From positions 3,815,501 through 3,879,500 of the forward strand of contig NZ_CP106735.1 of the NCBI RefSeq assembly GCF_025639805.1: a DNA stretch of 64,000 nucleotides. The letters are read 5' to 3'. The stretch is from Reichenbachiella carrageenanivorans (GTDB taxonomy: Bacteria; Bacteroidota; Bacteroidia; Cytophagales; Cyclobacteriaceae). The notes beneath the pieces were generated by a model. It had not been told where the DNA came from, did not search any database, and was given only the letters and a program-made list of their open reading frames with translations. This document shows, one piece after another, positions 1 through 64,000 of this stretch (positions are counted from its first letter, which is position 1; each line of letters starts with the position of its first letter). A program made the position numbers and the translations under genes.

Positions 1-1409
1 TTTGACAACTTCCAATTCGGAACTGCAGCCAACTCTTCATTCGTAAATTCTTCCAAAAAAGGAATAGTTGTAGAAACAGGCAAAAACACCTTGACCCATT
101 TGCAATCATTTTCAACATTGGCATCCGTCATGGCATTTACCTGAGCTACTTTGTACGACACCTCCAATACGTCAGAAGTCAGTGTATAGCTAGAAAAGCT
201 AACCACCGTAGACTGACCTTGAGTCAGCACATCAGTAACTAACTTAGTCTCTATTACCGCCTCATCAACCAATACTTCTAGGTTGAAACTAGTGATGTCA
301 TTAGTACCATAATTTCTGACTTCCACAGAAGGGACTATAGTGGCATTACAGTTGCCAAATGTAGGCGAAATGATCGCTCGTACTCCTAGGTCGTTATCTA
401 CAAGAACGGGGGCTATTCCTCCCAAACTACTTAAAAGTTCTTTTCGCCGCGGGCTGCTTTCCAATACCACTCGCATACGATCGCTTTGTTCTTTTGTGAA
501 AAGGTTCATACAAACATCATCAGTATAGTCCATATAATTTTGAAACATATCATTGGAACTACATGAGAAAGCATCTCCCACATCTGGACAACCCGAAGTA
601 CTCGAAGATTGAGCAGGTGTGTCTGCACAATAATCATCTACTCCACAGCCTCCATCACCCCATACATGCCTGAGACCCAGCCAATGGCCTGTTTCGTGTG
701 TCATGGTTCTCCCTTTCGAAAAACTATCTGCATTGTGTGCAGTACCAAAATAGGCGTAGTCCACGTACACACCATCAATCAATCGATTGAGGTTGGGTTC
801 GACATCCATGCCAGGCTCATTCGAAATTGGAAATTTAGCAAAACCCAACAGGTCTCCTCTCAGGTCTGCCACCCAGATATTAAAGTATTCTTCGGCAGGC
901 CAGTAGCTATTGGCAGCCAACGCTTCCGCTTCCGACAGTGTATAATTAGACTGATTTCCTTTTACCCGCACGATACCTGTAGTTGGCAGGCCTTCTGAAT
1001 CTCTTTTGGCAAGTACAAACTCGATGTTTACATCGGCCGCGACAGGCAAGAAATCCGTTGGAGTATCAGAGGCATCGTCATTGAGTCTGCGAAAATCTTC
1101 ATTGAGGGTTTCTATTTGATTAAGTATCTGGGCATCAGGGATATTTCCATTCGTCCCTAAGGACTCGCCATTGTGCACAACGTGTACTACAACGGGTATC
1201 TCATACACGACTGTACTAAGCAAATCAAACTGCCTGCTGCGGGCTTGTTTTAGATTGATTCTGGTTTTGAGCCAATCTTCAAATTGAGCTTTGGACTCAT
1301 CTTCTTCTAATAACGACGCTGTTTCATTAAACTGGGTAGTTCCACACCGATCTTGCGCATGAGTCCATTGGCCAAAACCCAGCAAAAAAAGAAATAAAAG
1401 GATTTTCAA
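1..1409 (-). CDS. Secreted pappalysin-like (M43) zinc metalloprotease, C-terminus beyond window
   Basis: The reading frame is open from about 1409 to the left edge, so the 3' part is missing. It opens with a signal peptide (KILLFLFLLGFGQ...HAQ). The zinc site HETGHWLGLRH fits HExxHxxGxxH and lies near residue 235, and about 50 residues later comes the Met-turn NYMDYTDD, the arrangement of pappalysin-type M43 peptidases. Cysteines around the active site (GGCGVDDYC, SGCPDVGDAFSC) also fit. After the catalytic domain begins a beta-rich CARDB-like region (VEVRNYGTNDITSFNLEV), common in exported Bacteroidota proteins that end in a type IX secretion sorting domain; that end is not visible. No ATG fits; TTG at 1409 gives the cleanest signal peptide, with TTG at 1430 as an alternative. 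Family is confident, substrate unknown. Confidence 0.85.
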   Translation of the reverse strand, partial: MKILLFLFLLGFGQWTHAQDRCGTTQFNETASLLEEDESKAQFEDWLKTRINLKQARSRQFDLLSTVVYEIPVVVHVVHNGESLGTNGNIPDAQILNQIETLNEDFRRLNDDASDTPTDFLPVAADVNIEFVLAKRDSEGLPTTGIVRVKGNQSNYTLSEAEALAANSYWPAEEYFNIWVADLRGDLLGFAKFPISNEPGMDVEPNLNRLIDGVYVDYAYFGTAHNADSFSKGRTMTHETGHWLGLRHVWGDGGCGVDDYCADTPAQSSSTSGCPDVGDAFSCSSNDMFQNYMDYTDDVCMNLFTKEQSDRMRVVLESSPRRKELLSSLGGIAPVLVDNDLGVRAIISPTFGNCNATIVPSVEVRNYGTNDITSFNLEVLVDEAVIETKLVTDVLTQGQSTVVSFSSYTLTSDVLEVSYKVAQVNAMTDANVENDCKWVKVFLPVSTTIPFLEEFTNEELAAVPNWKLS

Positions 1410-1488
1410 ATCAATAGCATTTTTTATCAAACTTCTTGAGAAAACGCTAGTTGACTTAATTAATTGATTGAGTTGAGCAAATATAAGT

Positions 1489-1752
1489 TTAGCTAACTGG
1501 AGCAATATTTACTGCTTTAATGGATTTCACTTCGGGAGCTACTCTCTTTACAGCTTCCTCTATACCTGCTTTCATCGTCATGGGAGACATAGGGCACGAT
1601 TCGCATGCACCTAGCAACTCTACGAGTACCACATAGTCATCGTCTATATCAAGCACCTTCACGTCTCCGCCATCGGCCTTCAGATAAGGTCTAATGTTGT
1701 TGATTGCTTGATCAATCTTGGCTAAAAGCTCCTGTTTTAAATTTGCATCCAT
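1489..1752 (-). CDS. NifU-like C-terminal domain Fe-S scaffold protein
   Basis: This small protein (87 residues from the ATG at 1752) is a stand-alone NifU C-terminal domain. It carries the cluster-binding CxxC motif (GACESCPMSPMTMKAGIEEAV) that binds a 4Fe-4S cluster for transfer to client proteins. The N-terminal part (LAKIDQAINNIRPYLKADGGDVKVLDI) is the family hallmark. It lies 27 bases after the Mrp/ApbC ATPase on the same strand, a frequent pairing because both serve Fe-S cluster assembly or carriage. A TTG three codons upstream (1761) could extend it slightly. Function in Fe-S biogenesis is family knowledge. Confidence 0.93.
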   Translation of the reverse strand: MDANLKQELLAKIDQAINNIRPYLKADGGDVKVLDIDDDYVVLVELLGACESCPMSPMTMKAGIEEAVKRVAPEVKSIKAVNIAPVS

Positions 1753-1779
1753 CTTTATCAATGACTTGTTACGGTAAAT

Positions 1780-2868
1780 TTAGTTCATTTGAACAATCTT
1801 TGTCTTCTCTTTCGACGCATTTCTGATTGCTACTCTTCTGGCTACATTTTGTGCCAATTCGCTAAAGGCCTCCTCTGTCACCCCATCCTTCATCACGGCT
1901 GGGTATCCACTGTCTCCACTTTCGCGAATAGATTGAACCAAAGGAATTTCTCCTAAAAACGGAATATCATACTTTTCAGCCATTTTCTTCCCTCCGTCCT
2001 GACCAAAGAGATAATACTTATTCTCAGGTAATTCTTCTGGAGTGAAGTAAGCCATATTTTCGATCACACCAAGCAATGGCACATTGATCTGTGGCTGCCT
2101 GAACATCGACAAGCCTTTCTGTGCATCCGCAATAGCAACTTTCTGTGGGGTAGTCACGATCACCGCACCTGTCACCGGCACTGACTGTACCAACGTCAGG
2201 TGAATATCGCTAGTTCCCGGTGGTAGATCTATTAATAAATAATCTAATTCTCCCCATTTTACATCCGAGATGAATTGCTTCAAAGCAGAACTAGCCATTG
2301 GTCCACGCCAGATGATGGCATTGTCTTTGGGTGTCAAGAATCCAATCGACAATAATTTGACGCCATACTTCTCAATAGGAATCAACATGTTTTTTCCATT
2401 CTCTTCTACCATATTGGGCTGCTCATGCTCACAGTCGAACATAGTGGGAATAGATGGGCCGAAGATATCGGCATCTATGATACCTACACTTGCACCTGTT
2501 TTAGCCAAAGCCACAGCAAGGTTGGCCGTAACAGTTGACTTGCCTACCCCTCCTTTTCCAGAAGCTACAGCAATAATGTTTTTCACATTGGGCATAATCA
2601 ATGACTTGCTTCTCACACTAGTCACGTTCGACGTCATGTCAATATTGATATTCAGACCGTTGGCAATTGGCTCTAAAGCGGCCAAACAATCCTTTTTGAT
2701 CACTTCTTTGAGCGGACAAGCTGGTGTAGTAAGTACTACAGAAAGACTCAACTCCTCTGCTGTGATTTTAATATTTTCGATCATGCCCAATGTCACCAAA
2801 TCCTTTTTAAGATCTGGATCTTGAACTTTACTCAACGCCTGCAATACTTCCTTTTCTGTGATTTTCAA
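1780..2868 (-). CDS. Mrp/NBP35-family ATP-binding iron-sulfur carrier
   Basis: The protein has 362 residues. An N-terminal MIP18/DUF59 domain (about 1-80, with TPACPLKEVIKKDC) precedes a ParA/MinD-like ATPase with the deviant Walker A GKGGVGKST (about 104-112), DADIFGPSIPTMF and LIDLPPGTSD. Members of this family (Mrp, ApbC) carry 4Fe-4S clusters to target enzymes in the cytoplasm. The CPxC pair used by the E. coli protein is not present at the usual place; the sequence there reads ENMAYFTPEELP. The start is a TTG, since an in-frame stop lies about six codons upstream and no ATG intervenes. It is followed on the same strand by the NifU-like gene and is divergent from dnaG. Confidence 0.94.
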   Translation of the reverse strand: MKITEKEVLQALSKVQDPDLKKDLVTLGMIENIKITAEELSLSVVLTTPACPLKEVIKKDCLAALEPIANGLNINIDMTSNVTSVRSKSLIMPNVKNIIAVASGKGGVGKSTVTANLAVALAKTGASVGIIDADIFGPSIPTMFDCEHEQPNMVEENGKNMLIPIEKYGVKLLSIGFLTPKDNAIIWRGPMASSALKQFISDVKWGELDYLLIDLPPGTSDIHLTLVQSVPVTGAVIVTTPQKVAIADAQKGLSMFRQPQINVPLLGVIENMAYFTPEELPENKYYLFGQDGGKKMAEKYDIPFLGEIPLVQSIRESGDSGYPAVMKDGVTEEAFSELAQNVARRVAIRNASKEKTKIVQMN

Positions 2869-2952
2869 GATTAAAAATGGCTTGTTCTACAATTTTTTAG
2901 CAAGTTAAGTGATATCCCTGTTTTTGTATCAAATTATCAGGCAATTTCGTTT

Positions 2953-2960
2953 TAGATTTG
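2953..2960 (+). promoter_or_regulatory. Possible -7 element for dnaG
   Basis: TAGATTTG matches the Bacteroidota -7 consensus TAnnTTTG and lies 40 bases before the dnaG start. The nearest upstream TTG is 26 bases away, farther than the usual 17-20, so this is only a partial promoter match. Confidence 0.3.
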
Positions 2961-2999
2961 CAATTCCCATACGGGCAAAAACAAAATCCTTACATTTAG

Positions 3000-4919
3000 T
3001 TGATCAAGAGTCAAACCATAGAAGAAATCAAAAGCAGGATGGATATCTATGAGGTAGTGAGCGACTTTGTAGCCCTCAAAAAATCTGGTTCTAGCTACAA
3101 GGCTCTCAGCCCATTCACCAATGAGAAGACCCCCTCTTTTATGGTCTCTCCTGCCAAGGGCATTTTCAAGTGTTTTAGTACAGGCAAAGGTGGAGATGCC
3201 ATCACTTTCCTAATGGAAGTAGACGGACTCAGCTACCTAGAAGCCCTCAAATATCTGGCACAGAAATACGCCATTGCTATAGAAGAAGACGAAGCCGACC
3301 CCAACTACCTAGCAGAGCAAAGCATTCGCGAAAGCTTATTCATCACACTCAATTTTGCCAAGGATCATTTTGTAAAAAATCTATGGGAGACGAATGAAGG
3401 TAAAAGCATTGGTCTCTCCTACTATAAGGAAAGGGGCTTCAGTGAAGAAACCATCAGGCGATTTGACCTCGGCTACTCGCTAGACCAATGGCAAGGCTTG
3501 ATGGATGCGGCCAAATCTGCAGGCTACAAAGATGAATTTCTAGAACAAACAGGCCTCAAAATAGTTAAGGAAGACAAAGCTTATGATCGCTTTCGAGGAA
3601 GAGTAGTTTTTCCTATTCATAACATTACCGGCAAGGTAATCGCCTTTGGTGCGCGTACGCTCAAAAGCAACGAAAAAGGACCTAAGTATATCAACAGTCC
3701 TGAAACAGAACTATACACCAAGAGCAAAATCCTCTATGGTATCTTTCAGGCAAAAAATGAAATTAGGAATCAGGAAAACTGCTACCTAGTAGAAGGCTAC
3801 ACGGACGTGGTATCGCTAAGCCAAGCAGGTATCACCAATGTAGTAGCATCCTCTGGCACTTCTCTGACCGAAGAGCAAATCAAACTGATCCAGCGATATA
3901 CCAAAAACGTAACCGTCCTATTCGATGGAGACAAAGCTGGCATCAAAGCCTCCATGCGTGGCATCGACATGATGCTAACTGGCGGGCTTAATGTGAAAGC
4001 AGTACCTTTTCCTGAAGGAGAAGATCCAGATAGCTACTCTAAAAAACTAGGTGGCATGGCTTTCAAAGAATATTTGGATGACAATGCTCAGGATTTCATT
4101 GCGTTCAAAACTGGCGTTTTCCTCAAAGACGGCGGAGACGACCCCATCAAAAAAGCGGAAAGCATTCGTGAGATCGTACACAGCATCTCGCTGATCCCCG
4201 ATCCGATCAAACGAACCGTCTATATACAGGAGTGTAGCCGACTACTCCATGTAGATGAAGGCACGCTCATCAGCGAGACCAACAAGCTCTTGCTCAAAAG
4301 CAGTAAGGAAAAATGGGAAGCACCTATGCCCGAGCTTCCACCAGAAGCCTACGAGCCGCAACAAAACGAAACCAATGTAAGCCGAGATGAGATCATACAA
4401 GTACAAGAAAGAGAAAGCATACGCATGCTACTCAACTATGGCGCAGAACTGATCGATGGTTTAGAAGGCGACCAAATGCACTTGGCGGACTATTTTATGT
4501 CCGAATCTGAAGACATTACTTTTGAGACTCCCATCTATAGTCAAATTTTAGAAATTTTTAAGACCAATTTGGCAAATGGCGAGGTGACTAGCATTAAAGA
4601 TTTTCTAGATCATAATGATCCAGAGATAAAACGCGCAGCAGTAGACTTGTCCACAGACCGTTACGAAATCAGCGCCAACTGGTCTGAAAAGTTTCAGATC
4701 AATGTGGCACATGAGTCTCAAACATTAAAAAATTCAACTTATACTAATATCTTGCGGCTCAAATTCCGTATCATTCAAAAAATGATAGCTGAAAACATGG
4801 AAAACCTAAAGTCAGCTAGCGAAGAAGAGCAGATAAATAAATTTTTAAGTATCCAAGGAGATTTAAAAAGCATGGAAATGACCATCGCAAAAATTCTTGG
4901 AAATGTAACCGTGAAGTAA
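3000..4919 (+). CDS. dnaG: DNA primase DnaG with degenerate zinc ribbon
   Basis: DnaG synthesises RNA primers at the replication fork. The 639-residue protein has the usual order: N-terminal CHC2-like zinc ribbon (about 30-70), TOPRIM core with LVEGYTDV (about 261) and the metal-binding DGDKAG (about 309), and a C-terminal helicase-interaction region. The zinc ribbon is unusual: at the four positions that are Cys-His-Cys-Cys in most bacteria it has Ser37, Thr40, Cys58 and Thr61, so the zinc is probably not bound, although the fold-defining residues (PF.NEKTPSF.VSP) are kept. The start is TTG, because an in-frame TAG directly precedes it. Eleven bases separate it from ribBA, so the two may be co-transcribed. 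Confidence 0.95.
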
Positions 4920-4930
4920 ACCCAAAGGAC

Positions 4931-5329
4931 ATGCTAGACAAAATATCAGACGCTATAGAGGCCATAAAGAATGGAGAGGTAATCATTGTGGTAGATGATG
5001 AAGATAGAGAAAACGAAGGCGATTTTGTATGTGCTGCTGAGAGTATTACCCCTGAGATTGTCAACTTCATGGCTACTCATGGCCGAGGCTTGATCTGTAC
5101 CCCTTTACTAGAAGAAAGGTGTGACGAACTCGGACTAGATCTGATGGTAGGTAAAAACACTGCTACCCACGAAACGCCATTTACTGTATCTGTAGACCTA
5201 ATTGGTCATGGTTGCACTACTGGTATCTCTGCGAGCGACAGATCCAAGACTATCAAAGCACTCGTGGACCTAAACATCAATCCTGATGAACTAGGACAGA
5301 CCAGGTCATATATTTCCATTGAAAGCTAA
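4931..5329 (+). CDS. ribBA: RibBA, N-terminal fragment (DHBP synthase part, frameshifted)
   Basis: This is the 3,4-dihydroxy-2-butanone-4-phosphate synthase (RibB) half of a bifunctional riboflavin-synthesis enzyme. It shows [10 protein letters not shown] (Mg2+ and substrate binding), THGRGLIC and [11 protein letters not shown]. The frame runs into a stop after 132 residues with the unrelated tail TRSYISIES. Shifting frame by one base at about 5297-5300 restores the conserved [17 protein letters not shown] and continues into the RibA half, so this is the front part of one broken gene rather than a complete RibB, which would be about 200 residues. It follows dnaG by 11 bases. Confidence 0.85.
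5296..5301 (+). other. Single-base frameshift site in ribBA
   Basis: The bases around ggacagacca should read Gly-Arg-Pro (gga-cga-cca) to match the conserved LGRPGHIFP of RibBA. One extra base puts the rest of the gene out of frame. The span 4931-6137 is 1207 bases, which is 3x402+1, as expected for a single insertion. No slippery heptamer or pseudoknot is evident. Confidence 0.75.
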
Positions 5330-6137
5330 AAAAGGTGGTGTACTCCGACGTGCAGGCCATACAGAAGCAGCTATAGATTTAGCACGGCTAGCGGGCATGT
5401 ACCCCGCTGGTGTACTCGTGGAAATCATGAATGAAGACGGTACGATGGCCAGGTTGCCAGAGTTGAAAGTGGTCGCCAAAAAATTCAATTTAAAATTGAT
5501 CTCAATCAAAGACTTGATCGCCTATAGAATGGAAAAAGAGTCTTTGATAGAAAAAGAAATTAAGGTAGACATGCCTACCGAATGGGGCAACTTCAAACTT
5601 ACTGCCTACAAGCAAATAAGTACAGGTGAACATCACCTGGCTTTGGTGAAAGGTGACTGGGATCCAAAAGAACCCGTCATGGTACGCGTACACTCTTCTT
5701 GCTTGACTGGCGACATATTCGGCTCGTGTCGATGCGACTGTGGCGAGCAGCTACACAATGCCATGACGATGGTAGAAAAAGAAGGTAAAGGGGTGATCGT
5801 ATACATGAACCAAGAAGGTCGTGGTATAGGCTTGCTCAACAAACTCAAAGCCTACAAACTACAAGAAGAAGGGCTAGACACTGTAGAAGCCAATGAAAAA
5901 TTGGGGTTCCAAGGTGATCACAGGGACTATGGTGTAGGTGCACAGATACTCCACGACCTAGGTGTAGAAAAAATCAAATTAATCACCAACAACCCTACTA
6001 AAAGAGTGGGGCTCATGGGATATGGCTTGGAAATTGTGGAAAACATTCCGATCGAAGTAGATCCAAATGTTCACAATAAAAAATATCTCGAAACCAAAAG
6101 AGATAAAATGGGTCATAGCATATTAAAGAATGGTTAA
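5319..6137 (+). CDS. ribBA: RibBA, C-terminal fragment (end of DHBP synthase plus GTP cyclohydrolase II)
   Basis: The fragment begins inside the RibB domain ([25 protein letters not shown]...[16 protein letters not shown]) and continues into GTP cyclohydrolase II (RibA). RibA features are the zinc-binding cysteines in [18 protein letters not shown], the NQEGRGIGL motif and [13 protein letters not shown] cyclohydrolase II opens GTP to the first riboflavin intermediate. Joined to the preceding fragment the protein would be about 401 residues, the normal RibBA length. The ATG at 5319 is an internal codon and probably not a true start. The stop overlaps the next gene by 8 bases, suggesting translational coupling. 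Confidence 0.85.
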
Positions 6138-6741
6138 AAAGATTTTCACGTTTTGTTTATTTCTTGCGCTTGGGCTTTCGGCCTATGCGCAAGAATTTTC
6201 CTCTCGAATGTTTCACAAAGGCTGGCTGGTCACCGAAGACCAAGATACCTTGAGAGGAAATATCAAATATGACATGGAAAGCAATACCGTTCAAGTAATT
6301 GCTCAAATAGAGAAAGTAAACACCTTCAGCAGCAAAAAAATACTTTATTTCGAAATATACGACACCATCCTCAAGACCTATCGACAATTTTACTCGATTC
6401 CCTATCAGGTAGAGGCCAACTATAAAACCCCTATCCTATTTGAAGTGCTGTATGAAGGAAAAACCTCACTACTAGCCAGAGAAAGAATCGTACTCACTAC
6501 AGACCCCTATAGTCAAGCCTATTTCAATGGCCCTGCTTCCACTTCCGAAAAATTAGTATTCACTTACTATTTTGTAGAAATCGATGGGAAAATGACAATG
6601 TACAATGGTAAGAAAAACCACTTGTTTGAAATCCTCTACAAAAACGCAGATAAAGTAAAAGCCTACGTAAGAGACAACCGACTAAAGACCGACGAAATGC
6701 GAGACATCGTTCGTATCACAGCATTCTACAATTCGCTATAA
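6130..6741 (+). CDS. Exported protein of unknown function
   Basis: The product has 203 residues and a clear signal peptide ending at AYAQ (about residue 21). I do not recognise a domain. The mature part is predicted to be mostly beta strand with many Tyr and Lys residues ([18 protein letters not shown], then [16 protein letters not shown]), reminiscent of small periplasmic Bacteroidota proteins. It overlaps the end of ribBA by 8 bases, so it is probably translated from the same message, and a hairpin terminator follows at 6755. No catalytic motif is visible. Confidence 0.75.
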
Positions 6742-6754
6742 AAACATCGTATCT

Positions 6755-6778
6755 AATACTCAATAGTGAGTATTTTTC
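6755..6778 (+). terminator. Rho-independent terminator after the ribBA operon
   Basis: AATACTCA and TGAGTATT form a perfect 8-bp stem with the loop ATAG, followed by TTTTC. It lies 14 bases after the stop of the exported protein gene. Confidence 0.6.
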
Positions 6779-6878
6779 GGTTATTTCTCACCAATTAGGA
6801 TTCAAAATATTTCCTATCCTATAAATTTAGATCGCAGCCCATTTTGGGTACAAAGTGAAACTAAAAATTATATCTATT

Positions 6879-7391
6879 ATGAAGTTAAAATCTATACTAT
6901 CTATCCTAGCTCTATCTGCTCTAATCTATAGCTGTGGAGATGACGACAACAATGATCCATTTGATGGTGTGCCAAGCAGTGAAATTGTGGATGTGGAATT
7001 GAGAGAAGCAACATTGACCGGCTCTAGTGAAAGTTCTAGCAGTAGAGAACTCGCTGTGGGCGATCAGAAATGGTGGAAACAGAAAATCAGCAAAGTTCAG
7101 TATTCTGGAGAATGTGGCGGAGCTGAAGACCAAGAACTTACTGATGGATATTACTATGGTTTTTATCCTTCAGGAGAATACTATGCTAAGTCAGGAAAAG
7201 ACGGCACTCCAGTACGTGCAGGTAGCTGGCAATGGGTAGACGGAGACAAAGATGCCATCTATATAAGCAGTGTTACCTTCACCCTCAGAGGTCTCAACGA
7301 TGATGAGCTTATCATCGCTAGTGATCAATCGCAAGGTCCCTGTAGTGCCATCACTTGGGAGCAGTTCAATCAGCCCTACATAGAAGAGTAA
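6879..7391 (+). CDS. Small lipoprotein, unknown function
   Basis: Starting at the ATG at 6879 the protein has 170 residues with a lipoprotein signal (KSILSILALSALIYSCG), followed by an acidic, Ser-rich linker (GDDDNNDPFDG, then SSESSSSRE) as in outer-membrane lipoproteins of Bacteroidota. The globular part contains four cysteines around GECGGAED and QGPCSAI and ends WEQFNQPYIEE. No family is recognised. A GTG at 6855 would add eight residues before the signal and is less likely. It is a single-gene unit, with terminators before and after it. Confidence 0.75.
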   Translation: MKLKSILSILALSALIYSCGDDDNNDPFDGVPSSEIVDVELREATLTGSSESSSSRELAVGDQKWWKQKISKVQYSGECGGAEDQELTDGYYYGFYPSGEYYAKSGKDGTPVRAGSWQWVDGDKDAIYISSVTFTLRGLNDDELIIASDQSQGPCSAITWEQFNQPYIEE

Positions 7392-7413
7392 AAAAACAGA
7401 AACCTATCAATTG

Positions 7414-7446
7414 AAAAAGGAGAGCCATACCGCTCTCCTTTTTTTC
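7414..7446 (+). terminator. Rho-independent terminator
   Basis: GGAGAGC (7419-7425) and GCTCTCC (7432-7438) form the stem with loop CATACC, preceded by A5 and followed by a run of seven T. It ends the lipoprotein gene. Confidence 0.85.
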
Positions 7447-7570
7447 TGTCAAATTTAGACTTAGACACACCCTGAATAAAATTCTCTGTATCTTTTTACA
7501 AATAATTAAAACTATTCTGATGTCGCCCTCATCCTAATACCAAAACGCATCATTAACCGATTAAGTATAT

Positions 7571-8185
7571 ATGAGTACGGCGACCTTGCTAGACATTGCG
7601 ATGAATCATTCGGAGCAGATCATTGACCGCGCCAAACTTGGAGACAAGGGAGCTTTTAATAAGCTCGTGAGTCTATGGCACAAGAGAATCTACAATTTCT
7701 CTTTAAAGTACTTCAATGATCACGACCTAGCCACCGAAGCCACTCAAAAGACTTTCATCAAGGTATTCGATCACTTGGGGCAATTGAAAGAAGTGGAGAA
7801 ATTCAAATCTTGGATATACGTCATTGCCCTGAACCAGTGCAGAGAGGAAGACCGGAAATTTAGCCGAATGTCAAAGCTGTTTGTGTCCTCTGATGAAGTA
7901 ACTGAGACCAAACACAAAGAAAAGCATACTACTAGTCCAGAAACGGATTATGTACGAACTGAAATGAGCAACATCGTGACCCAAGCCATCAACGAGCTAG
8001 GCGAAGAACAAAAAACGGTGCTGATCATGAAAGAATACGAAGGACTCAAGTTCCGTGAAATCGCTGAGATATTAAGTATCTCAGAAAACACAGTAAAATC
8101 CAGACTGTACTATGGACTGAGCCACTTAAAAAAAATATTAGAACAGAGCAGAGCATTTAATGAATCATACCATGAGAGAAAATAA
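7571..8185 (+). CDS. ECF-type RNA polymerase sigma factor
   Basis: The 204-residue protein has sigma region 2 at about 28-90 (FNKLVSLWHKRIYNFSLKYF through KFKSWIYVIALNQCRE) and region 4 at about 133-190 (INELGEEQKTVLIMKEYEGL, then FREIAEILSISENTVKSRLY, a helix-turn-helix). The two are joined by a polar linker, so it is a group IV (ECF) sigma factor. It directs RNA polymerase to a dedicated promoter set. It overlaps the next gene, a membrane anti-sigma-like protein, by 26 bases, the classic pairing for control by sequestration. Translation could also begin at the Met at residue 11 (MNHSEQIIDRA). Confidence 0.93.
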   Translation: MSTATLLDIAMNHSEQIIDRAKLGDKGAFNKLVSLWHKRIYNFSLKYFNDHDLATEATQKTFIKVFDHLGQLKEVEKFKSWIYVIALNQCREEDRKFSRMSKLFVSSDEVTETKHKEKHTTSPETDYVRTEMSNIVTQAINELGEEQKTVLIMKEYEGLKFREIAEILSISENTVKSRLYYGLSHLKKILEQSRAFNESYHERK

Positions 8186-8996
8186 AATAGATGAGGCAAT
8201 GATCATCAACTATTTGTATGGTGATTTGTCCACAGAGGAACAGGAAAAAGTAGAAAAGCTCATGAATGAAAATCCTGAGCTAAAGCTAGAAATAGAAAGC
8301 TTACAAACCACACGAGAAACCTTAGGCGTAATAGATGACAAAGAGGTCATCCCTCCTACGTATGTCTTTAAGCAATCAAGCACCCAAGTTGTTTTCTTCC
8401 AATCTGATGCATTTAGATGGGTGGCTTCGATCGCCGCAGGACTTACTTTGCTTTTGGTATCAGCGGCACTACTCAACTTTACGATCTCCAAAACGGCACA
8501 AGGTATTCAGATCGGATTTGGGTCATCTGTGCCCCTACCTGACCAATCGCTAAATAAAGAAAATGTAAAGGCTTGGATGACTGAAGTCATGGATGGCTAT
8601 GAAGCTACGACTGATCAAAAAATAGCTACCGTAAAAACACAGCTATCTACTGATATCAAAAATCAAGACCAAAAAAACATAGCCTTGATGTCTAGCATGA
8701 TGAAAAAACATGCGTCGGGTACGGGACAACTCATGCAAGAATACGTCGCCCAGCTCAACAGCGAAAACAAAGCCATCATTCAAAATTTCTTCACCGTTTC
8801 GTCAGAAAAACAAAAGAAGTATGTAAAAACTGTCATGGCGGATTTCAACGAATTTTATCAAAATCAAAGAAACTATGATTTGAAATTGATAGAGACCAGC
8901 CTAAACAAAATACAAAACAATCAGGATGTAAAGCAGCTCGAACAAGATCAACTCCTAGCCAGTTTGTATAATATGGTCAAAACTCAAAGTAAATAA
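8160..8996 (+). CDS. Membrane-anchored anti-sigma-factor-like protein
   Basis: The N-terminal 60 residues (MIINYLYGDLSTEEQEKVEK, then ENPELKLEIESL) resemble the cytoplasmic sigma-binding region of anti-sigma factors. One membrane helix follows at about 83-105 (WVASIAAGLTLLLVSAALLN). The outer part (about 110-278) is charged, Gln-rich and predicted helical, likely coiled-coil. It overlaps the ECF sigma gene by 26 bases, and the exported coiled-coil protein follows 9 bases later. Role as the sigma's inhibitor is inferred from position and architecture; the zinc-binding HxxxCxxC motif of ZAS anti-sigmas is absent. ATG at 8172 is an alternative start. Confidence 0.75.
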   Translation: MNHTMRENKIDEAMIINYLYGDLSTEEQEKVEKLMNENPELKLEIESLQTTRETLGVIDDKEVIPPTYVFKQSSTQVVFFQSDAFRWVASIAAGLTLLLVSAALLNFTISKTAQGIQIGFGSSVPLPDQSLNKENVKAWMTEVMDGYEATTDQKIATVKTQLSTDIKNQDQKNIALMSSMMKKHASGTGQLMQEYVAQLNSENKAIIQNFFTVSSEKQKKYVKTVMADFNEFYQNQRNYDLKLIETSLNKIQNNQDVKQLEQDQLLASLYNMVKTQSK

Positions 8997-9005
8997 AGGC
9001 AAGTC

Positions 9006-10409
9006 ATGAAAATTAAGCACCTAATAGTCGCAAGCCTGATCTCTATACAGAGTGCAGGGGCTTGGGCGCAAGACATCAGCCCATCCAAGATGGAACGAGA
9101 TCTCAAAATTGCAGAAGATGTAGTGTCTTCCCTCATCAAAGGCGAATCCGATGATGGCAGATTCTATTCTGCCAGTCCTCAGGCCAGTTATATCCCAGGA
9201 TTTGGCGTGATGATCGACATCAACAGTACGGGGAAGTTTTATTCCAATCACTTCGACAGCGACTTTAATTTTGAATTTACATTCAATAATCAGGATTTTA
9301 AAATCGACGTAGGCGACTTGGCCGAACTAGAAATGCAAGCGGAGCTGTTAGCCAGACAGGCCGAAGAAATAGAACGACAATCCGAACGCATGGCTAGAGA
9401 AAACGAACGTATGGCACGCGAGCACCAACAAAATCTAGAACAGCGTGAACGAGAACTAGAACGCGAAAGAGAAAAGCTTGAACAAAAACACGAAAAAGCA
9501 CATGAGCGACATGAAGAAGAAAGACATCAGCATGAAGCAGAAGCTGTCGAAAACTATGACGATGAATACACCTATAGGTATTCTTATAATCACACTGATA
9601 CACGAGGCAATGAAGAGGAACGCAACCGTTACGTAAGTAGAAGCTACCAGAAGGACTTCAATGACCTGAAACCCATCTATAAAAATGTGATGACAACATT
9701 TCTCCTTGAATATGCAGATCTCATTGGTCAGCTCGAAGATCGTGAACAAATCATGCTCGTAGTAAAAAGTGAACCACAGGCATTCACAAGTATCCCTTTT
9801 GGTGGGGCAGATGAAAGCGCCAAGTTCAGTGCAGCAGTAACTCGAAAGCAAATCGCAGACTACAAAACTGGTAAGATCTCTCAAGCGGCTTTTAAAAGTA
9901 GTATCTACTATGTAGAAACAAAGGGCAGTGACAAGAAAGCAGCAGATTTGGAGCTATTTGCTAGCATCCTACAACGACTATACAAAACGGATCTAGCCAC
10001 TACCTATTACACGTCTACACCCATCCTATATGAACAACTCAAAAACTTCGGTGTGATATACAAAATGCAAATGTACTCATCTAACCCAGTGAGCAGAGAC
10101 TATTACAGTATGCCTACCCTCAAAGAGGGTCATTTAAGCAGAGAAGAACGGGATCTAAAAGTAAAAGAGATGTACCCCAAATTCATAAATGAGCTTAAAC
10201 AAAATATATTGGACTATGGCAAAACTATCAAAAGTCTACAACCCAATGAGTCTATCCTCTTTCAAATCAGAATGAGTGAATGCAACTCGTGTGATCTTCC
10301 CGAAGAGATCAATGTTTTGGTAAAAAATCAAATCTTGCAAGATCTCGACGCAGGGAAAATAAATGAAAGCAAAGCCTTAGAACAAATTAAAGTAAAGGAA
10401 GTACGCTAA
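9006..10409 (+). CDS. Exported coiled-coil protein, third gene of the sigma operon
   Basis: The 467-residue protein has a signal peptide (ending AGAWAQ). A strongly charged heptad region (about 105-180) is built from Glu, Arg, Gln and His (repeats like ERQSERMARENERMAREH), ending in a His/Glu-rich stretch. The C-terminal half (about 210-467) is globular and contains one CxxC (SECNSCDLPEE). I do not recognise a family. Its place behind a sigma/anti-sigma pair suggests an envelope sensor or target of that system, which is inference. The stop codon lies inside a perfect hairpin shared with the convergent gene. Confidence 0.8.
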   Translation: MKIKHLIVASLISIQSAGAWAQDISPSKMERDLKIAEDVVSSLIKGESDDGRFYSASPQASYIPGFGVMIDINSTGKFYSNHFDSDFNFEFTFNNQDFKIDVGDLAELEMQAELLARQAEEIERQSERMARENERMAREHQQNLEQRERELEREREKLEQKHEKAHERHEEERHQHEAEAVENYDDEYTYRYSYNHTDTRGNEEERNRYVSRSYQKDFNDLKPIYKNVMTTFLLEYADLIGQLEDREQIMLVVKSEPQAFTSIPFGGADESAKFSAAVTRKQIADYKTGKISQAAFKSSIYYVETKGSDKKAADLELFASILQRLYKTDLATTYYTSTPILYEQLKNFGVIYKMQMYSSNPVSRDYYSMPTLKEGHLSREERDLKVKEMYPKFINELKQNILDYGKTIKSLQPNESILFQIRMSECNSCDLPEEINVLVKNQILQDLDAGKINESKALEQIKVKEVR

Positions 10410-10427
10410 CGTACTTCCTTTACTTTA
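10388..10427. terminator. Bidirectional terminator spanning two convergent stop codons
   Basis: Two perfectly complementary 18-base arms (10388-10405 and 10410-10427) enclose the 4-base loop CTAA. The arm ends are T/A-rich on both sides, so either strand can give a terminator. The stop codon of the plus-strand gene (10407-10409) forms most of the loop, and the stop of the minus-strand gene (10425-10427) closes the base of the stem. Confidence 0.85.
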
Positions 10428-11870
10428 AATCTCAAACATGGCTCTGGCCTGAACTTCATTGTTATCTACAACCGTTTTTTGAAGTGTAAAATCATTGGTT
10501 TTCACATCATAAGCATAGTCCTCTTTCAGCTCCTGCTTGTTTTTAGCAATATAGGCTATAGCATCGAGCACATAGTCCAGTTGCTTGTCCGTCATGGTAG
10601 GATGCAGCGACAATCTGGCCCATCCTGGCTTTCCAGTCAAGTTTTGGCTATCGATTCCATCAGTCAGTCGCTTGGATTGAGAAGGATTCAGTTCGAATAG
10701 GTAATGACAATACGTGCTAGCACAAGCCCAACCACCACGAACCTGAATACCAAACTGGTCATTCATAATCCTAACCACTGCATTGTAATGAATATCGTCG
10801 ATATTGAATGACACTACTCCTATACGCTTAGACGCTTGCTCACCTACTATTCGTACACCTTCGATTGCATTCATACGTTGAAAGGCCTTTTTCACCAACT
10901 CCTCTTCACGCTTTTCGATATGAGCTGTACCCATTTTTTCTTTTAGACGTATAGCCAATGCTGCACGAATGGCTTGCAAAAAACCTGGAGTACCTCCATC
11001 CTCTTTGGCTTCATCGTTGGCCGTAAAACCATAATCTCCCCATGGGTTTGTCCAAGTCACATTGCCCCCACCTGGCACACAAGATTTACCTTTATATATT
11101 TTTTTATCAAATAGCATGACACCACAAGCTCCTGGCCCACCGAGAAACTTGTGTGGAGAAAAATAAATGGCATCCAACTGCTGCAACTTGTTTTCAGGAT
11201 GCATATTTATATCTACATAAGGCGCCGTAGCAGCATAATCAACAAAACAGTATCCGCCATTTTTGTGCATTACCTCAGCCATTTCATGAATGGGTAAAAT
11301 CACACCCGTCACATTAGACCCTGCAGTAAACGCCCCTATTTTCAACTTGCGATCAGCATACTTATCTATCTCGACTTGTAGTAGGTTCAAATCAAATTTC
11401 AGATCATTTCCAGGAGGCACGATCACCACATCTGCCACAGTCTCCATCCAAGACACATGATGCGAATGGTGCTCCATGTGTGTAATGAATACAATCGGCC
11501 GATCGGCTTCCGCCAATTCAGGACCATTAGTCGATGTACACAACCCTAGGATTTGCTGTAAACGGACAACTCCCCCTGTCATCCCAGACCCCGTAAGTAC
11601 GAGCATATCGCTGTCACTGGCATTTACATGATTCCTGATCATTTCCTTGGCCTGATTGTAGGCGGTAGTCATCAAGCTACCTGTTTTATTAGAGTAGGAA
11701 TGTGTGTTGGCTACCCAAGGGCCGAATTTATAGGTAATTGCTTTTTCTATCGGTCCATAAAGCCTACCGCTAGCTACCCAATCGGCATATAGCATCTCAA
11801 ATGTACCAAAAGGTGTATCGAAGGTTTGGCCGCAGCCAACGATATTTTTTCTTATCTCGTCGAAATTCAT
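10425..11870 (-). CDS. Class V aminotransferase, cysteine-desulfurase-like
   Basis: The 481-residue protein is a PLP enzyme of the NifS/SufS/Csd superfamily. The PLP lysine is K241 in SPHKFLGGPG, the cofactor Asp211 is in FVDYAATAP, and HMEHHSHHVSW is the stacking-His region. Two cysteines lie near the expected persulfide loop (C383 and C388 in GGWACASTYC). The family includes cysteine desulfurases, selenocysteine lyases and kynureninase-like enzymes; the long C-terminal region makes it an outlier from SufS (about 405 residues), so the exact substrate is uncertain. No suf genes are adjacent. It converges with the coiled-coil gene. Confidence 0.85.
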   Translation of the reverse strand: MNFDEIRKNIVGCGQTFDTPFGTFEMLYADWVASGRLYGPIEKAITYKFGPWVANTHSYSNKTGSLMTTAYNQAKEMIRNHVNASDSDMLVLTGSGMTGGVVRLQQILGLCTSTNGPELAEADRPIVFITHMEHHSHHVSWMETVADVVIVPPGNDLKFDLNLLQVEIDKYADRKLKIGAFTAGSNVTGVILPIHEMAEVMHKNGGYCFVDYAATAPYVDINMHPENKLQQLDAIYFSPHKFLGGPGACGVMLFDKKIYKGKSCVPGGGNVTWTNPWGDYGFTANDEAKEDGGTPGFLQAIRAALAIRLKEKMGTAHIEKREEELVKKAFQRMNAIEGVRIVGEQASKRIGVVSFNIDDIHYNAVVRIMNDQFGIQVRGGWACASTYCHYLFELNPSQSKRLTDGIDSQNLTGKPGWARLSLHPTMTDKQLDYVLDAIAYIAKNKQELKEDYAYDVKTNDFTLQKTVVDNNEVQARAMFEI

Positions 11871-12040
11871 TGGATCACTGTTGTTTGGGATACAAATTTA
11901 CGAATCCTATTGAAGGAAAAAATTAATTACTTGTCTTAGTATTGATAATAAATTTACAATCTATCAAGTCATTAATTCTCTCTGATTTATCCCATCTTAG
12001 TACCCCTTAATTCATTTTTTATACACTTTAAATCTTTAGC

Positions 12041-13960
12041 ATGAGGTTCATCATCCTGCTATATCTACTTATCGGGCTTACTGCATTTTTTACTGCAAAA
12101 GCTCAAGTAGAGCACCCTACCATACAGTTGGATAGTTTAATATCCGAAATAAACACTGCTACAGACAGTGCTTTGGTGGATATATACAACGAAATCAGCT
12201 GGGGTTATAGAAACATAGAAACTGATTCTACCATCCACTATGCCCAGCTGGCGCTAAAACTATCTCGCGAACTCAACTACCTGAATGGTATCAACCATAG
12301 CTTAAACTATTTGGGTATAGCCTACCGAAACCGAAGCAACTATTCCAAAGCCCTCGAATTATTCTTTGAAGCGCTCAAATCGTCTGAATACTCTAAAGAC
12401 TTGCAAGAGATTAGCTACACACTGATCAATATTGGAAACATCTACATTTTTCAGACTAACTACCATGGAGCCATTGACTATTTCCAACGAGCGCTAGAAA
12501 ATGCCAAAATGATCGAAAACAAAAATATCATGGCGTATTGCTACCTCAATATTGGACGATCACTGGTAGGCCTAAATAAGCTAGAAAGTGCTGAAGAAAA
12601 TTATAAAAAAGCCCAAGCGCTACGCACCGATATGAATGACCTCGAAGGATTGGTCATATCCAACGTAGACATGGCAGAGCTGTACATCAAACAACAATTA
12701 CCCGACAAGGCACTCCAACTGCTCCAAACCAACCTCAGCAATGTAATGAAGCTGAATCATACCAGCACACTCAGTCTCAGTTACATAAACATGGCACAGT
12801 GTTATGAAATGAAACACGAATTAGTGCTAGCCAAAGATTATGTAGAAAAAAGTATGGAGATCAATCGCGCCTATGGACTCAAAAACAATGAAGCACAGGC
12901 TCTGCAACTGCTCTCAAAAATATTAGAGCAGTCTGAGAATTTCGACATGGCTCTCTCCTATTTCAAAAAATATGTAGCCACCAAAGACTCTATTTTCAAT
13001 GAAGAAAACACTAGGAAAATAGAGTCTCTACATGCCATCTACCAAAGTGAAAAATCAGAAGTTGAAACCAAATACCTTCGCGAACAATCACGGCTTAATC
13101 AAGTCATTATCAAACGCCAACAAGCCATAATTATACTCTCTGTAGTCGCTTGCCTGCTTTTCCTGACAGTAGCCATAGTTGCATTCTGGTCGAGTAATGA
13201 ACGTAAAAAATTGAATGCACAAATAGAAATGCAAAAGGAAAAGGCATTCAAACACAACAATGACCTAATCGACATCAACAACGAAAAAAATAATTTGATT
13301 AGAATACTCTCCCACGATCTACGTGCACCAATCAACAACATAAAGGGGCTTACTCAAATCCATCAAATGGAACATACAGAGTTTAACGAAGCCGACAATC
13401 AATCACTAGAACTTATCAAAAGCGAATCAGATCGTATCCTGTCTATGATCAGCAAAATACTGAATGTAGAAGCTCTACAGCTAGAAAGCAAAAAGGATCC
13501 TTTTGAAAGAGTAAACCTTATCAAGGTACTTGAAAATACACTAGCTAGTTTCAATAAAACAGCACAAAACAAAGACATTCAATTGGTTAGCAATTTTCAG
13601 ATCCATGAATTATTCGTATTAGGAGATCAAGTGCACCTTTATCAAATATTCGAAAACTTAATCTCCAATGCCATCAAATTCTCCCCCCCTCATACGACAG
13701 TCGCTTTAGATTTGAATATTGTAGGCCATTCTGTGCAAGTATCCCTAAAAGACGAAGGGCCTGGGCTAACCAAGGATGACGAAAAAAAGATTTTCAAGAA
13801 GTTTCAAACACTCAGTGCCAAACCTACTGGAAATGAGGTCTCTACTGGTCTTGGGCTTTCTATTGTCAAAAAATATGTAAAGCAAATGAAAGGCAAAGTC
13901 TGGTATGAAACGACACTAGGCAAAGGCACTACATTCATCGTGCAGTTTACTTTGGCCTAA
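12041..13960 (+). CDS. TPR-containing sensor histidine kinase
   Basis: The layout of this 639-residue protein is: signal peptide (ends AKAQ), a periplasmic array of about six tetratricopeptide repeats (about 55-330), a short coiled coil, one membrane helix (about 363-385), then HisKA with the phospho-accepting His at about 425 (ILSHDLRAPINN) and HATPase_c with N box NLISNAIKF, G1 DEGPGL and G2 STGLGLSIVKKY. It senses something in the periplasm through the TPRs and autophosphorylates in the cytoplasm. This architecture is common in Bacteroidota. No response regulator is adjacent, so its partner must lie elsewhere. Confidence 0.92.
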   Translation: MRFIILLYLLIGLTAFFTAKAQVEHPTIQLDSLISEINTATDSALVDIYNEISWGYRNIETDSTIHYAQLALKLSRELNYLNGINHSLNYLGIAYRNRSNYSKALELFFEALKSSEYSKDLQEISYTLINIGNIYIFQTNYHGAIDYFQRALENAKMIENKNIMAYCYLNIGRSLVGLNKLESAEENYKKAQALRTDMNDLEGLVISNVDMAELYIKQQLPDKALQLLQTNLSNVMKLNHTSTLSLSYINMAQCYEMKHELVLAKDYVEKSMEINRAYGLKNNEAQALQLLSKILEQSENFDMALSYFKKYVATKDSIFNEENTRKIESLHAIYQSEKSEVETKYLREQSRLNQVIIKRQQAIIILSVVACLLFLTVAIVAFWSSNERKKLNAQIEMQKEKAFKHNNDLIDINNEKNNLIRILSHDLRAPINNIKGLTQIHQMEHTEFNEADNQSLELIKSESDRILSMISKILNVEALQLESKKDPFERVNLIKVLENTLASFNKTAQNKDIQLVSNFQIHELFVLGDQVHLYQIFENLISNAIKFSPPHTTVALDLNIVGHSVQVSLKDEGPGLTKDDEKKIFKKFQTLSAKPTGNEVSTGLGLSIVKKYVKQMKGKVWYETTLGKGTTFIVQFTLA

Positions 13961-14079
13961 CCAACTTCGTTATGAATCCTCCCACTGTTATTAGTAACTA
14001 GGTTTGTCCAGCAAAATTTGCAGCCCATAGAAATTGTTCAGTAGCTTCGTTAAGCTCCATTTCTTTCAAGATATCACCC

Positions 14080-14901
14080 ATGAACTATAAAACCTACAAA
14101 CCTCACCCGAACCTAGACGCTCTTGTGAAGTGTCATTGGATTTTGGAGGTTCCACACAATACAGAAGCCACCAAGCAACGTATAGTACCAGACGGGTGCA
14201 TCGAAATGTGCTTTATTCTTGGTGACGATGTGAAAAGATACACCTCTGAAACAGAGTATATTATTCAACCGCGATCGATGGTGTTTGGACAGATCACCAA
14301 ACCCTATTACATACAGCCTACTGGCTATGTAAACACTTTCGCTGTTCGGTTTTATCCATATGGGTTTGCCAATTTCATATCAAGACCAATTAGTGAATTG
14401 GCAGACAAGGAAACACCCTTAATTTCGTTATTTAATGAGAGTTCTGCTATAGAACTGGAGAGAGCAATAATTGAAGCAGCCTCCACGCAATCCAGAATAG
14501 AAATAATAGAAAATTTCTTATTGAGCAAATTCACAGATCCATCTGTTATTGACAACATTGTACAATCTACAATCAAAACGCTCAACAGTACAAAAGGTAA
14601 TTCGCCCATCAATTCAATACTCAAACACGATTTATCCAAAAGAAGAAGTCTTGAGCGAAAATTTTCGAAGCAAGTTGGCATTAGCCCAAAACAGCTTGGC
14701 AAAATAATAAGATTACAAGCTGCCTTAAAATCCATTCTTAACAATACAGAAGAAAAATTGACTCAGGTCGCATACGAAAACAAATACTACGATCAAGCAC
14801 ATTTCATAAAAGACTTCAAAGAATTTACTGGAACTAACCCAAAAGAATATTTGAATGATGAGCAAATGATCCTTTCGTCACTTATTTACTCCAAAGACTA
14901 G
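14080..14901 (+). CDS. AraC-family transcriptional regulator
   Basis: The 273-residue protein has an N-terminal DUF6597-type sensor domain (about 1-130; PHPNLDALVKCHWILEVP, then RIVPDGCIEMCFILGD) and a C-terminal AraC helix-turn-helix pair (about 165-260; SLERKFSKQVGISPKQLGKI and AYENKYYDQAHFIKDFKEFT). It is transcribed just before an exported VOC-family protein (45-base gap), the likely regulated gene. The ligand is unknown. Confidence 0.9.
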   Translation: MNYKTYKPHPNLDALVKCHWILEVPHNTEATKQRIVPDGCIEMCFILGDDVKRYTSETEYIIQPRSMVFGQITKPYYIQPTGYVNTFAVRFYPYGFANFISRPISELADKETPLISLFNESSAIELERAIIEAASTQSRIEIIENFLLSKFTDPSVIDNIVQSTIKTLNSTKGNSPINSILKHDLSKRRSLERKFSKQVGISPKQLGKIIRLQAALKSILNNTEEKLTQVAYENKYYDQAHFIKDFKEFTGTNPKEYLNDEQMILSSLIYSKD

Positions 14902-14945
14902 TCTGTCGTACTTTTACAATTTTTCTTTTTGGAATATCTATAACT

Positions 14946-15446
14946 ATGCTCATGAAAAAGAAAGAAATAATCAGACATGGATTAGCTGTATTCGCCATCG
15001 GATTCTTGATATACTTCAGCCCATCTCAAGGAATCGCTCAAGCAGAAAACTCGTCTAATAATCAAAAATCAACTCCTATGAATAGCTACGTTTCCATTTT
15101 TGAGATCCCCGCCACTGATATCAACAGAGCAGTCAAATTTTATCAATCTGTTTTAGATATATCCATCGAACAAATAGCTTTTTCTGGAATGGAAATGGGC
15201 ATATTTCCATATAAAGAACAGATGGTAACAGGAGTAATTATAAAAGGCGAGGGCTATGTACCATCTGCTACTGGCACTACCATCTATCTAAACGGTGGTG
15301 AAGATCTCCAGATCATTCTTGATAAAATTGAAAACAAGGGAGGGGAAATTATCATCCCCAAAACTCCTCATGCTGATGAAAACGGATTCTTTGCATTGTT
15401 TCTAGACTCCGAAGGAAACAAAATAGGATTACATTCACCTAACTGA
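14946..15446 (+). CDS. Exported VOC (glyoxalase/bleomycin-resistance) superfamily protein
   Basis: Residues from about 45 (MNSYVSIFEIPATDINRAVK, then FYQSVLDISIEQ) to the end are a complete VOC fold with the usual closing ALFLDSEGNKIGLHSPN. Before it stands a 35-residue signal peptide or anchor (MKKKEIIRHGLAVFAIGFLI, ending around GIAQA), so the protein is exported, unlike nearly all cytoplasmic VOC relatives. The internal Met that begins the VOC part looks like an ancestral start. VOC proteins bind a metal and handle small toxic or aromatic compounds; no reaction can be assigned. It follows the AraC gene. ATG at 14952 is an alternative start. Confidence 0.8.
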   Translation: MLMKKKEIIRHGLAVFAIGFLIYFSPSQGIAQAENSSNNQKSTPMNSYVSIFEIPATDINRAVKFYQSVLDISIEQIAFSGMEMGIFPYKEQMVTGVIIKGEGYVPSATGTTIYLNGGEDLQIILDKIENKGGEIIIPKTPHADENGFFALFLDSEGNKIGLHSPN

Positions 15447-15705
15447 AAAAAGAGAAACCACACAGCAAGCATTATCATCCTTAGCCTAACTATCGATTGA
15501 CTAAGAACTCCCTCCGCTTAAAGTCTTGTTATTGCGAGATTTGTTATCAATGCAATGCTAGAGAAAAATCGGACGTTGAAGTCACATAAGGCTGATTGAT
15601 TGTAATCAATCGCAATGAAAGCAAACAACAACAAGGAAGAATAGATAAACTTTTTTATTGAGTAGAATTGAAATGGAAACGATCACTAAATCAAAGAGAT
15701 ATACC

Positions 15706-16380
15706 TCAATCTGTTTTCTGAAAACTAAATAGCGAGTGATCGGCCTCCGACTTCAACACCAACTGCCCCTCTTCCAAAGCATAGCTTTTAACCTGAGACA
15801 TAAGTGCATGAAAGCGATTAGACAAAGACATATCAACGCACATTTTCCGGGTATTTGCTATTTGTCCAAAAACAAGTTCTTTTTCACCTACTGACTCAAT
15901 GGAGCCCGTATAACTATTGCATCCATCAAAACCCATGATCTTATTTTCGTATAGGTTAATTTCTAATCGAGGTCGCTGTTGCTCTTCAACATCCAATACC
16001 ATCTCCCCCATTTCTTCCAACACCCATAAGTCATGTAATCTAACTTTTGGGTCAAATTCCTTACTTAGGACTTCGACCAATTGATAACGAATTGATGACC
16101 CATCAGCAGGCGGATTCTCAATAGATTTTTCTGACACTGCTAATTGATAGATAAAACCCTCTTTAAAATCAAAACCTTCAATAGTGCTATAAAAATACTC
16201 CCACGCACCAGACTCTACTTGCTCTCCTTGCTGTACCTGAAGACATCGTCTGGGACCTTCTCCTACGCATGCTACGCGCATACTATTTACCCAATACTCT
16301 TTAACTTCTACCTTATCCGAACACGAACAAAGCATGGTTGCTGACAAAAGACATAAAAACCCAATTTGATAATATTTCAT
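15706..16380 (-). CDS. DUF4377 + META-domain lipoprotein
   Basis: From the ATG at 16380 the protein is 224 residues with a lipoprotein signal (YYQIGFLCLLSATMLCSC). Residues about 28-110 match DUF4377 (VACVGEGPRRCLQVQ, then WEYFYSTIEGFDFKEGFIYQ), and the C-terminal part is a META/HslJ-like domain (FDGCNSYTGS, then IANTRKMC). Such lipoproteins are linked to envelope stress or heat tolerance in some bacteria. It is the last gene of the bat operon direction, about 50 bases after BatD. ATG at 16404 is an alternative start. Function unproven. Confidence 0.8.
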   Translation of the reverse strand: MKYYQIGFLCLLSATMLCSCSDKVEVKEYWVNSMRVACVGEGPRRCLQVQQGEQVESGAWEYFYSTIEGFDFKEGFIYQLAVSEKSIENPPADGSSIRYQLVEVLSKEFDPKVRLHDLWVLEEMGEMVLDVEEQQRPRLEINLYENKIMGFDGCNSYTGSIESVGEKELVFGQIANTRKMCVDMSLSNRFHALMSQVKSYALEEGQLVLKSEADHSLFSFQKTD

Positions 16381-16429
16381 AACCTCTTTTTTAATCCTTG
16401 ACATAATCACTGTTTTTAAATATTTTATC

Positions 16430-17752
16430 TCATGGGTTGATCCAACCATGATTTGTATCAAGTGGTGCGTTCTCCTTTTTGGATAAATACAACCTCCTGG
16501 CTCTTGCCCAATGCTTGACTGATTTATTGCTCATCTCTTGCACTTGCTGAGAAAGAGAGATTAATTCTGGATTCCCAAAATTCAGTACAAACCAACGGAC
16601 ACTCGGCTCTGGCAATGCCAACTCGTCCAACCAGCGATACAAGGCATTGGTTGATTTCTCTGGGTTACCAGACCTTAGCATTTTTTTAAACTGATCAAAG
16701 TAATAAGCTTCAGACTCCAAATAGGCTTGCCTTTTCTTTTTTAGCTCCCTGTACAGATATACGAACACCTTGGTCAAAAAATAGAACAAAACACCTAACA
16801 GCAAAATCGCAACCGCCAACTGCTCAGGAGTCATCCCCAAAATCAACAAGGGCTTATCCTCCTCTTCTGCTGCTATTTCTTGTTTTTGCTGTACCAGAAG
16901 GCTATCACGCACACTGGCCAATACACCTAGATCTGGGTTAGGCTGTACATCTATCGTCACTGCTTTGAGCGTACGCTTATATAGCTTTTGCTGATACGGA
17001 TGAAAATAGGTAAACACCATCTCTGGAATGGTGACAGTCCCTTCCTTTTCAAAAAGATAACGCATGCTTTCGGTACGAGACGAACTAATACTGGTCTTTC
17101 CTTTGTTGTTTTGCGTCAAACTACGATCAGGATACATACTCACATAACCCGTACTATCCCAGCGTGCAGGTGGGATCAACTCCGCAACGGTACCGTACAC
17201 CGTTCGTGCAACTTTTCGCTCTAGTACCTCGCCTACTTTCACCTGTTTTACATTGCCAGACCAATGATCTGATACATACATCCCCGTAGCGACTAGCCAG
17301 TCTGCCTCATCAAACCCTGGTGGAACTGGACGTACTTTGATGACTCTTTCCTTTGTTTTCAATCGGTGCTTCACCCCTACATAATCTCCATCGGCAGGAG
17401 TCTCCACCTCTATAGACAGTGAAGGAAACACAATATCTTTTTGATCAGCAGGAAATACATGATAGATAAGCTGTATCCCCGCGTACGTTTTCCCACCTTC
17501 TGTCAACGACACACTCACAGGTCTAAAATACACCGTATAAGCATTGTCCACTTGAATATTGCCCAAATCGACTCCATCAGTGAACCATGTAGAGGTATAG
17601 ACCGTAATGCTCACCTCTACGGGCTGCCCGATATAAGTCGAGGTACGGCTGAGCTGTACCTGTGGCCAGAGCCTTTGCGCTTGTATCCCTGTCGTGCTCG
17701 ACACCACTGCCAAGACGATCCAAAGCATATAGCCTTTACCACTTGGTTTCAT
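16430..17752 (-). CDS. BatD-like membrane protein
   Basis: The 440-residue protein has a signal peptide (ends GIQAQ), an immunoglobulin-like beta region with RTSTYIGQPVEVSITVYTS as in BatD N-domains, and one membrane helix (about 310-332, LAVAILLLGVLFYFLTKVFV). A helical cytoplasmic tail (about 335-440) follows. Many BatD proteins are about 550-600 residues with repeated Ig-like domains, so this is a short form. Its start overlaps the BatB-like gene by 17 bases in an operon headed by MoxR. The Bat proteins are associated with aerotolerance and envelope stress; the biochemical role is not established. Confidence 0.85.
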   Translation of the reverse strand: MKPSGKGYMLWIVLAVVSSTTGIQAQRLWPQVQLSRTSTYIGQPVEVSITVYTSTWFTDGVDLGNIQVDNAYTVYFRPVSVSLTEGGKTYAGIQLIYHVFPADQKDIVFPSLSIEVETPADGDYVGVKHRLKTKERVIKVRPVPPGFDEADWLVATGMYVSDHWSGNVKQVKVGEVLERKVARTVYGTVAELIPPARWDSTGYVSMYPDRSLTQNNKGKTSISSSRTESMRYLFEKEGTVTIPEMVFTYFHPYQQKLYKRTLKAVTIDVQPNPDLGVLASVRDSLLVQQKQEIAAEEEDKPLLILGMTPEQLAVAILLLGVLFYFLTKVFVYLYRELKKKRQAYLESEAYYFDQFKKMLRSGNPEKSTNALYRWLDELALPEPSVRWFVLNFGNPELISLSQQVQEMSNKSVKHWARARRLYLSKKENAPLDTNHGWINP

Positions 17753-19454
17753 TTCCCTGAGGTTTTATGTGATCCTTTCTTATCTGATACTCAAATTTTC
17801 GTTGCAAAAATATGGATGGATCATCATCCACTTTCTGCATCATAATCTGTGTATCATTTTGCTTTTGAATTTCAATATCCATATCCTTTGGAGGCATATC
17901 CAATTCTTTTCCCTTGTGGATATCACTAGCTACATTTTCTTCTAAGCGCTTCTTTTCCATATCCTTTTTGGTGGCCTCTTGTCCTCCGCCACTGAGATCT
18001 TCCATGCTTTTGTTGCTCTCATTTTTAGCAATAGGCTTATTGGCTTCTTCGATCGCTGTGCCTACGCTCATGTGATCTACTCCTGCCAATTGACTGAGCA
18101 CTTGTTGATTGTGCTGAGCCGGCATCAGTGTGGAGTCCAATGCTACCGCCTGATTGAAAGACAACAATGCCGCTACCGTATCGCCACTCTGAAAATACGC
18201 CAAGCCTAGATTATATGCTCCATTGGCCGTAGTGTCTTGATTAAAAGCTTTAATTGCCTGTTCATAGTCGCCCGCTTTGTAAAAAGCCACTCCCTTGTGC
18301 ATCAGATCCTCAAATCGATCTCCTGCTAGTTCATAGTTCGCTTCATTGGTCAGCCTTTGCCCTTGATAGTCTTTGGTAAACCACAAATCCTCAAAAGTCT
18401 CTACCTGACCACACGAGGAAAGCAAAAGCAATGGCACAGCATATATCACCCAGCCTTTTCTGAACCAAAACAAGGACAACAGAGCCATCGGAAAAACCAA
18501 CAATAACCCAGCATCTCGCCAATCATCTTTCTTTTCTTTGGGCTGCTCTGTGAAGGTCAGATGAGCCGCGATTTTCTTGCTGATCACCTCTACGTCACTG
18601 TCGTCTAGGGTGAGAGCATTCACAGTCACCCCCTCCAGAGACCCTAGCTTGTTGAGGACTAATTGATTCAGCGAAGAGTATGCTGGATGGCCATCCTTAT
18701 CTTTTATGGTGCCTCTACCCCAAGGGTTGGGGATGGTACTACCACCCGCTGTGTTCATCGCTAAAATTTCTATTTTATTTTGTGTCCCTTCTGTAAAATC
18801 TTTAAGAAGGCTAAAATGTGCATCCTCAAAGTCATCAGACAAAATCAATACCGTACCTGGGGCATCCGTCACCGACATGATCGTATCAGCCAGCATCAGC
18901 GCAGCTGATAAATCCGACCCTGGAAATGGCATTACTGAAGGCTTGAGTCCTTTGACATGGCTATTGATAATTTCATAGTCCCATGACAAGGGAACGATAG
19001 CGTGTGCTGTACCTGCAAACCCAACTAATGCCACTCGGGCTCTTGGATTTTTTTCGAGTAAATCTTGAATTTTGAATTTGGCTCGCTCCAAGCGATTGGG
19101 CTGGAGATCCTCCGCCATCATGCTTTGAGACATATCCAAAAGAATAACCATAGGCGTTTCCAAAATTCGCCCTGGGAGCTTTATTTTTTTCCAAGTCGGG
19201 CCAGCCAATGCCAATACGCCCAAACCCAACATCAGCAGTAAGGCCAAATTCATCCAAGCTTTGGTTCGTTGATTCCCTTTTCGTATGACATAGGGCCTTA
19301 GGTGTGGAGCAATGACCGTTTTCCAACGAGTCTCCTGTGCAAAGCTTACCAGACCTATGAGCAAAATCACCACCACAGGTACCAGCAACCACAAAAACAG
19401 TGGTCTCAGGAAGTGAAAAACTTCCCAATCTATGGGGAATAGTCCGTCAAGCAT
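17736..19454 (-). CDS. BatB-like VWA protein fused to a TPR region (BatB/BatC)
   Basis: This 572-residue protein has two membrane helices at the N-terminus (about 18-40 and 68-86), then a von Willebrand A domain with the MIDAS motif DMSQSM (about 107-112) and a further helix at about 315-332. After that comes a lipoprotein-like segment (LLLLSSCG) and two or three TPRs (about 365-430; GVAFYKAGDYEQAIKAFNQD, YNLGLAYFQSGDTVAALLSF). The tail is charged and low in complexity. The TPR part corresponds to BatC, so BatB and BatC appear fused. It overlaps BatA by 8 bases. A metal-dependent scaffold role with the MoxR ATPase is expected. Confidence 0.88.
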   Translation of the reverse strand: MLDGLFPIDWEVFHFLRPLFLWLLVPVVVILLIGLVSFAQETRWKTVIAPHLRPYVIRKGNQRTKAWMNLALLLMLGLGVLALAGPTWKKIKLPGRILETPMVILLDMSQSMMAEDLQPNRLERAKFKIQDLLEKNPRARVALVGFAGTAHAIVPLSWDYEIINSHVKGLKPSVMPFPGSDLSAALMLADTIMSVTDAPGTVLILSDDFEDAHFSLLKDFTEGTQNKIEILAMNTAGGSTIPNPWGRGTIKDKDGHPAYSSLNQLVLNKLGSLEGVTVNALTLDDSDVEVISKKIAAHLTFTEQPKEKKDDWRDAGLLLVFPMALLSLFWFRKGWVIYAVPLLLLSSCGQVETFEDLWFTKDYQGQRLTNEANYELAGDRFEDLMHKGVAFYKAGDYEQAIKAFNQDTTANGAYNLGLAYFQSGDTVAALLSFNQAVALDSTLMPAQHNQQVLSQLAGVDHMSVGTAIEEANKPIAKNESNKSMEDLSGGGQEATKKDMEKKRLEENVASDIHKGKELDMPPKDMDIEIQKQNDTQIMMQKVDDDPSIFLQRKFEYQIRKDHIKPQGNETKW

Positions 19455-20454
19455 AGGTTTCGTTTCTTTCTCTAATAACTTTAATCACACTCACCAATAC
19501 CGCTATCAACGTGGACAACAAAGCCAGTGCCATCGCCACAGCCAGCGGATATGGATAGAGCATCGTAATGGGTTTATTCTGAGCCTCTTCGTACTCCATG
19601 GGCTCTAACTTGTCAAGTTCACTATAGATTTCTTTAAGTCTATTCTCATCTTTGGCTAAGAAATACTGACCACCCGTCATCTCTGCAATTTGCTCAAGCG
19701 TCCGCTCATCAAGATCAGAACCACTATGCCCTGGCGTGCCTATCCCAAGGGTATAGATCATGACAGAATCCTTAAGCGCCATACCTGCTGCATCTAGTGG
19801 CTGAATTCCATCTCCTGCATCTATACCATCTGTAAGGAGTAGCATTACCTTAGACTTGATTGTATCATTCTCAAACATCTCCAAGCCCTTGTTGATCGCT
19901 TTACCGATGTGGGTCATTTGTCCTGCCATACCTACATCCGCCTCTTCGAGCATTTGATCAACGGTAAGCAAATCGGGTGTAAATGGTGCCTGTATATAAG
20001 CATTGCTGCCAAAAAACACCAAGCCCATGCGATCTCCCTGCCTCTGCATGATGAAATCGTGCATCACGTCTTTGACAGCATCCCAGCGCCGGGCCTTTTT
20101 TCCATCAATCTGCCAATCCGTTTTAGCCATACTAAAGGAAATATCTGCAACAATCAGAAAACTCCTAGAGGTTTTTACTTTCATCTCAGGTTTACCGACC
20201 AACTGTGGATTGGTCATCGCTGCTACCAGCATGACCCAGATCACCAACAATATGAGCCAGCTAAAAAAACCTCTTCGTTTCACAAATGCTGATTTGCGAG
20301 GCTTTTGCTTGGTATATTCTACCGCTTTGTGGTAGGTGGGTAGCAAAAGTGCCGCACTCCGCATCCGCAGCGAGGGCAGCAGCCAGTATACCAACAATGG
20401 CAAGGGAAGTAATGCTAACGCCCACGGAAATGCGATATGAAAATTATCAGGCAT
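19447..20454 (-). CDS. BatA-like VWA-domain membrane protein
   Basis: The 335-residue protein has membrane helices near 10-28 and 62-80 and a C-terminal one near 305-327. The VWA domain has an intact MIDAS (DISFSM at about 105, then TDGIDAGDG) for divalent-metal-dependent partner binding. It overlaps both neighbours by 8 bases, so translation is coupled. In the MoxR-Bat family such proteins act with an AAA+ MoxR ATPase as an envelope-associated chaperone-like system. Confidence 0.9.
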   Translation of the reverse strand: MPDNFHIAFPWALALLPLPLLVYWLLPSLRMRSAALLLPTYHKAVEYTKQKPRKSAFVKRRGFFSWLILLVIWVMLVAAMTNPQLVGKPEMKVKTSRSFLIVADISFSMAKTDWQIDGKKARRWDAVKDVMHDFIMQRQGDRMGLVFFGSNAYIQAPFTPDLLTVDQMLEEADVGMAGQMTHIGKAINKGLEMFENDTIKSKVMLLLTDGIDAGDGIQPLDAAGMALKDSVMIYTLGIGTPGHSGSDLDERTLEQIAEMTGGQYFLAKDENRLKEIYSELDKLEPMEYEEAQNKPITMLYPYPLAVAMALALLSTLIAVLVSVIKVIRERNETYA

Positions 20455-20941
20455 GGGTCAATATCCACTTTTTAGCGTTGGAAATAATTTCTTGTTGTGT
20501 GGTTTCGTCCACTGGTTGGTCAGCATAGAGCGCAAGCTGAATATCCGCCTCGTAGCGAGCAAACTGTACCCCCTTGGCACTTTTCTCTAAAAACTCCAAC
20601 CACACACGACCATGCAAAGCACCCACTTGCTCACGACCAAACACCTGTATGGCCACACGCTTGATGATCATTAGACTTGTCCGCAATGGTGTCTGATCGA
20701 GATCGAGCGCTTCTATTTCTTGAATGGCCTCTCGACGATAGCGATTGTGTATGTATTTTCTGATTTGAAAAAAAATCACGATTACCAATATCAACACGAT
20801 CAACCCTACCAAAACACTCCAACCCACAGTCTCAAATGTAAAGGCCACTGGAGGTGGCTCGTACAACCCTTGCAAAGCGATATCCTCTACTTCGATAACC
20901 GCCTGTGCGCTATCTATGATATGTTGCGTTTGTCGTATCAT
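20447..20941 (-). CDS. DUF4381-like membrane protein of the bat operon
   Basis: The product is a 164-residue protein with one membrane helix (about 37-60, VGWSVLVGLIVLILVIVIFF) and a cytoplasmic helical domain (AIQVFGREQVGALHGRVWLE) typical of DUF4381 proteins found between DUF58 and VWA genes. The start overlaps the DUF58 stop by 4 bases (ATGA). It probably anchors the DUF58/VWA assembly; there is no catalytic motif. Confidence 0.82.
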   Translation of the reverse strand: MIRQTQHIIDSAQAVIEVEDIALQGLYEPPPVAFTFETVGWSVLVGLIVLILVIVIFFQIRKYIHNRYRREAIQEIEALDLDQTPLRTSLMIIKRVAIQVFGREQVGALHGRVWLEFLEKSAKGVQFARYEADIQLALYADQPVDETTQQEIISNAKKWILTHA

Positions 20942-21882
20942 TTCTTCCTTCCTGCAAAAACTTCTTTCAATTGATCGTCTATACTCTCTACTGTATTGAT
21001 TGAAAAAACTGGTATTCTATGTTTCTTCATTTGTGTTTGAAATTGCTGGTAATCCTTTTCAAACCCTGTTTCAAAATGCTCACGCAAGGGTTTGTGCTTT
21101 CCATCTACACTCACTTGTGTGTCTCTATCTCCTGCTACAAACTTGGCTGTTGGTATGTCTCGCTCCATAGGATCCGTCACTTTGGCGAGAATTACGTCAT
21201 TGTGCTGGGCAATTTGGGAGATAAAACGAACAATGTCTGGTGAGTACTTGTTGAAATCGCTAATCACAACCACCAAGTAATCGTGGGTCACAATATTCCG
21301 AATTTTCGCCATTGCGTCTTTGAGTAGATCTTCGCTCTTCGACACTACACTTTCTCTTAACCCTTGATTTCGAGATACGATTTTCTCAAAAAAACGCAGA
21401 ATATTTCTTCGATCACGCTTCGGCTGTATAATGTCCACACCTTGGTCAGCGATCACTACTCCTCCGACTCGATCCCCCTGTTTCAGCACCCGAAAAGCAG
21501 AGACAGCAGCCAGTTCGGCCGCTACCACAGACTTGGTTCTTTTCTGTGAACCAAAAAACATGGGTTTGGACTGATCTACGATGATCAAAGCTGGTTTTTC
21601 CTTTTCCTCACTAAATACGCGCGTATGCGTTTGTTTAGTCCGAGCGGTAACTTTCCAGTCAATGTTGCGAATATCGTCTCCTTTCACATAATTCCTCACT
21701 TCCTCAAAGTCCAGCCCTCGTCCACGCAACTTCGAAGCGTGCTTACCTCCAAGTACGCTTTTCACCTTTTGCTTATTAGCCAATAGGCTCATCATCTGTG
21801 CAAAACGCTCCATCTCCAACAGTTCACGCAAGGAGGTAAAAACGTCCTTAGGGTAGTCGGTATGTAAGGATTTGTTTTTCAT
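20938..21882 (-). CDS. DUF58 (VWA-like) protein
   Basis: The 314-residue protein has the DUF58 signature RGRGLDFEEVRNYVKGDDIR and NIDWKVTARTKQTHTRVF, followed by a VWA-like fold with IVDQSKPM where a MIDAS would lie (DQSKP, so Ser-x-Ser is not complete). DUF58 proteins nearly always accompany MoxR ATPases and are thought to be their adaptors. The gene begins 116 bases after the MoxR stop. Confidence 0.92.
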   Translation of the reverse strand: MKNKSLHTDYPKDVFTSLRELLEMERFAQMMSLLANKQKVKSVLGGKHASKLRGRGLDFEEVRNYVKGDDIRNIDWKVTARTKQTHTRVFSEEKEKPALIIVDQSKPMFFGSQKRTKSVVAAELAAVSAFRVLKQGDRVGGVVIADQGVDIIQPKRDRRNILRFFEKIVSRNQGLRESVVSKSEDLLKDAMAKIRNIVTHDYLVVVISDFNKYSPDIVRFISQIAQHNDVILAKVTDPMERDIPTAKFVAGDRDTQVSVDGKHKPLREHFETGFEKDYQQFQTQMKKHRIPVFSINTVESIDDQLKEVFAGRKK

Positions 21883-21998
21883 TGATTATTTATTCTCATT
21901 CGAAGCGTATTTCTGCCAAGCCCCTATGCGTTCAGAAAGGTAAAAGGCGACTGGCTGTACTTGTATACTACAGACTTGCACGTAACCTTCATCACCTA

Positions 21999-22964
21999 TC
22001 ACCCCACTACGGCCACTTGTTTTAAAACTTCGTCCAAGACCTGATCCGTCGTGATACCGTCGGCGTTGGCCTCATAACTAAGGGAAACACGATGACGAAG
22101 GCAGTCATGCACGACAGCTCGGACATCATCCGGAGTAACGGCCTTGCTGCCACTCATCCAAGCGTGGGTACGGCTCGCACGATCTAGAGCAATAGACCCT
22201 CTGGGACTAGCACCAAAGTCAATCCAGTTGTTTAGTTCTTCTTTGTATTTGTCGGGGTAGCGAGTGGCGGAAATAATATCTACAATGTATTTTTCCATAC
22301 TCTCGGATATGGTGACTTCAGCGATTTCTTTTCTAGCAGCAAACACAACCTCTGGAGATATTCTTTCTTTTTGTTCCTTCTTACTAGCCGTTTGCTCTTG
22401 CCGATTGAGACGTAGGATTTTGAGTTCGGAGGCATCATCAGGGTAGCTGATAATCACATGCATCAGAAAACGGTCCATTTGCGCCTCCGGCAATGGATAG
22501 GTACCTTCCTGTTCCACTGGATTTTGAGTAGCCATGACCATAAACAAAGGATCCATGGGATAGGTCTGGCCTGCCACAGATACCTGACGCTCTTCCATCG
22601 CCTCTAGCAATGCAGACTGCACTTTGGCGGGTGCGCGGTTGATCTCATCAGCAAGAATCAAATTGCTAAATATGGGGCCTTGCTGAAAAACAAACTTCTC
22701 CTCTAATTCGGGCTGATAGATTTCAGTACCTGTAATATCTGAAGGCAGAAGATCTGGAGTAAATTGGATTCTGCTCAGCCCACAATTGAGTTCTTTCGAC
22801 AAAGATTTAATGGCTCGTGTTTTTGCCAAACCAGGCAAGCCTTCGAGGAGCATATTACCATCTGCCAGCAACACCAAGATGATGCGATCGATCAACTGAT
22901 CCTGCCCAATAATGGACGCGGACATTCTAGTTTTTAGCTCTTGGATTGATTCTAATGTAGTCAT
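21999..22964 (-). CDS. MoxR-family AAA+ ATPase
   Basis: The 321-residue protein has a MoxR-type Walker A (LLEGLPGLAKTRAI, with Lys in the GxxGxxKT position), Walker B ILADEINRAP, sensor 1 MATQNPVEQEGTYPLPEAQMDRF and an AAA lid domain to the end. It is the first gene of the bat operon and supplies the ATPase activity for the VWA proteins downstream. Family assignment is confident; the clients in this organism are unknown. Confidence 0.95.
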   Translation of the reverse strand: MTTLESIQELKTRMSASIIGQDQLIDRIILVLLADGNMLLEGLPGLAKTRAIKSLSKELNCGLSRIQFTPDLLPSDITGTEIYQPELEEKFVFQQGPIFSNLILADEINRAPAKVQSALLEAMEERQVSVAGQTYPMDPLFMVMATQNPVEQEGTYPLPEAQMDRFLMHVIISYPDDASELKILRLNRQEQTASKKEQKERISPEVVFAARKEIAEVTISESMEKYIVDIISATRYPDKYKEELNNWIDFGASPRGSIALDRASRTHAWMSGSKAVTPDDVRAVVHDCLRHRVSLSYEANADGITTDQVLDEVLKQVAVVG

Positions 22965-23047
22965 TTTGGTTTGTTTGATCGTTTTGTTTGCTAAAATTTT
23001 ATTCGTACAATTATCTCAATACCATGCCTTTACCTTGACACTTTTGT

Positions 23048-23789
23048 TTAAAACAACATTTTAATACCTGTATAAAGCATAGGTAACTTGTTGTGCAAAT
23101 CATACTGGGGCTCGAAGAATAAATTAATTACTGGTCCATTCGTATCTAATATTTTACCCACTCCAGCTCCTATTGGAATTTCATGTTGCTCATTCTCAAA
23201 ATCAAACAACATTCTGGGATGACTCCTAAAGTACCAGCCGTTTTCAAAGTCATGATACAGTTAGTGGTTGGAACTCCATGGTGAAAATATCCTTTCCACC
23301 TTGTAAGGTGGTCAGGGTAATGACTTTCCAACCACCAAATTTGCTGACAGAGACGAAGTTCACCCCACCTGCCCACTGAGACTTATGATAATAACTAACC
23401 ACACCTCCTAAGCCAAATTGATGCTGGCCATTTTTCGACTTAAACAACCTAGCAACGAGAAAGTTAGCTCCACTGAATCGACTATCAGTGGGGTTGTTGT
23501 TATAATTAAATTCACCTTCGGCAGTGAATCTGTAGAACCAATTGCCATAGGTCAGATTGGTTAAGAATTGCAGTCGTGATCGGTCTTCTCCATAAAACCT
23601 ATTCCACAGCCCTCCAGTGGGACTGGGATCAATCGGATTGTTGGCATCTTGGGCGCTTAGCTCCGTGCTTCCCAAAATCAACAACACTAAAACAAGTGTT
23701 GAAACAATCCTATTGTGAATGGATGAGCGCTCTACCTTTGGGATATACAACTTTCTTATTTTGGTTATGAGGGTCAAGTTTATGTTCAT
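23048..23789 (-). pseudogene. Outer-membrane beta-barrel protein, frameshifted near its middle
   Basis: The first frame (from ATG 23789; a TTG at 23819 overlaps the HAD stop) encodes a signal segment, NPIDPSPTGGLWNRFYGEDR and then barrel strands up to GGKDIFTMEFQP before an out-of-frame stop at 23250. Moving one base, the sequence continues without interruption as LYHDFENGWYFRSHP to AGVGKILDTNGPVINLFFEP and ends in the aromatic-terminated strand TGIKMLF at 23048. A one-base insertion near 23255-23262 explains both halves, and the whole would be about 247 residues. The gene follows the HAD lipoprotein in the sulfatase unit. It is either truly broken or an assembly error. Confidence 0.7.
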
Positions 23790-23815
23790 TGGGTCAATGG
23801 GTTGCTGTGGCTTAA

Positions 23816-24835
23816 TCAATCGAAGGTATATATGCTTTTCCAGTCATCCTTCATACTGACTAGGTTCCATCCTTTGGCTTTTGCTTCATCTAATCCTTTG
23901 TCAAACTGGCCAATATGCGATTGACGGTCATAGGCCCACTCCCGTACAGAATCAGTATGATGTACATACAGCATCATCGATTTGTATTTACTCGAAGCGG
24001 TATATTGCATCATTTGAAGATCACCATCGGAGTTGCCTCCACAAAAGATGGGTCTGCGTCCGATAAACTTCCATATACCGACTGGTTTACCTGATTTGTC
24101 ATCTATAAAATCTATCTCTGGTAGACGAGTGATCTGCGGTACACCCTCTTTGATTTCAAATTTCGTTTTAATACTGCTGCCTACAATTTGATCCTTAGGG
24201 ATACCGTAGACTGCTTCGGCCCAAGGTCGCATAAACTCTACACCTCCGCCCGACACAATAAAGGTTTTAAACGCATTGGCTCTGAGGAAATCTAGCAATT
24301 CCAACATAGGTTGGTACACGAGCTCGTTATAAGGTCTGTCAAATCTGGGGTGCTTGGCTGTTGCGATCCAGTCCGTGACGATTTGTTGGAACTCATCGGT
24401 GGTCATACCTGCATGTGAGGTCATCACCAGTTCTATTAATCCTCTTTCGCCAGAAGCCATGAGTGCTTTCATGTCACCTTCCAAAACGGCTTTGTAGGGT
24501 TGTTGGTCTTTCCATTCGGGATGGTCTGATGCCATCGCCTTGATGCGATCTATGGCAAAGAAGAGTTGAAAATATGCGGGCTGCTCTGACCAGAGCGTAC
24601 CATCATTGTCGAATACAGCGATTCGATCTTCTACAGGTACAAAGTTATTACTTGTGGTATCGGTTGAGCTTTTTATAAAGCTAAGTATTGCCGTTTTACT
24701 TTTACCCTCATTCCATGAAGGTAGTGGGTCTAGTGGTGTTTCATTTGAGGTATTTTCTACGACTGCCTGTTGCTGACAAGAAACCAAAAAGATTATCCCA
24801 ATTAGAAATTGAAGTGATGAATTAAGTTTACGCAT
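23816..24835 (-). CDS. HAD-superfamily phosphatase-like lipoprotein
   Basis: The 339-residue protein has a lipoprotein signal (LQFLIGIIFLVSCQQQ). HAD motif I is FDNDGTLW (nucleophile and acid Asp), motif II is FIVSGGG, and motif IV is CGGNSDGDLQMM with the metal-binding Asp. It is therefore probably an active phosphohydrolase anchored in the envelope, related to phosphoserine-phosphatase-like enzymes; the substrate is unknown. It sits between the sulfatases and the outer-membrane protein, and a strong hairpin immediately upstream (24849-24874) may reduce its transcription. Confidence 0.87.
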   Translation of the reverse strand: MRKLNSSLQFLIGIIFLVSCQQQAVVENTSNETPLDPLPSWNEGKSKTAILSFIKSSTDTTSNNFVPVEDRIAVFDNDGTLWSEQPAYFQLFFAIDRIKAMASDHPEWKDQQPYKAVLEGDMKALMASGERGLIELVMTSHAGMTTDEFQQIVTDWIATAKHPRFDRPYNELVYQPMLELLDFLRANAFKTFIVSGGGVEFMRPWAEAVYGIPKDQIVGSSIKTKFEIKEGVPQITRLPEIDFIDDKSGKPVGIWKFIGRRPIFCGGNSDGDLQMMQYTASSKYKSMMLYVHHTDSVREWAYDRQSHIGQFDKGLDEAKAKGWNLVSMKDDWKSIYTFD

Positions 24836-24848
24836 AGGTTAAAAGAGA

Positions 24849-24874
24849 AAAATAGGGCCATTAGGCCCTATTTT
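24849..24874 (-). terminator. Hairpin terminator or attenuator between sulfatase and HAD gene
   Basis: AAAATAGGGCC and GGCCCTATTTT form a perfect 11-bp stem with a 4-base loop. On the minus strand it is followed by TCTCTTTT. It lies 18 bases after the sulfatase stop and only 13 bases before the HAD start, so the HAD gene is either expressed by read-through or separately. Confidence 0.75.
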
Positions 24875-24891
24875 ATTTGAAAATATTTCTG

Positions 24892-26409
24892 TTACTGTCC
24901 TTTGGGATGTGCTGTCATACTTTGTACTACCTTATCCACAGACAAAGAAGATCCCAAAACTGGTGGATAATCTTTGAAGGTAGAAAGGAATTTACCAGCT
25001 ACTTGCTGAGCAGGTACGAACAACCACATATTCTCAGCATACCAACGAATATACATTCCTGATTCAGGAGATACTTCATATGGATCGGCACGCAAATTAA
25101 TAACCAAAGGCCAACTAGGAGATTTGCGATAAGCCGTAGAGATATTACCTTCTTGAATAGTAAAGTGTAATTTCCACATGCCATATCTAATGGCATTCAT
25201 ATTACCTCCCGCATCAAAATAGAAGATTTCTTTTCTAGGAGATTCACTCTCCTCTCCTTGAAAATATGGCATCAAGTTATAACCATCCAAATGACAATTA
25301 AATGTCTTGCCATTGGCTTTATAGCCTTTCAGCATTTTCTCCACCAACTTCGGTTCTCCCGCTGCTGCTGCCAAGGTTGGCATCATGTCCTCATGAGAGA
25401 ATATATCATTATACACTGTCCCTGGCTTAATGACTCCAGGCCAACGTATCGCAGTAGGTACACGAAAACCACCTTCCCAAGTCGTTCCTTTCTCTCCCCT
25501 AAACGGTGTAGAACCACCATCAGGCCAGCTTATTTTTTCAGCACCGTTATCCGTAGAATACATGATGATGGTATTATCTATGATCCCTAATTCTTCTAGC
25601 TTAGCCAGCACTCGGCCTACTGCCTTATCGTGCTCAACCATACCATCTGCATATATACCAATACCCGTTACCCCTTCACTTTCCTCTTTTAGGTGTGTCC
25701 ATACATGCATTCTAGTAGCATTCAACCAAACAAAGAATGGCTTACCGTCTTTATGTGCCTTTTCAATAAAAGCAATGGCTGCAGCTTCAAATTCCTCGTC
25801 TACAGTTTCCATTCTTTTCTTTGTCAAAGGTCCTGTATCCTGAACTCTACCATCGGCTGAGCTCTTCAACACTCCTCTTGGCCCATAGTTCTTTCTAAAT
25901 TCAGGGTCTTTTGGGTAGTAATAGCCTTCTGGCTCTTCTTCAGCATTCAAATGATATAGGTTACCAAAGAACTCATCAAAACCATGCTGGGTAGGCAGGT
26001 GTTCATCTCTGTCCCCCAAATGATTCTTACCAAACTGCCCAGATACATATCCATGTGGCTTGAGCACCTCAGCAATAGTTGGCTGATTATCCTTAATCCC
26101 TTGTTCTGATCCTGGCATACCGATAGTCAACAATCCAGTTCTGAATGGGTGCTGTCCCAAAATGAAAGCAGCTCGCCCAGCGGTACATGACTGCTGTGCA
26201 TACCAATCAGTAAACACAGCCCCTTCTTTAGCAATTCGGTCGATGTTGGGTGTTTTGTAGCCCATCATACCATTGTTATTGAAGCCCACATTACTCCAAC
26301 CAATGTCATCTCCCCATATCACCAAAATATTAGGTTTTTTGTTTTTTTGCGCAAATGCTAGTGTCGGCATTATAAGCGCTACGATTAAAATTCTCGTCAG
26401 ATGTTTCAT
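24892..26409 (-). CDS. Secreted sulfatase (arylsulfatase family), second copy
   Basis: The 505-residue protein has a signal peptide (ends LAFAQ). The metal-binding start NILVIWGDDIGWSN and the sulfatase signature SCTAGRAAF with Cys75 are present; Cys75 is to be oxidised to formylglycine by a maturase. The third motif position is Ala rather than Pro (C-x-A-x-R), an accepted minor form. Further conserved elements are GKNHLGD, the metal site TDNGAE and NATRMHVW. It is a close paralogue of the next gene upstream, 2 bases apart. The substrate is unknown; sulfated algal polysaccharides or aryl sulfates are possible. Confidence 0.92.
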   Translation of the reverse strand: MKHLTRILIVALIMPTLAFAQKNKKPNILVIWGDDIGWSNVGFNNNGMMGYKTPNIDRIAKEGAVFTDWYAQQSCTAGRAAFILGQHPFRTGLLTIGMPGSEQGIKDNQPTIAEVLKPHGYVSGQFGKNHLGDRDEHLPTQHGFDEFFGNLYHLNAEEEPEGYYYPKDPEFRKNYGPRGVLKSSADGRVQDTGPLTKKRMETVDEEFEAAAIAFIEKAHKDGKPFFVWLNATRMHVWTHLKEESEGVTGIGIYADGMVEHDKAVGRVLAKLEELGIIDNTIIMYSTDNGAEKISWPDGGSTPFRGEKGTTWEGGFRVPTAIRWPGVIKPGTVYNDIFSHEDMMPTLAAAAGEPKLVEKMLKGYKANGKTFNCHLDGYNLMPYFQGEESESPRKEIFYFDAGGNMNAIRYGMWKLHFTIQEGNISTAYRKSPSWPLVINLRADPYEVSPESGMYIRWYAENMWLFVPAQQVAGKFLSTFKDYPPVLGSSLSVDKVVQSMTAHPKGQ

Positions 26410-26411
26410 AA

Positions 26412-27959
26412 TTAGTTATTTCCGTTAGGTGTAGATAGTTTTTCCATCACTTTATCTAAACTAAAACTAGCAGCTTTCATTCTTGGAGGATAATCCTTGA
26501 AGGTCATTAAGAAATCTCCTACAATTTTTTGGGCTGGTACCAGCATAAATGCATGATCAAGTAACCAGTCATAATAAGTATTGGAAGTAATAGTCGCAAA
26601 TTCGTAAGGGTCTCTTCTCAGGTTAAAGACCAAAGGCATCCTCAATGGAATAAATGGCTCTGCCCATACCTGCAAAGTACCAGGAGAACGCTGCTCCATG
26701 AAGACCAATTTCCAATCATCATATCTTAAAGCAGTCAAATCACCATCATCCGAAAAGTAGAATATTTCCTTTCTTGGACCTTTATCTACCTCACCTTTGA
26801 AATATGGCATAAAGTTATAGCCATCCAAATGCACTCTGAAGTCTCTACCATTAGCAGAGTATCCATTCAATAGCTTCTTAGGCACGTCTCCTTGTCCAGC
26901 TGCGTCCAAGAAAGTAGGCATCCAGTCCATACCAGACATCACTTCATTACAAACTGATCCAGGCTTCACAGTCCCAGGCCATCTTACCATAGCAGGTACT
27001 CTCCAGCCACCTTCCCAGTTGGTGTTTTTCTCACCTCTGAATGGATTGATACCAGCATCTGGCCAGGTGTTTTTATGAGGGCCATTATCTGTCGAATACA
27101 TTACAATCGTATTATCAGTAATTTTCAACTCATCCAAAAGAGCCAAAAATTTACCTACATGCATGTCATGTTCTATCATGCCATCACCGTATTCGTTCTG
27201 ACCAGAGATTCCTCTTAATTCTGGTTTTACGTGCGTTCTGAAGTGCATACGTGTACCATTCCACCATACGAAGAAAGGCTTTTTAGCTTTTACCGCATCT
27301 CTAATAAATTTCATGGCTGCCTCTGAAGATTCATCATCAATGGTTTCCATTCTCTTTTTTGTCAAAGGCCCTGTATCTTCTACTTTTCCATCGGCTGTAG
27401 AATGAATCACGCCTCTAGGTCCAAAATTCTTTCTGAAATTTGGGTACTCTTTCGGATCTGGATAGTCTGGCAATTCAGGTTCTTCTTCAGCATTGAGGTG
27501 ATACAGATTACCAAAGAACTCATCAAAACCATGGTTTGTTGGCAAATGCTCATCGCGATCTCCTAGGTGATTTTTACCAAACTGACCAGTCACATAACCT
27601 ACAGGTTTCAATAATTCGGCAATCGTAGGGTCTTTTTCTGATATCCCTTCGGCTGCACCTGGCATACCTACTTTACTCAAACCTGTTCTAAATACACTTT
27701 GCCCTAAGATGAAAGATGATCTACCTGCAGTACAGCTTTGCTCTGCATAATAGTCGGTAAAAATCATTCCTTCTTTGGCAATTCTGTCAATATTAGGCGT
27801 ACGATACCCTGTGATACCCATACTGTACGCACTGACATTCGATTGTCCAATATCATCTCCCCATATCACTAGGATATTGGGTTTTTTGTTTTTTTGTGCT
27901 TCTGCGAATGGCGTGTAAAACACTGCCATTACAAACAGAAGTAGAGTCGTTTTTTTCAT
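26412..27959 (-). CDS. Secreted sulfatase (arylsulfatase family), first copy
   Basis: The 515-residue protein has a signal peptide (ends FAEAQ), NILVIWGDDIGQSN and the formylglycine site SCTAGRSSF with Cys76. Further motifs are GQFGKNHLGDRDEHLPTNHG, STDNGPHKNTWPDAG and FRGEKNTNWEGGWRVP. It shares long identical blocks with the second sulfatase, so the two arose by tandem duplication. It is the first gene of the unit and has a promoter-like sequence 26-56 bases upstream. No sulfatase-modifying enzyme is encoded in the window. Confidence 0.92.
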   Translation of the reverse strand: MKKTTLLLFVMAVFYTPFAEAQKNKKPNILVIWGDDIGQSNVSAYSMGITGYRTPNIDRIAKEGMIFTDYYAEQSCTAGRSSFILGQSVFRTGLSKVGMPGAAEGISEKDPTIAELLKPVGYVTGQFGKNHLGDRDEHLPTNHGFDEFFGNLYHLNAEEEPELPDYPDPKEYPNFRKNFGPRGVIHSTADGKVEDTGPLTKKRMETIDDESSEAAMKFIRDAVKAKKPFFVWWNGTRMHFRTHVKPELRGISGQNEYGDGMIEHDMHVGKFLALLDELKITDNTIVMYSTDNGPHKNTWPDAGINPFRGEKNTNWEGGWRVPAMVRWPGTVKPGSVCNEVMSGMDWMPTFLDAAGQGDVPKKLLNGYSANGRDFRVHLDGYNFMPYFKGEVDKGPRKEIFYFSDDGDLTALRYDDWKLVFMEQRSPGTLQVWAEPFIPLRMPLVFNLRRDPYEFATITSNTYYDWLLDHAFMLVPAQKIVGDFLMTFKDYPPRMKAASFSLDKVMEKLSTPNGNN

Positions 27960-27984
27960 AGGATAATTATTAATTGATTTAAGG

Positions 27985-28015
27985 TAAAAATAGTTTAATC
28001 ACAGAGCGCATCAAA
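27985..28015 (-). promoter_or_regulatory. Putative promoter of the sulfatase operon
   Basis: On the minus strand TTTG (28012-28015) is followed after 19 bases by TATTTTTA (27985-27992), one base off the TAnnTTTG -7 consensus. It lies about 26 bases before the first sulfatase start. Confidence 0.4.
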
Positions 28016-28211
28016 CTGAATAGATTTAATTCCATTTTAAAAATGACAGATTAGCACGTCACATTCAAGCTTTTAATAGCACCATAAAATTAAAATCCAA
28101 GACAGCCATAACGTTCACAAAAAGGTTAGCAGTAGCAATGATCAAAAAGTGGTTTTCGCAGTATGTTTTCATTGATTTTCATATTCAGTTTAATGATTCT
28201 AACACTCTATT

Positions 28212-29477
28212 TTAAAAGGTCTCATTGACGTTGAGGTAAAAGCCTTGTGCTCCATACCGACCCCAAGCATAATCCAATGAAATATTAGTTTGAGATTTTT
28301 TATTAATCATCACTCGCAAGCCTAAGCCTACTCCTGGATCTACGTACTCAAACAAATTGAGGTCAGTATCTTCATTCGTAGCAGTAGTTGCATTTGCAAA
28401 TATTACACCTCCGATTAGGTCGCTATTGACCATGAGTGGAAAACGGTACTCTGCCTCTGCATAAGCAATACTTTGCCCTCTAAAGCGCCCTTGCGGATAG
28501 GCTCTACCCGATCGACCAAACTGATCCCAGCCAATAGCTGGAAGGTCTAAATATGGCACTTCTCCACTAGTCACAAAATTGGCATAAGTCCAAACTCCTA
28601 TTAAATGACGAGGCCGCTTTTGACTCATACGGAAATAATCTCTGTATTCGAGCCAAAGGCTCGTTGAATTCTTGTCGCTCCCGAAGAAAGTAGGGTTGAT
28701 ATGAAAAGATATAAAACCGTAGCGCCCATCTGTAGGGTTAATCATGTTGTTTCTACTATCGAATAAGCCATTGATAGAAATACCAGAAAGCAAATAGGAT
28801 TCAGGATCAAAACCATAATAAGTAGAATAGGCATAATGTGAAGTAACCGTATCTCCTGCGTCTATTATACCATCATTACCTAAGCCCAATAGCTTGTCAT
28901 CAATATTATAATGATAATCCAAATGATACCCCAGTCCTGCAAAAAATCGAGTATCTCCCACCCGCTTCAACGCCGTTTCGTGAAAACGCAAGTAATTAAA
29001 ATCCATCATTTGGGCTTCGTTTATACCTTTAGAATAGCTTCCATCATCATATTCGAAGCCGTTTGATGCCAAGGTATTTGAAGATGGCCCTGTTCCTAAA
29101 CCATAGGTAGGCTGCGAGGTAGCGAAATAGCGCCAATCCCCCATCAAATTCCACGAATCATCTTTCAAAAAGATATTTGTCTTAATAAAAAACAAAAACT
29201 GTTTCTTAGTAGTGTATATGATAGACGACACCAAAGAAGAGCGGTGTGTACTCGCATCATCTCCCATCATCCAACTGGCCGAAGGTGCCAATCCATACAT
29301 AAATCCCATGGCTGGGTTAGCTGCCAAAACGGGCATAGGCACAAAGGAAAGCTCACGAATAAGCTTTTCTTCATCCTCTGCTGACTCCGAAGCTACAGAT
29401 GTAGAATCCGTCTGAGCCGAAAGCCTACTAAACCCTACAAGAGAGAGCAACAGGCATAGTATAAATATTTTATTCAT
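28212..29477 (-). CDS. D15/BamA-like outer-membrane barrel protein
   Basis: The 421-residue protein has a signal peptide (ends LSAQ). The rest is beta-barrel of the bacterial surface antigen (D15, Omp85) type: the late motif GRFRGQSIAYAEAEYRFPL corresponds to the conserved lid-lock region, and the chain ends in a C-terminal Phe (YLNVNETF). There is no room for POTRA domains, since the barrel begins by about residue 50, so this resembles short Omp85-like proteins with uncertain role rather than BamA. It is transcribed alone; gaps of about 250 and 365 bases flank it. Confidence 0.85.
   Translation of the reverse strand: MNKIFILCLLLSLVGFSRLSAQTDSTSVASESAEDEEKLIRELSFVPMPVLAANPAMGFMYGLAPSASWMMGDDASTHRSSLVSSIIYTTKKQFLFFIKTNIFLKDDSWNLMGDWRYFATSQPTYGLGTGPSSNTLASNGFEYDDGSYSKGINEAQMMDFNYLRFHETALKRVGDTRFFAGLGYHLDYHYNIDDKLLGLGNDGIIDAGDTVTSHYAYSTYYGFDPESYLLSGISINGLFDSRNNMINPTDGRYGFISFHINPTFFGSDKNSTSLWLEYRDYFRMSQKRPRHLIGVWTYANFVTSGEVPYLDLPAIGWDQFGRSGRAYPQGRFRGQSIAYAEAEYRFPLMVNSDLIGGVIFANATTATNEDTDLNLFEYVDPGVGLGLRVMINKKSQTNISLDYAWGRYGAQGFYLNVNETF
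28760..28761. other. No other gene detected on the opposite strand of the barrel gene
   Basis: Opposite-strand frames here are short and lack ribosome sites or recognisable products, so none is annotated. Confidence 0.3.
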
Positions 29478-29842
29478 AGTTTATAATTTAAACCTTCGCT
29501 TGCAAGTGAATTAAACATAGGGACAGATCTCCAAAATGCACCAGTCGCACGTCATGTCTTTCCTTTGAATTCGGGAGCACCAACTGAAAGTTTACCTGAA
29601 TGCTTTTGGTTCATTTCATATTGATCATTGGTACATACAGATAGGCCAATAGGCCAAAAATCAATCAGCAGAATGTTGGTAGAGGATTTAGAAAGGTTCA
29701 TTTAGATCAGGTTTTAATGAAGTTGTAACATAATGAAATTAACAATTTTAGTTTTGCCATGCGAATAATCCCCCCTTTTTCTTCCAGAAAATTAAAACAA
29801 TGCCTGCACTCCTAGCTTTAGGATCTATCGATCCACCGACTA
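29478..29842. other. 365-base gap between the barrel gene and glutaminase
   Basis: No RNA gene or protein family is recognised. It contains an 8-base direct repeat (ATAGGCCA twice, at about 29641-29656) and a 49-codon minus-strand frame (29552-29701) without support. It should hold the barrel gene's promoter, but no convincing match was found. Confidence 0.5.
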
Positions 29843-30922
29843 TCAGTCCTTATTCTGAAAATTGCGAAAAAAGATATTAGCCCCAAGTTCTTTAGATATA
29901 TGAGCGATGGCTTTTTGCGCTCTTACACTATTACCCGCTTGATCCAATCTGGGAGAAAAGGCCGCGATAGCTCCTTTGCCAGGAATCACTGCTAGTATCC
30001 CTCCTCCTACGCCACTTTTGGCAGGTAGCCCAGTGCGATAAGACCAAGTCCCAGAATAATCATAAAGACCAGCAGTAAGCATCAAAGACAAAATCTTGGG
30101 TATCTCTTCTGGGCTGAGCAACTGCTTACCTGTATATGGGTTTACCCCTCCTGCTGCCAAAGTTGCCCCCATAACTGCAAGCTGCTTGGTATTCACTCCG
30201 ATGGCACATTGCTTAGTATAGCGATCCACCACTGTTGCTGGCTCGTCATACATCTTTCCATAGGATGCCAGCAACTTGGCCATTGCCTGATTGTGCTGAT
30301 TCGTTTTCGATTCGGACTTATATACAGAAGTAATAACTGCCAGTGGTTCTCCAGCAAAATCACTGTAATAGGCCTGTATCCTATCCCATTTTTCAGTTTG
30401 ATCTTTACCTGACACCAGGCTGGTTGTTGCCATCGCACCTGCATTCACAAAGGGGTTTCCCACTCTGCCAGGCTGCAACTCCACAGCCATCACCGAATTA
30501 AATGGCATGCCTGTGGCCTCAGCCCCTAATTTATCTAATATGGCTTCCGAACCCATCTCTTGGAGCACATGCGCTAGCGTAAATACTTTAGAAATCGACT
30601 GAATAGAAAAAGTATAATCGATATCTCCTACTCCATACCTCTTACCACCCACTGTCACTACTACGATCCCAAACAGCTCTGGATCTACCTTGGCTAGCTC
30701 AGGGATATAGTCTGCATTAGTCCCCGATTGATCATTTTTATACTTATCGTAGGCTTCTTTTAGTATATCCTTAATGCGCTTTTCTTGCAGGGTCAAAGGA
30801 TCAGGACCTTTTTTCACCTGAGCGATAGCAGACCAATGTAGCATAGCCAAAGCCATAAAAACTAGTCCATAACTTAATTGCTTAGAAAGGGAGAGGTGAT
30901 TTTTAATAATGACCATTTTCAT
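29843..30922 (-). CDS. glsA: Exported glutaminase (GlsA family)
   Basis: The 359-residue protein is a serine-dependent beta-lactamase-fold glutaminase that hydrolyses glutamine to glutamate and ammonia. It has the catalytic S-x-x-K (FSIQSISKVF), the motif GRVGNPFVNAGAMATTSLV, and AKSGVGGGILAVIPGKGAIA near the end. Ordinary GlsA is cytoplasmic and about 305 residues; here about 45 extra N-terminal residues form a signal peptide (YGLVFMALAMLHWSAIAQ), so it acts in the periplasm or outside. It is a single-gene unit. Confidence 0.93.
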   Translation of the reverse strand: MKMVIIKNHLSLSKQLSYGLVFMALAMLHWSAIAQVKKGPDPLTLQEKRIKDILKEAYDKYKNDQSGTNADYIPELAKVDPELFGIVVVTVGGKRYGVGDIDYTFSIQSISKVFTLAHVLQEMGSEAILDKLGAEATGMPFNSVMAVELQPGRVGNPFVNAGAMATTSLVSGKDQTEKWDRIQAYYSDFAGEPLAVITSVYKSESKTNQHNQAMAKLLASYGKMYDEPATVVDRYTKQCAIGVNTKQLAVMGATLAAGGVNPYTGKQLLSPEEIPKILSLMLTAGLYDYSGTWSYRTGLPAKSGVGGGILAVIPGKGAIAAFSPRLDQAGNSVRAQKAIAHISKELGANIFFRNFQNKD

Positions 30923-31002
30923 GAAGAGTAGTTTAGATTTCCATCAAAAGTTATTTAATAACTTTTCAACAATGAAACCTCCTACAAGATCATTTCATGA
31001 AT

Positions 31003-32409
31003 TTATTGCACCAGCAAAAATTCGTATTCAGTACAGGGGTTGTACAAATCAAAAATCGTGAGCCCTTCCGTATTGGAAAACTCAATCTCTGCAGCATAGA
31101 CCGTCCCACCTCCTACACCAAATATCTCATCCGTGATCGTTTTGATATTGGCACGATCCTCTGCGGAGATGGTCGCTGGGTAATACGGATCAGTCGCTTC
31201 ATCTTTAAACACTACTTCGACATGGTTTTCTACAGTAGTGGTGGTCTCAAACTCCCTTAAAAGGACTTGGGTAGTGCCATCGTCGGCTTGTACTGCCAGC
31301 CCTACTGCATAGGCTGGCTCAGCTACATCATTAAACCCGTAATTGAAAATAAAATTGGTAGCATTGGGATAAAGTTCTTCGATAATCCCATATTCTGAAA
31401 TGGAAAAGCCCTCATCACTTAGTACATAGTACACATTCACACTATAGCGCTCCGCTTGAGGCTGAAAACCTAATCCTGCTACATCAAACAGTGTTTGATG
31501 TATTTGAACTGTACCTATCCCTTCTACTTGTCCATCATACAATGGAGCATAGTAGTCGTCGGTGGTACATACCGTGGTCGTTTCTCTAGAAAAATTAGTC
31601 AGTTCTAAGGCTGAAATGGTGTATTCTATACCGTCAAGCGTAAAATCAAATGGATCGGTCAACACCACCTGCTCATCAAAATAACTGTAGCCTGTGACAT
31701 GATCCAGTTCGTTGGTTTTGTTGATACTCACCACTTCTGCCGTAGTCGTACCCACAGCGGCTCCTCTGACCTGAATCACTCGATCGTAGGGACTAATCCT
31801 CCAAAAAAGAGAAATTTGATCTTTGAGCACGATGTGTTGCATAGGCCCTGTAAAAACAGCATGTAACGAATCATAAGCCTCCATATTGGTTGACAGCTCT
31901 TGTGAAAGTGCATCAGCTGCATTGGCAATAGCTGGCACCATCAACAATTCAGTAGGATTGCTTTGGCTGTCTGTTTTACTAGAAAGGACTATATTGTCCC
32001 CCTGTTTACCTACATAATAGAATTCAAATTCAGCACCGAAAGTGGACTGGTCTATTTCAAAGAGATAATGTAACACTCCATAGGTTTCAAAAATCAACTC
32101 TAAATGCAAACTAGCATCGATTCGATATGGGATGGTCTGGTCAAAGAAATAACCATTGTCTCCAGGTACATCAGATTGAATACGTACAGTACCATCCTCT
32201 GAAAATTCCATCAACATATAAAAAACACCTGATGTCGGCGTAGGTTGATAGTTCATCATCCAGCCATTGGCAGGTTGGGTAAGTTCATTGATCAAATCAC
32301 CGATTGCAGCCTCGCTACGCTCTTCTGGAGGCGTAAGCTTCTCTAGCTCATGACTGCAAGCCCCAAGCCACATCAAACTGACAATAAACAAGTATTTGAA
32401 TTTATTCAT
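31003..32409 (-). CDS. DUF4302 lipoprotein
   Basis: The 468-residue lipoprotein (signal YLFIVSLMWLGACS) matches DUF4302: it opens SEAAIGDLINELTQPANGWMM, then GVFYMLMEFSEDGTVRI. DUF4302 proteins are last members of SusCD operons that also hold a zinc metallohydrolase, exactly the arrangement here (5-base gap from that gene). It is probably surface-exposed and helps bind the imported nutrient; ligand unknown. Confidence 0.85.
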   Translation of the reverse strand: MNKFKYLFIVSLMWLGACSHELEKLTPPEERSEAAIGDLINELTQPANGWMMNYQPTPTSGVFYMLMEFSEDGTVRIQSDVPGDNGYFFDQTIPYRIDASLHLELIFETYGVLHYLFEIDQSTFGAEFEFYYVGKQGDNIVLSSKTDSQSNPTELLMVPAIANAADALSQELSTNMEAYDSLHAVFTGPMQHIVLKDQISLFWRISPYDRVIQVRGAAVGTTTAEVVSINKTNELDHVTGYSYFDEQVVLTDPFDFTLDGIEYTISALELTNFSRETTTVCTTDDYYAPLYDGQVEGIGTVQIHQTLFDVAGLGFQPQAERYSVNVYYVLSDEGFSISEYGIIEELYPNATNFIFNYGFNDVAEPAYAVGLAVQADDGTTQVLLREFETTTTVENHVEVVFKDEATDPYYPATISAEDRANIKTITDEIFGVGGGTVYAAEIEFSNTEGLTIFDLYNPCTEYEFLLVQ

Positions 32410-32414
32410 GATGC

Positions 32415-33311
32415 TTATAATATGGCTTGAACTGCTGCTCTCAAATCGTCTAAATCTACACCTGTAGACTTTAGGTAATGCTCTTTTATTGCATTGAGTT
32501 TTTCCAAAATAAGTAAACGACCTTGGTTTCTTTCTTCACAAGCTGCCGTAGTACAATTATCTTCCTGATTGATATAGGTATCGAAAAAATCAGCTTCGGC
32601 CATATAAAACGCAATGGTCTCGGCAAAATCTTCATTGGGGCTACTGGTAGCATATGGCGATACAAATCCCCGCTCTAGCGCTTCTTCATCCGTAAGATTA
32701 AACCAAGAACCCGCACTGCTGTATCCCGATGCTGCTATTTCTTCAAATCCTGTAGGCAATTTATCATTCTGATGTACAATGTGAGCAAACTCATGGTACA
32801 CGGTATGCAACTGTCTAAGCAGCCATTCATCGTCATTCACATCTATAGAGTTGACATCTGTAAATACAATTCGGGCACCTGCATCTGCCGTTCCCAGTGT
32901 CACGGTACCATCTCCATTGTATATTAATCCTCCTAAAAACACGAGTTCCGCAGGAACGTATCGTCTGAAATAAGTCTCTCCGCTAGGTACTGCCTCATAC
33001 ACTTCTATCCAATACTTATCTACCAGATCCAGCATAGGCCTCACCACATCCAGCTTGGGAGGCGTCACGCTTTGGCCCACCTCTACAAAATTATCTACAT
33101 AACGATACCGTATAGCGATACCATACTCTTGCGTAAAATTATCATCTATATAAATATCCAACGTAGTCGTAGGATCATCTTCGGTTTTCACGGTTTCATC
33201 CAGTTTATCCTCTTCAAAACAAGAAGTAACCACCAACAGCAATAGCCCACTGCCCACCCATGATTTCCATGCGACAGGTTTTGTGATTATATATTTGAAA
33301 AGCTCTTTCAT
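32415..33311 (-). CDS. Zinc metallohydrolase lipoprotein associated with SusCD import
   Basis: The 298-residue lipoprotein (signal ending LLLVVTSCF) contains the zinc-binding HExxH in TVYHEFAHIVHQNDKLP (about residue 167) and downstream Glu residues (NEDFAETIAFYMAEADFF) that can complete the site. This is the family of substrate-import-associated zinc metallohydrolases that stand beside SusD. It may trim a peptide or modified substrate at the surface before uptake. The gene starts 1 base after SusD ends. Confidence 0.88.
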   Translation of the reverse strand: MKELFKYIITKPVAWKSWVGSGLLLLVVTSCFEEDKLDETVKTEDDPTTTLDIYIDDNFTQEYGIAIRYRYVDNFVEVGQSVTPPKLDVVRPMLDLVDKYWIEVYEAVPSGETYFRRYVPAELVFLGGLIYNGDGTVTLGTADAGARIVFTDVNSIDVNDDEWLLRQLHTVYHEFAHIVHQNDKLPTGFEEIAASGYSSAGSWFNLTDEEALERGFVSPYATSSPNEDFAETIAFYMAEADFFDTYINQEDNCTTAACEERNQGRLLILEKLNAIKEHYLKSTGVDLDDLRAAVQAIL

Positions 33312-33312
33312 A

Positions 33313-34821
33313 TCAACGATCGTTACCTTCTAGCCCACCTACTTCCACAGCAGAATTTGGTAGTTGTAATACTTTTCTTTTATCATCTCCCTCAAGCGTA
33401 CCAATCACGTTGCCATCAGGCCCATAGTGCTCCACAGGCACTTGAAACCGTTTCAAATCAAACCAACGCATCCCTTGCGCAAGGAATTCCTTTTGCCTAG
33501 TCAAAATCAAATACTCGTATAAAATCCCAAAATCAGTCCAAGAAGCAGGATAGAATGTTCGCAATCGAGCCATCGAAAGGGTAACATCATCTCCAGTAAA
33601 CCTGCGATCTATTAGCACTTGTAGATCAGCAATAGCGTCGTCGTTTCTTCCCAACTGAATGTAACATTCCGCTCGATTGAGCAGGACTTCTTCTCCTCTA
33701 AAAGCAATAGCAATATGGTACGGTGTACCTACATTAGAGTTGATACTGCTGCGCTGAAATAAGCTTTCGTATCGAACGGGAAATAACGCATTCAATCCTT
33801 TTACCCAAGCAGGGTTTTCTCGCTCATCGGTCACATCATCGAATATCGTAGTAGCAAACAAACTCCCATAATCGTTGCGATCGACACCAAACGCATAGTC
33901 TGTACGCTGAAACAAAGATACTTTTCTGATAAGCAGTAGGTTACTCGCTAGATCGGTCGAATTATACAGCTGCGGATAACCCGTAGTGGAAGCCTTGGCT
34001 GACCTAAATAATTCTGATGTCATATCTCGAACATAAGCCTCTGGATTAGCTCCTAAGAGTTCGTCACTATATTGTAAAGATCTAATAAAATCTCCTTTGA
34101 AAAGGTAGAACCTTGAAGCAAAGGCCAAGGCAGCATTTTTATTAAAATGATACTTGCCTGAATTGGTAAAATAACGATCATCTATCAGCTCTAAGCCTAA
34201 TTTCAAATCATCTTCTATTTCTTCATACGTCTTCTTTACTGAAGGTCGCTTATACTCTACTAAAAACTCCGTTTCAGGAGATTCTATGTAGGGCACGCCT
34301 AACCCCAAACCATTTTTAAATATAAAATTATCTTCACTAAAGAGATTCACCAACATAAAATGTCCATAAGCTCTGGCGAGTAAAGCCTCCCCTTTGATGG
34401 CGTCTCTTCGGGCTTCATCTTCTTCGTCTACTTCCAAGTCGTCGATGATTTGCAACACTTCATTGGCATGAGAAATAGCATTATAGGTCTGATACCAAAA
34501 GAAGCCTGGCGTATCCTGCTCTTCTGGATCTGAAGTAGGGTCTTGCCATAGATACATTTGCTCATGTGCTGGTCGCAAATTGGTGCCAATAGTATAGGTA
34601 AAATCATCCGTCATCCAGTCGGTAAATGCATAACTAGCATCCGAATAGGCATTGGTCACGAGCTGAGCCGCTTTATCCAAATCATCGAGCGACACCCGGT
34701 CATCAGGTACTTCCTCCAGGTAAGAATCGCAGGCAGGTAGCCAAACGACCGACAGACAAACCAGTGTGATTCGAATCGACACTTTCGTTAATTTAGGCGC
34801 TATGTGTATCAGTTTCCTCAT
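33313..34821 (-). CDS. SusD/RagB-family nutrient-binding lipoprotein
   Basis: The 502-residue protein (ATG 34821, 4 bases after the SusC stop) has a lipoprotein signal ending WLPACDSYLEEVPDD. SusD features are the N-terminal SusD-like domain (YNAISHANEVLQII), TPR-like helices (GEALLARAYGHFMLVNLF) and the C-terminal RagB motif (LTRQKEFLAQGMRWFDLKRF). It lids the SusC barrel and binds substrate at the cell surface. Together with the metallohydrolase and DUF4302 it forms one operon. The substrate is unknown; no glycosidase is nearby, so peptide rather than glycan is likely. Confidence 0.94.
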   Translation of the reverse strand: MRKLIHIAPKLTKVSIRITLVCLSVVWLPACDSYLEEVPDDRVSLDDLDKAAQLVTNAYSDASYAFTDWMTDDFTYTIGTNLRPAHEQMYLWQDPTSDPEEQDTPGFFWYQTYNAISHANEVLQIIDDLEVDEEDEARRDAIKGEALLARAYGHFMLVNLFSEDNFIFKNGLGLGVPYIESPETEFLVEYKRPSVKKTYEEIEDDLKLGLELIDDRYFTNSGKYHFNKNAALAFASRFYLFKGDFIRSLQYSDELLGANPEAYVRDMTSELFRSAKASTTGYPQLYNSTDLASNLLLIRKVSLFQRTDYAFGVDRNDYGSLFATTIFDDVTDERENPAWVKGLNALFPVRYESLFQRSSINSNVGTPYHIAIAFRGEEVLLNRAECYIQLGRNDDAIADLQVLIDRRFTGDDVTLSMARLRTFYPASWTDFGILYEYLILTRQKEFLAQGMRWFDLKRFQVPVEHYGPDGNVIGTLEGDDKRKVLQLPNSAVEVGGLEGNDR

Positions 34822-34825
34822 TAGA

Positions 34826-37800
34826 TCAAATGCCAATATTTAAAGAAAATGTCACCAATCTCGGCTGTGGCAATGATACCCCTCCCGAACTAAAAAATTC
34901 AGGGTCTTGACCATTGAGTGCATCATCTGAATAGATCAACCACAGGTTCTGCCCTTCTATACTCATGTTCACGTTGTTCAACCCTATCTTTTGTACCCAT
35001 GGAGAAGGCAGTTGATAAGACAACCTCACATTTTTCAATCGAATGTAATCACCATCAGCCACTCTGATATCGCTCAAATTATAGAGTGAATAAGCATTGA
35101 GATCTTCTCCTCCTGCACTTACCAATTGCTGATCAAGAATGGCTGGTACATTAGTCGTATTTTCATCACCTGGCACTACCCAGCGGTTGGCCATTTCAGC
35201 AGGCAAGGCATCAAAGTCTGTGTATTGTGCATCTGTCTCTACCACATCGTTGAGTCTGATTTTGTAATCAAATTTATAAGACAGTAAGAAACTGAAAGAC
35301 AAACCCTTCCATGAAAAGGTATTGCTCAAACCACCACTACCCCGTGGTTCAGTCGAGCCTTCATATTTCAAAGTCTCCGTCAAGTTTTCTCTGCTTTGCA
35401 AGTCATACTGAAAAACTACACCGTCATTTTCATCATAGAAAGTCGGGAAACCTGTACTACTAAGTCCGGCAAATCGAGAAGAGTACAGACCTCGCCTAGG
35501 ACCACCTAATACGGCAGCTCCATTTTGCGACAGCGCATCTACCAATCTAGGTCCATAATCTAGTCTGGTGATTCTATCTTTGGTGTATCCCACATTGAAA
35601 TTCGACGTCCAAGAAAAATCTCCTCTAGTCATGTTTACGGTATTAAGTGTAAACTCGAACCCCTGAGATTCCATATCTGCAAAATTGCCCGTTTTGATGC
35701 TTTGTCCACCTACTCCGCTGGTCAGCACCTGACCGATCAAGTCAAACGATTGGCGACTATACCAGTCTATCGAGGTATTGATCCGGTTATCTAACAGGCT
35801 AACATCTACGCCTATATTCAGTTCTTTTAGCTTTTCCCAAGTTAATTCTGTATTCGTAAGATCTTTGATATACAAATAAGGCTCTTGGTCAGTGGGTCTT
35901 ACTGTCACATTAGCTTGCAAGTTGAGCAAGGCACTGGCGTCTGGTGGTAGATTTCCTGAGACACCATAAGTTCCTCTTATTTTCAATTGATTGATCAGGC
36001 TTAGATTGGACATAAAAGCCTCATTGTGTACGTTCCAGGCACCACTCACATTCCAAGTAGGTAGATATCTGGCATTCTTGCTTTCTCCAAGCTGATTAGA
36101 GCCATCATACCGTACGGTGAAATTGGCTATATACTTCCCTTTGTAAGCATAGCCTCCATTCAAAAACAACCCTACAAATCTGTCTCTCAATTCGTTTTGC
36201 GAATAAATTTCAATATTTTGTGAATTAAAAAACTTGATAATATTTGGATCAGGCACGGATATGCCTCCACTTTCATAAACCACACCCAGACCCGTCGTAC
36301 TCTTTTCTGCCCTGTTAGTAAATCTCAATTCTTGACCTGCCAACACATTGACTTGATGATTTTCACTGAAAGTCTTGGACCATTCTGCACTCACTCTGCT
36401 AAAAAAATTGAGCATGTCGGTCTTGTCCAGATAGTTGAATCCGCCTACAGGCAAAACCACTACAGGATTCAACCCTGGGTTGTCTGGATCTCTATAAAGT
36501 AGATTGTTGGCATCTTGAATAAACTGCGTGTTGTTGGCCCGGTAGGCTTCGGCCTGATTAGATCGCTCATGTACCGTATGGTCTCGTTGCGTAGCAGCGT
36601 ATCGCAATTGCATGACTCCTTTCAGCGACAAGTTTTTAACTGGGTTCAATTCGAAATCTGTTTGTGTAGATACATCCGTCACATTAATATCTATGAAGTT
36701 GTAGCTCAATTCTTCCAAGATATTGAAATCGGCATAGTTTCTTCTAAAATACTCCAATTCACCATTCGAATCATAGGGTCTAATCGAGCGGCTGGTATTC
36801 AAAGCATAGCTCAATGGATTGATATCAAAACCTCTGCTATACTTACCTGTGATGGGGTCAAACTCTCTATTTCTCGTACCTGGAACTTTCTGATCTCTAT
36901 AACTAGCAGAAAGCTTGAGACCAAAAGTGAATTTTTCAGACAAAAAATAGGTGTTTCTCGAGCTAGCAGTCAGCCGTTGGACTTGATCTGCAATGGTCTG
37001 GCCAGCGTCGTTGAGATAACTAATAGAATAATAGCTATTGGATTTATCCGTACCAGAGGTAAAGCTGAGTGAGTGCTGCTGTTGCAAACCAAAATCCCTA
37101 AACAGCACATCAAACCAATCGGTATTGGCATTTTCATATGGATTCAAATAAGCCTCATTGAGGCCACCTCCTGCCCCCCATGGTATTTCGTGATTAGCAA
37201 TTTTGGTATACATTTTACCCATCGAGCCGTAGTTCTTGGCTTTCACAGAAGTGGTGATGTCTATCAAGCCTTTCTGCTGCATTTCACGATAGACGGACAT
37301 TTCCTCGGCGGAATTGAGTAGGCTAAACTGATTGTAGGTAGGTCGGAGTTTTACCGAGTAATTTCCAGAATAATTAACGCGAAGCGCACCACTCTTGCCT
37401 CTTTTAGTGGTAATCACGATAACACCATTGGCTGCTCTAGCACCGTAGATAGCCGTAGCCGAAGCGTCTTTCAAAATCTGAAAGGATTCGATATCATCCG
37501 GATTGATATTAGCAATCGAGGAGCTGATCAGGGTATTGGCGTTTCCTGAGATAAAATCGTCGGTATTTACATTAGATAGGTCTTCCAAGATCACGCCATC
37601 TACCACAAAAAGTGGTTGATTGTTGCCATTGATAGAGGCGTTGCCACGAATCCTTATTTTGGGCGACGATCCGAAGGTGCCTGATACGTTGTCTACATTC
37701 ACACCTGCTACACGGCCTTCGAGGACGCGACTCACATCTACGATGCCTTTGGCTTCGATGTCGCCCATTTTTAGGTTTTCCGAGGCGCCAGTAAAGAGCT

Positions 37801-38149
37801 TGCGATCTACTTCCTGAAATCCATTGACTACTACTTCCTGAAGGGAAACAGACTCTTCTATAAGTTTGATACTAAATTGTTGGTTGGGGTTAGATACTTT
37901 AATGCGTTGATCCTGCATACCAAGCATTCGGACGACCAGTACATTCCCGACATCAGCCTTAAGTTTAAAGTTGCCATCTAAATCTGTAATGGCACCCGTA
38001 GTGGTATTGTCGATCACTACAGACACCCCTACCATGGGTTCGCCACTGGCATCTAATACCTTACCAGAAATATTGGAAGACTGAGAATAGGCCAAAGTAC
38101 TCAGTAATACAAACGCTCCTATTCCTATCCACCTACTTAATTTGGCCAT
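34826..38149 (-). CDS. SusC/RagA-family TonB-linked outer-membrane protein
   Basis: The 1107-residue protein has a signal peptide, a carboxypeptidase-D-like regulatory domain (about 25-105, ISGKVLDASGEPMVGVSVVI), the plug (KGIVDVSRVLEGRVAGVNVD, NIISS-type loop, DASATAIYGARAANGVIVIT) and a 22-strand barrel ending VTFSLNIGI. It is the TonB-powered channel of the SusCD pair. The SusC box with YGARAANGV is typical. The upstream small lipoprotein and downstream SusD are in the same direction. Confidence 0.95.
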   Translation of the reverse strand: MAKLSRWIGIGAFVLLSTLAYSQSSNISGKVLDASGEPMVGVSVVIDNTTTGAITDLDGNFKLKADVGNVLVVRMLGMQDQRIKVSNPNQQFSIKLIEESVSLQEVVVNGFQEVDRKLFTGASENLKMGDIEAKGIVDVSRVLEGRVAGVNVDNVSGTFGSSPKIRIRGNASINGNNQPLFVVDGVILEDLSNVNTDDFISGNANTLISSSIANINPDDIESFQILKDASATAIYGARAANGVIVITTKRGKSGALRVNYSGNYSVKLRPTYNQFSLLNSAEEMSVYREMQQKGLIDITTSVKAKNYGSMGKMYTKIANHEIPWGAGGGLNEAYLNPYENANTDWFDVLFRDFGLQQQHSLSFTSGTDKSNSYYSISYLNDAGQTIADQVQRLTASSRNTYFLSEKFTFGLKLSASYRDQKVPGTRNREFDPITGKYSRGFDINPLSYALNTSRSIRPYDSNGELEYFRRNYADFNILEELSYNFIDINVTDVSTQTDFELNPVKNLSLKGVMQLRYAATQRDHTVHERSNQAEAYRANNTQFIQDANNLLYRDPDNPGLNPVVVLPVGGFNYLDKTDMLNFFSRVSAEWSKTFSENHQVNVLAGQELRFTNRAEKSTTGLGVVYESGGISVPDPNIIKFFNSQNIEIYSQNELRDRFVGLFLNGGYAYKGKYIANFTVRYDGSNQLGESKNARYLPTWNVSGAWNVHNEAFMSNLSLINQLKIRGTYGVSGNLPPDASALLNLQANVTVRPTDQEPYLYIKDLTNTELTWEKLKELNIGVDVSLLDNRINTSIDWYSRQSFDLIGQVLTSGVGGQSIKTGNFADMESQGFEFTLNTVNMTRGDFSWTSNFNVGYTKDRITRLDYGPRLVDALSQNGAAVLGGPRRGLYSSRFAGLSSTGFPTFYDENDGVVFQYDLQSRENLTETLKYEGSTEPRGSGGLSNTFSWKGLSFSFLLSYKFDYKIRLNDVVETDAQYTDFDALPAEMANRWVVPGDENTTNVPAILDQQLVSAGGEDLNAYSLYNLSDIRVADGDYIRLKNVRLSYQLPSPWVQKIGLNNVNMSIEGQNLWLIYSDDALNGQDPEFFSSGGVSLPQPRLVTFSLNIGI

Positions 38150-38185
38150 TAAAAATGAATTATTTTATCCCTTACAAACTTAGTA

Positions 38186-38752
38186 TTACTCACTTCTGAT
38201 TAATGAATACTGCAAATCAAATGTTACATATTGATAATACTCTTGCAAGATGGCTAAATCATTAGCATCATCAGCATCTAGTGAGTTGAGATAATCATAC
38301 CCATCATCAATAGATCCATAGTCATCAATCAACTTTTGCAAGTTTGCATTAGAAATGAATACATCAGAATACTCAGTAGTAAACCAAAGGACATCCAACT
38401 CATTTTTGGTGACTTTGTAAGTCTCTGGATCGTAATCTTCATCATCAAACGTTAAAACTAAATCTTCACCGTCTTCTTCAAACTCCCATGTCCCTGGCAA
38501 AACAAGACTTGACTGCCCCGTTCTTTTGATTCGCTCTACAAATGTTCCATCATTATTTATTTCCAAGTCATATCCAGCGGTAGTATACCCTACTTCTTCC
38601 CAAGCAGAATAGGCATCAGGGAAGTTAATTCCGTTCAACGCCTCTAAAGTCCATGCCCCAACTATATGAGGTGGCTCTGGGTCATCACTAGAACATGAGG
38701 CGATAAAAATGAATGAGAAAGCCACCAGTGCGGTTTGTAAAAAATGTTTCAT
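38186..38752 (-). CDS. Lipocalin-like lipoprotein
   Basis: The 188-residue lipoprotein (signal ending FIFIASCSSDD) begins IVGAWTLEALNGINFP with a strand pattern like lipocalin-type domains of Bacteroidota (DLEINNDGTFVERI, then GTWEFEEDGEDLVLTF). The C-terminal 60 residues are acidic and helical. It lies 36 bases before the SusC gene and is probably its operon head. Function unknown. Confidence 0.75.
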   Translation of the reverse strand: MKHFLQTALVAFSFIFIASCSSDDPEPPHIVGAWTLEALNGINFPDAYSAWEEVGYTTAGYDLEINNDGTFVERIKRTGQSSLVLPGTWEFEEDGEDLVLTFDDEDYDPETYKVTKNELDVLWFTTEYSDVFISNANLQKLIDDYGSIDDGYDYLNSLDADDANDLAILQEYYQYVTFDLQYSLIRSE

Positions 38753-39121
38753 ACGATTCTATTTTGGTTGAAAATAATGATCCTTTTAAATATATCAACT
38801 TAAAAGGCAAACACCCTTGTTTTAAAAATTATATTTCGTCCATCTGCGAAACACCATTTTTAATTGTGTTATCACAGGATTGGATATCAAAATGGCAAAC
38901 AATCTATAAGAACCGACTGCAAACTGTATTTTGACCAAACACTAATTAAACAAAAAAATATTAGAAATGGTTTGTCACAAGCCGTCGATTGTCATTCCTT
39001 CGTTGATTTTTTATTGTTGATCTTCCGTGAATCCCGCAGGGGTTTGAAAGCCTTGGAGGATTGATTTCACCTTTAGCGATTGGCTTATTAATTTACAGGA
39101 TCAAGCTTCAATACCAGACCA
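38753..39121. other. 369-base divergent gap with no gene recognised
   Basis: This A/T-rich region separates the SusCD operon (minus) and the AddB-like gene (plus) and must contain both promoters. Frames of 66-73 codons here have no recognisable product and overlap one another, so none is called. No convincing promoter pair or repeat was seen. Confidence 0.5.
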
Positions 39122-41956
39122 TTGACAAACGACAACAATTTCCTCCAATCACTTGCTCAAAAATGCCAAGATCAATTTGACCACCAGTGCGATCGGCTCA
39201 CTGTTATTTTCCCCAACAAACGAGCGGGCGTCTACTTCGCAGACTATCTGGCACAGCTGTATGACCGCCCCATTTGGTCTCCTGCCATTATGAGTTTCGA
39301 GGAATTTGTAGAAATCAAACAAACCAAAAACTATGCGGATGATCTCCAAATGATCTTTTTGCTATACAAGGCCTACCAAGAGATCGTGAAGCAACCCGAG
39401 GATTTCGATGCTTTTTTCCCTTGGGGCGAAATGATATTAAAAGATTACAACGACATTGATAACTACTTGGTAGATGTAGCTCACATCTTTCGTGTAATCA
39501 AATCACAAAAAGAATTGGACGAGGCATTCAGGCACCTCTCTGAGCAAGATCAGCAGACTATTCAAAGCTTTTGGAAAGGCTTCTTGCCCACCCCAAACAA
39601 AAAGCAGGACGAATTCATAGCTACCTGGTCTATACTAGCGGAGCTCTATCATCGATTCAATGAATTGCTAACCGAAAACGGACTGATTTACAAAGGCCAG
39701 ATGTTTAGAACTTATGCTGAGCAGGTCATCCCTATAGATGAAGGCTCTACGCTATGGTTTGCCGGATTTAACGCCTTAACGAAAGCCGAGGAACAAATTA
39801 TCAAAACCTATTTAGCACAAGGACAGACTGATATTTTCTGGGATGTAGATGCTTATTATTTCAATGATGAAAATCAAGAATCAGGTACTTTTTTCAGAAC
39901 GTATGCACAAGATGAGCAATTCAAACCTTCGATAATCAGAGACTTAAAGGAAACCATCGCGCAAACAAAACTCCATATGGAAGTGCTATCGGCACCGTTT
40001 AGTATGGGCCAAATCAAAGGCGCTGCACAAAAAATAGATCGTCTATCGCTAACTGCTCAGGAGCAATCTCAGCTACTAGTGATTCTTACCGACGAGTCAC
40101 TACTACAAGGCATGCTACATGCACTTCCTACCCATATAGCACACGCTAATGTCACGATGGGCTGGTCGGTAGCACAGGCTAGAATTTACCTATTTTTAGC
40201 CAAGGTGATCGCCATCCACGACAAATACCAAGCAAACCAAGTCAAGAAAATTCATCACCGAGAAATCTTGGCCTTATTAGAATACAATGATCTGCTAAGC
40301 ATCACACAAGAGCGTGTGACCCGTTTCGACCAGGCAGCCATCAAAGGCAATCAAATCTATCAATCGGTCTCCGATATCAAGTCCGACTTCCCAGAACTGG
40401 GGCAAATACTAGATACTACAGAGACTACTCAGTCCTTGCTTACTCATTTGATTGCCTTTATAAGCGACTTAGACCTTCCTCTACTCTCAGATCTCGATCG
40501 ATCAGTGACTGTACTGATCCATGGCACACTCAAACGAATCGACAAAGCCATGTCTTCACATGGCATACAACTCAATTTCAATTCTTTCCACAAGTTGTAT
40601 TTGAAACTGGGCACTACCTTAAAACTCCCGCTATCTGGCGATCACAAACAAGGTATTCAGGTCATGGGAATATTAGAAACCAGAAACCTGTCGTTTAAGC
40701 ACGTGCTGATCGTTGGCATGAACGAAGGCCAATGGCCTAAAGACGGCTCTAACACGTCTTTTATCCCTTATAATATTAGAAAAGCATTTGATCTACCTAC
40801 GGTAGAGCATCAGGATGCCATGCAATCGTACTTATTTTACAGATTGCTACACAGTGCCGAAAACTTATGGATTTCATACAACAATATCTCGGAGTTTAAT
40901 CACAACGGAGAATTGAGTAGATATGTCAAACAATTAGCATACGAAACGGAATTACCTATTATCAAAACGAGTTTAGTCAATCCGATTGTAGCAGAAATTG
41001 ATCCTATTATCCGCATTGAAAAGAAAGGAAAAGTCCTCGAACAATTACACCAATTTTTAGTCCACCCAGACAAAGATTACACTCGACTTTCTCCCTCCGC
41101 TCTCAACACTTACATTGATTGCAAACTTAAATTTTACTTTCAGCATTTAGAGAAAATCAAAGAGCCTAAAGAACTGGTCGAAGACATGGATCCTTCTTTG
41201 TTTGGCAATTTGCTCCATGGCGCTATGGAACATCTATATATGCATCAAAAATACTGGACCACTGACGATATCTCTACAGCAAAAAAACAACTAGATCAAG
41301 CCATTCTACAGTCGTTTGCAGACCAAAAGCTGGGTAACAATGCAGAACAAACTGGCAGACAGCTGATTGCTTATGAAGTCATCAAATCATATATGTTGCA
41401 AATTCTCGCTTTTGACGAGCAGCATGCACCATTTAATATCTTGGGACTAGAAGCCAAAGATTTTAATGTTGATTTTCCTATTGAAACGACCACAGGTTCT
41501 GTACAAGTAGGTTTGAAAGGAATTATCGATCGAATCGATGAATATGGAGAAGTGGTACGCATACTCGACTATAAGTCTGGGCGTGACGAACGTACTTTTG
41601 GTCTAATGGAAGAACTGATCGACAGCCAATCTAACAAACGAAACAAAGCCGTTTTTCAGCTGTTTTACTACAGCATGCTTTATAAAGAAAATCACCCTGA
41701 TCAGACTCGTCCTATTCAACCAGGTCTTTTCAATAGCAAAGATTTGTTTAGCGCACAGTTCGACACGCAACTGACTCAAAAAGAAGGAAGAAAGGGTACC
41801 GTCATACTGAATTACCTCGACTATGAGAGCGAATTTAAAACAGTCTTATCTTCTTTGCTCACAGAAATTTTCGACCCATCAGTAGCCTTTTCTCAAACAG
41901 AAGATGAAAAAAAATGTCAATACTGTATCTATCAGCAAATTTGTATGAAAGGCTAA
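39122..41956 (+). CDS. AddB-like PD-(D/E)XK nuclease protein
   Basis: The 944-residue protein looks like the AddB subunit of a RecBCD-type helicase-nuclease: an N-terminal degenerate helicase region (RLTVIFPNKRAGVYFADYLA) and a C-terminal RecB-like nuclease (about 650-940). The nuclease has GLKGIIDRIDEYGEVVRILD followed by YKSG (Asp and Lys of PD-(D/E)XK, about 800-818). The four cysteines expected for a 4Fe-4S clasp are present: one in YIDCKLKF (about 665) and three in CQYCIYQQIC near the end. An AddA/UvrD-like partner is not in the window. The start is TTG at 39122, as no ATG lies between it and the upstream stop. Confidence 0.88.
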   Translation: MTNDNNFLQSLAQKCQDQFDHQCDRLTVIFPNKRAGVYFADYLAQLYDRPIWSPAIMSFEEFVEIKQTKNYADDLQMIFLLYKAYQEIVKQPEDFDAFFPWGEMILKDYNDIDNYLVDVAHIFRVIKSQKELDEAFRHLSEQDQQTIQSFWKGFLPTPNKKQDEFIATWSILAELYHRFNELLTENGLIYKGQMFRTYAEQVIPIDEGSTLWFAGFNALTKAEEQIIKTYLAQGQTDIFWDVDAYYFNDENQESGTFFRTYAQDEQFKPSIIRDLKETIAQTKLHMEVLSAPFSMGQIKGAAQKIDRLSLTAQEQSQLLVILTDESLLQGMLHALPTHIAHANVTMGWSVAQARIYLFLAKVIAIHDKYQANQVKKIHHREILALLEYNDLLSITQERVTRFDQAAIKGNQIYQSVSDIKSDFPELGQILDTTETTQSLLTHLIAFISDLDLPLLSDLDRSVTVLIHGTLKRIDKAMSSHGIQLNFNSFHKLYLKLGTTLKLPLSGDHKQGIQVMGILETRNLSFKHVLIVGMNEGQWPKDGSNTSFIPYNIRKAFDLPTVEHQDAMQSYLFYRLLHSAENLWISYNNISEFNHNGELSRYVKQLAYETELPIIKTSLVNPIVAEIDPIIRIEKKGKVLEQLHQFLVHPDKDYTRLSPSALNTYIDCKLKFYFQHLEKIKEPKELVEDMDPSLFGNLLHGAMEHLYMHQKYWTTDDISTAKKQLDQAILQSFADQKLGNNAEQTGRQLIAYEVIKSYMLQILAFDEQHAPFNILGLEAKDFNVDFPIETTTGSVQVGLKGIIDRIDEYGEVVRILDYKSGRDERTFGLMEELIDSQSNKRNKAVFQLFYYSMLYKENHPDQTRPIQPGLFNSKDLFSAQFDTQLTQKEGRKGTVILNYLDYESEFKTVLSSLLTEIFDPSVAFSQTEDEKKCQYCIYQQICMKG

Positions 41957-42019
41957 ACCTGTTTTACTTATAATATTTTACTAGTAGCTTTCAGTTACAA
42001 ACAAAAAACATTTCATACT

Positions 42020-42562
42020 ATGATAAAGAAAATAATAATTGCCATCGTTGTGGCTGTGGTGGGCTATTTCGCCTATGGTGTACTGACCACCCGCTCGCAT
42101 AGCCCTCTTACTACTGCAGAAGGTAGCTCTGGCGACCTTTCTGTATCTGTAGACTACTGCCAGCCCTACAAAAAAGGACGTTTGATCTTCGGTGAAGCAA
42201 GCGAAGAAGCATTGGTACCCTACGGTAAATACTGGAGACTCGGTGCCAACGACGCCACTGAAATCACATTTAGTCACAAGGTGAACTTTGCAGGCAAAGC
42301 AGTTGCTGCTGGTCGCTATCGCATGTATGCTGTACCCAATACCGACCATTGGGAAGTGTCACTCAATAGTCAACTGGGTGAGTTTGGTTATTTCGAACCT
42401 GATTACACTCTAGATGTAGTCAAGGTACAAGTGCCCGTGCAAGACGGACCCACTGGCGGAATAGAACAACTCACCATGGCTTTTGATAGCGACTCGACAG
42501 GTTTGCTACTCAACATTGCTTGGGATGAGACCATGGTTTCTGTACCCATCGCGCAGCAGTAA
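42020..42562 (+). CDS. DUF2911 protein with N-terminal membrane anchor
   Basis: The 180-residue protein begins with one hydrophobic segment (IIIAIVVAVVGYFAYGV). The rest is DUF2911 (SVDYCQPYKKGRLIFGEAS, then VPYGKYWRLGANDATEITFS, AAGRYRMYAVP). The fold is known only as an exported beta domain in Bacteroidota and relatives; no activity is assigned. It stands alone and converges with trxA across a shared terminator. Confidence 0.88.
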   Translation: MIKKIIIAIVVAVVGYFAYGVLTTRSHSPLTTAEGSSGDLSVSVDYCQPYKKGRLIFGEASEEALVPYGKYWRLGANDATEITFSHKVNFAGKAVAAGRYRMYAVPNTDHWEVSLNSQLGEFGYFEPDYTLDVVKVQVPVQDGPTGGIEQLTMAFDSDSTGLLLNIAWDETMVSVPIAQQ

Positions 42563-42572
42563 AAGGAAATAA

Positions 42573-42605
42573 AAAAATCCCGCACTCGATGAGCGCGGGA
42601 TTTTT
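42573..42605. terminator. Bidirectional terminator between DUF2911 gene and trxA
   Basis: AAAAATCCCGC (42573-42583) pairs with GCGGGATTTTT (42595-42605); the loop itself can form a CTC/GAG mini-stem. With A-run before and T-run after, it works on both strands. Confidence 0.88.
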
Positions 42606-42628
42606 GTTTATTGATATTTTGATTTGGC

Positions 42629-42952
42629 TTATGCCAATTGTGCATCTAGCTTTCCAGCCAATACCGCCTTTGGTACAGCTCCTACTTGTTTATCTACTAC
42701 TTCACCGTTTTTGAAAACGAGCAAAGTTGGGATGCTTCTTACACCATACTTAGCAGACATCTCTGGGTTAGCATCTACATCTACTTTGCCTACTACAGCT
42801 TTGCCGTCATAATCCCCAGCAAGCTCTTCCACTACAGGTCCAATCATCTTACAAGGTCCGCACCATTCTGCCCAAAAATCGACCAATACTGGTTGATCTG
42901 TTGCCAATACGTCATTGAAGTTGCTGTCTGTAATTTCTACTGCTTTATTCAT
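42629..42952 (-). CDS. trxA: Thioredoxin
   Basis: The 107-residue protein is a classical thioredoxin with active site WCGPCK (Cys31/Cys34) and the cis-Pro region GVRSIPTLLVFKNGE. It reduces protein disulfides in the cytoplasm using electrons from thioredoxin reductase. There is no signal peptide. A very good promoter lies 42 bases upstream, and a strong terminator lies 24 bases after the stop, so it is a single-gene unit. Confidence 0.97.
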   Translation of the reverse strand: MNKAVEITDSNFNDVLATDQPVLVDFWAEWCGPCKMIGPVVEELAGDYDGKAVVGKVDVDANPEMSAKYGVRSIPTLLVFKNGEVVDKQVGAVPKAVLAGKLDAQLA

Positions 42953-42993
42953 GTCTATAGTTATTTAAAAGTTCTTTTATGCATCCGAAAACG

Positions 42994-43021
42994 CAAATAT
43001 AGTAGAAATAGTTAATGTCAA
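42994..43021 (-). promoter_or_regulatory. Promoter of trxA
   Basis: On the minus strand TTG (43019-43021), 17 bases, then TATATTTG (42994-43001): an exact match to the Bacteroidota consensus TTG-N17-TAnnTTTG. The expected start of transcription is about 35 bases before the trxA ATG. Confidence 0.75.
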
Positions 43022-43074
43022 TACATTGATTTTTATGATGGGTAGATAAAGAAAAACTATCTGCTTCCCCGTTT

Positions 43075-43650
43075 TTACTTTTTGACTAATACACCATCTA
43101 CATACTCGTATTCCAATGTTACTTTTCCGTTTTGATCGTACCACTTAGCTATCCCGTGCATTTTCCCATCTCGCCAGTGACTTTCTTCCATGATCTTGCC
43201 GTTGTCATAATACTGTGAGCGTTTGCCATCTAGCTCACCAGATACATAATTTTTCTTTTCTGTAATTGTACCCTTGCTGTAATAGACAAATTCGCCTTCC
43301 TCTATCCCATTTACATAGTTCGACTTGGCAATCAAGTTGCCTTTATTATCGAAAGACAGCTGTGCTCCATGCATAGTTCCATTCACATAGGTAGCTATAG
43401 ATTTCACAATCTCATTGGGATGATAAGTTACCCAACTACCATTCCTAAACCCATTCAAATAATCTCCTTCCTGCTCTACTTTATCACCGAACTTCACCGT
43501 CGCTTTTACCAACCCAGGCATATGCTTGAAATCCGTTTTTTCAGCATATTCGGGCAGGTTGTTCAAACTCTCTGCTCCACCCGAAGTGACTGCAGTTTCA
43601 CATGCGCTCCAAACAATAGCAACCAATAGTAAAAAGATGCTGTTCTTCAT
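43075..43650 (-). CDS. MORN-repeat (YwqK-like) lipoprotein
   Basis: The 191-residue lipoprotein (signal ending VAIVWSACE) has five or so MORN-variant repeats of the type GxYxNGxxxGxWxxYxxxG (QEGDYLNGFRNGSWVTYHPN, YVNGIEEGEFVYYSKG, DGKRSQYYDNGKIMEESHW). This is the family often named YwqK-like antitoxin, but in Bacteroidota it is usually an exported repeat protein without a toxin, and none is adjacent here. Function unknown. Confidence 0.85.
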   Translation of the reverse strand: MKNSIFLLLVAIVWSACETAVTSGGAESLNNLPEYAEKTDFKHMPGLVKATVKFGDKVEQEGDYLNGFRNGSWVTYHPNEIVKSIATYVNGTMHGAQLSFDNKGNLIAKSNYVNGIEEGEFVYYSKGTITEKKNYVSGELDGKRSQYYDNGKIMEESHWRDGKMHGIAKWYDQNGKVTLEYEYVDGVLVKK

Positions 43651-43693
43651 TTGTTAATAATTTTTGGTTTCAAAAAACTCAAATGTAAATGGA

Positions 43694-44278
43694 TTACTCG
43701 AAATTTTCCATCACTTTTTCCCAGTCTCCTATAGTATCCACGTCGATCAATTCTGGCAACAAATGATAAGATTTGGGTGCTATGCGAGATAAGGAGGCCG
43801 ACAGTACCCGCTCGGTACTCCACTCCATATTTTCAAAAAGCTCAGGGGTGTGAGTTTTCATTCCCATCAAATAATACCCACCATCATTAGCTGGCCCAAA
43901 AACATAATCATGGGTATCTAATGCAGTAAAAGCCTGCTCTACAATAGACTTGGTGAGCTGCGCACAGTCGGTACCTATAATGCACACCTTCTGATAACTA
44001 GCCAATTCGGCGGCAAAAGCCGTAGCCATCTTCTCCCCAAGGTCGCCAGACGACTGCACTTTCTTATCCACGCCTTCCCAATCGTCCTGCTCGTCTACAG
44101 AAGAGGAATAATACACCACTACATCGGCGTTGGTTTGGGCAGTTTCACGTTGCGTATATGCGATGAGCTTATTGTACACAGCAAGTGCCAGCTCGTCACC
44201 TATGGTCTTAGCCAGACGAGTTTTCACTTTACCCAGTTCGGGATTTTTTACAAAAATAATCAGTGCGCTATCAGACAT
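43694..44278 (-). CDS. DUF2064 / TIGR04282-type glycosyltransferase
   Basis: The 194-residue protein begins with the nucleotide-sugar-like signature (ALIIFVKNPELGKVKTRLAK) and has CIIGTDCAQLTKSIV and FGPANDGGYYLMGMK, as in the DUF2064 (rSAM/selenodomain-associated, arsenosugar-type) transferases. The fold is that of a GT-A glycosyltransferase; the acceptor is unknown. It overlaps the GT87-like gene by 8 bases in a group of transferase genes. There is no arsenic gene nearby, so an arsenosugar role is not supported. Confidence 0.85.
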   Translation of the reverse strand: MSDSALIIFVKNPELGKVKTRLAKTIGDELALAVYNKLIAYTQRETAQTNADVVVYYSSSVDEQDDWEGVDKKVQSSGDLGEKMATAFAAELASYQKVCIIGTDCAQLTKSIVEQAFTALDTHDYVFGPANDGGYYLMGMKTHTPELFENMEWSTERVLSASLSRIAPKSYHLLPELIDVDTIGDWEKVMENFE

Positions 44279-45566
44279 TTTTCAATAAGGGCTTATCTTT
44301 TATTAATTCAAAAAGTGCTAAACTCCATACCATCAGATACTCCACTCCTATCCAAAACATAGGATGTGTATAGCCACTAGACGAATAACCCGTGTACGAC
44401 AGAAACACTAAGCCTGACCATACCACAGGAAATAAATAGCCCGTCAAACCACTCAGTGCGACTAGCGGAATCACATACCACGGATGCACTGTAGTCGCAA
44501 AAAGTAATTGAATCGAAAGTACCACAGTGAAGGCTTTCGCCCAATTCGTGCCTTTGTCAACCTTACTCAGCGCATAGACTAGAATGAGCCCTAGTGCCAC
44601 CAAAGAAAGCATAGGCCCAGCAGTCTGTACCACATCATACCCTTTGACCCAAAATCCGAGGTAGCGCACAAGGAAAAACAAACCCGCATTAAATTCAAAT
44701 TTTCTAAAAAACAGATCTAAACCCGTCCCCAAACCCTGTAAAATATCCTGATCGATCAGCGGTATAGACCATAGCACGAGGCATCCACCAATGAGTACAT
44801 AGCTCCAAACAGCTTTCTTTATCCCTATTTTCTTTACTAATAAAGGTAAATACATAAGAGGAGTAAGTTTGGCTAAAATGCCCAGACTAAGTGTAAACGC
44901 TGCTGACTTCCACTGCTGCGATTGGTACAACCAGTAGGCTAGTAAGAGACAAAAAACTACCACTCCTTCGAAATGAAGGTTACCCGTAAGTTCCAAAATC
45001 ACTAAAGGGTTAAACGCATATAGCAACACACTCCACACACGCCGAGTCAGCTGAAACAACAAAAACATGATCCCTATTTCCACCCAAAAAAGCACACCTC
45101 TGATTATAGTCATGCTCAAATACGTATCCTGAATACCCAAACTAACTGGCAATGCAAATATATACTGGCTCAATGGCGGATAAGTAGAATGATAATTTGG
45201 AGAATTGAGCTGACTATAAAGTGAATCGTAAGTAGGATAACTATCTACCAACTCTGCAGGTGTAGACACATAAGGGTTGACTCCCCCTCCCCACAACTGT
45301 CCATCCCACACAAAGCGAAAATAGTCGTCGGACAAAGCAGGTGCTCCAAAAAACAACAGCAGCCTAATTATCACTGCTATAGCTAACAATTGATAAATTG
45401 TAAAGTCAGTTTTTCTAAATAAAAAAAAATAAGTCACAAAAGACACTGCATAGATTGGTACCAGCCAGACACTACTCCGCTCCAAACCATAATGGATATA
45501 CAGCACAGGTAAAGCCAGACCCAATATGAGCACGACCAGTCCTATACCAAGAGGCCATTTAGGCAT
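44271..45566 (-). CDS. GT87-like polytopic glycosyltransferase
   Basis: From the ATG at 45566 (MPKWPLGIG) the protein has about 431 residues with 10-12 membrane helices (IGLVVLILGLALPVLYIHYG, and so on) and a first-loop Asp pair typical of polyprenol-phosphate-dependent GT-C enzymes (LSDDYFRFVWDGQLWGGGVN). It resembles DUF2029/mannosyltransferase-type proteins that use polyprenyl-phosphate-linked sugars outside the membrane. It overlaps both neighbours by 8 bases and so is translationally coupled. Substrates are unknown. Confidence 0.82.
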   Translation of the reverse strand: MPKWPLGIGLVVLILGLALPVLYIHYGLERSSVWLVPIYAVSFVTYFFLFRKTDFTIYQLLAIAVIIRLLLFFGAPALSDDYFRFVWDGQLWGGGVNPYVSTPAELVDSYPTYDSLYSQLNSPNYHSTYPPLSQYIFALPVSLGIQDTYLSMTIIRGVLFWVEIGIMFLLFQLTRRVWSVLLYAFNPLVILELTGNLHFEGVVVFCLLLAYWLYQSQQWKSAAFTLSLGILAKLTPLMYLPLLVKKIGIKKAVWSYVLIGGCLVLWSIPLIDQDILQGLGTGLDLFFRKFEFNAGLFFLVRYLGFWVKGYDVVQTAGPMLSLVALGLILVYALSKVDKGTNWAKAFTVVLSIQLLFATTVHPWYVIPLVALSGLTGYLFPVVWSGLVFLSYTGYSSSGYTHPMFWIGVEYLMVWSLALFELIKDKPLLKNV

Positions 45567-47013
45567 TTTTGATGTGTTTGAGTGAATGATAGAAAATGAC
45601 CCCAAACCCTATAGCTAACATGACATGAAAAAGAATAAGACCATAGTCATTGAGCAACCAAGCCGAAAATATACCCCAGACGAAATAGGCACAAAGCAAC
45701 CCTTCGAAAATAGTTCCCCAAGTCAGCTTGGGTTTGATATACTGGTTGCTCGTCCAACCTTCTGTCTTTTTTGTAATGTTGAATTTTGGTGTGCGGACAA
45801 ATGGACTTTTGAAACCCAAATACCCCTCCATTACCGCTATGGCATTATGCAAAGCAAATCCCATAGAAAAAGACAAAAAAAGTGGGAATTTCCTCAAAAA
45901 CAGGCGTTTGGTATGTGTAGGTGCTATTCGTTTTAACCCCACAAAATAAAAGGCTGCTATCGAAAAGAAGCCAATAAGAAATAGACTCCCCAAGTTAAAC
46001 AACCACTGTAAGTTGCCATTGGCCGCTTTGATGTAGAGCATGGGGATGCTCAAGACAGATGCCGTGAGCAACAATACAAACACACTACTATTGAGCAAAT
46101 GCATGGCAGCATGAATTTTCGTTTTCAGGCTCACCTTAGCGCGGAAAACGTTCAACAAATTCTTCTTAGCCGTCTCTGCTGCGCCTTTGTTCCATCGATA
46201 TTGCTGAGACTTGATGGCGGACATCTCTACGGGCAGCTCTGCTGGAGACTCCACAGATTCGTCGAACTGAAACTGCCAGCCTCGGAGCTGCGCCCGATAG
46301 CTCAAGTCTAGGTCTTCGGTGAGTGTATCTGCAGACCAGCCTCCTGCGTCGAGCACACAGGCTTTGCGCCAAATACCTGCCGTACCGTTGAAATTCATAA
46401 AGCTACCAGAGCGATTGCGTCCGCCCTGCTCTACAGTAAAATGTGCATCCAGCCCGAAGGCTTGCATTTCTGTGAGCATTGAATAGTCCTTATTGACATG
46501 CCCCCAACGGGTCTGTACCATACCTACCTTTTCATTGGCAAAGTAGCCAATCGTTCTTTTGATAAAATCTGGATTGGGCAAAAAATCAGAATCGAAAATG
46601 GCAGTGTATTCCCCTTTACAAATCTTCAAACCAAAAGCCAAGGCACCTGCTTTGAAGCCTTTACGATCCTCTCGTTGAATCTGCTGAATATCAAATCCTT
46701 GAGCCTGATACTCTGCCACCTTTTGAGCGATCAATGCTACGGTTTCATCATTGGAATCATCCAAAATTTGAATTTCCAATTTATCCTTCGGATAATCCAG
46801 TTTGACTACCGCATCGATAAGTCTTTCGGCTACATATCGTTCGTTGTAGATGGGTAGTTGCACTGTAACCAACGGCTCGTAAGCTTCATCAAAATCCTTC
46901 GATTTAGCAGACGTTGGTCGTGTATAGATCCAGGTGAGGTGTAGCTGCCCGAGGCTGAATAAAAATATGGCCAGCAAGGCCACGCAGTACAACACAACTA
47001 TGATCCACTCCAT
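45559..47013 (-). CDS. Processive-type GT2 glycosyltransferase (cellulose-synthase-like)
   Basis: The 484-residue protein has one N-terminal helix, a GT2 catalytic domain and four C-terminal helices. Catalytic motifs are all present: DDSNDE, DSDFLPNP (DxD), TEDLDLSYR (base) and QQYRWNKG (Q-x-x-R-W, product channel). This matches CESA-like enzymes that extend a beta-linked chain or transfer to a lipid. It follows the smaller GT2 gene directly (1-base gap). The product is unknown; cytoplasmic nucleotide-sugar is the donor by family. Confidence 0.88.
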   Translation of the reverse strand: MEWIIVVLYCVALLAIFLFSLGQLHLTWIYTRPTSAKSKDFDEAYEPLVTVQLPIYNERYVAERLIDAVVKLDYPKDKLEIQILDDSNDETVALIAQKVAEYQAQGFDIQQIQREDRKGFKAGALAFGLKICKGEYTAIFDSDFLPNPDFIKRTIGYFANEKVGMVQTRWGHVNKDYSMLTEMQAFGLDAHFTVEQGGRNRSGSFMNFNGTAGIWRKACVLDAGGWSADTLTEDLDLSYRAQLRGWQFQFDESVESPAELPVEMSAIKSQQYRWNKGAAETAKKNLLNVFRAKVSLKTKIHAAMHLLNSSVFVLLLTASVLSIPMLYIKAANGNLQWLFNLGSLFLIGFFSIAAFYFVGLKRIAPTHTKRLFLRKFPLFLSFSMGFALHNAIAVMEGYLGFKSPFVRTPKFNITKKTEGWTSNQYIKPKLTWGTIFEGLLCAYFVWGIFSAWLLNDYGLILFHVMLAIGFGVIFYHSLKHIKNA

Positions 47014-47712
47014 TTATAAATATCTGAATATCGTTTGTATGATTTTATACCCGGCTAATATTGTTCCCTTTACAGTTCCGGATATTTTAGATACACCTAT
47101 TCGGTTGCGATAGTTCACGGGCACCTCGGCTATTTTCATTTTTAGTTTGGCCGCTTTGAGTTGCATTTCTACCGTCCAGCCGTAAGTCTTGTCTTTCATC
47201 TCCATTTGTAACAAGGCCGCATAACTCACTGCCCTAAATGGCCCCAAGTCGGTGTACTGCACTCGATACAAAACACGGAGCAGATAAGTAGCCAGCCAGT
47301 TACCAAAGATTTGCTGTGGTGTCATGGCACCTGCTTCTTTGCGCCCCAGCGCTCTCGACCCGATCACCAGGTCGGCATTGCCCACACGAATGGGCTCTAG
47401 CAAGGCCGGCATATGCGCTGGATAGTCTGAATGATCTCCATCGAGAAAAACCACGATGTCAGGTTTGGGATCTGTAGCATTGGCGATATAACTCATGCCT
47501 CGAAGGCAGGCATTACCATAGCCTCGCGCCGACTCTTCGAGTACAATCGCCCCTCTATCCTTCGCTACTTGCATGGTATCATCGGTAGATCCATTGTCTA
47601 CCACGATGATGTGCCTAACCCTGTTTTTGGGGATCTCATCTATGACTAGCCCTACAGCATTTTGCTCATTGAGCACTGGTATGATTACATCTACGACTTG
47701 AGGATTGTACAT
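47014..47712 (-). CDS. GT2 polyprenyl-phosphate glycosyltransferase (DPM1-like)
   Basis: The 232-residue protein is a small GT2 with VDVIIPVLNEQNAVGLVIDE, VVDNGSTDDT, DGDHSD (DxD) and LGPFRAVSYAALLQM. It resembles enzymes that load a sugar on polyprenyl phosphate, and would supply the GT87-like enzyme downstream with donor. The ATG at 47712 shares one base with the preceding stop (TGATG), so this start is preferred over the TTG one codon earlier. Confidence 0.88.
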   Translation of the reverse strand: MYNPQVVDVIIPVLNEQNAVGLVIDEIPKNRVRHIIVVDNGSTDDTMQVAKDRGAIVLEESARGYGNACLRGMSYIANATDPKPDIVVFLDGDHSDYPAHMPALLEPIRVGNADLVIGSRALGRKEAGAMTPQQIFGNWLATYLLRVLYRVQYTDLGPFRAVSYAALLQMEMKDKTYGWTVEMQLKAAKLKMKIAEVPVNYRNRIGVSKISGTVKGTILAGYKIIQTIFRYL

Positions 47713-48080
47713 CAATCCTCTGGATATGGAATGAAAATAAAATTGGTGAATTTTTCATCCACCACAAACAAGCAACAAAACTCATCTGGGTCTTTGTAGG
47801 CTTCTTTGAAGATGTCTACATTCTTTTCTTTCACCAAATCACGTTGTACGAATTCGTCAAGAAACGAAGCAGAATAGTTCCACTCAGCGTCTAACTCTTT
47901 TTGCTTGATCAAAACCTGACCAATCCCCACTTCTGTTTTGGCGATAGCAAATATGGGAAAGTCTGAAAAACCACGACTTCTGATCTGATAAGACGCCTCT
48001 TTCAGGTTGTCCGATACTTTGATAAAATCTTGGGTGATAGTCCCCAAGTATTTGCCGCTTAGTTCTGGATCGTTATTCAT
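47712..48080 (-). CDS. Conserved hypothetical protein, head of the glycosyltransferase group
   Basis: The 122-residue soluble protein has no signal peptide. The sequence (GTITQDFIKVSDNLKEASYQ, FPIFAIAKTEVGIGQVLIKQ, then EFCCLFVVDEKFTNFIFIPYPED) resembles a small conserved family of Bacteroidota, but no function is known to me. It overlaps the following GT2 gene by one base. It is probably cytoplasmic. Confidence 0.75.
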   Translation of the reverse strand: MNNDPELSGKYLGTITQDFIKVSDNLKEASYQIRSRGFSDFPIFAIAKTEVGIGQVLIKQKELDAEWNYSASFLDEFVQRDLVKEKNVDIFKEAYKDPDEFCCLFVVDEKFTNFIFIPYPED

Positions 48081-48707
48081 GATAAATTCAAAATTAGAAA
48101 TTCAAAGTTAATAATTGGCTATGCACGTTTTTCCAACAGGATAACATGCCCTACATGATATGTTTTTTTAAGACAAAAATGCCTTTTTAGCTTAACTAAG
48201 TGCGTTTTTAGTTGCTGTCATTTTTCTTGAACAAAGAACAAACAAAAGTATGTCGGTTTATCATTTTTTTCTCACCTCAGATAAAAAAAGATGAGAAATG
48301 CTTCCAATATCTTAAAAAGATAAAAAATGGAAAAGAAAAGGTGTTTCATTCACTTAGTATATGGGAGGATATATAACACAAATTTTGGTAAGCCCTCTTT
48401 GGAGGCACACACTGTAGTGACAAAAACCACTGTACATCTAACTAGTAAGAATGTGCAGCAGTATGATGTAATCGTGCTACTGCTATTTCTAAATACCCTA
48501 CATATGGAAGGTTTAGAAAAACTTCTTGAGTATAAAGACCAACATGTGATTTCAATATTCACTGATATGTTTGTGTAACTAAGAATGCTTTTGGAAGAAA
48601 TCGTAACAAAAGACCTGATTCACTACTTATCTCTTTAGAGGGAAAACCTCTCCATTTTGCCACTTACCCATCGTTTTAATCGAATCATAAAATTTACTTT
48701 TATTTCT
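48081..48707. other. Long intergenic region before the metal-uptake operon
   Basis: This A/T-rich stretch of about 630 bases separates the glycosyltransferase group from the operon at 48775. Apart from one uncertain small frame (48327-48578) no gene, RNA or repeat is recognised. ATCTTAAAAAGAT (about 48310) is a short palindrome just before that frame, and AGAGG-GAAAA-CCTCT (about 48636) is a weak hairpin after it. Confidence 0.45.
48327..48578 (+). CDS. Uncertain small protein
   Basis: This is an 83-codon frame beginning MEKKRCFIHLVYGRIYNTNF. A middle part (QQYDVIVLLLFLNTLHMEGL, then EKLLEYKDQHVISIFTD) loosely recalls a response-regulator receiver core, but the conserved Asp-Asp and Lys pattern is not there. 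It could be a relic or chance. It stands isolated with a 194-base gap to the next gene. Confidence 0.25.
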   Translation: MEKKRCFIHLVYGRIYNTNFGKPSLEAHTVVTKTTVHLTSKNVQQYDVIVLLLFLNTLHMEGLEKLLEYKDQHVISIFTDMFV

Positions 48708-48711
48708 TAAA

Positions 48712-48726
48712 TGCAATAAGATTGCA
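48712..48726. promoter_or_regulatory. Operator copy 1 (palindrome over the -33 element)
   Basis: TGCAATAAGATTGCA is a 15-bp inverted repeat (TGCAAT / ATTGCA). The TTG of the downstream promoter (48722-48724) lies inside it. It is centred 36 bases before a second palindrome with the same outer half-sites and is repeated in front of the MerC gene at 59.5 kb. Confidence 0.7.
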
Positions 48727-48749
48727 TTTGAAGCGAATCACTATATTTG
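48722..48749 (+). promoter_or_regulatory. Promoter of the TonB-receptor operon
   Basis: TTG (48722-48724), 17 bases, then TATATTTG (48742-48749) matches the Bacteroidota TTG-N17-TAnnTTTG consensus. The -33 element lies inside operator copy 1 and the last two bases of the -7 element lie in operator copy 2. Confidence 0.7.
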
Positions 48750-48762
48750 CAACAATATTGCA
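48748..48762. promoter_or_regulatory. Operator copy 2 (palindrome over the -7 element)
   Basis: TGCAACAATATTGCA is a 15-bp near-perfect palindrome. It covers the end of the -7 element and the presumed transcription start, 12 bases before the ATG at 48775. A dimeric repressor bound here would block RNA polymerase. Confidence 0.7.
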
Positions 48763-48774
48763 TTTTAAAAGAGT

Positions 48775-51111
48775 ATGATCTATCGCCTTTATATATTAAT
48801 TCCCCTCACCCTTCTTCAAAGCCTTTGTTTTGGACAGGGGACGAACATATCTGGTGTAGTGACAGACCCTAATGGTGAAAAGCTTCCAGGAGTCACTGTA
48901 CAACTCATTGATTTAAATCATGGGACTGTAACCAATAACGTAGGTCGCTTTGCTTTTCAAAACCTTGAAACAGGTGATTACACAATCACAGCCTCATTTA
49001 TCGGCTTTCAGGATTACCAGCAGGGTTTTACTATCAAGGATAACAAACCCATAAGCATCAATATCACATTGAAAGAAGCAGTAACACAATTGAATGAAGT
49101 TACTGTCATGGCAAAATCAGAAAGTCAAGAGCTGCATGAAAGTGTGGCAAGTGTCGCTGTACTTGAAACAAAAAAACTGTATGCCCAAAGCAACAACACC
49201 AGCGATGTGATCAAGCAGATTTCGGGGGTGAATGTGAGACAAACGGGAGGGTTTGGTAGTAGTGCTGATGTTTACATCAACGGCATGTCCGGCAAGCAGG
49301 TAAAGTTCTTTCTCGATGGAATTCCACTTTCTTACTTTGGTTCAGGACTGGGGCTTAATGTTTTACCCGTCAACCTGATGGAACAAATCGAAGTGTACAA
49401 AGGCGTAGTACCAGTTGATCTGGGAGCTGATGCATTAGGGGGAGCAATTAACATCAAATCGAGAAAGGAATATATCAATTACTTGGATGCATCCTATTCC
49501 CTTGGTTCTTTCAATACACATAAGGTCAACTTTAATGGCCAATACGTAAACACAGAAAATCATTTAATCGCAGGAGTCAATTCGTTCTACAATCATTCAG
49601 ATAATAATTATAAAGTTGACATAGAGATTCCTGATCAGTATGGTAACCCTGTACCAGCTACCGTCAGACGGTTTCATGATCAGTTTACCAACTACTTAGT
49701 CAACGCATATGCTGGAGTTTATGATAAAAAATATGCTGATCGGCTAGTTTTTAGTGCCAGATATTCAGGACTTGATGATGACATTCAGCACAATGCTGTG
49801 ATGGCACAACCCTACGGCCAGGTTGCTTATGACGAATCTACATTGGGCTTTTCTGCCAATTATGAAAAGGAAGAGATATTGCCACGTACAGCGCTCAAGT
49901 GGTACGGGGGAGTAAATATGACTAGCGGGAACTTTGTGGACACCACATTGAATGCCTATACATGGGATGGCGAGGTATATGACAGACGAACGGATGGAGG
50001 GGAGATTTCCACATCGCGCAACCTCTTGAGTCTCCATTCTAGGAATGCTGTAAGCAGGCTCAATCTTCACCACAATCCTTGGGAAAAGGGACAGTTCACT
50101 CTTAATGTTTTTTCCTCGCGGTTCAATAGATATGGGAAAGATCCGATAGCCGCCGAATTTTATGGAGAGGACTTTTATGCCAACCCCACAACTTTGATTA
50201 AAAATGCCACAGGTCTGGCATACGAACATGCTTTCTCCACTGCATTGGTAAGTTACACGGGCGTCAAGCATTTCTATATGATGGCAGATGGGTATGCCAT
50301 TCAAAACATGGAATTTCAGCCTAATAAGCAAACAGTCTCCAATTTTGGGGTTTCCCAATCGTTGCGTTATCGATTTTTTAGAGATTTTCTAGCCAAAGCC
50401 TCCTACGAATATGCCACTCGCTTGCCTGACGAGACAGAGTTGTTTGGTGATTTTACCCTCGTGCGTCCCAATCCGTTTTTGAACCCTGAGCAAAGCCACA
50501 ATGCCAATTTGGGCTTTCAATTCAACACCCAAAAGTTAAAAGTGGAATTGAATACATTCTACAGATTGACTGACAACATCATCTGGTTACGGACTTCTCA
50601 GTTTTTCGCACAATATCAAAACCTATTAAAGGCACTTGTCAAAGGGTTGGATGTTGAGTTTCAATACCAACCATTTGATTTTATCAGACTAAAGGCAAAC
50701 GCTACCTATCAGGACATCCGAAACAGATCATCGAGAAGTGTGACTGGTTCGGTAGATAATCGCTACTATGACGCCAGACTACCAAACATTCCCTATCTGT
50801 TTGGCAATGGAGAAGTCCGATATCAAAAGTCCGATTTTCTTGGGACAAATAGCCGATTCTCTGCGTGGTGGTCTGCTAGCTATGTACATGAGTTCTATCT
50901 CTATTGGGCAGTAGATGGAAATAAAGATTTAAAAAACACCATACCGAGTCAATTCATTCAAAACATTGGGGTCTCATACGCTCTTCCAGCTGACCGCTTC
51001 TCCGTCAGCCTCGAATCCACAAATCTTTTTGACCAGAAAGCATTTGACAACTTCAGTGTGCAGCGTCCAGGCAGGGCTTTGTATGTCACTCTTAGAACTT
51101 ATTTACACTAA
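48775..51111 (+). CDS. TonB-dependent outer-membrane receptor
   Basis: The 778-residue protein has a signal peptide (ends CFGQG), a carboxypeptidase-like regulatory domain (about 24-105, ISGVVTDPNGEKLPGVTVQL), a plug domain (about 115-225, SGVNVRQTGGFGSSADVYIN, ending DLGADALGGAINIKSR) and a barrel ending TLRTYLH. It imports a bulky ligand using TonB energy. It is not SusC-type and has no SusD partner; the neighbour is a DUF4374 lipoprotein, and the genes downstream handle metal. With the two palindromic operators this suggests a metal or metallophore receptor, most likely for zinc (inference). Confidence 0.9.
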   Translation: MIYRLYILIPLTLLQSLCFGQGTNISGVVTDPNGEKLPGVTVQLIDLNHGTVTNNVGRFAFQNLETGDYTITASFIGFQDYQQGFTIKDNKPISINITLKEAVTQLNEVTVMAKSESQELHESVASVAVLETKKLYAQSNNTSDVIKQISGVNVRQTGGFGSSADVYINGMSGKQVKFFLDGIPLSYFGSGLGLNVLPVNLMEQIEVYKGVVPVDLGADALGGAINIKSRKEYINYLDASYSLGSFNTHKVNFNGQYVNTENHLIAGVNSFYNHSDNNYKVDIEIPDQYGNPVPATVRRFHDQFTNYLVNAYAGVYDKKYADRLVFSARYSGLDDDIQHNAVMAQPYGQVAYDESTLGFSANYEKEEILPRTALKWYGGVNMTSGNFVDTTLNAYTWDGEVYDRRTDGGEISTSRNLLSLHSRNAVSRLNLHHNPWEKGQFTLNVFSSRFNRYGKDPIAAEFYGEDFYANPTTLIKNATGLAYEHAFSTALVSYTGVKHFYMMADGYAIQNMEFQPNKQTVSNFGVSQSLRYRFFRDFLAKASYEYATRLPDETELFGDFTLVRPNPFLNPEQSHNANLGFQFNTQKLKVELNTFYRLTDNIIWLRTSQFFAQYQNLLKALVKGLDVEFQYQPFDFIRLKANATYQDIRNRSSRSVTGSVDNRYYDARLPNIPYLFGNGEVRYQKSDFLGTNSRFSAWWSASYVHEFYLYWAVDGNKDLKNTIPSQFIQNIGVSYALPADRFSVSLESTNLFDQKAFDNFSVQRPGRALYVTLRTYLH

Positions 51112-51122
51112 AATTAGAATTA

Positions 51123-52331
51123 ATGAAAAAGCAATTACTCAATCAAAAAGGTATATTGGCTATAGCCTTATTATCTGTATGGTCATTCATTGGATGTGAA
51201 AATGATGATCCCGAACCAAATACCAAACCAAGCGTGGAAGTTGATTTTGCCATTTCCACGGTAAGTGGGGCATGGCCTGATCAAACTACTTATATACAGG
51301 GTGTTGAATCTTTGGATTTTACCAGCCTGGGGAATAATAATGCCATAGAACTTACAGGGAGTGCTCGTACAGTTTCTTACAAAGGCAGTGTGTATGCACC
51401 CCCGTCAGGCGCACCTGCTAACCTGATAAAATACACTATAAATACGGATGGAATTCCTGAAGAAGAAGAACGAATTGTAGTACCTGGGGCGAATACTTTT
51501 TCCACGCTCTATTTCGAAAGTGAAACCGTAACATACGGTACGGTGGCTGGAGGAACATCAAAACTTATCGTATTCGATCCCTCTACGATGCGGATTACAG
51601 ATGAGATTTCCCTAACGGCTATAACTCAAAAATTTCCAGAAGCCACTCGCACCTATTATCTCGACATGATAGAAAGAGATGGTAAGCTTTTTATGGGCAT
51701 TCATTACGAAAATAATTTTGCGCCAGTCAACGACAATGCCTATGTAGCGGTCATTGATTTAAGCACCAATACAGTAGAAAAAGTAATATCAGACACCCGA
51801 ACTGGTATGTTTTTCGGTGGACAAGCACCCAACTCAGGAATGATATTGGACGCTAATGGGGACATATATGTTCAGACACTGGGTACCACAAATGCTGGAG
51901 GAGCAGCTCCCAGCGGGGTATTACGTATCAAAAGTGGTGAAACAGATTTTGATCCAGATTATTTCTTTGATCTCGAAGAGGCAGTAGGCAATATCTGCTA
52001 TGGCATCTATCATACTTCATGCGGACGTACTTTCACCGCCAATGTTCAGGACGAAACAGATTTTTGGGAATATGCCACGGGCGAGCCCCAATTTAAGTAT
52101 GTAGAAATTGACCTTGAAGCTACAGAAAGCCTTGGCAATGTTCCAGGGTTACCTACTACCTATGGTTCAAGAACAATGATCGTTCATGAATTGGAAGATC
52201 AGAAACTGCTATTCACTATTGCCACAAATGATGAAAATGCGGTGTACGAATTTGACACGAACACCAATACCAGTAGCAAGCTTTTTGTATCCACAGGTGG
52301 TTATATCTCAGGTCTGGAAAAACTAAATTAA
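51123..52331 (+). CDS. DUF4374-like beta-propeller lipoprotein
   Basis: The 402-residue lipoprotein has the signal LLSVWSFIGCEND. The repeated strand pattern (KLIVFDPSTMRITDEISLT, AYVAVIDLSTNTVEKVISDT, GMILDANGDIYVQTLGTT, VYEFDTNTNTSSKLFV) is that of a seven-bladed propeller of the DUF4374 type. Such proteins accompany TonB-dependent receptors for siderophores or haem in Bacteroidota and may bind ligand at the surface. The gene follows the receptor by 11 bases and precedes the ABC genes by 2 bases, so it is part of one operon. Confidence 0.8.
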   Translation: MKKQLLNQKGILAIALLSVWSFIGCENDDPEPNTKPSVEVDFAISTVSGAWPDQTTYIQGVESLDFTSLGNNNAIELTGSARTVSYKGSVYAPPSGAPANLIKYTINTDGIPEEEERIVVPGANTFSTLYFESETVTYGTVAGGTSKLIVFDPSTMRITDEISLTAITQKFPEATRTYYLDMIERDGKLFMGIHYENNFAPVNDNAYVAVIDLSTNTVEKVISDTRTGMFFGGQAPNSGMILDANGDIYVQTLGTTNAGGAAPSGVLRIKSGETDFDPDYFFDLEEAVGNICYGIYHTSCGRTFTANVQDETDFWEYATGEPQFKYVEIDLEATESLGNVPGLPTTYGSRTMIVHELEDQKLLFTIATNDENAVYEFDTNTNTSSKLFVSTGGYISGLEKLN

Positions 52332-52333
52332 TT

Positions 52334-53035
52334 ATGCTACAAGCCACAGAACTCACGAAAAAGTACGGAAAATTCACAGCGCTGAATGCCCTCAATCTTT
52401 CGGTAAAAAAGGGCGATATATTTTGCCTGCTTGGGGCTAATGGGGCAGGGAAATCTACCACGATTAACCTGTTTCTTAACTTCATTGAGCCTACGGGGGG
52501 TAAAGCCACCATCAACGCACTGGACGTGACGCAGCACGGGAAAGCAACCAAAAAGCTGCTGTCCTACATCCCCGAAAATCTGATGCTATATCCTAACCTA
52601 ACGGGGCTGGAAAATTTGGATTTTTTCTGTGGCTTGGGAGGCAAGAGTTATAGCAAGGATCATTTGGAAGAACTGCTCAAGCAATCAGGTTTGCAGACCA
52701 ACTTCCTGCACAAGCGTGTGAGCAATTACTCCAAAGGCATGCGCCAAAAAGTGGGAATTGCTTTGGCACGAGCTCGTGAAGCCAGTGTACTACTACTGGA
52801 TGAGCCAACATCAGGACTTGATCCAAAAGCCAGCAACGAGTTTTCCGAACTTTTACTAGATATGAAGGACAAAGGAGTGGCCACATTGATGGCCACTCAT
52901 GACCTTTTCCGTGCCAAAGATACGGGTACGCATATCGGGATTATGAAAGAAGGCGTGCTGATCGAGCAGTTTGCTTCTGATGAAGTGAGTTTTCAGGATT
53001 TGGAAAAACTCTACCTCAAGCACATGCACAATTAA
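52334..53035 (+). CDS. ABC transporter ATP-binding protein
   Basis: The 233-residue protein has Walker A GANGAGKST (34-42), the Q-loop, the signature YSKGMRQKV (about 133), Walker B LLLDEPTSGLDP and the H-loop ATHD. It is the ATPase of the ABC-2-type transporter formed with the next two genes. ABC-2 systems usually export or extract; here the operon context is metal uptake, so the direction is open. Confidence 0.95.
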   Translation: MLQATELTKKYGKFTALNALNLSVKKGDIFCLLGANGAGKSTTINLFLNFIEPTGGKATINALDVTQHGKATKKLLSYIPENLMLYPNLTGLENLDFFCGLGGKSYSKDHLEELLKQSGLQTNFLHKRVSNYSKGMRQKVGIALARAREASVLLLDEPTSGLDPKASNEFSELLLDMKDKGVATLMATHDLFRAKDTGTHIGIMKEGVLIEQFASDEVSFQDLEKLYLKHMHN

Positions 53036-53042
53036 GTAGTTT

Positions 53043-54479
53043 ATGAATCAGCTAATTTTTATAGCCAAAAAGGAAATCAAGGTGGCCATTCGTGAAAGGC
53101 TCGTTATTTCTCTAGGAGCAATTATTATTTTGTTGTTGGGAGTAGCCTTGTATGCTGGATATATTTCCTATCGTCAGCAGCAGCAAATCATCACCCAAAC
53201 CCAGATTGAAAAGCGACAAGAGTGGTTGAATCAAGGTGACAAACATCCGCATATTGCTGCACACTACGGCACCTTTGTATTTAAACCCAAAACCATTCTG
53301 AGTCTGTTCGATTTTGGTTTAGATGCTTATACTGGCACCTCGGTCTATTTGGAAGCGCATCATCAGCATGAATTTATGTTTCGTCCAGCCCAAGATCATA
53401 GCAGTATGATCCGTTTTGGCGAACTAAGTGCTGCGTTAGTGTTGCAGGTACTCGTTCCTTTGCTCATTATTTTCTTGGCTTTTGCTTCTTTCACTCGTGA
53501 GCGGGAAAGCGGAACACTCAAACTGCTCATGAGTCAGGGGACATCTTTCAATACATTGACCTGGGGGAAAATACTGGCTTATGCTGTGATGCTGGTAGTG
53601 ATCCTGCTACCATTTTTGCTCGGTTTGGTACTCCTTTCGGTAAGTCACATGAGCTATGATGTCATTCCAGATATAATAGTCAGAGTAGCCATGCTGGTGC
53701 TGATCTATGGTCTGTATTTATGTTTCTTTATCGCTTTTTCTGTGTGGGTGTCTCTACGGTCTGGCTCAGGGAGAAATGCGCTACTTACATTACTTACCTG
53801 TTGGATATTTTTTGCCATTCTCTTGCCCAAAACAGTAGCTAACCTCAGTGAGAGTTTTTATTCGCTACCTTCCATGCGGGAGTTTAAAGCACAGATCGAT
53901 GAAACCAAGCGAAATGGACTGGATGGGAAAACGCCCCGATCTGTTCGTATGGCCAATTTGAAAAAAGAGTATCTGGAAAAATACGGGGTAGATTCGGTGC
54001 AACAGCTGCCATTCAATTTTGAAGGCGTGAGCATGCAGGCAGGGGAAGAATTTGGTGACCAAGTCTATGATTATCACCTAAATAACCTTCGTGAGATTTT
54101 TCATAAGCAAAACCAGTTGGGCAGCATCGCTAGTCTCTTCAATCCCTATCTGGCTGTACAGCACCTTTCCATGGCTCTATCAGGGACAGATACACACACC
54201 TTTATCCACTTTGAAGAAGAGGTAGAGAGATATAGAAGAGAGCTGGTGCGAAAAATGAATCAGGACATGGCCGAAAACTCTAAGTATGGAGAATTCTATG
54301 GCTACAAGGCAGGAAGTGACTTGTGGGGAGAAATCGAAGACTTTTCTTACCGAGTACCTACCGCCTGGCAGCTCCTCAGCTACTACAAATTGGAACTAAT
54401 CTCCCTGATGCTGTGGATGGCGCTTACAATGGTACTCTTACATGTTGCAAACCGAAAAATGAAACCAATCCATGAATAG
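53043..54479 (+). CDS. ABC-2-type permease (DUF3526-like), first
   Basis: The 478-residue protein has six or so membrane helices: one N-terminal (about 19-42), a large extracytoplasmic loop (about 50-130), then a cluster from about 135 (LVLQVLVPLLIIFLAFASFT) to 275, a second loop (about 280-440) and a last helix (about 448-470). ABC-2 elements are EKESGTLKLL-like (TRERESGTLKLLMSQGTSFN). The architecture matches NosY-like/DUF3526 permeases. It overlaps the next gene by 8 bases. Confidence 0.85.
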   Translation: MNQLIFIAKKEIKVAIRERLVISLGAIIILLLGVALYAGYISYRQQQQIITQTQIEKRQEWLNQGDKHPHIAAHYGTFVFKPKTILSLFDFGLDAYTGTSVYLEAHHQHEFMFRPAQDHSSMIRFGELSAALVLQVLVPLLIIFLAFASFTRERESGTLKLLMSQGTSFNTLTWGKILAYAVMLVVILLPFLLGLVLLSVSHMSYDVIPDIIVRVAMLVLIYGLYLCFFIAFSVWVSLRSGSGRNALLTLLTCWIFFAILLPKTVANLSESFYSLPSMREFKAQIDETKRNGLDGKTPRSVRMANLKKEYLEKYGVDSVQQLPFNFEGVSMQAGEEFGDQVYDYHLNNLREIFHKQNQLGSIASLFNPYLAVQHLSMALSGTDTHTFIHFEEEVERYRRELVRKMNQDMAENSKYGEFYGYKAGSDLWGEIEDFSYRVPTAWQLLSYYKLELISLMLWMALTMVLLHVANRKMKPIHE

Positions 54480-55911
54480 ACAGATTCAAACATTGATCCG
54501 CTACGAGTGGAAAACTTTTGTTCGCAACAAGTTTCAGCTGCTCCTGCTCGTCATTACCTTTCTTTTTGGTCTGTACGCTATATACTACGGACAGTCAGAA
54601 ATTAATGCACAGCGGGAAACGATCAACGCAGTAACTGCTCTAGAGACAAAAGAGTTTTCTCAATACAAAGGCAGTTTTACTACAGAAATGGAAAACCAGA
54701 CGCAGGAGCAAACACAGGATATAGCTTCCCGTCCAGAGTATGCCTGGTATCGCCATGGTTATCATGCTATTTTACCTCCACACGATTATGCTCCACTGGC
54801 GATCGGCCAGCGTGATCTGTTTCGGTACTACTATCGCCTTACGGGCACGAGCTTGCATTATCAGCTGTTTGAAAATGAACTGGCCAACCCTGTGAACCTC
54901 TTAACGGGCAATTTTGATCTCTCTTTCCTGCTGGTTTATTTGTTTCCGCTGCTGATTATCGCCTTTTGCTATGGTTTGTTTTCTTCTGAAAAGGAAAGCG
55001 GTACGCTTGCACTCTTACAGATACAGGCCGTGAGCATCCGAAAAATCATGCTGGTTCGCATGGCATTTTATTTCGTACTGATCACGGGACTGGCAATATT
55101 CATTTCGCTCATAGGTCTATGTTCATCAGGCAATCCTTTCACAGAGGAAAACATGTTGCCTGCCATCGCATGGGTGATAGGGACCACTTTGTATTGTGCC
55201 TTTTGGTTTGGGCTGCTGTTTTTAATCATAAGCTTTAAGAAAGGTTCGGCTTTCAATGCCATTTCCGCTGCTGGTTGCTGGTTGTTATTGCTCATTGTAG
55301 TTCCAGCAGTACTCAATGTGATTGTTACCGTCAAGTATCCTTTGAGCAGTGCAACATTGGCTGGCCTCACTCGCAGAACTGGGCTCGAAAATGAGGATGA
55401 CGAAGAGGAGTCCAAAGAAGTAATTATGGAATTCCTTGCTCACAAGCCAGAGCTGGCTGGGAGTGATAGCTTAATGAAAAACAACATGCTCCCAAAAGCT
55501 TATGCGGCTTTTACCACACTAAAAGACATCAACAGCCAACAGGAAGTGGATCACTATAATGACAAGGTGGCGAAAAGGAATCAATGGACATCACAGTTTC
55601 TATGGCTCAGCCCAGCAGTAAACATGCAGGAGATTTTGGCTGAGATAACGCAAACAGACCTCAATACTTTTCTTGATTTTCAGAATGCGTTAGCGGATTT
55701 TCATGGTAAAATCACAGACTTCTACTTCACGCGCCTGTTCTGGGACCGACCAATTTTATTGGAAGATTACGAGCAATTGCCTGTTTTTGAGATGTCCGAA
55801 GATCTAAATCGCGGGAACATCATTTGGTTTGGCTTGGGCAAAATTTTGATAGCGGCAGGGCTGGTGTTTTTAGTAGGCTTTTTCAGAATAAATGGAGGAA
55901 TCAAAAAATGA
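54472..55911 (+). CDS. ABC-2-type permease (DUF3526-like), second
   Basis: The 479-residue protein is a divergent paralogue of the preceding permease with the same layout: N-terminal helix (about 20-38), long outer loop with HGYHAILPPHDYAPLAIGQR, a helix cluster (about 150-280) containing SSEKESGTLALLQIQ, a second loop and a final helix (about 455-475). The His/Tyr/Pro-rich loop is a possible metal or partner site (inference). It overlaps the following COG0523 GTPase by 4 bases (ATGA), so the two are translationally coupled. Confidence 0.85.
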   Translation: MNRQIQTLIRYEWKTFVRNKFQLLLLVITFLFGLYAIYYGQSEINAQRETINAVTALETKEFSQYKGSFTTEMENQTQEQTQDIASRPEYAWYRHGYHAILPPHDYAPLAIGQRDLFRYYYRLTGTSLHYQLFENELANPVNLLTGNFDLSFLLVYLFPLLIIAFCYGLFSSEKESGTLALLQIQAVSIRKIMLVRMAFYFVLITGLAIFISLIGLCSSGNPFTEENMLPAIAWVIGTTLYCAFWFGLLFLIISFKKGSAFNAISAAGCWLLLLIVVPAVLNVIVTVKYPLSSATLAGLTRRTGLENEDDEEESKEVIMEFLAHKPELAGSDSLMKNNMLPKAYAAFTTLKDINSQQEVDHYNDKVAKRNQWTSQFLWLSPAVNMQEILAEITQTDLNTFLDFQNALADFHGKITDFYFTRLFWDRPILLEDYEQLPVFEMSEDLNRGNIIWFGLGKILIAAGLVFLVGFFRINGGIKK

Positions 55912-56888
55912 AAACAAAACCTGTACATATCATTACTAGTTTTCTGGGTGCTGGAAAAACTACCTTTCTAAATCATTTCATCAAAGAGCGCTTGCCCGAA
56001 CGAATCTTTGTTATTGAAAATGAATGCGGAGCTACCAATGTAGATGGTGCCCTGATCATGGATGGTACAGAAGAAATCGTGGAACTCACATCTGGGTGTC
56101 TCTGCTGTTCTCTGGCTGATGGACTACTAGACATACTTCAGGATGTCTATAACCGAAGGGACGAATACGATCGTTTGGTCATCGAAACGACCGGTATTGC
56201 AGACCCAAGTTCTATCGTGCAGGTTTTCTTAGAAAATCCAGCTGTGGAAAAAGCCTTTTCGTTCCAGCAAGTGATCTGCTTGGTGGATGCTGGACTGGTG
56301 GTGGAGTGGTTAGATGAAGCTGAAGAGGCATTGCGCCAAATAGCCATAGCAGATGTGCTACTGGTCAACAAGATTGACCAAATTGCAGAAGGCAAACTTC
56401 ATCAAGTACTAGCAACACTCAACGGAATAAACCCACAAGCCAAGTCATATACTGGTTATGATGGCATTTTCCCCATAGAAGACATTCTTCAAATGGGTAC
56501 AATAAACCCAGAAGCGATAGAAGCGGTTACAAACACTCAAGGACACCATCATTTTCAACATGGTGAAACCAACAATCACAAGATCTCAACTTTTACACTC
56601 GACTTTTCTCACCCGTTGGATCTTAATGAGCTACAGCTGGATCTCAACCGGATCATACATCTGTATCGTCACCAGGTCTATCGTGTCAAAGGGGTCATTG
56701 CTATCCCGCATTACCCCAATCGAGTGATCCTACAATCAGTCAGAAGTACGTTTGTTGCAACAGACGGCACTCCATGGGAAGATGAAAATAACCGCGAAGG
56801 AAGACTTGTTTTCATAGGTAGAGGACTTAAGAAAGAAGCTTTCGAGAAGATGTTTAATCAGCATTTAGTATTTCCTTCTATCTCCTGA
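55908..56888 (+). CDS. COG0523 metallochaperone GTPase (CobW/P47K family), short form
   Basis: From ATG 55908 (preceded by GGAGG) the protein is 326 residues. GTPase motifs are GAGKTT (14-19), ETTGIADP and LVNKIDQI; the family's CxCC metal site is SGCLCC (Cys64, 66, 67). A His-rich insert (about 211-225, GHHHFQHGETNNHK) is typical of zinc-related members, and a C-terminal CobW_C domain follows. These proteins deliver metal, chiefly zinc, to clients under limitation. It is coupled to the ABC-2 permease and is the second half of a pair with the gene at 59987. Confidence 0.92.
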   Translation: MKTKPVHIITSFLGAGKTTFLNHFIKERLPERIFVIENECGATNVDGALIMDGTEEIVELTSGCLCCSLADGLLDILQDVYNRRDEYDRLVIETTGIADPSSIVQVFLENPAVEKAFSFQQVICLVDAGLVVEWLDEAEEALRQIAIADVLLVNKIDQIAEGKLHQVLATLNGINPQAKSYTGYDGIFPIEDILQMGTINPEAIEAVTNTQGHHHFQHGETNNHKISTFTLDFSHPLDLNELQLDLNRIIHLYRHQVYRVKGVIAIPHYPNRVILQSVRSTFVATDGTPWEDENNREGRLVFIGRGLKKEAFEKMFNQHLVFPSIS

Positions 56889-56926
56889 TACACCCCTCAA
56901 TTATTGAAAAAAATATTTAATCTGGC

Positions 56927-59230
56927 ATGAATAAAATGCATCATTTTTTATCCTCAAGAAACTATAGGAGATCAAGAACACCATCGGATGATTCCTATGT
57001 GACAGCAGAGAACTGTTTAAAGATAAGGCGACTTTTTATATCCGTATTTTGTGCTTTGGCGACCTCTGTTTCTGCGCAGGATAATAGCAATCAAAATTTT
57101 CCACCCCCAGAAATACCTACTGAAATCAGAGCTATTCCTACCACAGAGGGTATTAGAATTGATGGGAAATTAATTGAGATCCCTTGGAAAAATGCACCCG
57201 TAACCCATGATTTTTATCGAATAGAGCCTCGTCAGGGTGGCACCTATCGGTATCAGACACAGGTGAGGTTGCTTTATGACGAGAAGAATCTATATGTAGG
57301 TGTTTTTTGTACAGACTCCCTCGGAAAAAAAGGTATTCGGGTGCAAGACTTACGAAGGGATTTTTCTTGGGGAGAAAATGATGCTTTTGGTATTCAGTTG
57401 GATCCGCAAAACCTAACGCAATACTGTGTATCGTTCCAAACTACTCCCTATGGCAATCAGCGGGACATGCAAAACTTCAATGACAACAATACAGATGACA
57501 ATTGGAATGCCCTCTGGACGGTACGGACACATCAGACTGACTCGGGCTACTTTGCAGAGTTTGCCATTCCTTTCAAGTCTATTCGGTACGAGCGACCTGA
57601 AATAGCAGATTCTGTGACCTGGGGTATTACCTTTACACGTCTGGCTCGCAGGGAGTATGAACAAACCGTATTTCCAGCCATTCCTCAGTCTTTTTCTCCC
57701 TATCGGATGACGTATGCCGCTCAACTCAAAGGGCTCACCGTTCCCGAACCGAGTGCCAATGTGAGGATAGAACCCTATTTTCTTTATCAGTATGAGGATA
57801 CTGAAATTAACGGTCAAACTATTTCGGATGATAATGTGAAATTAGGTGGAGATATCAAATGGGCGATCAATCCACGCTCGGTTTTAGATCTTACTTTCAA
57901 TACTGATTTTGCACAAGCTGATGTGGATCAGGCTGTCAATAATCTGGAAAGATTCAACGTCTATTTTCCTGAAAAGAGGCAATTTTTCTTAGAGAACTCA
58001 GGTATCTGGGCTGGGGCGGCTGACCGTTCGGTTATCCCCTTTTTTAGCAGAACCATTGGCTTGCAGGGCAATTTTAATGCAGAACCCGCTCGGATCGATG
58101 GAGGTGCAAGATATACCATGCGAAATGATGACCGATCCACGGCAGGACTGTACATGCACCAAGCTCAAACCGCCAACTCTCCAGCTGCAAGTTTTGCCGT
58201 AGGTCGTTATATTCAAAATTATGGAAAGGAAAATAATGTAGGTATCATGTTCACTCATCGGCTAGATGAGGCTTCCAAAGAACTGGGAGTGACACAAAGC
58301 AACAATACAACCTTGACTGTGGATGGGTTGATCCGTCCCAAAAGCGAACTGACCTTCTCCTACTTATTATCAGGATCACGGGATAATTCCAATGACACCT
58401 TAGGTCTAGCAGGAAAGCTATTTGCGGGCTATAACACCAATAAGTTTTACTTAGGCTGGCTAACTAATTTCGTCACAGAAGATTACAATCCAGATATGGG
58501 GTTTGTCTTTCAGAAAAATGTAATCTGGCATAACCCAGGTGGTTATTTCATCTGGCGGCCAAAAAGTATACCTTGGATCAGGCGTTTTGATCCTGGAGCC
58601 TTTTTCAACTATTATCAGGACGCAAGCGATCCTACTAATTTTCAGCAGGCCAGTATTTACTTGTTTCCTATTTACGTGTACTTCACGGATGGCAGCTTTT
58701 TTGAATATGCCATTTATCCAACCTGGCAAAACATCAATTTCGATTTTGCCCCTTTAGGAATATCCATCGCTCAAGACGAATATTATTATACTCGTCATCA
58801 GATCAACTACAATTCGGATCAATCAAGGAAATTATCAGTATCAGGAAAACTTGGTTGGGGTGGTTTTTATAATGGCAAGCGTTTAACAGCGAATGGAGGG
58901 TTGCGTTATGCGCCTATTCCACATGTGGCATTTACAGCTGATTATGAATACAACAACTTGGATAACTTAGGTGTATTGTTGGAAGATTTGGATACACACT
59001 TGGTCACTTTTGGGGCAAGATTTGCACTTAATCCACGTTTACAACTTTCTGCTTTTTACCAATACAATTCATTTGATGAGCAAGGTCGGTGGAACGTTCG
59101 TGGAAGTTGGGAATACCGCCCTTTGTCTTTTATCTATTTAGTGTTTAATGACACTCAAATCAATGGACTGGAACACCCCCTTGAACAGCAGCAGTTGATT
59201 GGGAAGGTCACTTTTTTGAAGCAGTTCTAA
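56927..59230 (+). CDS. DUF5916 outer-membrane protein with CBM9-like N-domain
   Basis: The 767-residue protein has an N-terminal domain (about 55-230, RIDGKLIEIPWKNAPVTHDF, then DAFGIQLDPQNLTQYCVSFQ) like family 9 carbohydrate-binding modules, and a large barrel (about 270-767) ending GKVTFLKQF, as in DUF5916 proteins. The first 36 residues (RNYRRSRTPSDDSY and so on) precede the real signal peptide (FISVFCALATSVSAQ), so translation may begin at GTG 56999 instead. It lies 38 bases after the GTPase gene and could share its operon. Role in metal uptake is unproven. Confidence 0.82.
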   Translation: MNKMHHFLSSRNYRRSRTPSDDSYVTAENCLKIRRLFISVFCALATSVSAQDNSNQNFPPPEIPTEIRAIPTTEGIRIDGKLIEIPWKNAPVTHDFYRIEPRQGGTYRYQTQVRLLYDEKNLYVGVFCTDSLGKKGIRVQDLRRDFSWGENDAFGIQLDPQNLTQYCVSFQTTPYGNQRDMQNFNDNNTDDNWNALWTVRTHQTDSGYFAEFAIPFKSIRYERPEIADSVTWGITFTRLARREYEQTVFPAIPQSFSPYRMTYAAQLKGLTVPEPSANVRIEPYFLYQYEDTEINGQTISDDNVKLGGDIKWAINPRSVLDLTFNTDFAQADVDQAVNNLERFNVYFPEKRQFFLENSGIWAGAADRSVIPFFSRTIGLQGNFNAEPARIDGGARYTMRNDDRSTAGLYMHQAQTANSPAASFAVGRYIQNYGKENNVGIMFTHRLDEASKELGVTQSNNTTLTVDGLIRPKSELTFSYLLSGSRDNSNDTLGLAGKLFAGYNTNKFYLGWLTNFVTEDYNPDMGFVFQKNVIWHNPGGYFIWRPKSIPWIRRFDPGAFFNYYQDASDPTNFQQASIYLFPIYVYFTDGSFFEYAIYPTWQNINFDFAPLGISIAQDEYYYTRHQINYNSDQSRKLSVSGKLGWGGFYNGKRLTANGGLRYAPIPHVAFTADYEYNNLDNLGVLLEDLDTHLVTFGARFALNPRLQLSAFYQYNSFDEQGRWNVRGSWEYRPLSFIYLVFNDTQINGLEHPLEQQQLIGKVTFLKQF

Positions 59231-59238
59231 CAACTATT

Positions 59239-59418
59239 TTAGGCTTTACATTCCTGCATATACCACTGATTAACTGAGAATTCGTTAGAGACCTCTGGAA
59301 CTTCTATATCTTCAAGGCAATAAGTTTGATGGCACTCATCGCAAACAAAGTGAAGGTAATAATAAGCTTCCTCCTCCTTACTGTACTTGTCCGTAAAACG
59401 TACATCGAAAAGTGTTTC
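59239..59418 (-). pseudogene. C-terminal remnant of a Fur-family (Zur-like) regulator
   Basis: The 59-codon frame reads ETLFDVRFTDKYSKEEEAYY, then YLHFVCDECHQTYCLEDIEV up to a stop after MQECKA. This is the dimerisation half of a Fur-family protein, with the structural CxxC (CDEC) and following CLEDIEVP typical of Bacteroidota Zur/Fur-like proteins. The winged-helix DNA-binding half is gone: an in-frame TAG (59419-59421) stands directly upstream. The last CxxC expected at the end is also shortened. It lies among metal-uptake genes and two operator pairs, so it may be the relic of the local regulator. Confidence 0.65.
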
Positions 59419-59421
59419 CTA

Positions 59422-59490
59422 AGTGATTTTAGTTTGAGCCCAAGCAGACGAACTCAGCATAAAAAATAATATAATCGCAAACCTATTAAA
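59422..59490 (-). pseudogene. Signal-peptide stub upstream of the Fur remnant
   Basis: In the same frame as the Fur piece, 23 codons encode NRFAIILFFMLSSSAWAQ and then TKIT before TAG. This is a textbook signal peptide with the Ala-x-Ala-Gln cleavage end of Bacteroidota, but the expected ATG is TTT and nothing follows it. It looks like the front end of a deleted exported-protein gene joined to the Fur fragment. Confidence 0.45.
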
Positions 59491-59503
59491 CTAAATCAAT
59501 AAA

Positions 59504-59518
59504 TGCAACATTATTGCA
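59504..59518. promoter_or_regulatory. Operator copy 3 (palindrome over the -33 element)
   Basis: TGCAACATTATTGCA is the same 15-bp motif as before the receptor operon. Its TTG (59514-59516) serves as the -33 element of the MerC promoter. Confidence 0.7.
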
Positions 59519-59544
59519 TATGATGGCTTTAAATGTTATACTTG
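59514..59544 (+). promoter_or_regulatory. Promoter of the MerC-COG0523 unit
   Basis: TTG (59514-59516), 20 bases, then TATACTTG (59537-59544), one base off TAnnTTTG. Both elements overlap operators, as at 48.7 kb. Confidence 0.5.
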
Positions 59545-59557
59545 CAATATTATTGCA
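59543..59557. promoter_or_regulatory. Operator copy 4 (perfect palindrome over the -7 element)
   Basis: TGCAATATTATTGCA matches its own reverse complement except at the centre. It begins in the -7 element and ends 14 bases before the MerC start codon, the same spacing class as copy 2. Confidence 0.75.
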
Positions 59558-59571
59558 TTTAAAAAGTATAC

Positions 59572-59973
59572 ATGAAAAATCAATTTATCGGGCTCCATTT
59601 GGATTTTGTCGGTTTCAGTGCTTCGCTACTTTGTTCCTTACATTGTGCAACTCTTCCCTCCTTGCTCAGTCTTACCTCTCTAGCCAGCCTTCAGTTTCTG
59701 AATACATTCTGGATTGAATACTCCATTATCTTAGTGAGTTTTTCCATTGCTTCTTATGCATTAGTGCATGGTTATCGCAAGCATCATCAAAAGCCAACGG
59801 CATTGGTTATTGTTCTATCAGGATTCATTCTAATTATTAGTGGTCACCTATTTCAGGCCGAATGGCACGAAACCGTGCTAACACCTTGTGGGGCGGCAGT
59901 AGTGGCGATTGCTCATTTTGTTAACTGGATCCAGATAAAGCAATCCAGTGTAGAATTCCCTGATTGTCAATAA
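59572..59973 (+). CDS. MerC-domain membrane protein
   Basis: The 133-residue protein has four membrane helices and the MerC-type Cys pair in the first ([13 protein letters not shown]), with a further Cys in TPCGAAVVA and a His-rich loop (HGYRKHHQK). MerC proteins move mercury in Gram-negative operons, but stand-alone members in Bacteroidota often sit with COG0523 genes and metal regulators; zinc or another thiophilic ion is more likely here, as no mer genes are present. It is the first gene of a two-gene unit with the GTPase at 59987 (13-base gap). Confidence 0.85.
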
Positions 59974-59986
59974 AAACTTCATAATA

Positions 59987-61186
59987 ATGTTTGGAACAAA
60001 AAAATTACCCGTGACTGTGCTCAGTGGCTTTCTAGGCGCAGGCAAGACTACCCTGCTCAATCATGTACTACATAATCGTCAAGGATTAAAAGTGGCCGTG
60101 ATCGTCAATGACATGAGCGAAGTAAATGTAGATAGTCAGTTGGTACAAAACGAAATCAAACTATCACGTACCGATGAAAAGCTGGTGGAAATGAGTAACG
60201 GCTGTATCTGTTGCACCCTGCGTGAGGATTTGATGATAGAGGTGGAAAGATTAGCCAAGATGAAAAAATTTGATTACCTGCTTATTGAGAGCACAGGGAT
60301 TTCCGAGCCTATTCCAGTAGCCCAGACCTTTTCTTTTGCTACAGGGGATGAACTTTATGACTTGACCAAATTTAGTCGACTGGACACTATGGTTACCGTA
60401 GTAGATGCTTTCAATTTCTTCAAAGACTTTGGCAGTACCGATACTATTCTGGACAGAAGTATGACAGACGATAGTGAAGACACACGTACCATTGTGAACC
60501 TGCTCACCGATCAAGTAGAGTTTGCCAATATTATACTACTCAACAAAACTGATCTAGTGAGCGAAGCACAATTGGGTTTGCTTGAAGGTACATTTAAAAA
60601 ACTTAACCCTGAAGCACAAATTATCAGAACCTCTTATGGAAAAGTAGATCCAAAAACCATCCTCAACACTAAATTATTTAACTATGACCAAGCAGAACAG
60701 GCTGCTGGATGGATCAAGGAGCTAAATAACGAACATACGCCTGAAACCGAAGAATATGGCATTTCCTCTTTTGTATTTAGAGAACGTAAGCCTTTTCACC
60801 CTAAACGCTTTTGGCATTATGTCAATAATGAATGGCCTAATAGTGTCATTCGCAGTAAAGGTCTCTTTTGGCTTGCTTCCAGACCAGACCAAGCGCTGAT
60901 GTGGAGCCAAGCTGGGGGCTCCCTGAAAGCCGATCCCTACGGAAGGTGGTGGGCTTCAGTCCCCATGAAAGAAAGAGCACAGAATCAAGCATACATGGAA
61001 AACCAACAAGTTATTATGAAAAAATGGGACGAAAAATGGGGTGATCGTATGAATGAGCTTGTGATCATTGGGCAGGATATGGATGAAAAATCCATTACCG
61101 ATGCTTTAAAAAAATGTCTGGCCAATGAATTGGAAGCGACTACTATGGCTTCTGATAGTCCTTTTGAAGATAACTGGCCTATATAA
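59987..61186 (+). CDS. COG0523 metallochaperone GTPase (ZigA/YciC-like), long form
   Basis: The 399-residue protein has GFLGAGKTT (14-22), [10 protein letters not shown], the CxCC site SNGCICC (Cys73, 75, 76), ESTGISEP and LLNKTDLV. Its long C-terminal CobW_C domain ([20 protein letters not shown], then [20 protein letters not shown]) is that of ZigA/YciC-type proteins induced under zinc starvation. It is only distantly similar to the short GTPase at 55908. It ends the zinc-type locus; a stretch without genes follows. Confidence 0.94.
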
Positions 61187-61327
61187 TTAAAAGGAGGCTC
61201 GACTGAACGGAGTTTTACCATTACAGTAAAAGACACAAAGCTTAGGCTCTGGAAATGACGAATTTTGGTTGAGGTAAAAAATTTTCAGGTGAATTTTTAA
61301 GTCTTACCAAGCGGAAACAATAGACAA

Positions 61328-62731
61328 TCATTTCCGTTCCAACAACACAATATTCTCCACATGATGCGTATGAGGAAACATATCTACTGGCTGTACCTTG
61401 GTCACTTTATAGTCCGCATCCATTAGGGCAATGTCCCTGGCCTGGGTGGCTGGATTACAGCTCACGTAGACCACTTTTTCAGGGGCTACTTTCAGGATCA
61501 TATTTACCACATTTTCATGCATACCCGCTCTTGGCGGATCGGTAATGATCACATCTGGATGCCCATGCTCGGCGATAAATTCGTCGTTGAGCAAATCCTT
61601 CATGTCCCCAGCAAAGAAGTCTGTATTGGTGATGCCGTTTACTTCTGCATTCACAAAAGCATCTTGAATGGCCGCCTCCACATATTCGATTCCCACTACC
61701 TTTTTGGCTTGCTTCGCACAATAATTAGCGATGGTACCCGTGCCCGTATATAGATCATAAACTAATTCATCCCCTTTGAGATCGGCAAATTCTAATGTCT
61801 TATCATAGAGCACTTTCGCTTGCGCAGAATTGGTTTGATAGAATGACTTTGCTCCTATTTTGAACTCCAAGTCTCCCATCTTTTCGATGATATGATCCTT
61901 GCCTGCGAAAGTGATAATTTCTTGATCATATATCGTATCATTTTTCTTCTGATTGATCACATAGAGCAAAGAGGTAATCTCAGGAAATTTATCCTTGAGA
62001 TGGTTCATCAGCATATCAATCTTCTCCTGGTCTGGCTCGAAAAACTGAATCAAAACCATCAGTTCTCCTGCATCGGTATAGCGGATCATCAAAATGCGAA
62101 GCAGTCCTACTTGCTCACGGATATCAAAGAATGAATAATCATTCGCAATGGCAAAAGAGCGAATTTCATTTTTGATGGCATTCGCTGGATCGGCCATCAA
62201 ATGGCAAGTATCAATATCGACAATCTTATCAAACAAACGAGGTACATGAAAACCTAGCGCATTCCTTTCAATCACTTCCTCAGAATCAATTTGATCCTTG
62301 GTCAGCCATTTTTTATTCGAAAAAGTAAATTCAAGTTTATTTCTATACCGGTCGGTTTTGGCAGAACCTAATATCGGGGCTATCTCAGGCAACTCTACTT
62401 TGCCAATTCTGGTCAGATGATCCTCTACCTGCTGCTGTTTAAATTCGAGTTGAGAATCATAGGCCAAGTTTTGCCACTTGCATCCCCCACAGGCACCAAA
62501 GTGTTGACAAATCGGTTCTATTCTGAGCTCAGAGTATTTATGAAATTTTAATGGATACCCTTCCGAGTAAGCCTTTCTTTTTTTGCGTACCTGAACATCA
62601 ACCACATCACCAGGTACTGTTCTTTCTATAAAGATCACCTGACCATCCTGTCTCGCTAAACTTTTGCCTTCGGCCGCTACTGCTTCTACAATTAGATGCT
62701 CTATTACTATGTTTTTATTCTTTCTTGCCAT
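61328..62731 (-). CDS. rlmD: 23S rRNA (uracil-1939-C5)-methyltransferase
   Basis: From ATG 62731 the protein has 467 residues. An N-terminal TRAM domain (about 5-60) is followed by the Fe-S cysteines CQHFGACGGC (Cys75, 81, 84, and a fourth near 163), the SAM motif LVYDLYTGTGTIANYCA, the DPPRAG motif and the catalytic Cys in YVSCNPATQARD. It methylates uracil in 23S rRNA (RlmD, possibly RlmCD-type). A TTG three codons upstream is an alternative start. The gene is unrelated to the metal locus and marks its right border. Confidence 0.92.
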   Translation of the reverse strand: MARKNKNIVIEHLIVEAVAAEGKSLARQDGQVIFIERTVPGDVVDVQVRKKRKAYSEGYPLKFHKYSELRIEPICQHFGACGGCKWQNLAYDSQLEFKQQQVEDHLTRIGKVELPEIAPILGSAKTDRYRNKLEFTFSNKKWLTKDQIDSEEVIERNALGFHVPRLFDKIVDIDTCHLMADPANAIKNEIRSFAIANDYSFFDIREQVGLLRILMIRYTDAGELMVLIQFFEPDQEKIDMLMNHLKDKFPEITSLLYVINQKKNDTIYDQEIITFAGKDHIIEKMGDLEFKIGAKSFYQTNSAQAKVLYDKTLEFADLKGDELVYDLYTGTGTIANYCAKQAKKVVGIEYVEAAIQDAFVNAEVNGITNTDFFAGDMKDLLNDEFIAEHGHPDVIITDPPRAGMHENVVNMILKVAPEKVVYVSCNPATQARDIALMDADYKVTKVQPVDMFPHTHHVENIVLLERK

Positions 62732-62885
62732 CGGCGGCAAAATTAGATAAATCGTAGGTCAAGAATCAAGATTTCAAATTTAAGAATCGATATTTTCAAA
62801 TAAGAAGCGTCTAATAACGACCTGCAAGTGAAATCGCGCTCCTAATTTTATCAATTTCAAATTGCAGTAGCTATCTTGTTTTCTG

Positions 62886-64000
62886 ATGAGAAAACTGCTA
62901 CTTATACTCACTCTTGCCCTACTGAGCCAAACACCTGTCATTGGTTTTCATATTGTAGGTGGCGAAATCGAATTGATCCATATCAGTGGCAACAAGTACC
63001 AGCTGCATCTGATCCAATATTTTGACAAAGCGCAAATAGACAACCCAGGCCCAGACCCATCAGTGGAAATCTACATTTTTCGCAATAGCGACCACACACT
63101 CGTGCAGACCCATGTCCTACTGCTAGACACCGAACTTATAGTACCCTATACCAATCCCGACTGTGCCATAGGCTCACTCCAAACCTCTCGCGTACTCTAC
63201 AGTGCAGACATTTCACTCAACGCAGATACTTACAACGAAATAGAAGGTTACTATGCCTCGTGGGAAAGATGCTGTAGAAATACCAACATTTCCAACATTG
63301 TAAACCCGGGTGGGCAAGGCATCACTTATACCTTAGATTTTCCGGCAGTGGTGCGCAATGGCAAACCATTCATCAACTCTTCGCCTCAGCTCTTCCCTCC
63401 ACTCAGCGACTATGCCTGTGTGAACCAGACTTACTATACCAACTTCGCTGGCACAGACCCTGACGGAGACTCTATCGCCTATTCGCTTCAGTTGCCATAC
63501 AACAGCAGCTCGCAAGCTGCACTCCCAATCCCACAGCCCAAGCCATTTATAGAACTCATATACGCCAATGGATCTAACATAAACAATATCATACCAGGCA
63601 GCCCTTCGCTACAGATCACGCCCAGCGGATATCTGACCGTAACGCCCACTGCTACTGGCCTATATGTATTCTCTGTACTTGTAGAAGAATACCGAAACAA
63701 AGAGAAAATAGGCGAGCTCAGAAGAGATTTTCAAATGCTAGTCATAGATGGTTGCGAGCCGCCCACACCTCCGCATGCAGAAGTCCGTCTCCCTGGTGAA
63801 AAAGACTATTATATCGAAGGAGAAGTGATACACTACTCCGCTTCGGCAGACAAATGCTTCGAATACATGGTCGTAGATCAAGCTGGAGAAAACGTAACGT
63901 TCAAAGCTGAAGGAGTGAATTTTGACGAGGATGTCTCCGAGGTATTTGAGTTTTCCTCTGGTCCAATCAACCCCAGTGGAGATACCCTCAGGGTCGAAGT
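62886..64000 (+). CDS. Large secreted surface protein, N-terminal part
   Basis: The frame is open from the ATG at 62886 to the right edge (371 codons and part of one). The signal peptide is RKLLLILTLALLSQTPVIG. It continues FHIVGGEIELIHISGNKYQL, then HLIQYFDKAQIDNPGPDPSV, a start shared by large Bacteroidota proteins with gliding-motility-associated or type IX sorting C-termini. Paired cysteines (RCCRNTN), TDPDGDSIAYSLQLP and PTATGLYVFSVLVEE indicate cadherin/PKD-like beta modules. The C-terminus is outside the window, so sorting signal and size are unknown. Confidence 0.85.
   Translation, partial: MRKLLLILTLALLSQTPVIGFHIVGGEIELIHISGNKYQLHLIQYFDKAQIDNPGPDPSVEIYIFRNSDHTLVQTHVLLLDTELIVPYTNPDCAIGSLQTSRVLYSADISLNADTYNEIEGYYASWERCCRNTNISNIVNPGGQGITYTLDFPAVVRNGKPFINSSPQLFPPLSDYACVNQTYYTNFAGTDPDGDSIAYSLQLPYNSSSQAALPIPQPKPFIELIYANGSNINNIIPGSPSLQITPSGYLTVTPTATGLYVFSVLVEEYRNKEKIGELRRDFQMLVIDGCEPPTPPHAEVRLPGEKDYYIEGEVIHYSASADKCFEYMVVDQAGENVTFKAEGVNFDEDVSEVFEFSSGPINPSGDTLRVE

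Follow-up and report, generated by a model that had tools for sequence, protein, structure and literature searches.

Gene content of the locus

The window, a 64,000-nucleotide stretch of the Reichenbachiella carrageenanivorans genome, contains two gene units, each opening with a pair of operator boxes, and a short region of gene remnants in front of the first unit. The features are listed below, GRDPx and x306 being working names for two uncharacterised partner proteins.

48376–48446, + strand: remnant of a precursor-peptide gene, with the leader part TQILVS in one frame and a decayed core, GGTHCSDKNHCTSN, in another
48504–48578, + strand: GRDPx remnant, 24 codons followed by a stop (50% over 40 residues, E 4e-4)
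48582–48638, + strand: x306 remnant, final 18 residues (83% over 18 residues)
48712–48726, no strand: Zur-type box 1 of unit 1, TGCAAYANNATTGCA
48748–48762, no strand: Zur-type box 2 of unit 1, TGCAAYANNATTGCA
48775–51111, + strand: TonB-dependent receptor (best NCBIfam match MxcH)
51123–52331, + strand: DUF4374 lipoprotein, XusB-related (family match and XusB profile match)
52334–53035, + strand: ABC ATPase (family match)
53043–54479, + strand: ABC-2/DUF3526 permease 1 (family match)
54472–55911, + strand: ABC-2/DUF3526 permease 2 (family match)
55908–56888, + strand: COG0523 GTPase a (CLCC, His-rich loop GHHHFQHGETNNH)
56927–59230, + strand: DUF5916/CBM9-like protein
59239–59418, − strand: Fur scar, an ORF start like L076:16109-16582 fused to the C-terminal end of the Fur-family regulator belonging to the cluster
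59504–59518, no strand: Zur-type box 1 of unit 2, TGCAAYANNATTGCA
59543–59557, no strand: Zur-type box 2 of unit 2, TGCAAYANNATTGCA
59572–59973, + strand: MerC-family membrane protein
59987–61186, + strand: COG0523 GTPase b (CICC), ZigA-like

The original prediction had named the receptor, the DUF4374 lipoprotein, the ABC ATPase with two permeases, two COG0523 GTPases, the DUF5916 protein and the MerC protein, and all of these were recovered, as were the identical operator pairs at the head of both units. It had also ascribed CxCC motifs and His-rich loops to the GTPases: the motif is present in both, but the loop in GTPase a only. The true start of GTPase a is at 55908, within a longer mechanical ORF, and the gene sits in a 1.2-kb stretch (55915–57092) without a match in L032, an intact cluster of a relative; its score against the ZigA model is 123.8 bits (cut-off 600). 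GTPase b matches the curated ZigA model (NF038288) over nearly its whole length, but its score stays below the cut-off (571.6 versus 600 bits). The receptor likewise misses the cut-off for MxcH, the myxochelin receptor (552 of 925 bits), and in many relatives the DUF5916 protein is encoded at the same place in the operon.

Operator boxes and probable zinc control

Exact copies of the box occur at five places in the 4.81-Mb genome, four in the window locus and one at a locus that holds a Zur-type gene. This confinement of exact matches to two loci makes it very probable that the operators are Zur boxes. The Zur-type gene has a box of its own, with one mismatch, about 20 bp before its start, and shares its locus with genes for a His-rich DUF4625 protein and a ZnuD-like receptor; in three relatives the same boxes lie near Zur-type, COG0523 and MerC genes. 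This distribution makes zinc-limitation control, as originally proposed, a well-supported prediction for the locus. Regulation of CxCC COG0523 GTPases by Zur is described in the available part of PMC2770081, which the CxCC GTPases behind Zur-type boxes in the window resemble; that part contains no case of a Zur site in Bacteroidota. Homologous loci lacking the operators had been named as a sign against the regulon, and here the outcome is mixed: in 18 of 42, including 14 from Flavobacteriaceae, no box scoring at least 14 lies within 300 bp of either the receptor gene or the peptide gene. Within the same distance and at the same score, 16 of 24 peptide genes in relatives have a box (shuffles, 0.5%). 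The box matrix is not fully specific, since an extra site at C1:1211072 of the window's genome scores 15.3 before a glycosyltransferase-like gene.

The boxes could instead belong to a Fur-family regulator responding to iron, copper or manganese, given that no model calls the regulators Zur above its cut-off (the best for the genome's Zur-type protein is PRK11639, 38.3 of 167 bits). On these regulators the scores of Zur and Fur models are alike and stay under the cut-offs, one local cluster regulator scores slightly better as Fur than as Zur, and XusB is an iron-siderophore protein. However, the genes that follow the boxes or share a locus with them encode a ZnuD-like receptor, a His-rich lipoprotein, COG0523 and MerC proteins and Zur-type regulators, whereas neither the locus of the genome's other Fur-family protein, which scores best as PerR/Fur, nor the ABC-3 genes beside a DtxR-like gene carry boxes. 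A different metal therefore appears very improbable.

A probable decayed synthesis half and its intact counterparts

The remnants at 48376–48638 lie immediately before the start that the original prediction gave to the locus, and were overlooked there. At the DNA level, 48377–48582 aligns with positions 4067–4297 of the intact cluster L032 (71%, E 5e-28) and 48581–48800 with positions 5539–5759 (93%, E 1e-93), so that about 1.24 kb of L032 (4298–5538) is absent between the GRDPx and x306 remnants. Neither the start region nor upstream boxes were recognised for the peptide remnant, and a genome-wide search gave no match to x306 anywhere in the window's genome. The suspected Fur relic proved genuine, with 59268–59352 showing 81% to the Fur gene of L032. 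Only broken remains of the presumed synthesis half are left in this strain.

In relatives, including Reichenbachiella agariperforans, the operon of TonB receptor, DUF4374 lipoprotein, ABC ATPase and two DUF3526 permeases is preceded by a peptide gene and two uncharacterised proteins, and a MATE exporter lies downstream. The peptide has 33–36 amino acids and a Cys/His-rich core (for example THCSNCGHCTSTL) that frequently follows Gly-Gly. In these relatives a short precursor consisting of leader and core is conserved next to dedicated genes; the window retains only remnants of these. The peptide gene adjoins GRDPx in 24/24 loci, one of them truncated by a contig end, and in intact loci GRDPx and x306 stand beside it with 50–73% identity to L032 (two alignments). 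Judging from pN/pS values of 0.25 and 0.24, falling to 0.17 and 0.12 over the last 13 codons, the peptide is under purifying selection. Of 98 genomes searched, 5 contained a match to x306, and each of these also had a strong permease-1 match.

Scans of Pfam and NCBIfam copies gave no useful family match for either GRDPx or x306. The C-terminus of x306 (10 of 12 loci) resembles a PqqD profile weakly, at a probability of 53.8% against at most 8.9% in 30 column shuffles, and the Pfam PqqD model gives E 0.11 in 1 of 15; an RRE-like reading of this region is at best tentative. Since no known modifying enzyme was recognised, the relatives' peptide might be an unmodified secreted zinc binder, and the genes in the window might serve Zur-controlled uptake of another zinc carrier as general scavengers of foreign chelates, which would also fit the uptake genes that stand without a peptide gene in their flanks in 10 of 32 loci. 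This is unlikely, as GRDPx and x306 are conserved beside the peptide gene and, in the window, have both left remnants alongside its decayed copy.

Co-occurrence and probable loss of synthesis

Among 32 loci selected for permease, receptor and DUF4374 and having enough flank, 22 have both peptide and MATE genes, 10 have neither and none has one of the two, a co-occurrence whose Fisher value is inflated by kinship among the loci. Because the loci were chosen for permease and receptor, synthesis loci without the ABC-2 pair are invisible in this table. Absence of the peptide was judged within the examined flanks, in addition to the genome-wide search for x306 in the window's genome. Mapped onto a permease tree with 41 rows, the synthesis label requires a minimum of seven changes, of which well-supported branches force five; the tree omits L033, L037 and L076, whose upstream flank was not covered, and counts L034, L035 and L042 as synthesis loci, the peptide cluster of the L034 genome lying on another contig. 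L072, in which no permease 1 was called, was excluded from the tables. Independent pairs agree on MATE in 5/5 cases (p 0.0625). The ten loci with neither gene, together with the remnants in the window, indicate that the ABC-2 and receptor genes can be retained where synthesis is absent.

Most ABC-2 permeases are exporters, and permease 1 shows a weak match to GldF (24.2 bits), so the pair might export a zinc-binding molecule or an envelope part, leaving uptake to the receptor and lipoprotein only. We consider this doubtful, though the most serious of the alternatives: the pair is present in the ten loci whose flanks lack peptide and MATE genes and in the window, which implies that export of the peptide is not its sole role, and a MATE gene, separate from the pair, is present or absent together with the peptide gene without exception. 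Bacteriocin systems also include a small Gly-Gly-leader peptide and an ABC-2 pair, and retention of the pair where synthesis is lost is what immunity would look like; the cluster could thus specify a metal-regulated bacteriocin or signal, with the receptor and ABC-2 pair providing uptake or immunity rather than zinc supply. There is little chance of this, considering the Cys/His-rich core, the Zur-type boxes, the XusB-type lipoprotein beside a TonB receptor and the COG0523 and MerC companions; moreover, 36 loci that have no DUF4374 gene carry a related ABC-2 pair, and in 19 of these a Zur-type gene lies no more than 9 kb away.

Comparison with known metallophore systems

XusABC is a xenosiderophore piracy system of Bacteroides, as presented in the available part of PMC13142918. 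The DUF4374 profile matches the XusB structure 9hqe (E 5e-10), and both systems place a TonB receptor beside a DUF4374 lipoprotein and would take up a chelator made by others; the window differs from the part of XusABC described there (PMC13142918) in its ABC ATPase, two DUF3526 permeases and Zur-type boxes, and its relatives in encoding a peptide within the cluster. No PepSY match, as expected of an XusC-type inner-membrane reductase, was found among the nine window locus proteins.

Methanobactin is a ribosomal copper metallophore with a short Cys-containing precursor, a TonB receptor and a MATE exporter in a metal-regulated cluster. The clusters of the relatives share the short Cys precursor and the combination of receptor and MATE in one metal-regulated cluster, but have other partner proteins, Zur-type boxes and no DUF692/MNIO match. 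This family was absent from the nine window proteins and from ten further proteins scanned, which with orthologs amount to the L032 cluster from GRDPx to Fur. The relatives' MATE is weakly like MbnM (24.8 of 285 bits).

Zincophores of the pseudopaline type are opine-type compounds, not ribosomal peptides, and in this differ from the relatives' peptide. In the available parts of PMC5719457 and PMC7438024 they appear as small-molecule zincophores, and resemble the present system as zinc-starvation metallophores with export and receptor genes.

Proposed system

We judge it somewhat probable that the locus represents the uptake side of a peptide-metallophore system under Zur control, and that this strain's synthesis side has decayed. 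Building on the gene content, remnants, boxes and co-occurrence observed, we infer zinc as the ligand, modification of the peptide, the direction of transport and scavenging; on the best reading of the sequences, the metallophore would be ribosomal, probably modified and zinc-binding, and the strain would no longer make it. In intact relatives, zinc shortage would lift Zur repression, and the 33–36-residue precursor would be made, its Cys/His core probably being modified by the adjacent GRDPx and x306 proteins. Cleavage after Gly-Gly or a similar site and export through the MATE protein would follow. Once loaded with zinc, the product would be caught by the DUF4374 surface lipoprotein, taken in by the TonB receptor and handled at the inner membrane by the ABC ATPase and the two permeases; as zinc cannot be freed by reduction, the ABC-2 system may stand in for the reductase of iron systems. 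Finally, the COG0523 GTPases may hand zinc on inside the cell. In the present strain the precursor, GRDPx, x306, MATE and local regulator appear lost and the receptor, lipoprotein and ABC-2 genes intact, the latter probably under the chromosomal Zur, so that the strain probably takes the metallophore from its neighbours. The earlier idea that the receptor brings in a metallophore thereby gains support and becomes more specific through the relatives' Cys/His peptide and the XusB-matching lipoprotein.

The zincophores known so far are small molecules, opine-like or otherwise, and copper is the metal bound by the best-known ribosomal metallophores. There are hints of a new kind of ribosomally made zinc-scavenging peptide. 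The chances seem evenly balanced that marine Bacteroidota have a whole zincophore class of this kind, with a core such as THCSNCGHC, matured by GRDPx and x306 without MNIO, exported by MATE, taken up by XusB-like lipoprotein, TonB receptor and ABC-2 system, and Zur-controlled in many lineages, some of which, including that of the window, would have dropped synthesis and live on neighbours' peptide. Searches of the open-licence PubMed Central literature yielded no description of the gene set, and so did not contradict the assumption that it was undescribed. They also gave no link of DUF4374 to zinc or of DUF3526 to TonB, no paper treating Zur, COG0523 and TonB in Bacteroidetes together, and none on DUF805 with an RNA motif in Bacteroidetes or on DUF805b. 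If true, a new class of natural products would open up with a ribosomal zincophore and its new maturation proteins, a function would be suggested for DUF4374-linked ABC-2/DUF3526 pairs, and metallophore scavenging would become testable within one genus, between a relative with the complete cluster and a strain whose remnants are still fresh.

Possible zinc importers elsewhere in the genome

The original prediction saw the ABC-2 pair in place of a usual importer, and no ZnuABC-type or ZIP gene. Persistence of the pair with the receptor where peptide and MATE are missing speaks for the former, with an inward direction being presumed, and the latter is true of the 12 kb, no ABC-3 permease with zinc-binding protein (ZnuABC type) being present among the locus proteins. 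Both claims are weakened by importer genes elsewhere in the genome: a tandem ABC-3 pair at C1:3582379-3584459, adjoining a DtxR/MntR-like gene (named by eye), and a ZIP gene at C1:1372476-1373192.

A peptide cluster in related genomes

A genome scan that used 23 aligned rows of permease 1 yielded 130 candidate loci, and in 42 of the best 80 this permease is at least 49% identical to that of the window and a DUF4374 gene lies within 9 kb. The operon is preceded in 24 of these 42 by two further genes, GRDPx (about 159 aa, with the motif DEMWHNMILFT) and x306 (about 306 aa), for neither of which the scanned copies of Pfam and NCBIfam gave a useful match; in the protein database, GRDPx homologs are listed under Pfam family PF27765, and some sources call them “glycine-rich domain-containing”. 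GRDPx is itself preceded by a gene for a short peptide (34–36 codons) that has a conserved leader and, for example, the core THCSNCGHCTSTL; 23 loci contain this gene in full, L068 twice, and in L035 the contig end truncates it. Further downstream, 23 of the 24 peptide loci have a MATE gene, the sequence of L047 ending too soon, and many of them also carry a methyltransferase and a Fur-family gene. Two more cases are L154 and L158 (G017:C3:128001-148000), the latter with a Zur-type box and a divergent precursor of 33 residues; the coordinates of x306 in L158 are those of a match on a 295-kb Aureibacter tunicatorum plasmid, and thus the cluster can sit on plasmids. Protein database searches returned 236 x306 and 340 GRDPx homologs, 120 of each among the matches listed. 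Flavobacterium (one named F. psychrophilum), Desertivirga and Pedobacter hold x306 homologs at 44–50% identity (P0183, P0184, P0209, P0224).

The substitution pattern indicates that the peptide reading frame is a gene, synonymous differences being far above non-synonymous ones: pN/pS was 0.25 overall (78 pairs, 14 sequences) and 0.24 in a second set (32 pairs, 9 sequences), falling to 0.17 and 0.12, respectively, in the last 13 codons, for sequences of equal length (leaving out L067) and pairs with at least 8 differences. Between the boxes described below and the peptide start codon, the Rfam DUF805b RNA (RF02914) scored above threshold in 10 of the 14 loci searched; there was no match in L038, L051 and L067, the L042 sequence does not include that region, and none was found in the window.

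DUF805b RNA elements just before the peptide start
L032:3982-4017
L041:3968-4003
L045:943-977
L047:4215-4249
L056:4023-4059
L060:4012-4049
L065:3821-3857
L066:3984-4020
L068:3739-3777 and 3916-3953 (two copies)
L073:3959-3995

Four of these loci (L065, L066, L068, L073) are from Flavobacteriaceae whose peptide gene is without Zur-type boxes. A second copy in L045 (16295-16331) stands before an unrelated lipoprotein-like gene, and the RNA may therefore be a general leader element.

Decay of the synthesis genes in the window

Compared with the intact cluster of L032, the window locus is, as its alignments indicate, a decayed copy of the peptide cluster.

Features of the window locus
48377-48582: match to the peptide and GRDPx region of L032 (71%, E 5e-28)
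48581-48800: match from the x306 end to the receptor start of L032 (93%, E 1e-93)
48775-51111: TonB receptor
55908: corrected start of GTPase a
59572-59973: MerC
59987-61186: GTPase b

About 1.24 kb is absent between the two matching stretches, the peptide core is in a different frame from the surviving leader, the GRDPx frame meets a stop after 24 codons and 18 residues are left of x306, which was not found anywhere else in a search of the whole genome. At the other end, a scar joins the C-terminus of a Fur protein to the beginning of a different ORF, and the interval between DUF5916 and this scar contains no MATE gene. Over the 7.3 kb from the x306 end to permease 2, the window and L032 share 96% identity and the frames are open; synthesis would therefore have been lost recently, and the uptake genes look maintained.

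The gene set originally predicted for these twelve kilobases was present as described. Both GTPases have the expected CxCC motif, and the His-rich loop attributed to both occurs in GTPase a only. The 1.2-kb stretch with GTPase a has no match in L032, and this gene is missing from all 24 peptide loci; L036 and L044, where no peptide was seen, have it, and it is also found as an 88-residue piece in L076, whose sequence does not include the upstream part, and in L097, a locus without receptor.

Putative Zur boxes

Five exact copies of the box TGCAAYANNATTGCA are present in the 4.81-Mb genome: two pairs in the window, spaced 36 and 39 bp from start to start, and a single copy at C1:2506682. When up to two mismatches are allowed, the forward pattern gives 123 matches and the reversed pattern 31. 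One-mismatch places, second-strand readings excluded, are C1:2503838, before zur, and four others. The one at C1:1211072 (L028:3570-3590; G000:C1:1211069-1211089) is a Zur-like box directly before a glycosyltransferase-like gene, scoring 15.3 with a matrix built from seven sites of this genome, and may reflect either chance or an additional regulon member; the remaining three score at most 10.2. The fifth exact box belongs to a locus (L026) whose Fur-family gene encodes two CxxC motifs and is preceded, at about 20 bp from its start, by a one-mismatch box; the best NCBIfam model for this regulator is Zur, far below the cut-off, and the family placement of the Fur proteins is based on weak scores. 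The TonB receptor after it best matches the zinc receptor ZnuD (156.9 bits, cut-off 950), and a His-rich DUF4625 lipoprotein gene, third in order, lies behind the fifth exact box.

Three relatives contain the pattern TGCAAYNNNRTTGCA 4, 7 and 7 times and the reversed control not once. Nine box loci outside the peptide cluster were read there: in one the box is at a Zur-type gene accompanied by a TonB gene, in three it is at or close to MerC or COG0523 genes, in one at an ABC-2-type ATPase, in two near an FAD-type oxidoreductase (named by eye) recurrent in these clusters, and in two at other genes. Boxes with a score of 14 or higher were found in the 300 bp upstream of 15 of the 44 Zur-type Fur genes among the loci retrieved, versus 0.18% of shuffles, and within 300 bp of 16 of the 24 peptide genes, versus 0.5% of first-order resampled sequences; x306 (0/24), permease 2 (0/92) and MATE (0/27) have none upstream. 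These boxes are taken as putative Zur boxes. Homologous loci lacking the operators, which the original prediction named as something that would refute it, do exist: 18 of the 42 have no such box within 300 bp of the receptor or peptide gene, 14 of them Flavobacteriaceae, with L034 lacking upstream sequence and L042 and L076 carrying a box immediately past the called start of the receptor. In G026, an exact Zur-type box also precedes the gene of a protein that was judged PepSY-like by eye and might be a XusC-type partner (L178:2243-3015).

Role of the ABC-2 pair

Permease 1, receptor and DUF4374 occur within 9 kb in 39 loci, 32 of them with sufficient flank (L034, L035, L044, L046, L047, L049 and L054 were dropped). 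Of these 32, 22 have both peptide and MATE, 10 have neither, and none has just one of the two (Fisher 1.6e-8, kinship ignored); permease and receptor are present by construction, since loci were chosen for them. Uptake genes thus occur without synthesis and MATE tracks the peptide, so the ABC-2 pair would fit uptake or handling better than peptide export. A permease tree of 41 rows implies at least 7 changes of the synthesis label (5 forced), and five of five independent pairs agree on MATE (p 0.0625, 33 rows). Five of 98 genomes bear x306, all five with permease 1. Tenacibaculum soleae (L074), beside T. ovolyticum with the full set, is a second case of x306 remnants, of which tblastn found none in the other nine uptake-only loci.

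In the Xus system, siderophores are bound by a DUF4374 lipoprotein working with a TonB transporter, and iron is released by the reductase XusC (PMC13142918). The DUF4374 profile matches XusB (E 5e-10); unlike Xus, the locus has no PepSY protein, and the ABC-2 pair stands there instead. Since zinc cannot be reduced, an ATP-driven ABC-2 step would be a sensible substitute and may replace XusC-type reduction. Of the two proteins encoded beside the peptide, x306 gave a model (pLDDT 84.7) that includes Ig-like parts, and the profile of its C-terminal piece weakly resembles PqqD/RRE (hhalign probability 53.8%, versus no more than 8.9% in 30 column shuffles), but Pfam PqqD matched only at E 0.11, in 1 of 15; the all-helical GRDPx model (pLDDT 93.2) had no useful structural match.

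There are 36 loci with a related ABC-2 pair but no DUF4374 gene, and in 19 of them a Zur-type gene is found within 9 kb. A second clade, a putative wider zinc-linked ABC-2 module, comprises an ABC ATPase and two permeases, with permease 1 at 32–36% identity, and is oriented divergently from a Zur-type Fur gene in 14 loci (L081, L083-L087, L089, L091, L092, L101, L104, L108, L109, L111); a COG0523 gene is nearby in 5 of the 14, and receptor and peptide are absent. In L040, L042, L065, L076, L095, L100 and L103, there is also an ABC ATPase accompanied by a permease of FtsX/MacB type and by a small protein that belongs to one family throughout, the L076 permease having a His-rich stretch.
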